Shown here piece after piece: positions 1-26,889 of a DNA stretch of 26,889 bases. The notes under the pieces were generated by a model. It was not told the origin of the DNA, searched no databases, and saw only the letters and a program-made list of their open reading frames with translations. The stretch lies in IMG/VR virus record IMGVR_UViG_3300020171_001757, positions 1 through 26,889 of that record. One strand, 5' to 3'. How positions within the stretch are numbered: position 1 is the first letter of the stretch; each line of letters begins with the position of its first letter. The translations under genes were made by a program, and so were the position numbers. Source of the stretch: a virus.

Positions 1-499
1 TTATAGCTTCGCTGGGCGTAAAGACAACAGTAGAGGTAGAATTGTTATTATAGAAGTAAACCGTAATTCCATCCTCTGCCTTTGCTCCTGAAATCTCTTC
101 AAAGAAATCATCTTCCAGAGAACCACCGACATTCAAAGCCCCGCCGATATAAAATGTCCCTGCTGTTATGGCATTAGTACCATCGGTAGGAGTTCTATCA
201 ATCGTAATGGTATTAGCGTCCACATAAGCAGTAATTTCATACCACCCGACAAGAGCACCAGTCCCAGTAAGAGCAGTTAAATGGATAACATTACCAACCG
301 CTGCCGTTGTAAAAGTGGAAGCGGCTGACACAATATTTGTAGCTGCTGCCGCACAAGTTAAATCTGTGGCTGTCCATTGAGCGGCATTTTGAGTGGAATA
401 ATCCGTGCCTGAAGCTCCGGTCTTAAAACCCCCGCCATTAACCATATTAGCGGTAGCGGTTGAACGGAACTCAAAAGTTATACTCGCTGACATTGCCAT
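1..499 (-). CDS. Phage structural (tail/fibre-like) protein, N-terminal part
   Basis: The frame is open from an ATG at 497-499 and runs off the left edge, so only the first ~166 residues are visible. A second ATG two codons in (491-493) is an alternative start. The product starts MAMSASITFEFRS and is rich in Ala, Thr, Gly and Asn with alternating hydrophobic residues, as in beta-rich virion proteins. No enzyme motif is visible. It follows the pentapeptide-like gene by one base in the same minus-strand run, as expected for a tail or baseplate gene. Its base composition looks clearly more GC-rich than the glycan genes next to it, so it may have a different history. Exact virion role unknown. 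Confidence 0.75.
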   Translation of the reverse strand, partial: MAMSASITFEFRSTATANMVNGGGFKTGASGTDYSTQNAAQWTATDLTCAAAATNIVSAASTFTTAAVGNVIHLTALTGTGALVGWYEITAYVDANTITIDRTPTDGTNAITAGTFYIGGALNVGGSLEDDFFEEISGAKAEDGITVYFYNNNSTSTVVFTPSEAI

Positions 500-500
500 A

Positions 501-935
501 TTATTTTATTTCACTTAATTCTTTAATTTTATTTTCTATAATACTTTCGGTCATTTTAGTTTTAGGAATATCTTTAGGGTCTATACTAATACCATACTTT
601 ATAAACTCCTCTTTTGATATTGGCTCTTTAGGTTTTAAATCCGTATCCAATATCCAGTCAATCATATCGTTTTGAACTTTAAACTTTCTTTGAGAACAAC
701 CAATAGTTTCATTTCCCGCAGGTATAAAAACATTGTCCAGATTACAGTTAATAAAAGTAACTCCCGTCATATTATCGGGAAAAATTTTGCTATCAGGAAT
801 TTCCTGTAAAAAACAAGAGCCAAAGATTGTTATACCACTTAAATCTTTATCTAATAATTCCCTGCCAGTGAAATCTTTATGACTGTAATTGTCATCGTAG
901 GTAAATTCTAAATTGTTAACTATGTTTGTTCCCAT
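501..935 (-). CDS. Hypothetical phage protein with pentapeptide-like segment
   Basis: 144 aa. Residues ~20-75 have the spaced pattern of pentapeptide-like proteins (FTGRELLDKDLSGITIFGSC, then MTGVTFINCNLDNVFIP), where every fifth residue points inward in a beta-helix. The rest is charged and includes a KFKVQNDMIDWIL segment. From general familiarity, proteins of this layout occur as uncharacterised genes in many phages, near tail or adhesin genes. It lies one base from the gene on each side (936 and 500), so it is co-transcribed with them. It may be a small structural or chaperone-like protein of the tail region, but no catalytic residues support a function. Confidence 0.75.
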   Translation of the reverse strand: MGTNIVNNLEFTYDDNYSHKDFTGRELLDKDLSGITIFGSCFLQEIPDSKIFPDNMTGVTFINCNLDNVFIPAGNETIGCSQRKFKVQNDMIDWILDTDLKPKEPISKEEFIKYGISIDPKDIPKTKMTESIIENKIKELSEIK

Positions 936-936
936 A

Positions 937-1893
937 TTATTTTTTTAAATTATTCAAATCTTCTTCACTCCATCCTTTAACTGGCCAGAATTTTTCTATT
1001 AACCAACTTAAAGGATAAATCTGTTTATCGTATTTATTTTTCCAAAACATATCACGGACTTTAGCCTTACATCTAGAAACTTCTTTACCTGATTGTTGAT
1101 ATGGAAAAGAGAAATCTCCTCCTTGGGTACGAAACATATGAGCATAGTAAGTCTTATGGTTCACCAAAACTCGTCCTCCAGATAACCAAGTTTTTACCGC
1201 TACCTCAATTCCTTGATTTCCCCAACTACCAAATTCTTCATCACATAAATTAAGTTCCCAGTATTTATCTTTAGTACACATAAAACATGAACCTTGTAAA
1301 CTCATTGTTTCGGTAAATCCTGTTTTTTCTAACATTTCTTTATATTCTGGTCTTTTAGTATATTCATTAAAATATTGAAAATGCGGCTCAGAATCAAAGC
1401 AATATGAATTACTTTGTGGACGTTCTTTCCCAATCCATAATATTTTACGCCTTATTTTATCAGTTTTACCGCAAGCATCACATTTAACTGGAGTTGGTCC
1501 TTGATATTTTTTCCAACCACAGTGATAACATTTCCAATCAAAAGCCCATAAATTTCTCATTGTTGGTACCATTGTTACATTATCACCAATTTCTTTAAAA
1601 GTTTCTATCATTTTACGATCAAAACCTTTATCGAAACTACAATGGGCGTCAATTTTCATTATAAATTTTCCTCGTGCTAATCTACAAGCTAAATTAGTTG
1701 CAGCACGTTGCCCTATACTTTCTGGAACATAAATTATATTTACTCTTTCATGTTGTGGTATGGACGGTTCTGACCATTGTCCATCAAGTACAGCTATAAC
1801 TTCTGTATCTGCTTCAATATTTTCTAAAATATTTTCTATTGTTTTGGCAAGGAACATTTCATTCCTACTAGGAATTAAAATTGATAAATCCAT
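937..1893 (-). CDS. Family 2 (GT-A) glycosyltransferase with an inserted zinc ribbon
   Basis: 318 aa. The N-terminus (LSILIPSRNE, then EVIAVLDGQW) is the nucleotide-sugar binding start of GT2 enzymes. KIDAHC at ~80-85 is in the place of the DxD metal/nucleotide site. A later LQGSCFMCTK and GSWGNQGIEVAVKTWLSGG resemble the acceptor-side motifs of this family. Four cysteines (C122, C125, C138, C141) form a CxxC-x12-CxxC zinc ribbon within the catalytic domain, which most GT2 enzymes lack. It is a paralogue of the gene at 9801-10577 at the other end of the cassette; the two bracket it. Donor sugar and acceptor cannot be told. No membrane segment, so probably cytoplasmic. Confidence 0.88.
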   Translation of the reverse strand: MDLSILIPSRNEMFLAKTIENILENIEADTEVIAVLDGQWSEPSIPQHERVNIIYVPESIGQRAATNLACRLARGKFIMKIDAHCSFDKGFDRKMIETFKEIGDNVTMVPTMRNLWAFDWKCYHCGWKKYQGPTPVKCDACGKTDKIRRKILWIGKERPQSNSYCFDSEPHFQYFNEYTKRPEYKEMLEKTGFTETMSLQGSCFMCTKDKYWELNLCDEEFGSWGNQGIEVAVKTWLSGGRVLVNHKTYYAHMFRTQGGDFSFPYQQSGKEVSRCKAKVRDMFWKNKYDKQIYPLSWLIEKFWPVKGWSEEDLNNLKK

Positions 1894-1907
1894 ACTATTT
1901 TTTATAA

Positions 1908-2681
1908 TTAATATTTTTCATTATTTTTAACAACTTGTTTAAGTAAATCCATACTATATCCCATTTCATCGGCTTTTTTTATAATCGCATTAATATCTTT
2001 AGGCCAACATTTACCTCCCCATTTTCTTTTATCTGGAAATATGGCAGTATGCATTCTTTCAGTACGACTATCAAGTAAAAATCCTTCTCTAACTTTATTA
2101 TAAGAAACTCCAAAAACTTGACATAAATCATAAAATTCTTGACAAAAACTAAGTTTGGTAGCACCCCAGGCATTTTCCATATATTTTACTATTTCTGCTT
2201 CAACTGCATCTATAATATAATAAAATTTTTCAGGTCCTAATCTTTTACACAATATTCCTATTATTTCATCAGCATCTTTTTTATCCCCTCCAATAATTTG
2301 AAAAGTATGCGAAATAGGATTTAATGGATCTGGATACTTCCAAGGAGAAATATAATATTTTCCTTCACCCATGTATTCAGGACTAAAACAAATACTTTTA
2401 TCTGTTTTATATTTCAATTCATCAACTGTACCAGGAGGAATAGTTGATTTAATTAAAATTAAAGGTGTTTCAATCCAATTAATTACATCTTCTACAATAG
2501 AAATGTCACAGTTTCCATCTTTTTTCATTGGTGTTGGTACTGAAATTATTGCTAGATCACAATCATTAACTTCTTTTTTAGTACCAATTTTTTTAGGTTC
2601 ATCATAAATTACCGCTTCAGGAAATACTTTATGATAACCTTGCCCAACATATCCATATCCTATAATAGCAATTTTTTTCAT
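1908..2681 (-). CDS. UDP-glucose/GDP-mannose 6-dehydrogenase-like protein, lacking C-terminal domain
   Basis: 257 aa. Residues 4-16 (IAIIGYGYVGQG) form the NAD-binding glycine loop. IISVPTPMK and LILIKSTIPPGT are the usual follow-on motifs of the UDPGDH family. VKYMENAWGATKLSF is the central helix and GGKCWPKD holds the catalytic Cys. Typical members are ~390-440 aa with a third, nucleotide-sugar-binding domain. Here the protein stops right after the NNEKY segment, where that domain would begin. Such enzymes oxidise the C6 of a UDP- or GDP-sugar to an acid with two NAD+. This short form may act on another substrate, use a partner, or be impaired. It lies 14 bases from the GT2 gene, in the sugar cassette. 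Confidence 0.85.
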   Translation of the reverse strand: MKKIAIIGYGYVGQGYHKVFPEAVIYDEPKKIGTKKEVNDCDLAIISVPTPMKKDGNCDISIVEDVINWIETPLILIKSTIPPGTVDELKYKTDKSICFSPEYMGEGKYYISPWKYPDPLNPISHTFQIIGGDKKDADEIIGILCKRLGPEKFYYIIDAVEAEIVKYMENAWGATKLSFCQEFYDLCQVFGVSYNKVREGFLLDSRTERMHTAIFPDKRKWGGKCWPKDINAIIKKADEMGYSMDLLKQVVKNNEKY

Positions 2682-2700
2682 ACATTTTTAAATTTAATTA

Positions 2701-3474
2701 TTATTCTGGAGCAGTATCAAAATCTAAATCACAATTCTTTTTCATACCCTCAGGAAATATTTTACGTAAATCCCATCCTGGAATTTGGTCGTATCTTATT
2801 TCCTGCCAATTTTCTGGTTTATTTTTAAAATTTTCTAAATCACACTTAATACTCGAAAAAGTTCTTCTATGTCTAATATCAATATTTGGTCCAGTTGATG
2901 TCCATAATTCACAAACATCATCTGAGAACCCACCACGACGTCTAGCTTTAGTACCAGGTTCATAACCCCAAATTCTACCTTGTCTTGGTTCACGACTTCT
3001 AAATTCATTTAATCCTAATTTATAAACAGCTTCTAATCTTTTTTTATAATGTTCTAAAGCAAATTCACGATTACAACATAAACAAGATAATGGACGCATT
3101 TTATCATAAGTAATTAACTTAAAATCCCACAATTTCCAACGAAATACAGAATTATTATAATAGAAAACATTATCTTTTAATGGTACAAAATCAAAATGAC
3201 TGTCGTGATATAAAACATCATTTTCAAGAAAAAATACATAATCTCCTTCTGCATTTTCTAATGCTGTTTTAATTTGTAAAACATAAGTAGGATAACTTCT
3301 TTCTCTACCCTCTAGCACAATTCTCTTATCACCAAAATTAGTCGGTTTTAATGAAACACAAGTAATTGGAATATTTCTTTTTCTACAACCATCATTAATT
3401 ATTTTTTGTACTGTACTAAATATAGGTTCCTGGACTCTATTGTCGGTATAATAAATTGCACATGGTTTTTTCAT
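2701..3474 (-). CDS. GT-A-like glycosyltransferase (putative)
   Basis: 257 aa from the ATG at 3472-3474, which starts five bases after the stop of the upstream methyltransferase gene. An ATG 30 bases earlier (3504) is in frame but lies inside that gene. MKKPCAIYYTDNRV, CVSLKPTNFGDKR and YVFFLENDVLYHDSHF give the layout of a GT-A enzyme, with END in the DxD position. The first two motifs match the protein at 5492-6178 (VTQKPINFGKN, VISAESDCLYPPDYF), so the two are probably diverged paralogues. No transmembrane segment. Acceptor and donor unknown. Confidence 0.75.
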   Translation of the reverse strand: MKKPCAIYYTDNRVQEPIFSTVQKIINDGCRKRNIPITCVSLKPTNFGDKRIVLEGRERSYPTYVLQIKTALENAEGDYVFFLENDVLYHDSHFDFVPLKDNVFYYNNSVFRWKLWDFKLITYDKMRPLSCLCCNREFALEHYKKRLEAVYKLGLNEFRSREPRQGRIWGYEPGTKARRRGGFSDDVCELWTSTGPNIDIRHRRTFSSIKCDLENFKNKPENWQEIRYDQIPGWDLRKIFPEGMKKNCDLDFDTAPE

Positions 3475-3479
3475 ACTTT

Positions 3480-4103
3480 TTACCAATGCTTGATGAACAT
3501 CCACGATAAAGCTCTATCATGATTTCCATCTTCTGGTCTTCCTAAAATATACCAATTATTAAAATCATATGCTTTAGCATAAGCATCAACAATATATCTA
3601 ACACCACGATAATTCCTACTTTTTATTGTATCTAAATAATCATGACCTGCTATAATACCACCCTTTTTTACTTTTTCTGTCCATTTCATTAGATCCATAG
3701 CCACATAACCAAAACCGTGATTACCATCAATGTAAACAAAATCTAAACTACGTTTAGGAAAATCTGATAAAGCTTCAAGCGATGTTTTTTTAATTAATTT
3801 ACAATTAGGATATTTAGATGTTCTTTCAACTGCATAGTTATAAACATCATCAATTGTTTGTCTATGTTTTCTATCTAAACTAATAATCCTTCTATAAATA
3901 TTATCTTCACTATTTTGCCAAGGATCAATGCCATAAATTTCAAAACCAGCTTCACAATAACCAATAATATTTTGTGCCCAACTAACACCTATTTCAACAC
4001 CTTTTTTAAAACCTAACTGTTTAAAAAATTCTGGTAAATCATCTCGCGAACAATTAGGTATCCAATATGGTGCACCTTTTTCTTTTAAAACATCAATATT
4101 CAT
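3480..4103 (-). CDS. Class I SAM-dependent methyltransferase
   Basis: 207 aa from the ATG at 4101-4103, whose ATGA overlaps the TGA stop of the upstream methyltransferase; a start 21 bases upstream is possible. GVEIGVSWAQN is motif I of the Rossmann fold that binds S-adenosylmethionine. YGIDPW is the acidic end of strand 2, and LDFVYIDGNHGFGYVAMDL, followed by KGGIIAGHDY, covers motifs II-III. The D-GNH layout resembles the Methyltransf_24 type found in sugar-modification clusters. It follows another methyltransferase with the same DADH/DGNH layout, so the pair may come from an old duplication. Probably O-methylates a sugar or lipid in the cassette's product. Confidence 0.82.
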   Translation of the reverse strand: MNIDVLKEKGAPYWIPNCSRDDLPEFFKQLGFKKGVEIGVSWAQNIIGYCEAGFEIYGIDPWQNSEDNIYRRIISLDRKHRQTIDDVYNYAVERTSKYPNCKLIKKTSLEALSDFPKRSLDFVYIDGNHGFGYVAMDLMKWTEKVKKGGIIAGHDYLDTIKSRNYRGVRYIVDAYAKAYDFNNWYILGRPEDGNHDRALSWMFIKHW

Positions 4104-4675
4104 TTGATTACTGCCCAACCACATCTAGGCAATTCATAAATCATATTATCTTTAAAAAATTCATTAACTGCTTCTATAACACCAAATTTAACTCCAGTAT
4201 ATTTAGCTCTATAATGACTATAATCATCTCCAGTTATAAATCCACCTTTCTTAACTTTTGGATACCAAACCTTTATATCCTCTAAACATCCTTCATAAGT
4301 ATGATCGGCGTCAATATAAATTAAATCAAAATATTCATCAGGAAATCTACTAGCCGCATCAAAAGTATACTCTCGATAAATCTTAACAAATGGTTTATCT
4401 TTAATCATTTCCATTACATCATTATACATTTTATTCAATCGTTCTTGCGAATAACCACAATCATTTCTAGAAATAACTCCATCATCAATCCAAGCATCTA
4501 CTCCTACTGCTATTTCTGGATTATGTTGAATCATTAAATTAAAATTAAATCCTTCAAATACTCCAATTTCTGCAATTTTTTGACAGTTATATTTTTCCAT
4601 AAAAGGTTTCCAGATCCTACGTTTATTTGTAAATTTAAGTGCTTGTAAGTCTTGTACTGATTTAGGCATACCCAT
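4100..4675 (-). CDS. Class I SAM-dependent methyltransferase
   Basis: 191 aa. KIAEIGVFEGFNFN is the SAM-binding motif I, GVDAWI ends strand 2, and FDLIYIDADHTYEGCLEDI with KKGGFITGDDY gives the downstream motifs of Methyltransf_24-like enzymes. The start overlaps the upstream glycosyltransferase by 14 bases (the third residue, ATG at 4669, is an alternative). The stop overlaps the next methyltransferase in an ATGA, so the genes are translationally coupled. The IDADH motif, the strand-4 acidic motif, resembles that of O-methyltransferases. Substrate not determinable. Confidence 0.83.
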   Translation of the reverse strand: MGMPKSVQDLQALKFTNKRRIWKPFMEKYNCQKIAEIGVFEGFNFNLMIQHNPEIAVGVDAWIDDGVISRNDCGYSQERLNKMYNDVMEMIKDKPFVKIYREYTFDAASRFPDEYFDLIYIDADHTYEGCLEDIKVWYPKVKKGGFITGDDYSHYRAKYTGVKFGVIEAVNEFFKDNMIYELPRCGWAVIK

Positions 4676-5408
4676 ATTTTTGAAATAATTTAGTTAATCG
4701 TTCGTTAATTATAGGTTTTTCTAATTCATTTTTACCATACATTAAAATATCTATTGCTCTAATCTTACCCCAATATATTCTATATGGATGAAAATGAACA
4801 ACTTTTATTGGTTTAATTGCTTTCTCATAACATAATTTAATTTTTCTTACCCCAAAATTATAGGTAATATTTAATCTTTTTATCCTTGAATTGATATTAT
4901 TAAAATTATGTGCTGTTAATTTCCAAACTGTAGTTTCTTCATTTTTTCGTCTACCAAAATGTTTGTACATATCATCTTTAATCCAATGAAAAATATCACC
5001 ACAATTACTATTAAAAAAATAACTACCTGTATTCCATCTTGCTTTTCTTCCATAATCTGTTAAACCTATATCTACACCATCTAATTCTAATTCTTGTTCA
5101 GTGATTACTTCTTGTTGAAAAGCATCAAAATCATGAAACCAATATAATTCTCCTTGTTTAAAAAATCCTGAATCAAATAAAGTTACTGTTGTATTAATTT
5201 TACTTGCTTGTTTCCAAGCTTCACAAAAATTTTCATTACTAACAACTATAGCTTTAACACCATTATACTCCCAGGGAAAATTTGTAACTAATATAATATC
5301 TTCTAATTTCCAACCTAACTCTAAGCTATTATCTATTTGAAGTTTCTGTAATCTTTCAGTGTCTTCATCAAAACCATTTGGATTAATATAAATAAACAAA
5401 TTTTTCAT
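4662..5408 (-). CDS. GT-A-like glycosyltransferase (putative)
   Basis: 248 aa. The N-terminus (MKNLFIYINPNGFDEDTERL) and a WFHDFDAFQ segment, with DFD as the probable DxD, suggest a GT-A-fold sugar transferase. RWNTGSYFFN is a typical acceptor-loop motif and a late KVVHFHPYR provides a candidate metal-binding His. I do not recognise a named family. The start codon (5406-5408) overlaps the TGA of a decayed HNH endonuclease tail (5405-5488), and the stop overlaps the next methyltransferase by 14 bases. Position and gene size fit the glycan cassette. Confidence 0.7.
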   Translation of the reverse strand: MKNLFIYINPNGFDEDTERLQKLQIDNSLELGWKLEDIILVTNFPWEYNGVKAIVVSNENFCEAWKQASKINTTVTLFDSGFFKQGELYWFHDFDAFQQEVITEQELELDGVDIGLTDYGRKARWNTGSYFFNSNCGDIFHWIKDDMYKHFGRRKNEETTVWKLTAHNFNNINSRIKRLNITYNFGVRKIKLCYEKAIKPIKVVHFHPYRIYWGKIRAIDILMYGKNELEKPIINERLTKLFQKYGYA

Positions 5409-5488
5409 TTAATTCCTTTAAAATAATTCATCCAGTATTCTCTATTAAAATTAGTTTTTATGTGACAGAATTCCAAGATGAATGACTT
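5405..5488 (-). pseudogene. Decayed HNH endonuclease, C-terminal tail only
   Basis: Between the stop at 5492 and the glycosyltransferase start at 5408 one frame reads FCHIKTNFNREYWMNYFKGI, then TGA. This matches the C-terminus of the intact HNH endonuclease at 23581-24270 (CNKCHVKTNYNRNYWIRYF). The frame has no ATG and begins just after an in-frame stop, so only the last ~27 codons survive. Its TGA overlaps the next gene's ATG as ATGA, as in the intact copy. I infer a homing endonuclease gene that once sat between the two glycosyltransferases and was deleted. Confidence 0.82.
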
Positions 5489-5491
5489 TTA

Positions 5492-6178
5492 TTAGAATGG
5501 TTTTTCATAGTCTATATTTTTTATAAGCCACTTACGAAGTGGAATCCCTGAACCCCAATACTTCAAATCATAAATAGGTATTCGTTCAGAATGCGTGAAA
5601 AAACGCATCGCTCTATGGGTTTTAATCTGCACCACTGGATTTTCTGTTCTGTAATATTCTATTTTGTCAAAAACATCTTCTTTCTTGTGCCGTTCTTTGG
5701 GAAAATTCTTTTCTTCCACACTCCATTGCGGGGCTCCTTCAAATAATTCTTTTAAGCGTTTGATATAAAATTCCCTGCCAACTATTTGAGAATGAGTTGC
5801 TCCTTCTTTTTTATAAAAAAAATAATCCCTCAAATCTGGCATAACATATAAATTTGAATTTCTATAACATCTATCATTTCTAGCTGGTCTATATGTAAAA
5901 TAATCTGGTGGATAAAGACAATCGGATTCAGCTGAAATTACAAATTCTGTTTTAGCCTCCATAAGTCCAAGTTGTACTTGACGGAAAAAATTAAATCCAG
6001 ATACTCCAATATTATCACCAACACAAATATTTTTACCAAAATTAATTGGTTTTTGAGTTACACTAATTATTGGCAAATCACCACAATTTTTTAAAATTGT
6101 TTCTTTAATTCTATTTTCAAAGTTCGGATCTTCCATATTACTACTACAATAAATAATAGTAGCATTATTTTCATTCAT
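5492..6178 (-). CDS. GT-A-like glycosyltransferase (putative)
   Basis: 228 aa. ATIIYCSSNMEDPNF, ISVTQKPINFGKN, FVISAESDCLYPPDYF (ESD in the DxD position) and GREFYIKRLKEL give a GT-A-like enzyme related to the product of 2701-3474. The start at 6178 overlaps the end of a decayed HNH ORF (6171-6248) by eight bases. The 3' end is followed after three bases by another HNH scar (5405-5488), so this gene is flanked on both sides by remnants of the same endonuclease family. Acceptor unknown; cytoplasmic by lack of membrane segments. Confidence 0.75.
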   Translation of the reverse strand: MNENNATIIYCSSNMEDPNFENRIKETILKNCGDLPIISVTQKPINFGKNICVGDNIGVSGFNFFRQVQLGLMEAKTEFVISAESDCLYPPDYFTYRPARNDRCYRNSNLYVMPDLRDYFFYKKEGATHSQIVGREFYIKRLKELFEGAPQWSVEEKNFPKERHKKEDVFDKIEYYRTENPVVQIKTHRAMRFFTHSERIPIYDLKYWGSGIPLRKWLIKNIDYEKPF

Positions 6179-6248
6179 ACATTTTACTAAAATAATTAAT
6201 CCAACCTTTTAATGCTTGACTAATTTTTTGTTTAATTTTTTCTTTCAT
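6171..6248 (-). pseudogene. Decayed HNH endonuclease with internal deletion (25 codons)
   Basis: A 25-aa frame from ATG 6246-6248 reads MKEKIKQKISQALKG, then WINYFSKMYE. The first part is a NUMOD3 DNA-binding motif like residues 20-29 (KEKIRQAHKG) of the intact endonuclease. The end matches its C-terminal YWIRYF. The zinc ribbon and HNH core between them are absent, so this looks like one internal in-frame deletion. It overlaps the upstream methyltransferase by 17 bases and the downstream glycosyltransferase start by eight. It could still be translated as a small peptide, but no function is implied. Confidence 0.7.
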
Positions 6249-6816
6249 ACTTTTTAATAATAATTAATGTATCTTGTTTTTGTTCTTTAGAAAATTCAAA
6301 TACTTGACAATTATAATCAATCAATTGATCTTTTAGTCTATCTGGATTCTTACAATCTTCAATGATATAAAGTACATCTTTTTTTCCAAGAAGTGGCATT
6401 AAAATTCTAAATGCTCGTAATTGTATTATACTATTATGTCCCGCATCATCTATTACTAAATCAATATCTAAACCAATCTTTTTAATTAAATCCAACATCT
6501 GATTTCTTCTATTTGTATTCACAAGCATCGTTGTAATTCTGTCATCCTCAAATAAAGTACTTTCATCAATATCTACTCCATAAATATGAGCATTAGGAAA
6601 AAAATCTCGCCACATTCTTAAACTTGCTCCAACTTGATAATGTTCAGGCGTCCATTGCATTGTTTTTGAACTTCCAATTCCTAATTCAAGAATTTTTTTG
6701 AATACATATTTTTTATCTTTTAAAAGTTCATAATAAACTGGTGTATAATTATGACCGATTTGTGGACATTTATCTGTCCCATACTTGTAAGCTAATTCAC
6801 AAAGTTCTGTCAACAT
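6232..6816 (-). CDS. SAM-dependent methyltransferase, macrocin-O-methyltransferase-like
   Basis: 194 aa. The YGTDKCPQIGHNYTPVYYEL opening, ILELGIGSSKTMQW, then GASLRMWRDFFPNAHIYGVDID, LVIDDAGHNS and YIIEDCK are the ordered motifs of sugar O-methyltransferases related to demethylmacrocin O-methyltransferase. In that family SAM binds at ELGIG and the acidic DDAGH and EDC residues coordinate the metal and substrate sugar. Start chosen at MLTELCELAYKYGTDK. The gene overlaps the upstream GT-B gene by 20 bases and the HNH scar downstream by 17. Likely methylates a sugar hydroxyl in the cassette's product. Confidence 0.88.
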   Translation of the reverse strand: MLTELCELAYKYGTDKCPQIGHNYTPVYYELLKDKKYVFKKILELGIGSSKTMQWTPEHYQVGASLRMWRDFFPNAHIYGVDIDESTLFEDDRITTMLVNTNRRNQMLDLIKKIGLDIDLVIDDAGHNSIIQLRAFRILMPLLGKKDVLYIIEDCKNPDRLKDQLIDYNCQVFEFSKEQKQDTLIIIKKYERKN

Positions 6817-7624
6817 ATTGTAAATATAATAATTTATATTCTATAGCAATTTTTTCCCAAGTATATTTTTCTAAAATTTGAATTCTTCCACTTAACTTTC
6901 TCAACGCTTGTTTAATACTTTCAATATCACGTTCAACTAATATAACTCCTTCAAGTTCACTTGCTATACCAACATCTGTTGAAATTACTGGCTTATTCAT
7001 CGCTAGAGCTTCTAAAGTAGGATTATTACAACCTTCAGAAATACTAGCTAAAACTAAACAATCTATTTGTTTATAAAATTCTGGCATTCTTTCATATGGA
7101 AAATCATTTAGTCTAGCAAGATATAAAAGTTTTAAATTTAATTGATTACATGCTTCTTGTATTAATAATAATCCTTTATGTTCTGCTGAATCTTTAACAC
7201 CAACATAACCAACAACAAATTCTCGATTAAACAAATATCCATCTACTCCATTGGGTATATAAATTACATTATCTTGTTTAGTTAAATCTTTTAATTTACT
7301 AGCTAAAATAGGATTCTGAGCAATACAACAAACTGTTTTTTGATAAATTTCTATTAAATCATTCAATTTATCAAACCTTTCGTCAAGTGTACGAAATGAT
7401 GCTAAAGTCGTAAATATTTTATCTTTATATTTTAAAATGTACTGTTTTGATTTTGTTATCCCACCACTGTATAAAAAATGTATTACATCATATTGGTTAC
7501 CATTAAGCAAATTCTTAGCATAAACAATATCAACCTCATCATTAACCCATTGCCTTTTTAAAGCCTCTGCTCTTAAAGTAGTTGCCCATCTAAATTTATC
7601 GTTGTGAATTAATAAAATTTTCAT
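6797..7624 (-). CDS. GT-B glycosyltransferase (GT4/GT1 type)
   Basis: 275 aa, shorter than the usual ~350-400. MKILLIHNDKFRWATTLRAE begins the N-terminal Rossmann domain and NVIYIPNGVDGYLF is the linker typical of GT4. The C-terminal domain has VVGYVGVKDSAEHKG and a donor-binding ASISEGCNNPTLEALAMNKP with the E-x7-E pair that contacts the nucleotide sugar. Retaining enzymes of this family add hexoses to lipid-linked or protein-linked glycans. Its 5' end overlaps the deacetylase-like gene by 29 bases. The short N-terminal half may reflect a reduced acceptor domain. Confidence 0.9.
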   Translation of the reverse strand: MKILLIHNDKFRWATTLRAEALKRQWVNDEVDIVYAKNLLNGNQYDVIHFLYSGGITKSKQYILKYKDKIFTTLASFRTLDERFDKLNDLIEIYQKTVCCIAQNPILASKLKDLTKQDNVIYIPNGVDGYLFNREFVVGYVGVKDSAEHKGLLLIQEACNQLNLKLLYLARLNDFPYERMPEFYKQIDCLVLASISEGCNNPTLEALAMNKPVISTDVGIASELEGVILVERDIESIKQALRKLSGRIQILEKYTWEKIAIEYKLLYLQYVDRTL

Positions 7625-8078
7625 AACTCCACCAATGAAACGACTTAATATTATAATTTTCCCACTTACCTTTACGAATATTACAAAATTTTAATCCTAA
7701 ATCAGAACATGCATCTTTAATATTTTTACTCTCTCTATTCCAAGGCGCAAAAAATGTACTAATTTTTTTTGCCTTACCAATCATTCTAATTGAATTTTCT
7801 TGCCAATAATTTAATGATTGAGCTAAATCAGTAATACATTCCTCATAACTTAATATACTATAATCTTTATGTTCCCAACCATGTAATCCAATTTCAAGAA
7901 ATGGTACTGTTGCTAAATAATAAAATATACCCTGATTTAACCATAGATCTTTCATTATAACTGCCACTGTATGAATTTGATTACTTTCAATAAACTTCTT
8001 ATGAATCTCTTTAAATGTATATAAACAAGTATACACTGAAATATCATCATCACGAAATAAAATGTTGATGGGTTTCAT
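7596..8078 (-). CDS. Polysaccharide deacetylase-like (NodB/CE4) protein
   Basis: 160 aa. NILFRDDDIS carries the catalytic and metal-binding Asp pair of motif 1. EIGLHGWEHKDY carries the HxxxH metal site of motif 2, and STFFAPWNRES is motif 3. This is the NodB homology core of carbohydrate esterase 4 enzymes, which remove N-acetyl or O-acetyl groups from sugar polymers using a divalent metal. No signal peptide is visible, unlike secreted members, so it probably acts in the cytoplasm on a precursor. It overlaps genes on both sides by about 29 bases. At 160 aa it is near the lower size limit for the domain. Confidence 0.85.
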   Translation of the reverse strand: MKPINILFRDDDISVYTCLYTFKEIHKKFIESNQIHTVAVIMKDLWLNQGIFYYLATVPFLEIGLHGWEHKDYSILSYEECITDLAQSLNYWQENSIRMIGKAKKISTFFAPWNRESKNIKDACSDLGLKFCNIRKGKWENYNIKSFHWWSYENFINSQR

Positions 8079-8655
8079 AACGTAAATATGGATTATTTTT
8101 TATATCTAAATTAATACGATTAACTTTTAATTCAGGAAATTGTCGTAAAATTATTGGTAAACTTAATTGATCTCTTTGCCCCCAACGACAAATTTCTGCC
8201 CACCAAGCTTCATTAAACTGATTAACTATTGGGATATGTTTTCTAATAATTACACCTCCCATTGCCATATCTTTTTTATCAGGTAATCCTATTTTTTCAT
8301 AATGATTAACTTGTTTAATAGCTTCCTCATAAACATTTCTATCTCTACTACGCCAAACATATTTTATCCACTTTAACTCCCAATCAATATTTTTACTTTT
8401 ATAATGTCTAAAAAATGCTATATCATTATCACCTAACCATTCTTTAACTAATTCATCGGCTGGTTTTAAAAGATAAATATTACCATCAACCCAAATTGAT
8501 ACATTACAATCTAAAAATTTATGTGGTAATATTTTATAAATTTTAGCATTCATTACTGGTGATACAAACTTATCATAATCCAAAAAAACTTTTATATCAT
8601 TTCTTAAATTATCTTTTCCGTTGGTTATGGCTGTATAAATTTCTATTTTTGGCAT
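8050..8655 (-). CDS. DUF616/TOD1-like glycosyltransferase
   Basis: 201 aa. IEIYTAITNGKDNL, MNAKIYKILPHKFL, VSIWVDGNI (DG in the DxD place), DIAFFRHYKSKNIDWE, GGVIIRKH and CRWGQRDQLSLPIILRQF follow the order of the DUF616 (TOD1/MUCI70) family of putative glycosyltransferases, common in capsule and glycan loci. No transmembrane segment. The start overlaps the upstream methyltransferase by 13 bases and the 3' end overlaps the deacetylase by 29. Family recognition is from motif memory, not an alignment. Confidence 0.85.
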   Translation of the reverse strand: MPKIEIYTAITNGKDNLRNDIKVFLDYDKFVSPVMNAKIYKILPHKFLDCNVSIWVDGNIYLLKPADELVKEWLGDNDIAFFRHYKSKNIDWELKWIKYVWRSRDRNVYEEAIKQVNHYEKIGLPDKKDMAMGGVIIRKHIPIVNQFNEAWWAEICRWGQRDQLSLPIILRQFPELKVNRINLDIKNNPYLRYETHQHFIS

Positions 8656-9092
8656 ATAATAAAATGATACTCTTTATTAAAATCTTTTTTAATGTACGTA
8701 GAAAAAACTTCTTTTCCTTCATAAAATTTCCAAAGTTTCCTGTATGGTTTATAATCCTTACCTACAAAACCAAAAATAGCTTTTCCACCCTTTTTTGTTA
8801 TTCTTAAAACTTCATCTATCATTTTTTGAGGATTATCTACAAATTCATACATCCCATTACATAATACTATATCAAAAATATTATCAGGAAAATTAGTTTT
8901 TTCAATATTACCAGTATAAGTTGGTTTTAATCTATTATTAATATCAATAGTTTCAAAACCATAATTCCAATGAATTGATTTACCAACATCTAATACTTTA
9001 CCTTTAGCATTTTCTTTTACCCAGTTATTATACCAAAACCTATATGGCGATTGGACGAAATCCTTTTTTAACTGCTTTATCAAAAGGGACAT
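8643..9092 (-). CDS. Small SAM-dependent methyltransferase (Methyltransf_11 type)
   Basis: 149 aa. GKVLDVGKSIHW is motif I, FETIDINN the end of strand 2, FPDNIFDIVLCNGMYEFVDN motif II, and ITKKGGKAIFGFVG motif III. This is the minimal class I fold. The Gly-rich loop DVGKS is shorter than the usual DxGxGxG. The protein ends soon after strand 5, which is short for the family. The ATG at 9092 lies 53 bases inside the end of the upstream asparagine-synthetase-like gene, an unusually long overlap; no better ATG is close by. Substrate unknown. Confidence 0.82.
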   Translation of the reverse strand: MSLLIKQLKKDFVQSPYRFWYNNWVKENAKGKVLDVGKSIHWNYGFETIDINNRLKPTYTGNIEKTNFPDNIFDIVLCNGMYEFVDNPQKMIDEVLRITKKGGKAIFGFVGKDYKPYRKLWKFYEGKEVFSTYIKKDFNKEYHFIICQK

Positions 9093-9804
9093 TGTTGTAT
9101 ATTAAATATTCATAAAGTGGAGCTTTATAATTACGATTTTTTAATTCTGGCGTAAGCCAAAGAAATTCTTGAACAAGATCAGTATCTAAAAATGGATACC
9201 TAATTTCTATTTCATAAAGTGCTGCAATTTCCTCAAGTTCATTTAAGTATTCTTTCTGCATACCTTGTCTAAAATTTTTCCATTCATACAACTTATCAGG
9301 AAATTTACCTTTAAATTCACTTTGTTTTGGAAATAAAGCATAATCAGAAAGTATTTCATCACCTCCCTGTCCTGATATACAAACATTTCTACCTTCTTGT
9401 TTAGCAGTATCAAACATATAAGCCACACCCATTGATGCTATATCTTTTATTGCTTTATCATTTATTTTCCCTTTAAGAAAATTATAATACTTTTGCCATA
9501 ATTCTTTATTCATTTCAGATATTTGATAATTTTGGATATAATACAATCTCTTCTGAATAATATTTTTATTCTCATTATTAAAAATAGTATATGCTTTAAA
9601 ATCTATTTTTTGTTTTAAAAGTGCATTACTAATAGCTCCACTATCATATCCAGACGATAAACCCATAAAACATCCATTAATAGCTCTTTTATTTATTGCT
9701 AGTGTAAATCTTGCTAACCAATTATCATAAGTTGTTTTGTATTGATTATTAAAATCAAATTTATACTGATAAAATTCTATAATATCTTTATTGACAATTT
9801 TCAT
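9040..9804 (-). CDS. Asparagine-synthetase-like ATP pyrophosphatase domain (no glutaminase domain)
   Basis: 254 aa from the ATG at 9802-9804, whose ATGA overlaps the TGA stop of the upstream GT2; an ATG nine bases earlier (9813) is in frame. GLSSGYDSGAISNALL is the PP-loop (SGGxDS type) that binds ATP. ISGQGGDEILSDY and IEIRYPFLDTDLVQEFLWL are the further signatures of the AsnB synthetase domain. The N-terminal glutamine-hydrolysing domain with its catalytic Cys is absent. The enzyme would therefore use free ammonia or a partner, or may amidate an acid group such as a uronic acid. A UDP-sugar dehydrogenase-like gene in the same cassette could supply the acid; that link is inference. Confidence 0.85.
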   Translation of the reverse strand: MKIVNKDIIEFYQYKFDFNNQYKTTYDNWLARFTLAINKRAINGCFMGLSSGYDSGAISNALLKQKIDFKAYTIFNNENKNIIQKRLYYIQNYQISEMNKELWQKYYNFLKGKINDKAIKDIASMGVAYMFDTAKQEGRNVCISGQGGDEILSDYALFPKQSEFKGKFPDKLYEWKNFRQGMQKEYLNELEEIAALYEIEIRYPFLDTDLVQEFLWLTPELKNRNYKAPLYEYLIYNNVPFDKAVKKGFRPIAI

Positions 9805-10577
9805 ATTTTCCATTTTTCTTTAATTTCTTTATAATAATCTCCCCAAACACTTAAAGAATATTTCCAACAGGCTTCATTATTTGATGGATTTTCTTCTGTA
9901 CCATTATTATGAGTTCTTGAAAAATTTCTATGCTTATGGGCAAACCAAGCATTTTTATTAACCATCAATTTACCTCCAGCCTGCCAAGTTTTAAAAACCA
10001 TTTCATGAGAATCTTGATAAAGTGGACCATAACCTTCTGTTTGTAATTCTTTAATAACTTTATCCCACCAACTTCTTTTCATTATCCAACAACTTCCTTG
10101 CATCGCCATTGTTTCATCAACCATTATTTTTGTCCTTTCATTAGTTCGACTATCCCATTTTTGACCAGCAAATTTAATTCCTCCTTGAATAACTAATTTT
10201 TCATAATCAATATAGGGTATATCCATTATTTCCCATTTAATAGGATCTAAAAAATATCTTCTAGGAGTTACAATCCAATCATCTTGTATAACTCCTAAAA
10301 TTATTCTATCAAAACCTTTACAAAACATACAATGTTCATCTGTTCTCATTATATATTCACCCTTTGAAACTAATACTCCTGCATTAATAGCTCCTCTCAT
10401 TCCTCTATTTCTACCCAAATGAACATATTTAACTCTCTTATCATCAATAATACTATTAGTCCAATAACCATCTAAAACAGCAATAATTTCAAATTCTTCT
10501 TCAAAATTTTCAAGGATCGAATTTATTGTTTTATTAAGTAAAGGATCTCTATAACTTGGAATTATTATGCTCAACAT
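9801..10577 (-). CDS. Family 2 (GT-A) glycosyltransferase
   Basis: 258 aa. MLSIIIPSYRDPLLNKTINS, EIIAVLDGYW, GRNRGMRGAINAG and YIMRTDEHC (TDEH in the DxD place, ~79-82) are the ordered motifs of a GT2 enzyme. MAMQGSCWIMKRSWW and SHEMVFKTWQAGGKLMVNKN match the acceptor side of the paralogue at 937-1893, but this copy lacks its zinc ribbon. It is the first gene of the cassette in transcription order and starts eight bases after the peptidase stop. Its stop is ATGA-coupled to the next gene. Confidence 0.9.
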   Translation of the reverse strand: MLSIIIPSYRDPLLNKTINSILENFEEEFEIIAVLDGYWTNSIIDDKRVKYVHLGRNRGMRGAINAGVLVSKGEYIMRTDEHCMFCKGFDRIILGVIQDDWIVTPRRYFLDPIKWEIMDIPYIDYEKLVIQGGIKFAGQKWDSRTNERTKIMVDETMAMQGSCWIMKRSWWDKVIKELQTEGYGPLYQDSHEMVFKTWQAGGKLMVNKNAWFAHKHRNFSRTHNNGTEENPSNNEACWKYSLSVWGDYYKEIKEKWKI

Positions 10578-10585
10578 TTTATTTT

Positions 10586-11581
10586 TTAAAATGAATTACC
10601 TTTTGGAATCTGATTAAACTGATTTTTTGTTATTCTTTTAACAGAAGTTCTATTCTCAATAAGATACAAAGCTGCATTACCTTCTCTTCCATTTAAAACT
10701 TCTAATAATTTACCTCCATAAATAATACCTTTACGACCAGGTGGTTCATTCTCTATAACCATTCCTTTATTATTTTGTTTTATTAAATCAATAATTTCTT
10801 GTGTCATAAAATTAGGCTGATCAATTAATAACCACGGATTAAACATGTATTCATTTACAAACCATTCTTCTCTTAATTTTTGCCATTGTCCATTAAATCT
10901 ATCACCCCAACTATTTGGAGTAGCAATATATTTTCCTTTTTCATCTATTCCTGCTTTACCAAAATATAAAGCGTGTCCCCATTCTTTGTTTCCTGGTTTT
11001 GGTTCAATTGTATTCCAACTTCCATTATTTGCTCCTTCGATTCCTCCAACAACCCCATAATTATCACGAATACCTTGAGCTATGATTTCCATATTAATAT
11101 CCATTACCATTCTGAATTCCTTTGCAGATAATTTTTTAGCCACTCCACTTATCTGGTCACTCTTCCAAGAAATATCTTTTATAAAAGATTCTGATGGAGG
11201 ATTACTATTATCATATGAAGAAATCAAAGATTCTTCCACCGCACCCCAATTAACAGTAAGTCTACCACCTTCACGAATATAAGCACCTCCTTGCGGTAAA
11301 GCAATCTGTGAATAAACAGCTTTGGCTGAAACTTCTTTATAAACACCTATTTCAACTGTATTAAGAACTGCAATATAATATGACCAAGCTTGTCCTACAC
11401 AAGATGATGATCCATCCTGATCTTTAATTGGAATTTTATAATTTATAATTTTTTCAATATCCCATCCAACGTTCCAATCAAATGGAGCAACTGAAAAAGC
11501 GATACCATCATAAACACGATCTCGTACATCTAAGGGATCTTTTATTGCTCCTTTTCCAAATTTTTGATCTTTATTAGGCAT
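10586..11581 (-). CDS. Papain-like (C1) cysteine peptidase
   Basis: 331 aa. PIKDQDGSSSCVGQAWSYY gives the oxyanion Gln (Q55) and nucleophile Cys (C61). WGHALYFGKAG gives the His (H203) and YIATPNSWGDRF the Asn (N223) in the NSWG motif. These are the four active-site residues of family C1 in the correct order and spacing. There is no signal peptide or propeptide, and residues ~255-331 form an extra C-terminal tail. It lies between a holin-like gene and the glycan cassette. It might cleave a virion or host-surface protein during entry, process a tail protein, or assist lysis. The family is clear; the role is not. Confidence 0.9.
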   Translation of the reverse strand: MPNKDQKFGKGAIKDPLDVRDRVYDGIAFSVAPFDWNVGWDIEKIINYKIPIKDQDGSSSCVGQAWSYYIAVLNTVEIGVYKEVSAKAVYSQIALPQGGAYIREGGRLTVNWGAVEESLISSYDNSNPPSESFIKDISWKSDQISGVAKKLSAKEFRMVMDINMEIIAQGIRDNYGVVGGIEGANNGSWNTIEPKPGNKEWGHALYFGKAGIDEKGKYIATPNSWGDRFNGQWQKLREEWFVNEYMFNPWLLIDQPNFMTQEIIDLIKQNNKGMVIENEPPGRKGIIYGGKLLEVLNGREGNAALYLIENRTSVKRITKNQFNQIPKGNSF

Positions 11582-11597
11582 ATTTATTTTGACAATT

Positions 11598-11697
11598 AAG
11601 GAGAGGGATAGACGTATGAAAAATATTTTGTTCTAACACCTCTCCTTTGTCTTGATACGAGAAACTTATTCCGTTTTTGCCTAAATAGAATAAGTTT
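11598..11697. other. Two inverted repeats upstream of the peptidase gene
   Basis: This non-coding stretch between the holin-like stop (11710) and the peptidase start (11581) holds two perfect inverted repeats. AAACTTATTC (11662-11671) pairs with GAATAAGTTT (11688-11697), a 10-bp stem with a 16-base loop. AAGGAGAGG (11598-11606) pairs with CCTCTCCTT (11639-11647), a 9-bp stem with a 32-base loop. Neither is followed by a clear T-run on the minus strand, so they may be processing or attenuation structures rather than terminators. A 67-codon frame across this region looks like chance. Confidence 0.55.
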
Positions 11698-11709
11698 ATT
11701 ATTTTATTT

Positions 11710-11889
11710 TTATTTTTTGAAAAAAGCTGTAACTGATTTCTGTAGAGGAATCTCTTTAATACCTGTATAATAACCAATAATTCCTCCTAATATAATCTGT
11801 AAATACTTCATATCGCCTGCTAATGGGTTGTAAAAAAATGATACAACTCCAGCTAAAGCGATTAATACTAAAATGATGTCTTTTGTCAT
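11710..11889 (-). CDS. Small membrane protein, holin-like
   Basis: 59 aa, starting MTKDIILVLIALAGVVSFFY. Residues 5-20 form one hydrophobic helix. A second one (~30-42, LQIILGGIIGYYTG) follows a short loop with NPLAGD, and the C-terminus is basic (AFFKK). Two helices with a charged tail fit small phage holins, but no family is certain. It lies between the repeat-bearing virion protein and the papain-like peptidase. ATG at 11887-11889; upstream bases are A/T-rich with no Shine-Dalgarno. Confidence 0.7.
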   Translation of the reverse strand: MTKDIILVLIALAGVVSFFYNPLAGDMKYLQIILGGIIGYYTGIKEIPLQKSVTAFFKK

Positions 11890-11920
11890 ACTCTTTATGT
11901 TTTATTGAATAAAAATTTTT

Positions 11921-13030
11921 TTACTGTATGAGGGCTACTAGATCCAATGTTCCTTGTTGCTGAAAAGATACAGATGAATATGCTGAAAATCTAATTTTAG
12001 GAACACATATATCTATTAAGAATTGAGCATCATAAGTCGTAGAAGCTGCAGCAGCATCTATTTCAAACTGAGTTGGTGTAAATGTAGCTGTACCACCTGA
12101 AATCGAATGCTCTCCTAATTGTATCCAATTATCTGTATCAGCAGCTATTTCTGAATTACTAGTAGCCGCATAAGGATAATTCTCAGTAGCAGAAAATGAA
12201 CCAATATAACCCCATACTTTAATAATTGCTGATGATGCTATTGCTGATGGCGAAGGCGAAACCGAAGGACTAATACTTACAGAAACTGAAGGACTTCTTG
12301 ATGGTGATAATGATACACTAACGGATGGACTAATGGAAACCGAAACGGAAGGTGATACAGACGGACTAATAGATACTGAAACGGATGGTGAAATGGATGG
12401 TGAAACAGATGCTGAGGGACTAACTGACGGTGAAACAGATGGTGAAACTGATACTGAAGGACTAACTGATGGTGAAACAGATAAACTAACTGATGGAGAT
12501 CTAGAAGGACTTAATGAAACTGATACTGAAGGAGATCTAGAAGGACTTAAAGAAAGAGAAACTGATGGACTTAATGAAGGACTAATTGAAGGAGAAGCTG
12601 AATTTGGAGGTGATACTGATACTGAAACAGAAGGTGAAATGGAAGGACTAATAGAAAGACTTATTGATGGAGATAATGATACTGAAATGGAAGGAGAAAT
12701 AGATACTGAAACTGATGGTGAATACGAATGTGAAGGACTAGTTGAAGGTGATACTGATGCCGAAGGACTAACTGACGGACTTTTTGATACTGATACCGAA
12801 GGACTAACTGATGGTGAAACAGATACTGAAGGACTAACGGATGGTGAAACAGATACTGAAGGTGATTGAGTTGAACCACTTGTATACTTACAAACAAAAT
12901 TTAAAATCTTTGAAAAGTAAGTATCTACTATAACTCGACTTGCTACAGCCTGTGTCGCCGTTTCTGTTGTTTGAAGTGTTATTCCATCAAATATCTTGAT
13001 GGATTTTACTTTGTTAATTGATTCTGCCAT
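11921..13030 (-). CDS. Virion-type protein with a long Ser-Pro-Val repeat (mucin-like) insert
   Basis: 369 aa. Residues 1-55 (IKIFDGITLQTTETATQAVA onward) and 268-369 (AIIKVWGYIGSFSATENYPY onward, ending QGTLDLVALIQ) look like two halves of one beta-rich domain. Between them residues ~56-262 are almost pure SPSVSPSVSVS-type repeats with occasional Ile, Leu, Ala and Arg. Nearly every other residue of this ~205-residue stalk is Ser, so it would be extended and is a natural target for O-glycosylation. It probably belongs to the tail or capsid surface. The 14-gene sugar cassette downstream makes glycosylation of this protein an attractive but untested idea. Confidence 0.8.
   Translation of the reverse strand: MAESINKVKSIKIFDGITLQTTETATQAVASRVIVDTYFSKILNFVCKYTSGSTQSPSVSVSPSVSPSVSVSPSVSPSVSVSKSPSVSPSASVSPSTSPSHSYSPSVSVSISPSISVSLSPSISLSISPSISPSVSVSVSPPNSASPSISPSLSPSVSLSLSPSRSPSVSVSLSPSRSPSVSLSVSPSVSPSVSVSPSVSPSVSPSASVSPSISPSVSVSISPSVSPSVSVSISPSVSVSLSPSRSPSVSVSISPSVSPSPSAIASSAIIKVWGYIGSFSATENYPYAATSNSEIAADTDNWIQLGEHSISGGTATFTPTQFEIDAAAASTTYDAQFLIDICVPKIRFSAYSSVSFQQQGTLDLVALIQ
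12245..12865 (-). repeat. Degenerate short tandem repeat coding for Ser-Pro-Val
   Basis: About 620 bases inside the gene at 11921-13030 consist of degenerate 6- to 12-base units. On the plus strand they read as variants of GGACTAACTGATGGTGAAAC. The variation is mostly synonymous or swaps Val, Ile, Leu and Ala, which suggests old expansion with selection for the Ser/Pro pattern. Copy number is likely to vary by slippage or recombination. A long plus-strand frame rich in Thr-Glu-Gly-Asp (12333-12869) is just the antisense reading of this repeat. Confidence 0.85.
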
Positions 13031-13046
13031 AATTTTATATTTATAT

Positions 13047-13367
13047 TTAATTAACTATCGTCGTAAATCCGCCATTTAAAGTAAAATCAGCGATTTCACG
13101 CGATATTCTATCATCACTTTGTTTTTGTTTTAGTTTTTTATTATGCTGAATAGAACTTACAATAAAATCTTTTCTTCTACTATCCATTAAAGCAATTTTT
13201 TTTAAAATCCATTTATAACTACCTAAATATTGATTTTCAAGTGTAAGAATATCAAACTTTCGAATAGTATAAGGACTTTGTCGAAAAATTATTGTAGATC
13301 CATCTAGACATTTTTTACATCCTAAATATTTATCATATTTTTTTAATTTTAATAATAATTCAACCAT
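13047..13367 (-). CDS. Hypothetical protein
   Basis: 106 aa, not recognised. The N-terminal half is mixed (MVELLLKLKKYDKYLGCKKC), with one CxxC pair at 17-20 lacking a partner pair. It is followed by a basic, helical region (KKLKQKQSDDRISRE) and an ending ADFTLNGGFTTIVN. It is the first gene after a 136-base structured gap that may carry its own promoter, and it sits 16 bases upstream of the Ser-Pro repeat gene. A co-expressed structural or accessory role is possible, but nothing specific supports it. Confidence 0.7.
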   Translation of the reverse strand: MVELLLKLKKYDKYLGCKKCLDGSTIIFRQSPYTIRKFDILTLENQYLGSYKWILKKIALMDSRRKDFIVSSIQHNKKLKQKQSDDRISREIADFTLNGGFTTIVN

Positions 13368-13390
13368 ATAATAATTATTTATTCTGTAAT

Positions 13391-13429
13391 GGGAGTATCG
13401 GAAAGTAAAAATTCTTTCTTACCACTCCC
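13391..13429 (-). other. 5'-leader hairpin upstream of the 106-aa gene
   Basis: On the minus strand GGGAGT (13429-13424) pairs with ACTCCC (13396-13391), and inside it GAAAG pairs with CTTTC. This gives an 11-bp stem with an internal loop. It sits at or near the start of any transcript from the candidate promoter at 13431-13460, so it could stabilise the mRNA 5' end. Role inferred only. Confidence 0.45.
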
Positions 13430-13430
13430 T

Positions 13431-13460
13431 ATATTAATCTTCCTGCCAACCTGCAGGCAA
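13431..13460 (-). promoter_or_regulatory. Candidate sigma70-like promoter inside the operon
   Basis: On the minus strand TTGCCT (13460-13455), an 18-base spacer and TAATAT (13436-13431) resemble -35 and -10 boxes. It is followed by a hairpin-forming leader and the gene at 13047-13367. The match is moderate in such AT-rich DNA. Just upstream (13481-13505) a G-rich/C-rich imperfect inverted repeat follows the stop of the zinc-ribbon gene and could be a weak terminator. Confidence 0.35.
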
Positions 13461-13503
13461 AGCAGAAAGTAATCTGAAAGGGTGGGAAGGAATTTCACCT
13501 CCC

Positions 13504-13698
13504 CTATATTCCCAAAGTTTTTTCTGTATCACAGAATTTGCAGATAACTTCCACAATGTCGTAGCATTTAAAACGACTGGATAATTTCTGTGATTCTTCA
13601 ACAGTAAGTATAACCCATTTCCCGAGTCTTTTTATACGACCACAATGTGGACAAACATACAAAATACATCTGTGTTTGAAAATGTCCTGGAGACTCAT
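13504..13698 (-). CDS. Small zinc-ribbon protein
   Basis: 64 aa from the ATG at 13696-13698, chosen because AAGGAGGAA lies just upstream (plus-strand 13702-13710), the one clear ribosome-binding site of the window. A frame extending 60 bases further has no such site and overlaps the 37-aa gene. YVCPHCGRIKRL and VEVICKFCDTEK provide two CxxC pairs ~35 residues apart, a simple zinc ribbon. Such proteins may bind nucleic acid or act as structural adaptors. It lies between small membrane-protein genes and the Ser-Pro repeat gene. Function unknown. Confidence 0.8.
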   Translation of the reverse strand: MSLQDIFKHRCILYVCPHCGRIKRLGKWVILTVEESQKLSSRFKCYDIVEVICKFCDTEKTLGI

Positions 13699-13701
13699 TT
13701 T

Positions 13702-13710
13702 TTCCTCCTT
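13702..13710 (-). promoter_or_regulatory. Strong Shine-Dalgarno site
   Basis: AAGGAGGAA on the minus strand, ending three bases from the ATG at 13698 (a five-base gap after GGAGG). It decides the start of the zinc-ribbon gene and stands out because nearly all other genes here lack such a site. Confidence 0.8.
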
Positions 13711-13721
13711 CAAAGAACGAT

Positions 13722-13835
13722 TTATTTCTTGATTAACTTTTTTAAAAATTCCTGCCATTCCTTTATTTCTGTCTTGGCTAACTTAATCAATTCTTCCTTA
13801 GTAAACCCTTGAGGCAATTTTTCTTTATTTTTCAT
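13722..13835 (-). CDS. Small charged helical protein
   Basis: 37 aa: MKNKEKLPQGFTKEELIKLA, then a Lys/Glu-rich helix ending LKKLIKK. The frame from ATG 13833-13835 fills the gap between the coiled-coil membrane protein (13841) and the zinc-ribbon gene, leaving gaps of 5 and 11 bases. That fits dense phage packing better than chance. No family recognised. Confidence 0.6.
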   Translation of the reverse strand: MKNKEKLPQGFTKEELIKLAKTEIKEWQEFLKKLIKK

Positions 13836-13840
13836 AATAA

Positions 13841-14137
13841 TCATTTTATTATTCTATCTAACATTAAACTAACTACTCCTAAAAATATTGAAATCAATAT
13901 TCCGCCTATCAAAACATTCCGCCAAAACTGGAATTCATCTTTTTTTGCATATCTATCTTCTATATTATTGAGTTGAGTTATAATAATATCAATTTTCCCA
14001 TCAAGATTTTCCACTGCCTGTTTGACTAAATTAATTTGTCCTTTTAATTCCGCCATATTAGCATCATTAGAACGCATATACGCTTGCGTTTCTTTACTTG
14101 GCATATCTCCTTGCGTTTTATTAGTTAATTCTGACAT
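13841..14137 (-). CDS. Coiled-coil protein with C-terminal membrane anchor (XhlA-like)
   Basis: 98 aa. Residues ~28-65 (NMAELKGQINLVKQAVENLD and on) form a heptad-like helix, and ~72-93 (WRNVLIGGILISIFLGVVSL) form one transmembrane helix with a short basic end. This layout resembles haemolysin XhlA-type proteins, which act with holins and endolysins in some phages. Similar small proteins also serve in tail assembly. Two other small membrane proteins (14142-14261 and 11710-11889) lie nearby, which supports a membrane or lysis set. Confidence 0.75.
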   Translation of the reverse strand: MSELTNKTQGDMPSKETQAYMRSNDANMAELKGQINLVKQAVENLDGKIDIIITQLNNIEDRYAKKDEFQFWRNVLIGGILISIFLGVVSLMLDRIIK

Positions 14138-14141
14138 ATAA

Positions 14142-14261
14142 TTAATACTTAAAAAGCAGGAATATTATCAAATAAGCTAAATAAATAAAGAAAGCCCAGC
14201 CAATACCGATAATCAGACAATGCGTAATCAACCATAAAGTTTTTAATATTTTCTTAAACAT
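14142..14261 (-). CDS. Small single-pass membrane protein
   Basis: 39 aa from ATG 14259-14261: a basic start (MFKKILKTLW), then an almost unbroken hydrophobic run (LIIGIGWAFFIYLAYLIIFLL) ending FKY. One or two tight helices. It ends five bases before the XhlA-like gene starts and could be a holin or antiholin partner. No homologue recognised. Confidence 0.6.
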   Translation of the reverse strand: MFKKILKTLWLITHCLIIGIGWAFFIYLAYLIIFLLFKY

Positions 14262-14277
14262 ATAATGCTATAAAAAT

Positions 14278-14556
14278 CTATAATTTACTCTTTGATTCTT
14301 TTACTTCTTTAGGTATTTTTGGTTCTTCTACTTTTTCTTCTATCTTTTTTATTTTGATTTCTTCCTTTTTTATCTGTGTAATTTGAGGAGTTGATGAATT
14401 AGGAATATCTTTTATATCTTTTCCCCATTTATTAGCAATAAATAGAATATGATATCCTAATTTATCATCCGTAACCTCAAATTCACCATTAGGAATGGTA
14501 TAATCTGTACCACCATATTGTAATACAAATTGTTCTGAATTATTTATTAGTTTCAT
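14278..14556 (-). CDS. Hypothetical protein with Lys/Glu-rich tail
   Basis: 92 aa. The N-terminal ~55 residues (KLINNSEQFVLQYGGTDYTI, DDKLGYHILFIANKWG) look like a small beta-rich domain. The last ~35 are a charged KKEEIKIKKIEEKVEEPKIP low-complexity tail. Similar domain-plus-tail proteins occur next to capsid and decoration genes in phages, but I do not recognise a family. It follows the decoration-like gene by 74 bases; I see nothing definite in that gap. Confidence 0.7.
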   Translation of the reverse strand: MKLINNSEQFVLQYGGTDYTIPNGEFEVTDDKLGYHILFIANKWGKDIKDIPNSSTPQITQIKKEEIKIKKIEEKVEEPKIPKEVKESKSKL

Positions 14557-14630
14557 ATAAATTTTTTATAATCCAGCTGGTTTATCGCTCCATTTACCTT
14601 ATCCTGCGATTAATAAGCACTGAATAAACA

Positions 14631-15014
14631 CTAATTAACTGTATACGAAAAAACAACAAATACAGTTCCGGCACCATCCTTACTTCCTGCATGAGCAATC
14701 CAAATTGGCGTCCCTGCAGGTACTAAATTAAGTACCATATCACCTTGTGCATAAGTTTCAATGTCTGCAGCAGTTTTTGATATACTACTTGTTTGCGTAA
14801 AATATTCAGCACCACCACTGGTTTTACCAATTGTAATAGCAATTCCAGTACCAGCAGATGATCCTTCAACCCAAATAACATATACATTATTTATAGTAAT
14901 ACTTCTTGTTGGATTGAGTAATACCATTTCTCCAGCTGCAGCACCTGATAAATCAAATACTGTACGATTTGATACTGTCATTAATTGTTTATCTAAATTT
15001 TTTCCTTTTATCAT
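14631..15014 (-). CDS. Putative capsid decoration / small virion protein
   Basis: 127 aa, rich in Ala, Gly, Thr, Ser and Val with alternating strands (ITINNVYVIWVEGSSAGTGI, GTVFVVFSYTVN at the end). This is typical of small beta-sandwich virion proteins. It is the next gene after the major capsid gene, where decoration or head-stabilising proteins are often encoded. No transmembrane segment or enzyme motif. A head-fibre or minor tail role is an alternative. Confidence 0.7.
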   Translation of the reverse strand: MIKGKNLDKQLMTVSNRTVFDLSGAAAGEMVLLNPTRSITINNVYVIWVEGSSAGTGIAITIGKTSGGAEYFTQTSSISKTAADIETYAQGDMVLNLVPAGTPIWIAHAGSKDGAGTVFVVFSYTVN

Positions 15015-15080
15015 ATGTGTACGTAATAGTTTACCCCTATAAAATTATAATATAGGATACTAATTATTAAATTAGCGGAT

Positions 15081-15109
15081 GAGGAGGCGCCTTTTATTGA
15101 CACCTCCTC
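15081..15109 (-). terminator. Hairpin after the major capsid gene (attenuator-like)
   Basis: Seven bases after the capsid stop, on the minus strand, GAGGAGGTG pairs with CGCCTCCTC (nine pairs including one U-G) around an 11-base loop. No U-run follows, so read-through is likely. It may protect the abundant capsid mRNA 3' end or partially terminate. Confidence 0.5.
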
Positions 15110-15116
15110 AAATGAA

Positions 15117-16699
15117 TTAAGCAATTACATCTCTTAAAGCGGAACATTTATTCGGAGCAGAAATACACAAATTAGCATAGTACCTTAATGTAGCATTCCA
15201 AGTTGGTGTAGTTGCTGATCTATCCAAAATCGAACCATCTTCATTCAAGAAAGACATTGGAGCTAAATCCTCAACCGATAATACTGATGGATCAATGAAA
15301 TATATTTCGTCATAAGGGCAATCATAATCAGCTACTAAAGCAATATCGTTGAATTTTACACCAGTAAATCCACCACCTAATGTCATATCAGTTGTATACC
15401 TTCTGTCGGAAGCTAATAACTGCCCATAAGCAGAGAATAAATCAAATGAAGTTAAAGCATACTTCGGAGAACCTTTTTTCTTAGTTTCTAAGAAAGTAGT
15501 ATGCATTAAAGCTTCAGATAAAGATCTCTGAGTAGACGAAGAACTTACATAAGACTTCCACCAAATATAAGTATCTCTTGACAATCCTTCTAATGTAGTA
15601 ACGTTTGAATTATCATCAATTAAACCCTTTAATCCCATCATTTCTACAGTCCCATTACGACCGACAGTTGGTGAACTTGTACCATTAGCATGTGCTAAAA
15701 ATACATAATCATTATCAGCAATACCAGTAGCTGAATTAACAGTCATTGTATAATTTCCAGTAATTGCAACAAGAGTAGTAAATGCTGTAGATGTAACACC
15801 TGCTGTATCAGAAGCAAAAAGTACCGGACCACCATCAGCTGCTGTTGCATCCGCTTCAAAATAATCGCTTGGATACTTACCAACCATCGGAGTGTCAAAA
15901 GTTAAAGTAGCATCAGGTGAAGCATCATTAACTCGACAAATTATACCAGTTCCATCAGCATAACCTTGACGACTTAATTGTCTTTGCATATCTTCTTTAG
16001 CTCCATTATATTCTGATTCAAGAACATTAACTAAAAATTCTTTAGAACGTTTAGAAGCTTGCAAAGCAACATCAGTAATAGCAATTTGATGAAATTGATA
16101 TTTCATAGCAACATTTGCTTGTAAATATTTCTGATTACCAGCAGTTGGTAAAGTTACAGTTTCAGTACCAGCAGCGGAACCGATATTTCTGCCATAATGA
16201 ACAGAAACATACTTAGTTGTTGCACCTTGTTGGTGAGCTACATTGGATAAAATGTTCTGAAAAAGAACATTTTTTGCAAATACCTGCTCATGAACAACTT
16301 TATCGTCTTGATTTGTTAATCTTTATATTTCTATAAAGGTCGGACTATGTCTTCATCCTCTTACGGGGAGTCTCGTGTATAGTCTCTACACATTTATTAA
16401 AAAATCTATTTTACCAAAATCGTATGATAAATGACAACTTCTACATAATTGAATAAAATTTCCTCTCCATCTAAAATTATTTTTTCCTACAAATTTTCCA
16501 ATCATATTTTTTTTCAAATTTTCCCTATTAACATATAGATTCTTTAAACTTAGCTCGGCGTTGTCTTTAATTCCCATAAAATTATTAAGGTTTTCACCGA
16601 ATTAGCGAGATTTTCTTAGAGATTATTACTAACCTCAGAATCCACGATAGTTGAGATTCGCATAGCGGCATTTGCTAATGCGCTTACAGATTGTGCCAT
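15117..16699 (-). CDS. Major capsid protein, gene interrupted by a group I intron
   Basis: The gene starts at ATG 16697-16699 (MAQSVSALANAAMRISTIVD), hits a stop inside the intron, and resumes at about 16320 (LTNQDDKVVHEQVFAKNVLF). It then runs without break to 15117. Joining 16699-16632 with 16320-15117 restores the frame (SEV-LTNQ) and gives 423 aa. VHYGRNIGSA, LPTAGNQ, AMKYQFHQIAITDVALQASK and LSRQGYADGTG match the ordered motifs of a common phage major capsid family (HK97-like fold expected). It follows portal and scaffold genes. The exact splice positions are inferred from frame and protein continuity. Confidence 0.88.
16321..16631 (-). ncRNA. Group I self-splicing intron in the major capsid gene
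   Basis: About 311 bases interrupt the capsid frame. On the minus strand AATTCGGTGAAAACC and GACAACGCCGAGCTAAG match the P3-P4-P5/P6 core. AGACTATACACGAGACTCCC with GAAGACATAGTCCGAC forms P7 and its partner strand, followed by a CTTTATAGAAATATAAAG hairpin (P9) just before the second exon. Subgroup IA2 is suggested by similarity to phage introns. GAGGTT at the first exon end can pair with AATCTC a few bases in, a plausible P1, but the required U-G pair is not obvious, so ends are approximate. The core wraps around a small decayed ORF. Confidence 0.82.
16386..16577 (-). pseudogene. Truncated HNH endonuclease ORF in the capsid intron
   Basis: 63 aa: MGIKDNAELSLKNLYVNREN through FIQLCRSCHLSYD to the end. 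The CRSCHLSYD segment is the C-terminal zinc and catalytic region of HNH homing endonucleases, preceded by a basic region. The first Cys pair and the HH pair of an HNH core are missing. The ORF is far shorter than the 150-230 aa of active enzymes. It begins inside the intron core and ends before P7. I infer a homing endonuclease reduced by internal deletion, leaving an intron that can splice but no longer home by itself. Confidence 0.7.
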
Positions 16700-16726
16700 A
16701 TTATTTTTTATCTTAATTTATATTAG

Positions 16727-17458
16727 TTACAATTCAACATCAGCCGAGTTAATCACTTCTCTTATAGCATCCCTGAGTTCTTTATCCGTTTTAGGATAAA
16801 CTTCAGCGGGTGTATGAATATCTGGACTAACTCCTGGCTGTTCTACATTTTCAACTTTCTTTTTACCTAAAAGTCTTTGTTTAACCTCCCAATCAATAAT
16901 TTCATTCTTTCTCATTTGATTAAAAGCCTCAACTGGCGTAAGATAAAGTTTACTATTTTCTTGCTGCCATTTAAGAACTTCTTCATCAAGATATTTAGGT
17001 TTACCACCAGATCCATCCCATTCCTTTTCAAGAGTAGCAACTTCATTTTTAATAATTTCTCCTTGCTTCTCTTTAAAGGTCATTTGTTTTAATTCCTCTT
17101 GTTTTGTTTGCCAAAGTTGTTCTGCTTCTTCCTTAGTTAAATACTCTGGCTTATCAAGAGCTGGATCTGATTCAGGAGCAAATACACCTTGAAGTTTTTC
17201 AATTACTTGATTTGATTTTTGTAATTGTTCTTCAAGTTCTTTTGCTTTTTCCGAATTAGATTTACCTGATTCTCTTTCTTGTTTTAGAGCAATATTGAGG
17301 TTATTAATTTGCTCTTGTAATTTATCCACATTTACAGGTTCCAATTTAGGTTCCTCCACTTTTACTTCTGGCGAAGATACTGGTTTTGCCGGCTCGGAAG
17401 GCGCTGGCGTTGGAGGAGTTACCTCCGGTTTTACTTCCAAAATAATTGGTTCGGGCAT
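16727..17458 (-). CDS. Putative capsid scaffold protein
   Basis: 243 aa. Residues 1-45 are Pro/Glu/Val-rich (EVKPEVTPPTPAPSEPAKPV), ~46-90 form a coiled coil (VDKLQEQINNLNIALKQERE on), and the rest is acidic and helical with a charged end. This composition and the position between portal and major capsid genes fit an assembly scaffold that is removed from the prohead. No protease motif is visible here, so maturation would need another enzyme or none. It starts 55 bases after the previous gene; that gap holds a small CGCC/GGCG hairpin. Confidence 0.8.
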   Translation of the reverse strand: MPEPIILEVKPEVTPPTPAPSEPAKPVSSPEVKVEEPKLEPVNVDKLQEQINNLNIALKQERESGKSNSEKAKELEEQLQKSNQVIEKLQGVFAPESDPALDKPEYLTKEEAEQLWQTKQEELKQMTFKEKQGEIIKNEVATLEKEWDGSGGKPKYLDEEVLKWQQENSKLYLTPVEAFNQMRKNEIIDWEVKQRLLGKKKVENVEQPGVSPDIHTPAEVYPKTDKELRDAIREVINSADVEL

Positions 17459-17513
17459 ACGATTTAATGTTAACGAACTTTTAACGCCAAGTCCGTAGGC
17501 GATATATTAATTA

Positions 17514-17897
17514 CTATTTTTTATTTATTTTTTGTAATGGTTTTAATTCTTTTTTAGGCAACGGAACCATTTTTTTAATAATTGATCTCTGAAATTGTCC
17601 TACATTAATAGACGGATTTGCTTCTTTAACTTTTTTTAAATTCTGTTCTGCTTTATAAACATTAGGCGGATTTTTAGATCGTGTAACTACTTCGTTGCCT
17701 TCTTGTTTTTTCCAAAAATTATATTCTGCTTGTGCCTTACTTAATTCTCTTTGTACATTTTGAATCTTTTGATTTCTTTCCTTAACTTTATTCATTGTTA
17801 CTACTGATGTGTCTAAATTCGGATTCAAATAATTTTTTGGTTGTATTATACCTACTCCTTCTTTAATACGACTTATAAATTTTTTTATATCTGCCAT
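17514..17897 (-). CDS. Hypothetical basic helical protein
   Basis: 127 aa. MADIKKFISRIKEGVGIIQP is followed by a long basic coiled-coil-like stretch (MNKVKERNQKIQNVQRELSK to YKAEQNLKKVKEA) and a Lys-rich end. It lies between portal and scaffold. This place often holds a small head-assembly or internal virion protein, but no family is recognised. It starts 18 bases after the portal stop. Confidence 0.75.
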   Translation of the reverse strand: MADIKKFISRIKEGVGIIQPKNYLNPNLDTSVVTMNKVKERNQKIQNVQRELSKAQAEYNFWKKQEGNEVVTRSKNPPNVYKAEQNLKKVKEANPSINVGQFQRSIIKKMVPLPKKELKPLQKINKK

Positions 17898-17915
17898 ACT
17901 TTTATATTTAATTAA

Positions 17916-19832
17916 TTATTGAACTGATTGTGCTACTGGAGGTTGTCCTGCACCTTGTCCTCCACCTTGTTGGTAACCTTCTTCAGCTTTAATATGTTCG
18001 TCAAAAAGCTGCTGTTGCTGTTTATAAGCATCTTGATTTTCTTGAATAAAAGCTAAATGAAGTTGTGTATGTTCAGGACTCCATAAAGCTTTCGGTGTCA
18101 TTGGTACTTGCTGACCTGCTGCTATTTGCATATTTTCTTGATGTGCTAAATCTGCTGTATCTTGAGGAGCTCCTCCACCACCAGCTGATTGATGCGATGC
18201 CGCTTGTTTCATCATTTCTTGTTTATACTGTTCTTCTTGCATCTTTTTCATACGTTCGATAACATCACCAACATTTGAAATTGAAAGTTTTTCAAGTAAA
18301 GTTTGTGGATCAATAAGTTTAGCTTCCGCAAGTCTCATTAACCATTCTTTTTTATTCTCTTCATTATAAGCAACTTCAGGAACAATGGTTACTTTAATTT
18401 TTGCTGCTTTGACTTTCATAGTCCCTTCAGGAATCTGTTCATTTGAAACCGCTGAAGCTCCAATAAATTTAATAGATTCACCCTCTTCTGTAATTTCTTG
18501 ACTTGCTATAACATGATCTTCAATTAATTCTAAAATAAATTCTCCAACATTTTCTAAAAGTTTTTCTAAATTTTCAATTGGCTCAGCAACCGTACCAGCA
18601 TCAGCTGCTTGTAAAGCTTCTAATGCCTTGCCAGAAGAAATAGTTCCTGGAACTCGACCCAAAGATGCTTCTCTTATACCACCCAATTCTTCAATCCATC
18701 TTTCTAAGTTTGCAAGATATGAAAAAGGAGCTTCAGGTAAAGGAGCTAAATTCATTTGTGAAGGAGCTACATTACCTTTATAATAAATTTTTTCCGCTCC
18801 TTTATCTGTAATAGTTGAAACTTCAACTCCTTGTTTAATAAGATATTTACCAGCTAACATTCTCTGTATATATCCTTCAATTTGAGAAGCTGTTTTATCT
18901 AAACTTTTATTAATAGAAATAAGTGGCTTGATCCAAGGATCACTATAAATTGAATTTGTTTCTTTTTCCGGATTATAAACAAATATTGGATAACGCCGAT
19001 AGGGTTTTTCCGATACTTTTATTAATTGTTTTGAAGCATTTGTAAAAACTTTTATTTTGGGTTTATTATCTATATCTAAATACTTAATCCACAATTCCTT
19101 TACGATAACTGATTCCATATCTTTTGACGATCCTGTTGTATCTGAACCTTTTTTTTCCATTTCAAGTAATTCACCATATTGTGTTGAAGCTTGTTTATTA
19201 TCTGATATTATTTCACTCTGTATAGTATAATCTTTATTATTTTTAATATCTGATACTGGTTTTTTAAAGGCCTTAATTATAAAACGAGCTGATTGTAAAT
19301 CTTTAGCAAAAGGATCAATTAAAATATCAAATGTATCATCAACCCATATATCAATTTCGTCTTGATTATTTTTTTTAACCATTGCAATTTCAAGTACACC
19401 TACCGAAAATTTTAAAGACGAAACTATAATATCTGTTAAAAGTAAAGGGATTTGTTTTGTTCTATAAATATACTGTAAAATTTTATTCTTCTTACGAGCT
19501 TCCTCAAGTGAAATATCTTCAGAATTATCAGGTTGAACTTCCCACCTTGGTTGACTACGTTTAATAAAATTCTTAACACCTCTAATTTGAGCTTTAATTT
19601 TATTAATAACACGCCTAACCTCTCCAGAAGTTGAAGGAATAGATTGAACTTTATTAATTGTTTTATTATAAACAACCCAATGATCACCTCGTGCAAAGCG
19701 TTCATTCAAATACCAATCTCTATGATATTTTAAATATGATTTTAATGTATCATCAAAAAGCGTATCAATAAAAATAGCAACTTCTTTATCACCAGCTTTA
19801 ATATCGCCTTGTAATGTTTTTAAATTAGTCAT
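17916..19832 (-). CDS. Portal protein
   Basis: 638 aa. The order is an N-terminal helical region (YLKYHRDWYLNERFARGDHW), VRRVINKIKAQIRGVKNFIK, a DEIDIWVDDTFDILIDPFAK segment, YRRYPIFVYNPEKETNSIYS, SLDKTASQIEGYIQRMLAGK and GGIREASLGRVPG, then a Gln-rich tail (KQQQQLFDEH, GGGQGAGQPPVAQSVQ). This is the pattern of large phage portal proteins, the 12-subunit ring at one capsid vertex through which DNA enters. The size and the position between terminase and capsid genes agree. The ATG overlaps the SpoVG-like gene by four bases (ATGA). Confidence 0.9.
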   Translation of the reverse strand: MTNLKTLQGDIKAGDKEVAIFIDTLFDDTLKSYLKYHRDWYLNERFARGDHWVVYNKTINKVQSIPSTSGEVRRVINKIKAQIRGVKNFIKRSQPRWEVQPDNSEDISLEEARKKNKILQYIYRTKQIPLLLTDIIVSSLKFSVGVLEIAMVKKNNQDEIDIWVDDTFDILIDPFAKDLQSARFIIKAFKKPVSDIKNNKDYTIQSEIISDNKQASTQYGELLEMEKKGSDTTGSSKDMESVIVKELWIKYLDIDNKPKIKVFTNASKQLIKVSEKPYRRYPIFVYNPEKETNSIYSDPWIKPLISINKSLDKTASQIEGYIQRMLAGKYLIKQGVEVSTITDKGAEKIYYKGNVAPSQMNLAPLPEAPFSYLANLERWIEELGGIREASLGRVPGTISSGKALEALQAADAGTVAEPIENLEKLLENVGEFILELIEDHVIASQEITEEGESIKFIGASAVSNEQIPEGTMKVKAAKIKVTIVPEVAYNEENKKEWLMRLAEAKLIDPQTLLEKLSISNVGDVIERMKKMQEEQYKQEMMKQAASHQSAGGGGAPQDTADLAHQENMQIAAGQQVPMTPKALWSPEHTQLHLAFIQENQDAYKQQQQLFDEHIKAEEGYQQGGGQGAGQPPVAQSVQ

Positions 19833-20083
19833 AAACTTTTAAAATTTTCAAATATTGCTTTTTCTAGTATAAAATATGCTTCTGTAGACAGTGGATAAAA
19901 TATTGAAATCTTTTTATCACCAATCTTTTTTTCCGGAAATACTAAACGAATATTTTCTGAATTAAGTCTTGAAAAAATTGCGATATTTCCAAGATATAAC
20001 CAGCCGTCTATAACACAACTTACAAAACCTATATGTCCTTTAACTGGAATAAGTTTTTTTATTTTGATTCTAGAAATTTGCAT
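19829..20083 (-). CDS. SpoVG-like protein
   Basis: 84 aa. MQISRIKIKKLIPVKGHIGF, then SCVIDGWLYLGNIAIFSRLN, LVFPEKKIGDKK and YPLSTEAYFILEKAIFENF follow the strand-strand-helix layout of SpoVG. Bacterial members have the same MQITDVRV start, FVVxxIRVI middle, PSRK and HPINSETREKIxEAV end. SpoVG proteins bind DNA and RNA and influence septation, sporulation or virulence genes in bacteria. In a phage such a protein could redirect host expression or division. It sits directly upstream of portal with a four-base overlap, so it is made with late head proteins. Confidence 0.78.
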   Translation of the reverse strand: MQISRIKIKKLIPVKGHIGFVSCVIDGWLYLGNIAIFSRLNSENIRLVFPEKKIGDKKISIFYPLSTEAYFILEKAIFENFKSL

Positions 20084-20084
20084 T

Positions 20085-20342
20085 TTATTTTAATTCTTGC
20101 TGTCTAATTTCAAGTAGTTCTTCCGGTGTCATTTGATCTAAATCAATTAATTCATCTTCTTGTTTAATTTCAAATTTTTCGTCATTAGGAACAGCTTGAA
20201 CATATTCAGTAATGTTTTCAGATTTATTCGCAATAACAAATTCTCGAAATCTATCTTTTTCCACCTTATCTCGTCTTTGATCTGAAAAATACGAATAAAT
20301 AAGTGTTCCAATAAATAAAATTACTATTACTATAAGTTCCAT
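20085..20342 (-). CDS. Small membrane-anchored acidic protein
   Basis: 85 aa. Residues 2-18 (ELIVIVILFIGTLIYSY) are a transmembrane helix; the rest is charged (DQRRDKVEKDRFREFV, then an acidic DLDQMTPEELLEIRQQELK end). The acidic tail is probably cytoplasmic. It sits one base from GroEL and from the SpoVG-like gene. No family recognised; an anchor for a head-assembly or chaperonin partner is pure speculation. Confidence 0.7.
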   Translation of the reverse strand: MELIVIVILFIGTLIYSYFSDQRRDKVEKDRFREFVIANKSENITEYVQAVPNDEKFEIKQEDELIDLDQMTPEELLEIRQQELK

Positions 20343-20344
20343 AT

Positions 20345-21910
20345 TTATTTTTCATCAATTCTTATAATTGCACAATTATTGGTCAAAAGAATTCCACTAG
20401 TTGCAACTGCATTCTGAATTTCATTCCTTACTACTTTTTTTGGATCAATAATTCCTGCTTTAAAAAGATCTTGATACTTATTTGTTAAAGCATTGTAACC
20501 AATGCCGTGGTCTAATACTTTACCAACAACAGCTTCACCTGATACTCCACTATTATCAGCTATTTTTTTAAGTGGCGCAATAAGTGATTTTCTAACTATC
20601 TCTACACCAGTATTAAATTCCTTATCATGTGATTCTATAACTAATTCATTAATACATCTAAGTAAAGCAACACCCCCTCCTTCAACTATACCTTCTTCAA
20701 TTGCTGACTTAGTTGCATTAAGAGCATCCTCTATTCGATATTTAATTTCAGCTTGCTCTACTTCTGAAGCTCCTCCTACTTTAATATTTGCAATAGAACC
20801 AGTTAAACGTCCTAATCTAATTTTTAATTTATCTTTTTTATACTCATCCTGTTCACCTTTTAAAAGAGTTTTAACTTCTTCAATTCGTCCTGCAACATTT
20901 CCTAAAGCCCCTGCTAAAATTGTTTGATCACGCGATGTAATAACTGAAGCACAAGTTCCACAATCTTCTAAATCTGCATCTTCTAATTTTTTTGAATCTT
21001 CCTTACCTACAACGATAGCATTTGTTAATGTCGCAATATCATAAACTAAATCTTTCTGATAATCACCAAATGATGGAAGTTTTATGGGAATACATGTAAA
21101 TTTTCCTTGAAGATAATTTTGAACTATAAATGCAAGTGCCTGACCTTCTATCTTATTTGCAAATAAAATAAGATTCCTTTCATTCTGATTAATCAATTTT
21201 TGTATAACTGGAACAAGTTGTGCTTGCATTGTTATATCATCAGTACAAATAATAATTTTAGGATCGGTCGTTACTACTGCTAAATGTTTAGGATCATTAA
21301 TAAATATATGTGATTGATAACCTTGATCAAGCTTTGTCCCATTTACATAATCAACTTCTGTTTTTAAAGAATTTGAATTCGTTACTGTAATAGTACCATC
21401 AACTCCAACTTTATTAAGAACTTCAACAATTAATTTACCAATACCTTCATCATTATTAGCTGAAATTGTTGCAATCTGAAGTTTTTCTTTTTCTGTTGTA
21501 ATCTTTTTTGTTTGCTTATCAAGTAATTTAATAATCTTTTCAAGAGCAAAATCCATTCCTCTTTTAATAAGAATTGGATTCATTCCTGATGCTACAGCCT
21601 TATGACCCTCTTCAAACATTGCTCTGAGTAAAACAATTGTAGTCGTTGTGCCATCACCAGCTTCACGATTTGTATTTTCAGCAGCTTCACGACTAAGCAT
21701 AACTCCCATATTTTGTAATTTATTCTTTAAAAATATCGTGCGAGCAACGGTAACCCCATCTTTGGTTATAGTTGGGAATGAACTTTCTTCAAAAATTACA
21801 TTATTACCTCTAGGTCCTAAAGTTGAACCAACGGCTTCTTCTATAACTTGAATCCCTTTTAAAATTTCGTTTCGAGCTTCCTGTCCAAAAAATACTTCTT
21901 TATAACTCAT
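20345..21910 (-). CDS. groEL: GroEL-type chaperonin (Hsp60)
   Basis: 521 aa, against ~540-548 for bacterial GroEL. STLGPRG (29-35), TKDGVTVA (49-56) and AGDGTTT (84-90) form the ATP site. YRIEDALNATKSAIEEGIVEGGG holds the catalytic Asp of the second conserved block. The apical part includes LDQGYQSHIF and LGRLTGSIANIKVGG. All main ATP-site signatures are present, so it is probably active. The flexible GGM tail of bacterial GroEL is missing; it ends in NNCAIIRIDEK. Phage chaperonins are known in some large phages and fold capsid or other virion proteins. A GroES-like gene lies upstream, separated only by an HNH scar. Confidence 0.97.
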   Translation of the reverse strand: MSYKEVFFGQEARNEILKGIQVIEEAVGSTLGPRGNNVIFEESSFPTITKDGVTVARTIFLKNKLQNMGVMLSREAAENTNREAGDGTTTTIVLLRAMFEEGHKAVASGMNPILIKRGMDFALEKIIKLLDKQTKKITTEKEKLQIATISANNDEGIGKLIVEVLNKVGVDGTITVTNSNSLKTEVDYVNGTKLDQGYQSHIFINDPKHLAVVTTDPKIIICTDDITMQAQLVPVIQKLINQNERNLILFANKIEGQALAFIVQNYLQGKFTCIPIKLPSFGDYQKDLVYDIATLTNAIVVGKEDSKKLEDADLEDCGTCASVITSRDQTILAGALGNVAGRIEEVKTLLKGEQDEYKKDKLKIRLGRLTGSIANIKVGGASEVEQAEIKYRIEDALNATKSAIEEGIVEGGGVALLRCINELVIESHDKEFNTGVEIVRKSLIAPLKKIADNSGVSGEAVVGKVLDHGIGYNALTNKYQDLFKAGIIDPKKVVRNEIQNAVATSGILLTNNCAIIRIDEK

Positions 21911-21996
21911 ATACTTTTTTTATTATTAAAATAATTAAACCAATATTCTCTATTATTATTTATCTTAGTATGGCAACTTCGGTAAGGTGATGGCAT
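21907..21996 (-). pseudogene. Decayed HNH endonuclease with internal deletion, between groES and groEL
   Basis: 29-aa frame from ATG 21994-21996: MPSPYRS, then CHTKINNNREYWFNYF and NNKKSI. The first three residues match the start of the intact endonuclease (MPSGIY) and the rest matches its C-terminus (CHVKTNYNRNYWIRYF), with everything in between lost. Its ATG begins one base after the GroES stop, and its TGA overlaps the GroEL ATG as ATGA. It could still couple translation from GroES to GroEL. Confidence 0.8.
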
Positions 21997-21997
21997 A

Positions 21998-22264
21998 TTA
22001 ATTTTCGTGATAATCTGTAATTCCAATTATATCTTCTTTATCAATAAAGAAAAAATCTTCTCCTTGAAAAGTAAGAGGAAAAATAGAATATTTACCAAAT
22101 ATTATAGATGTTCCTTTTTTATAATTTTCATCATTATCAGATAAAACTTCTCCAGTTATAAGACGCTTATCTTCTTCTGACTCTTCAACCACAATATCTG
22201 CTTTAATCTGTGATTTTTTATGTTTACGAATAAGTAAAATACCTTTTTTTGGATTTATTATCAT
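21998..22264 (-). CDS. groES: GroES-like co-chaperonin
   Basis: 88 aa. GILLIRKH begins strand 1. KADIVVEESEEDKRLITGEV covers the mobile loop and the GEV motif; the loop is shorter than in bacterial GroES and keeps a hydrophobic IVV tripeptide like the IVL that docks on GroEL. KKGTSIIFGKYS and the ending FIDKEDIIGITD are the usual VGDxVxFxKY and xEEDILAI motifs. It would cap the GroEL ring encoded next. The changed loop suggests it is tuned to its own GroEL. Identification rests on motif order, not on overall identity. Confidence 0.85.
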   Translation of the reverse strand: MIINPKKGILLIRKHKKSQIKADIVVEESEEDKRLITGEVLSDNDENYKKGTSIIFGKYSIFPLTFQGEDFFFIDKEDIIGITDYHEN

Positions 22265-22283
22265 ACGTTTTTGAATCTATCAC

Positions 22284-22439
22284 CTATTTTTGAGGTAATA
22301 AATCTCTTAATTTTATAAGTGTAACAATTTCTCCGTTTTGTAAAAGTACATCAGCGGCATAAAGCTGTACATTATACTTTTTTTGAAGTGTTTCAATCTC
22401 TTTTTGAAACGCTTCACTACGTTGTTTAAATTCTTGCAT
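22284..22439 (-). CDS. Small hypothetical protein
   Basis: 51 aa from ATG 22437-22439: a helical start (MQEFKQRSEAFQKEIETLQK) and a short beta-like end (YAADVLLQNGEIVTLIKLRD). It fits neatly between the terminase nuclease part and the GroES-like gene, which fits dense phage packing. No family recognised. Confidence 0.6.
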   Translation of the reverse strand: MQEFKQRSEAFQKEIETLQKKYNVQLYAADVLLQNGEIVTLIKLRDLLPQK

Positions 22440-22454
22440 ACTATTTAAAATTAA

Positions 22455-23444
22455 TTATAAACCATCATTATCAAAATCAAAAATCTTTGGTTTTGTTAAA
22501 TTTTCTATATCACGCTGAATACGAGTTTTAGGCTTATCAGGTTCTTCTGGATTATATGGACGAGTCATTATCATATAACCTAAATCATCAACTGCATGAT
22601 CATTTTTCTTTACCGGTTCTTCAGGTTGATTTCGAGTTTTTTCTTGTAATTCAGTTAACTTTTTATATCGATAATTTAAAATTTCAATACATAAATTTGG
22701 ACACTTATCTTTAAAAATATATAAATGTGCTTTACCATTAGAATCTAATTGAAAATATTCACGGATACGTGTAATACGTGCATTAACATCATTATTAGCA
22801 AGAGAAAAATCCCACCCGTGATCATAAAAATCTTCAAGTACTGAATAAGCAATTTCTTCACCTTCTTTAACTTTTGTTCTATTCTTAGCTGCTGTTGAAG
22901 GATCAATTACTTTAATTTGAAAAGCAATATCAGCCGCCATTCTTTTTTGTGAAATTGATTTTAATCTAAATTCAAGATCATCTGACATTAAATATCTAAA
23001 TTGTTCAAACATTTCGCGGCTTGATACTGATGGTAAGGCTGGTTTATAATATTCATCTATAATATATAATCTATTATCAGGCGTCCAGGCTCCAATATGT
23101 GCTGATGTTGGATTATTTTGTCCAAAATCTAATGACATTAAATATTCAGCCTGTTCTATTTCAAATGAATTTATAAAATGAATAGCTGGATTAAAATCAC
23201 AAAATTCAGAACCAAAAATTAATTTACCCGCACGAGAACTAAAATCAATTTCATATTCTTTATTCCAATCAGCGAGTGGCGTACCGATACGTTCCTTTTC
23301 ATACCATTCTTTACCATTTCTTTCAGGATCTTTATTAGGATCTGCACTATAATGAAGCATCGCTACTGTAAATTTATTCTTTGCATTTTTCCATACTTTT
23401 AGTCCTTTTATTTTTTCAAATTGAACAACATCCTTATACATCAT
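22455..23444 (-). CDS. terL: Large terminase, C-terminal nuclease part
   Basis: 329 aa. WNKEYEIDFSSRAGKLIFGS is the end of the linker region. YLMSLDFGQNNPTSAHIGAW holds the first RNase H-fold Asp (D106), NRLYIIDEYY the second acidic site, and DHAVDDLGYMI the C-terminal Asp pair. This nuclease cuts the DNA concatemer at packaging start and end. The ATPase half is a separate ORF at 24281-24979. The frame continues five codons upstream of the ATG before a stop (DVANMMYKDV). The ATG overlaps the stop of a 47-aa ORF (ATGA), so this half can be translated alone. Confidence 0.9.
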   Translation of the reverse strand: MMYKDVVQFEKIKGLKVWKNAKNKFTVAMLHYSADPNKDPERNGKEWYEKERIGTPLADWNKEYEIDFSSRAGKLIFGSEFCDFNPAIHFINSFEIEQAEYLMSLDFGQNNPTSAHIGAWTPDNRLYIIDEYYKPALPSVSSREMFEQFRYLMSDDLEFRLKSISQKRMAADIAFQIKVIDPSTAAKNRTKVKEGEEIAYSVLEDFYDHGWDFSLANNDVNARITRIREYFQLDSNGKAHLYIFKDKCPNLCIEILNYRYKKLTELQEKTRNQPEEPVKKNDHAVDDLGYMIMTRPYNPEEPDKPKTRIQRDIENLTKPKIFDFDNDGL

Positions 23445-23584
23445 ATTTGCAACATCTTATTAAGAATCCATTTATAAAAAAATCTTGGTATCCATTTAGG
23501 TTTTTTTCTAAGTAATTCAGTATAAAAAATCTTGGCTTCCATTTTTACTGCTTTACGAAATTTTTTATCTTGTTTTTGACTCAT
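23441..23584 (-). CDS. 47-aa basic protein between the HNH gene and the terminase nuclease
   Basis: MSQKQDKKFRKAVKMEAKIF, then YTELLRKKPKWIPRFFYKWI to the end: basic, helical, with aromatic residues. Its start is ATGA-coupled to the HNH stop and its own TGA overlaps the start of the terminase nuclease part, so the three are translated in series. No homologue recognised. It might be an independent gene or serve only to couple translation. Confidence 0.55.
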   Translation of the reverse strand: MSQKQDKKFRKAVKMEAKIFYTELLRKKPKWIPRFFYKWILNKMLQI

Positions 23585-24270
23585 GTTTTAAATTTCAATT
23601 CAAAATATCTAATCCAATAATTTCTATTATAATTTGTTTTTACGTGACACTTATTACAAAGTGTAATTAAATTTTTCGGATCATTATTCTTCTTATCATA
23701 ATCTATATGGTGAATTGATAATTTTTTTTCTATATCTTCTAATTCTTGTATTTGTGTTTTATCACAAATTTTACAAATATATTTGTCTCGCTCACGAATT
23801 GCTCTTTTTAAAGTTTCTGTCCATTCTTTACCATAATTTATTAATGACAAACCACCTAACCAATTGTATGCTTTATCACCACGTTGTGAATCTGCTATTC
23901 TCATTCTTTGCTCAAATGTCCTTTTCTTATCAGTATTTTTAGCAACTCTTCTAGCGATTGTTTTAATAGATTGCTTTTTCCCAATTGTATGTTTACGACA
24001 TTTTTCTCTAAATTCATCTGTTTTTCCATAACATTTTTGACATCTTCCTTTTTTATATGTACTTAACTCTTTGCCACAATCAATGCATTTTGGTTTACCT
24101 CCTTTCCAATTACTACCATTAACTCCAACTTTACCAGTATGAGAAATTTTAAGTTTTTTAATATGTTCTAAACTTAATTTTTTGCCCTTATGTGCTTGTC
24201 TAATTTTTTCTTTTGTTATATCTGTATGTTTAAAACCTTTATTCTTATGTTGATAAATACCACTTGGCAT
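23581..24270 (-). CDS. HNH homing endonuclease (NUMOD3-type), intact, splitting the terminase gene
   Basis: 229 aa from ATG 24268-24270, eleven bases after the stop of the terminase ATPase part; an upstream in-frame ATG (24426) lies inside that gene. Residues ~18-45 are NUMOD3-like repeats (TKEKIRQAHKGKKLS). C62, C65, C77 and C80 form a zinc ribbon. The HNH core is at ~160-212: YICKIC (C166, C169), LSIHHIDYDKKNNDPKNL with the HH pair 187-188, and TLCNKCH (C205, C208). It should nick or cut a site in an uninserted terminase locus and spread by repair. All catalytic features are present, unlike its decayed relatives at 21907, 6171 and 5405. Confidence 0.92.
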   Translation of the reverse strand: MPSGIYQHKNKGFKHTDITKEKIRQAHKGKKLSLEHIKKLKISHTGKVGVNGSNWKGGKPKCIDCGKELSTYKKGRCQKCYGKTDEFREKCRKHTIGKKQSIKTIARRVAKNTDKKRTFEQRMRIADSQRGDKAYNWLGGLSLINYGKEWTETLKRAIRERDKYICKICDKTQIQELEDIEKKLSIHHIDYDKKNNDPKNLITLCNKCHVKTNYNRNYWIRYFELKFKT

Positions 24271-24280
24271 ATTTTTTATA

Positions 24281-24979
24281 TTATATCTCGATAGAATCGA
24301 AGACAAGCGCCTCAAAAAAAGTCGAATGTTCCGCTGTTGAAATTCCTGTAAATCTACCTTTAGACGAAATTGTTGGTTTAGAAGCAGCATAAGCGTTCTT
24401 AGCCTCGGGTTGAAAACCAATTTCATCTGATAAAATTCCTGAAGCTACATGCATACGAATAACATCTCCTCCTTCTGGTATTGCCCTAATTTCAGAATTT
24501 ATAGAAGGAAATACCATCTTACCGGAAACATGTTGTCCATTATGCTGTGGATTACAAGCAAGATCATAAAACTTTCCATTTTTATAATACCGTTTTAAAA
24601 ATTTTGGAAGATTATCCCAGACAAATTTACTACGTTTTAAAATATCATCTGCGTCTTCAGCTTTTTTCGATTGAAAAAATGTCATTCTAGCTTCATGAAA
24701 CATGGTATCCCATAAATATAAAGTTGTAAAAAGCCAACTCATCATCATTTGACGAGATTTTGGAACTAATAAAAGTTGTTCTTTTAACCAAATATCTACA
24801 AGTATTTTAAGATACTCTTTGTTAGGAAAAAGTTTTAAGGGTGTTTGTTCATCATGGACATCTAATGTTTTCGCCCAATTAATTAAAAAATAATATGGAT
24901 CATCATGACAATTTCCCCACTCAATATTTTGAAGACGAATATCATTTTTTAATTTTTGTAAATATTCAACTTCCAACAT
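24281..24979 (-). CDS. terL: Large terminase, N-terminal ATPase part
   Basis: 232 aa. LLLVPKSRQMMMSWLFTTLY is the Walker A-like ATP site of phage terminases. SGILSDEIGF holds the Walker B Asp and catalytic Glu, and GRFTGISTAEHS is the coupling motif. Intact large terminases run on for another ~300 residues. Here the frame stops seven residues after FFEALV, in FDSIEI, and the nuclease domain lies in a separate ORF (22455-23444) beyond an HNH gene and a 47-aa ORF. The gap to the HNH start is only ten bases, too short for an intron core, so two polypeptides are more likely than splicing. Confidence 0.9.
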   Translation of the reverse strand: MLEVEYLQKLKNDIRLQNIEWGNCHDDPYYFLINWAKTLDVHDEQTPLKLFPNKEYLKILVDIWLKEQLLLVPKSRQMMMSWLFTTLYLWDTMFHEARMTFFQSKKAEDADDILKRSKFVWDNLPKFLKRYYKNGKFYDLACNPQHNGQHVSGKMVFPSINSEIRAIPEGGDVIRMHVASGILSDEIGFQPEAKNAYAASKPTISSKGRFTGISTAEHSTFFEALVFDSIEI

Positions 24980-25011
24980 TATTTTTTTAACAGATAAACT
25001 ATAGCAGAATT

Positions 25012-25206
25012 CTATCTACTTTTTTTAGCTTTTGAAAACGCGATAGCAACAGCCATACGATTCTTTGCCTGTGCATAATCCATACCAGGATGCTTTTTCA
25101 TCATTGTATGAATACCTTTCTCTCTAGCTCCACCAGGTTTTGAGCTTACGAGTTCTGAAATATTTTTTGATATTACTTTTTTTGAAATTCCTTTTAATAA
25201 TGGCAT
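25012..25206 (-). CDS. Small basic phage protein (DUF6496-like)
   Basis: 64 aa: MPLLKGISKKVISKNISELV at the start, MDYAQAKNRMAVAIAFSKAK near the end, then KSR. From memory, small phage proteins with a GKSKKTISxNI start and an AVAIALSKA end are widespread, usually near terminase or portal genes. Their function is unknown. It lies one base from the next gene upstream and 32 bases from the terminase start. Confidence 0.75.
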   Translation of the reverse strand: MPLLKGISKKVISKNISELVSSKPGGAREKGIHTMMKKHPGMDYAQAKNRMAVAIAFSKAKKSR

Positions 25207-25207
25207 A

Positions 25208-25513
25208 TTATAATATCTTAATGAGTTCGTCCATTAGATCAATAAAATCACCAACCTTTTCCAACTTAACTAACTTTTTATCCTTTAATATTTTTATTAT
25301 CTCAAATGCTTGCTTACCTTTATCTCTTGCTCTTTCTTGAATATAAACTGGATAACTTTGCGTAATATAAGGATAATAACTATCTTGCCAATAATCCCAA
25401 CAACTATAAGTAATTCCTGAAGCAGTTCCTGTAATAGTTCCTGCTGTTAAATTAGTTCCTGTTGTAAATGTTAAATTGTCATTTAAAGAACAATTTAAAA
25501 TGTTTTTTTCCAT
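25208..25513 (-). CDS. Hypothetical phage protein
   Basis: 101 aa. The first ~55 residues are Thr/Gly/Tyr-rich and beta-like (TGTNLTAGTITGTASGITYS, then CWDYWQDSYYPYITQSYPVY). The last ~40 are helical (KGKQAFEIIKILKDKKLVKL and on). The helical part resembles a C-terminal segment of other phage proteins of unknown role. It sits between TerS and the 64-aa gene. Confidence 0.7.
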   Translation of the reverse strand: MEKNILNCSLNDNLTFTTGTNLTAGTITGTASGITYSCWDYWQDSYYPYITQSYPVYIQERARDKGKQAFEIIKILKDKKLVKLEKVGDFIDLMDELIKIL

Positions 25514-25567
25514 AGTTTTTTCAATCTACCAGCGACTTACGACGATAGTAGAGTGTTATTTTATCTA

Positions 25568-25643
25568 GGCACAAATTTATTATGGACTGTTGTGCCTTTC
25601 TCTCAATAGGAGCTGAATCTCCTTAAGAGTATAAATTTGTCCC
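25568..25643 (-). ncRNA. Possible structured RNA element after the small terminase gene
   Basis: On the minus strand GGGACAAATTTAT (25643-25631) pairs with ATAAATTTGTGCC (25580-25568), 12 of 13 positions. Within the 76-base span AGGAG-ATTCAG-CTCCT forms a hairpin, with CTC/GAG extending it. GGCACAA (25593-25599) can pair with the same TTGTGCC as the outer stem, so two exclusive folds exist. No tRNA arms fit. It lies in a 143-base gap between TerS and the next gene. It could be an attenuator, processing site or packaging element; none is shown. Confidence 0.45.
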
Positions 25644-25656
25644 TACATAAAAAAAC

Positions 25657-26130
25657 CTACAATTCAGCTAATACTTTAGCTTTGTAGGCTTCACGTTCCT
25701 CTTTATTCATTTTTGTAACATCCTCAAATACGTCATCCTGCAACTTGATATCCTTCTTTTCCGGAGCAAAATCACCGGTTAATCTTGACAATGTTATTAT
25801 GGCATTATTAATTGTACGCCCGTCTTGAGGAATTTCTATTATATCACCTAGTTTTGTTTTTACTAATGTGGTACCATAAATAAGATCATACAATCTTTGA
25901 ACAATTGCCTGTCTATCTAATTTATGTTGTCTAGCTATTTGTCTAAATCCACCTTCCTCTATTTCTAAAGCATCTTGAATTTTTACTTTCTTTAACAACT
26001 TACATGCTTCAGTGCTTGCTAAATTTTCATTCTCTGATTCATACGCTTTCATGTATGCACGTTTACCATTAAATCCATTAATCACATATTCTTGGACAAA
26101 AAGCTGTTCTTTAGGAGTTAAATCAATCAT
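25657..26130 (-). CDS. terS: Small terminase subunit (Terminase_2 type)
   Basis: 157 aa. LTPKEQLFVQEYVINGFNGK and RAYMKAYESENENLASTEAC are the N-terminal helix-turn-helix pattern of Terminase_2/XtmA small terminases, which bind the packaging site and hand DNA to the large subunit. LDRQAIVQRLYDLIYGTTLV is the oligomerisation region, and the end is helical and acidic. It is the first gene of the leftward head operon, ~20 bases from the -10 box at 26150-26155. The leader is very short and has no Shine-Dalgarno sequence. Confidence 0.9.
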   Translation of the reverse strand: MIDLTPKEQLFVQEYVINGFNGKRAYMKAYESENENLASTEACKLLKKVKIQDALEIEEGGFRQIARQHKLDRQAIVQRLYDLIYGTTLVKTKLGDIIEIPQDGRTINNAIITLSRLTGDFAPEKKDIKLQDDVFEDVTKMNKEEREAYKAKVLAEL

Positions 26131-26149
26131 GATAATATCTTATATTATA

Positions 26150-26178
26150 ATTATATCTTATTTTAAATTTTATGGCAA
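26150..26178 (-). promoter_or_regulatory. Sigma70-like promoter of the head operon
   Basis: On the minus strand TTGCCA (26178-26173), a 17-base spacer and a perfect TATAAT (26155-26150) stand 20 bases before the TerS ATG. Transcription would start near 26143. Confidence 0.7.
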
Positions 26179-26196
26179 CGGGGGTAAAATTAAAAA

Positions 26197-26264
26197 GAAC
26201 TTTTTTTAAATTTTAGAATAGTTTTTTTAATTTTTTCCAAGAACTTTTTTTAAATTTTAGAATA
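26197..26264. repeat. Two-copy direct repeat, period 44
   Basis: A 24-base unit at 26197-26220 recurs exactly at 26241-26264 (it begins GAACTTTTTTTAAATTTTAG), and the next bases are similar too. It lies just upstream of the -35 box of the head-operon promoter, so it could be an activator or repressor binding region or a duplicated AT-rich UP element. Confidence 0.65.
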
Positions 26265-26294
26265 ATTTTTTTAGTTCCTCCAGGGATGGGAGGA

Positions 26295-26325
26295 GGGGCT
26301 ATTAATATTATTATATAATAACCCC
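26295..26325. other. G/C-capped hairpin
   Basis: GGGG at 26295-26298 and TATTA at 26300-26304 pair with TAATA (26316-26320) and CCCC (26322-26325) around an 11-base AT loop, within a run of eight C. It could stop transcription from entering between the divergent units. Function not shown. Confidence 0.4.
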
Positions 26326-26418
26326 CCCCTACTTTTCCTTTTCCGCTTTTGCTATCCCCCATATTAATATTCATTGCTTTCTACCGCCCTATATATAATA
26401 ATATTAAATTAAATGGGG

Positions 26419-26447
26419 TTGCTTTAATTTAAAAAATAATATATAAT
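26419..26447 (+). promoter_or_regulatory. Sigma70-like promoter of the plus-strand gene
   Basis: TTGCTT (26419-26424), a 17-base spacer and a perfect TATAAT (26442-26447), about 100 bases before the gene at 26546. The leader between them is AT-rich and carries no clear Shine-Dalgarno site. Confidence 0.65.
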
Positions 26448-26545
26448 TAAAATATAGTATAAGTTCTTTAAAAATTTAATATAATAAATATAAGGCCTAT
26501 TAATTAATTAATAATTAATAACGCATTATATTTTAAAGTAAAGGT

Positions 26546-26731
26546 ATGACTAAAATCCTAATTGGCAATAAGGAGTATAGTACGGAAGAATTGGCTGAAA
26601 GGCTAAATAAAAGGTATGAAAGCCAAAAGGAATACCATTCCAAAAGGAATGCGTTATCCGCTAAGCTTTTCGCCTTTTATCGCCAATATAAAGGCAATTG
26701 CGCAGAATTGGATGCCTTTTTAGAGGAATAA
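26546..26731 (+). CDS. Small helical protein, only plus-strand gene
   Basis: 61 aa: MTKILIGNKEYSTEELAERL, then a charged helix (NKRYESQKEYHSKRNALSAK) and an ending CAELDAFLEE. It has its own promoter and a strong terminator, and is the only supported gene on this strand. It may be an early or regulatory protein from the neighbouring module, but no DNA-binding motif is clear. It seems more G-rich than the leftward genes. Confidence 0.7.
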   Translation: MTKILIGNKEYSTEELAERLNKRYESQKEYHSKRNALSAKLFAFYRQYKGNCAELDAFLEE

Positions 26732-26744
26732 GTAATTAGGCATT

Positions 26745-26771
26745 AAGGACTATGGGAATATAGTCCTTTTT
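26745..26771 (+). terminator. Rho-independent terminator
   Basis: AAGGACTAT (26745-26753) pairs perfectly with ATAGTCCTT (26760-26768) around a six-base loop, followed by T residues. It lies 13 bases after the stop of the plus-strand gene. Confidence 0.88.
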
Positions 26772-26842
26772 GCTTACTTAAATATATTTAGACTAAAGGT
26801 GTGGGAGGGAAGGGGTTTGGCGCAACTTCGCTTAGTTTCTTT

Positions 26843-26889
26843 CGTTAACGCTTTAAAATATGATACGTTAACGCTTTAAAATATGATAC
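26843..26889. repeat. Tandem 23-bp repeat (iteron-like), cut by the window end
   Basis: A 23-base unit beginning CGTTAACGCTTTAAAATATG occupies 26843-26865 and 26866-26888 exactly; base 26889 starts a third copy. Units contain the palindrome GTTAAC. There are no spacers between copies, so it is not a CRISPR array. Unit length and AT-richness resemble replication-origin iterons, but the array is truncated here. Confidence 0.7.

Follow-up and report, generated by a model that had tools for sequence, protein, structure and literature searches.

A fourteen-gene glycan cassette in a phage late region, a probable mobile O-glycosylation system for Ser/Pro-repeat virion proteins

What would a tailed phage make with fourteen glycan-related genes set among its late genes, and to which molecule would the product be attached? 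The question is raised by a linear IMG/VR record of 26,889 bases, analysed over its whole length (the window), whose contig stops just past the cassette. We consider it probable that the phage carries its own mobile system, this cassette, for the O-glycosylation of mucin-like Ser/Pro-repeat stretches grafted on virion proteins. Mucin-type O-glycosylation, in which long Ser/Pro repeats are the substrate of peptide-directed GT-A transferases, is considered chiefly a feature of animals. If this reading is true, a phage version in which acceptor and initiator can be identified and the cassette moves as a block would endow phages with a designed sugar surface, provide a rare handle on the encounter of phages with CPR and DPANN hosts, serve as a source of compact soluble peptide glycosyltransferases and turn the ‘odd GT genes’ of phages into a testable enzyme-substrate prediction.

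Gene content and setting of the cassette

All 14 open reading frames are present on the minus strand between positions 937 and 10577, tightly packed between phage late genes (Table 1). Domain assignment of the window's ORFs with Pfam, NCBIfam and PHROGs yields seven transferases, four methyltransferases, one UDP-sugar dehydrogenase-like (UGD-like) enzyme, one weak NodB-like deacetylase and one AsnB-like protein, the very classes that an earlier note on this DNA had placed here. The head-to-tail packing that it described is likewise found, with 9 of 13 junctions overlapping by 13–53 nt and the other four being gaps of 14–83 nt, as is the late-region setting, with terminase, GroES/GroEL, a P22/SU10-like portal, scaffold and major capsid protein (MCP) genes located upstream. 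No tRNA or Rfam family was found in the window. The neighbouring peptidase-like gene was rejected as a cassette member, since it also occurs in relatives that have no cassette (L004, L007 and L013).

Two of the transferases match GT2 in Pfam (E 2e-13 and 2e-16). GTx, GTy and GTz match nothing in Pfam or the PDB; their families are conserved, the acidic motifs E84/D86 and HDxD being invariant in them, and GTz is the commonest accessory, occurring in 29 of 33 viral loci, while the methyltransferase MT24a, found in 25 of 33, is a core member. The NodB-like match scores 20.3 bits against a Pfam cut-off of 23.1 bits, and its motifs RDDD, HGWxH and PWN are invariant across three phages. The UGD-like protein is short (257 aa), has no C-terminal domain and retains the Cys of GGKCWPKD; used as a query, its gene found no relatives among viral contigs. 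The AsnB-like protein perhaps amidates a uronic acid. The earlier suggestion of a complete glycan pathway holds in that the pathway appears dedicated, but not as to completeness: the UGD-like gene is the only one for the synthesis of NDP-sugars, and host nucleotide sugars would therefore be needed.

Table 1. Features of the cassette and its neighbours in the window
Feature	Position	Strand	Basis or remark
Structural-like ORF past the cassette, truncated at the contig end	2..499	-	sequence only
GT2b (c14), second pp-GalNAc-T-like enzyme, CxxC..CxxC insert	937..1893	-	last cassette gene
UDP-sugar dehydrogenase-like (c13)	1908..2681	-	UDPG_MGDP_dh PF00984 2e-20; TIGR03026 2e-38
GT-A-like GTx (c12), relative of c8	2701..3504	-	alignment A6; usually directly before GT2b
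Methyltransferase MT24a (c11), Methyltransf_24	3480..4124	-	PF13578 4.2e-14
Methyltransferase MT24b (c10), Methyltransf_24	4100..4675	-	PF13578 1.2e-14
GT-A-like GTy (c9)	4662..5408	-	HDFD motif invariant in alignment A7
GT-A-like GTz (c8)	5492..6178	-	family alignment A6
Methyltransferase-like (c7), weak	6232..6816	-	phrog_21658 4.6e-11
GT4-type glycosyltransferase (c6)	6797..7624	-	PF13692 5.1e-13
NodB-like deacetylase (c5), weak	7596..8078	-	PF01522 5.4e-4, under cut-off
TOD1/MUCI70 (former DUF616) glycosyltransferase-like (c4)	8050..8655	-	PF04765 3.2e-16
Methyltransferase (c3), Methyltransf_11	8643..9092	-	PF08241 2.9e-11
AsnB-like (c2), asparagine-synthase domain without glutaminase	9040..9813	-	PF00733 1.6e-9; SSGYDS ATP motif
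GT2a (c1), pp-GalNAc-transferase-like GT-A without lectin domain, predicted initiator	9801..10577	-	first cassette gene
Papain-like (C1-type, by sequence motif) peptidase-like protein	10586..11581	-	weak PHROG peptidase match
SPV, late protein with Ser/Pro repeat, proposed acceptor	11921..13030	-	alignment A5; AlphaFold2

Relatives of polypeptide GalNAc-transferases and a Ser/Pro-repeat protein

In structure comparisons of the AlphaFold2 model of GT2a (pLDDT 95.9), 29 polypeptide GalNAc-transferase (pp-GalNAc-T) entries rank first (Z 23.4–26.1, rmsd 2.1–2.6 Å), followed by chondroitin polymerase as the next family (Z 20.0); the best superposition (Z 26.1, rmsd about 2.3 Å) covers 248 of 258 residues, and sequence identity to the pp-GalNAc-Ts is 16–20%. 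A profile of 50 GT2a and GT2b relatives (alignment A3) finds pp-GalNAc-T4 as its best PDB match (8.5e-15) over positions 4–253, the full length, and a pp-GalNAc-T is also the top PDB match of GT2b in phmmer (6.7e-8). In alignment with GalNAc-T1/T4, the residues D80, H82 and H214, invariant in the 50 sequences, fall on the DxHC motif and the metal-binding GH. GT2a thus has a predicted GT-A catalytic domain of pp-GalNAc-T type together with the DxH and distant His metal ligands. By sequence and predicted structure, GT2a and GT2b are relatives of the polypeptide GalNAc-transferases, with which animals initiate mucin glycosylation, and GT2a is a likely candidate for the initiating transferase. We infer a peptide as the acceptor of this predicted activity and, likewise, the identity of the sugar. 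The C-terminal ricin-type lectin domain is absent, the 258 aa of GT2a ending with its catalytic domain, and the enzyme is therefore described as working like GT27 rather than filed as GT27. A tblastn search with GT2a and GT2b gave no match in 50,697 isolate phage records. As a general matter, a GT-A fold alone fixes neither acceptor nor donor.

The likely glycan acceptor is the late protein SPV. Its conserved, jelly-roll-like core of 160 residues is split after residue 55 by a repeat of 207 residues (56–262), of SPSVSPS type and about 50% Ser. In the AlphaFold2 model the core is rich in beta structure, and the repeat, lying between strands 42–50 and 266–275, is disordered (pLDDT <50); the insertion point is a surface loop of the core. 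Alignment A5 places the same insertion in L006 and an uninterrupted core in eight other relatives; in L005, L012, L039 and L282 the repeat is borne by the next protein instead of SPV. Structure matches of the core are jelly rolls, albeit weak ones (Z up to 10.1), and a search of BFVD returned nothing under 1e-3. Position and fold suggest that SPV is a virion protein. The kinship with pp-GalNAc-Ts, the proposed acceptor and the joint recurrence of the two, described below, go beyond the earlier note, whose reading is otherwise partly supported.

Joint recurrence of repeat and transferase, and exchange of the cassette

A search with the capsid protein retrieved 12 viral contigs at 59–90% identity that keep the window's late gene order, and these diverge past the conserved peptidase gene. 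The large cassette is found in the window, in L006 (nearly gene for gene in the same order) and in L005, while L012 and L039 carry GT2a with further genes; in L004, L007, L009 and L013 its place is taken by one GT-A gene of a different kind, together with other small genes. On this chassis the repeat accompanies GT2a in six of six cases (the window, L005, L006, L012, L039 and L282) and is present in none of the four contigs without GT2a, namely L004, L007, L009 and L013 (one-sided Fisher 1/210).

The same pairing recurs among the 47 viral loci retrieved with the GT2a alignment. Repeat ORFs, defined by an alternating pattern with Ser at 40% or more over 40 residues, are present in all 25 loci that reach 15 kb and in 31 of the 37 that reach 10 kb; two of the remaining six have repeats elsewhere in the record. 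Nearly all repeat ORFs (51 of 52) lie on the GT2a strand, and 45 of 52 have a GT2a/b-like gene no farther than 3 kb away. Ser makes up 47% of the repeats and Pro 18%. A typical locus begins with a repeat gene and GT2a, continues through a variable set of GTs and methyltransferases to MT24a, GTx and GT2b, and closes with another repeat gene, so that in many phages the cassette is bracketed by GT2a and GT2b with repeat genes on its flanks. By frequency, GT2a, GT2b, GTz, MT24a and GTx form the core, and UGD, AsnB, NodB-like, TOD1 and GT4 are accessories. The repeat-carrying domains belong to 36 families among which BLAST shows no relationship, a diversity that favours function over shared ancestry as the explanation.

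Sampling in the opposite direction, viral contigs were scanned for DNA encoding SPSxSPS regardless of enzymes, giving 201 loci; matches to the pattern TCNCCNTC... were mostly due to chance and served as background. At locus level, a GT2a/b-like gene was present in 5 of 19 repeat-positive versus 0 of 182 repeat-negative loci (Fisher 4.5e-6), and a whole-record search of the true SPS-type set found the transferase in 9 of 14 records. The others are three short fragments (10–17 kb), one plain SP-dipeptide repeat and one record of 84 kb. Among these repeat-bearing records, L257 (16.8 kb) yielded no such transferase and L250 (84 kb) none beyond a weak match. In a peptidase-anchored scan of 16 loci, repeats occurred in both loci with a transferase and in 1 of 14 without.

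The cassette also occurs away from this chassis. In G415 (L030), all 14 cassette families are present in the window's order with a few extra genes inserted, and the terminase, portal and capsid proteins of that phage have no BLAST match to those of the window; L048 carries 11 of the families on yet another chassis. A full collinear set on an unrelated chassis means that the cassette moves as a block, and the earlier note's proposed check, block swapping among related phages, thus turned out positive.

Hosts, alternative targets and likeness to known systems

A search of 84,980 genomes with the GT2a alignment, a scan that reaches close relatives only, retrieved 13 contigs, all from CPR (11) or DPANN (2) metagenome-assembled genomes (MAGs), in which the binning of phage contigs is unreliable; some copies are clearly chromosomal, for example one on a contig of 744 kb that also bears ribosomal and metabolic genes. 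A GT2a-type gene was present in 6 of a sample of 379 Patescibacteria genomes. MAG and viral copies are intermingled in the tree, where well-supported branches force at least five exchanges. The restriction of cellular matches to CPR and DPANN, together with these exchanges, makes CPR bacteria the likely hosts of the glycosylation system. The portal had no match in the 13 MAGs, nor the MCP in the 379 Patescibacteria genomes, and hence neither a prophage nor a direct host link emerges for the window itself. The related cassettes in CPR chromosomes adjoin probable secreted proteins, and in 9 of the 13 MAG loci the stretch examined lacks a Ser repeat, so other acceptors are possible.

These chromosomal neighbours would suit a cassette that remodels wall or capsule glycans of the host surface, for instance to block superinfection, its late-region seat then reflecting module shuffling. 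Polysaccharide-type enzymes (GT4, UGD and NodB-like) fit such a role too, and groundwater phage GTs are usually interpreted as host-directed auxiliary genes (PMC10980836). We nevertheless hold this to be unlikely: the 14 genes include no flippase, polymerase or undecaprenyl-phosphate transferase, the initiators look like peptide transferases, and the cassette is closely tied to Ser repeats on dozens of unrelated carriers. It is quite improbable that the enzymes glycosylate some other virion protein, such as a capsid protein, with the Ser repeats as hitch-hikers in a hypervariable late region; for mycobacteriophages such as Che8, capsid glycosylation is known (Freeman 2023, cited in PMC11256854), but relatives of the same chassis, with capsid proteins 59–74% identical, lose the repeat and GT2a together, and sampling by the repeat first brings back the transferase. 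That phage DNA or a small molecule is the target of the transferases is hardly credible, for although phage GTs can act on modified bases, no base-modifying gene was recognised in the window, and the pp-GalNAc-T-like predicted fold of GT2a and the late-region position speak against it.

The near-constant company of Ser-Pro repeats on late, probably virion, proteins points most likely to a mucin-like sugar coat on the particle. In the infected cell, GT2a, GT2b or both would attach the first sugar to serines in the disordered SPV repeat, with a host nucleotide sugar as donor; the remaining GT-A, GT4 and TOD1-type transferases would then extend the glycan, and the UGD-like, AsnB-like and NodB-like enzymes and the four methyltransferases may tailor its residues by uronate or uronamide formation, de-N-acetylation and O-methylation, so that finished particles would bear a dense sugar brush. 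On a broader proposal our judgement is evenly balanced: that widespread phages of CPR bacteria, and perhaps of DPANN archaea, make their own ‘mucins’, with cassette-glycosylated Ser/Pro repeats on dozens of unrelated virion proteins, a cassette shared with host chromosomes and host-like glycan coats.

With GT27 mucin-type O-glycosylation, the proposed system shares the GT-A catalytic domain, the DxH and His metal triad and a Ser/Pro-rich, disordered candidate acceptor, and it differs in the missing ricin-type lectin domain, the low identity and the location in a phage late operon. Gram-positive serine-rich repeat adhesins are Ser-repeat proteins with GtfA/GtfB glycosylation islands, and here too an alternating Ser-rich repeat protein, the acceptor candidate, adjoins a multi-GT island. 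The Gram-positive initiators are GT-B enzymes, whereas the candidate here is GT-A and pp-GalNAc-T-like; none of the 14 genes matches a GtfA/GtfB family in Pfam or NCBIfam. The phage island has no SecA2-type export genes, and its product would reside on the virion instead of the cell wall. In the literature searched, which covered few subscription papers, no description of a phage pp-GalNAc-T-like enzyme with a Ser-repeat or mucin-like system was found.

Among viral systems, virion glycosylation of the Che8 type likewise relies on phage-encoded glycosyltransferases, which are here linked to late genes, with a virion protein as the presumed target; it involves a few GTs and folded capsid proteins, in contrast to a mobile cassette of 14 genes and a repeat-domain acceptor candidate. 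Giant viruses (chloroviruses and mimiviruses) have glycosylation islands (PMC9614988) which resemble the cassette as virus-encoded, multi-enzyme glycan pathways of GTs and methyltransferases directed to the particle surface, and differ from it in that the carrier here is a dsDNA tailed phage with other enzymes and, as proposed, a protein repeat as acceptor.

Interrupted late genes

The large-terminase coding region of the window is made up of two ORFs separated by an HNH endonuclease ORF, an insert that is absent or variable among relatives, and Rfam gave no intron match for this region. Insertions are also found in two relatives. In G001, the WAHC motif of the peptidase is the site of an intein-like insert that keeps the reading frame and shows LAGLIDADG-type features, and the capsid gene of G008 is interrupted after about residue 49 by a homing-endonuclease-like ORF.

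Positions of the features described
Feature	Locus	Coordinates
GT2b	window	937-1893
GroEL and GroES	window	20345-22264
Terminase region	window	22455-24979
Tandem repeat	window	26843-26889
Dehydrogenase	L007	5502-6218
Poly-Ser late protein	L011	4519-5265
G001 peptidase	L014	4023-6134
G008 capsid gene	L019	1180-3130
Tail-fibre-like protein	L271	15922-17229
Tail-fibre-like protein	L281	8631-9899
Tail-fibre-like protein	L281	14505-15707

Transferases and candidate acceptors

GT2b, the last GalNAc-transferase-like gene of the cassette, contains an insert with the pattern CxxC...CxxC that probably forms a zinc ribbon, and GT2b-like proteins of several phages have long extensions (535–582 aa). In L011, a chassis relative, a late protein with a poly-Ser tail is accompanied by GT2 and GT4 genes of other kinds, a GT2a-like enzyme being absent. 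SPS-type (Ser/Pro) repeats also occur without a clear GT2a-like enzyme in L250 and L257, whose carrier domains look similar, and a different transferase may serve the repeats there. Tail-fibre-like proteins, with probable signal peptides, adjoin the CPR chromosomal cassettes of L281 and L271 and are possible cell-surface acceptors.

Chaperonins and contig end

The phage-encoded GroEL and GroES pair is kept in nearly all chassis relatives; in L007, a small UGD/6PGDH-like dehydrogenase lies between GroEL and the portal region. The contig ends in two perfect copies of a 23-bp tandem repeat.

Follow-up and report, generated by a model that had tools for sequence, protein, structure and literature searches.

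Among tailed phages, the large terminase subunit TerL is used as a hallmark gene, expected to code for one protein, and as a marker for phylogeny. The locus described here raises the question of how this motor protein came to be encoded by two genes with an endonuclease gene between them, and whether the two products would still work as one enzyme. The DNA analysed, referred to as the window, comprises 26,889 nucleotides and corresponds to positions 1 to 26,889 of the uncultivated phage record IMGVR_UViG_3300020171_001757.

The genes concerned are all encoded on the minus strand, and their order, read in the direction of transcription, is TerS, two small ORFs, terL-N, an HNH gene, a 47-aa ORF, terL-C, a GroES-like gene, a GroEL-like gene, the portal gene and a gene for a capsid-like protein. 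TerS, the small terminase subunit (25657..26130; Terminase_2, 5.8e-15), lies upstream of terL-N (24281..24979), which codes for TerL chain 1, a polypeptide of 232 aa with most of the ATPase core. A gap of ten bases (24271..24280) separates the stop codon of terL-N from the NUMOD3-HNH endonuclease gene (23581..24270; Pfam NUMOD3 1.4e-5, HNH 4.9e-5), a secondary insert at the junction whose frame is open from 24426 and whose likely start is the ATG at 24270, giving a product of 229 aa. The basic 47-aa ORF (23441..23584) overlaps by four bases both with the HNH gene and with terL-C, and no homologue of it was found in Pfam, in PHROGs or in the related loci. The terL-C gene (22455..23444) codes for TerL chain 2 with 329 aa, and the gene for a P22/SU10-like portal protein (17916..19832) forms the downstream context of the packaging module. 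The stop-start overlaps of the HNH gene, the 47-aa ORF and terL-C suggest translational coupling. A first-pass annotation had placed all four ORFs of this region as found here and had described the space between the two terL halves as filled by the HNH gene and the 47-aa ORF with four-base overlaps, which is correct; the distance from the terL-N stop to the terL-C start, then given as 837 bases, amounts to 836.

Other genes of the window were named by eye. A GroEL-like ORF (20345-21910) and a GroES-like ORF (21998-22264), both on the minus strand, are located between terL-C and the portal gene, within the packaging and head module. Further away, the minus strand carries a run of ORFs resembling glycosyltransferases, methyltransferases and an asparagine-synthase-like protein (937-10577) and a gene for a protein with a long Ser-Pro-Ser-Val repeat stretch (11921-13030).

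Both halves are labelled as terminase large subunit by PHROGs, with terL-N matching phrog_5989 (8e-11) and terL-C matching phrog_10250 (8e-13) and also phrog_5653, and T4 gp17 and D6E TerL were matched by profile as well. In Pfam, neither half was named above the cut-off. Besides this family match, terL-N contains the Walker B motif ILSDE and the coupling motif ISTA of an ASCE ATPase core, with D185, E186, S214 and T215 invariant in the alignment of chain 1 sequences, and terL-C contains the acidic residues of an RNase H-like nuclease, of which D106, D181 and D286 are conserved in 100% and E131 in 97% of the aligned split sequences, close and distant. The Walker A motif is deviant; in the window it reads K-S-R-Q-M-M-M-S-W, and in all aligned relatives, split and fused alike, it has the form K-[ST]-R-[QR]-x-x-x-[ST]-W, in which the usual GK[ST] is missing. 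The earlier assignment of Walker B, the coupling motif and the nuclease acids was thus right, while that of a Walker A motif applies only in this altered form. Mitchell and Rao are said to have recorded deviant Walker A motifs for TerLs in 2004, and because such forms are on record, the deviation does not disqualify the protein as a TerL. ATPase and nuclease are not found on one polypeptide, but on two ORFs, and this is the case in 44 loci.

These loci were obtained from IMG/VR, which was scanned first with the two halves themselves and then with their profiles, and the relatives are designated by L-numbers. The relatives recovered are either close, at 56-83% identity, or distant, with identities as low as about 30%. 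In the close clade, every locus holding both halves has two ORFs, and likewise split halves are present in a distant set (L074-L080, L082, L086, L087, L089, L093, L096). Altogether, 44 related split loci including the window are broken in the same loop, a number that counts loci and not independent events, a few contigs being near-copies of each other. The split is not due to chance, since the same split recurs in dozens of other contigs.

What lies at the junction differs from locus to locus. The distance between the halves ranges from overlaps up to 2237 bases, with 60 bases or fewer in 19 of the 44 loci, more than 60 in 24, and one locus for which no ATG was found; the junction phases 0, 1 and 2 are represented by 10, 17 and 17 loci. 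In L002, L005, L007, L008, L017 and L019, terL-C starts within 10 bases of the terL-N stop, with nothing between and the ORFs touching or overlapping. The junction of L003 holds a basic ORF of 50 aa and that of L013 several ORFs, while HNH genes are present at the junctions of L011, L037 and the distant L077. L090/L091 have the opposite gene order, terL-C lying upstream and being followed by an ORF without an assigned name, TerS and terL-N. In L017 and L033, the halves lie in one frame with a single stop codon between them; in two relatives with one such in-frame stop, the match to phrog_2, a general TerL profile, continues across the stop, and the two halves are therefore collinear with an entire TerL. 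Judged from these loci, the halves are separate and independently translated genes, because the junctions are empty or varied, occur in all three phases and, in L090/L091, have the genes in reversed order.

Two kinds of additional sequence were observed around the split genes. A gene for a zincin-like protein with an HExxH motif is located directly upstream of terL-C in about 12 relatives (L006:1132-1512, L010:5631-5996, L013:2962-3465, L016:3041-3478, L023:2365-2736, also L012, L020, L025/L026, L036, L037 and L039); among the fetched loci its homologues occur at this junction only, and it has no Pfam family above the cut-off. Large inserts, which probably are inteins, are present near catalytic residues at a few recurrent sites, namely around residue 285 of terL-C in L020, L023, L027, L032, L033, L042 and L086 and around residue 180 of terL-N in L006 and L037, with L087 as a further insert-bearing locus. 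An intein was considered as an explanation for the split in the window and rejected, the window halves being free of such an insert.

The genetic code of some relatives is a separate matter. In L025/L026, in-frame TGA codons occur in both terL halves (L026 994-1689 and 2107-3081) at otherwise invariant glycine columns, and these relatives thus use genetic code 25. These codons were not counted as breaks, and the recoding is irrelevant to the split. Since TGA as a glycine codon is the code of Absconditabacteria and Gracilibacteria, part of the lineage probably infects members of these groups. The ORFs of the window end with TGA, and in L034, which comes from a 700-kb genome bin, one TGA is found at a tryptophan column.

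The coupling motif is followed by a helix, and in every split member the break is located in the loop between this helix and the next strand. In the close clade, the strand just after the break has the pattern W-x-N-x-x-N-x-F-x-V-x-x-L-H-Y-x-A-D-P. For chain 1, a model with a pLDDT of 73 was obtained, in which residues 1-165 are mostly good and residues 170-232 poor; it superposes on residues 64-312 of T4 gp17 (Z 14.1) and on residues 9-188 of D6E TerL (Z 5.8). The loss of confidence from residue 170 on is compatible with a fold that would need a partner, and the shallow alignment of 19 sequences used for the model may also explain the low-confidence tail. The AlphaFold model of chain 2, with a pLDDT of 45, was too poor for use; the chain 2 profile gives a weak alignment to D6E TerL (E 8e-4) that starts at residue 195. 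For D6E TerL, it was shown that the ATPase domain ends at the linker to the nuclease, residues 230-241, and that Y213 and R224 belong to the lid, with Y213 contacting the P-loop arginine (PMC5727402). By this alignment, roughly 35 residues of the ATPase domain, comprising the last strand and the lid, lie on the nuclease chain (about residues 20-80 of chain 2), and the cut falls within the ATPase domain instead of at the border of the two domains. The first-pass annotation had assigned the ATPase to one chain and the nuclease to the other, a division that the D6E and T4 alignments do not bear out. The position of the cut inside the ATPase domain is the main reason for which the two chains are expected to pair.

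For the age of the split, a maximum-likelihood tree of 40 sequences was calculated. The clade of the window comprises 20 rows, all of them split, with a support of 100/100. A larger group of 36, with weaker support (81/65), contains 33 split sequences and three with a single ORF (L084, L088, L094), and the outgroups RM378, API480, ctEqG8 and a TerL from rat faeces are single ORFs. The tree has several long branches and needs four changes between the split and the single-ORF state. Fission or fusion must have happened more than once, since three relatives carry one ORF; one old fission followed by three later fusions is possible, and so are several fissions at one permissive loop. When the C half was searched against INPHARED by tblastn, only three distant TerLs were obtained, two of which were inspected and are single ORFs, and the same collection yielded no TerL for the distant C half of L082.

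Both halves are under purifying selection, with pN/pS values of 0.10-0.34 for close pairs. The N and C distance matrices are correlated (r = 0.74 for the close clade, 0.70 for the distant set), which fits joint inheritance; shared phylogeny alone can produce such values, and contact between the chains is not implied by them. A second complete terL, the presence of which would have spoken against a functional split gene, was looked for and was found neither in the window record nor, with the general TerL profile, in nine longer relatives, which showed only the split locus or nothing; all of these are metagenomic contigs classed as linear, and a further TerL may lie outside them. Each half is present as one copy in the nine longer relatives; the N profile detects one terL-N in each of them, that of L037 being interrupted by an insert, and further distant relatives have single loci.

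Taken as a whole, these data are best explained by an inherited two-gene TerL, the chains of which are translated separately and form a two-part motor, and this reading is given a probability of about 0.8. Neighbouring genes would be translated into two proteins, chain 1 with the P-loop, Walker B and the coupling motif, and chain 2 with the final strand of the ATPase sheet and the lid subdomain, followed by the linker and the RNase H-like nuclease. The chains would bind to each other by completing the ATPase fold, an assembly that is likely on the grounds of the alignment, and the composite subunit would do the job of one TerL, forming a ring on the portal, translocating DNA and cutting it. 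The loop at which the chain is cut would be a permissive insertion site for genes, holding in the window the HNH gene and the 47-aa ORF, which are probably translated in a chain by way of the stop-start overlaps.

The first-pass annotation attributed the split to the HNH gene, in the manner of a free-standing homing endonuclease that recently inserted into an intact terL, like MobE in nrdA of phage Aeh1. Phage genes split by homing endonucleases have been described (PMC2988022), as have clusters of such endonucleases close to terminase genes (PMC10448857), and the NUMOD3-HNH gene is located exactly at the junction; such an origin is nevertheless improbable, since L002, L003 and L005, which belong to the clade of the window (100/100), and also L007, L008, L017 and L019 are split without an HNH gene there, as are most of the split relatives. 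In addition, relatives of the window HNH with up to 57% identity are found at places other than the junction in L044, L017 and L010, and one with 38% identity is found at the junction of L037. The occurrence at several other places suggests that the HNH gene is mobile, and the simplest reading is that it entered a permissive site. The split is thus older than the HNH gene, which arrived later and is incidental to it. A group I or split intron, with the exons joined in RNA as for terL of phage ICP1, the Jug phages and Sepunavirus AICAT, is the least probable of the explanations considered here. Introns of terL are documented and HNH genes often ride in introns, but no group I or group II intron was detected by Rfam in the window or the region at the gathering or at relaxed thresholds, in agreement with the absence of a group I core noted before. 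Further, in the relatives free of inserts no intact frame reappears; the stop and a new start are kept, in three phases, and lie so close together that there is no room for an intron. In L090/L091, where chain 2 is encoded upstream of chain 1, cis-splicing cannot join the halves in order. Nearly as improbable is a programmed frameshift or a readthrough of the stop codon yielding a fused protein where the ORFs touch. The loci L017 and L033, with one stop codon in a common frame, would be suited to it, but the distribution of phases leaves no common recoding event that serves all loci, and in 24 of them the halves are more than 60 bases apart. Because gaps, phases and gene order vary in this way, neither an intron nor a frameshift nor readthrough serves all loci. 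The earlier description of TerL as two separate, unspliced polypeptides is borne out by the ORFs, the PHROGs labels and the lack of an intron match.

If two polypeptides are made, they might also act as two separate enzymes, with a ring of the ATPase alone and a nuclease that comes into play for cutting alone, and with no stable 1:1 complex of the two. Motors of the phi29 type translocate DNA without an active nuclease, and the gene order is reversible, with up to 2.2 kb of other genes between the halves. This arrangement is considered unlikely, though less so than the three explanations above, since the alignment places the last ATPase strand and the lid on chain 2, which would leave chain 1 alone without parts of its ATPase domain. 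The N and C distances also co-vary, though shared phylogeny could account for this.

For the two-chain motor, a wider consequence can be put forward tentatively, at well below even odds: a whole lineage of tailed phages would have motor subunits that are obligate heterodimers, produced by dividing the ATPase fold. Lid and nuclease would then make up a detachable module, open to loading, exchange or expression at a ratio other than 1:1 in packaging. A lineage in which TerL is always encoded by two genes would be misannotated or missed by pipelines expecting the full-length protein, and the short nuclease-only TerL families of PHROGs, phrog_10250 and phrog_5653, may hold other split or interrupted terL genes. 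In a natural split motor, the lid-nuclease chain could be omitted, mutated or titrated without artificial cutting, so that the debated role of lid and nuclease in translocation would become directly testable. In the open literature, with most subscription papers outside its scope, introns, inteins and split genes for ribonucleotide reductase or polymerase were found, and no lineage with an unspliced two-gene TerL.

The locus shares features with several known systems. Like T4 gp17, D6E TerL and RM378 gp17, the window encodes an ATPase core with Walker B and coupling motif, the nuclease acids, and TerS and portal as neighbours. These three proteins are single polypeptides, RM378 gp17 being encoded by one CDS of 1527 bases, whereas the window has two genes cut inside the ATPase domain and a deviant Walker A motif. 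In ICP1, the Jug phages and Sepunavirus AICAT, terL also appears as two or more ORFs, and endonuclease genes are frequent in the vicinity. However, these genes carry introns, and RNA splicing restores one protein in ICP1 and the Jug phages, whereas the window is without an intron and even empty junctions of its relatives separate two ORFs. DNA polymerase A of the OM43 phages MEP401 and MEP402 is another conserved phage enzyme encoded by two ORFs with a small ORF between; this is a different enzyme, for which an intron was left possible as the cause (PMC10580990). In NrdA of Aeh1 and the polymerase of phage 25, one enzyme is made as two unspliced polypeptides, and the halves were shown to yield an active enzyme. 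In Aeh1 nrdA, the split was caused by a homing endonuclease, whereas the split described here extends across a lineage and is present also without an endonuclease. The closer analogue is phage 44RR, where an untranslated stretch with no endonuclease divides the gene.
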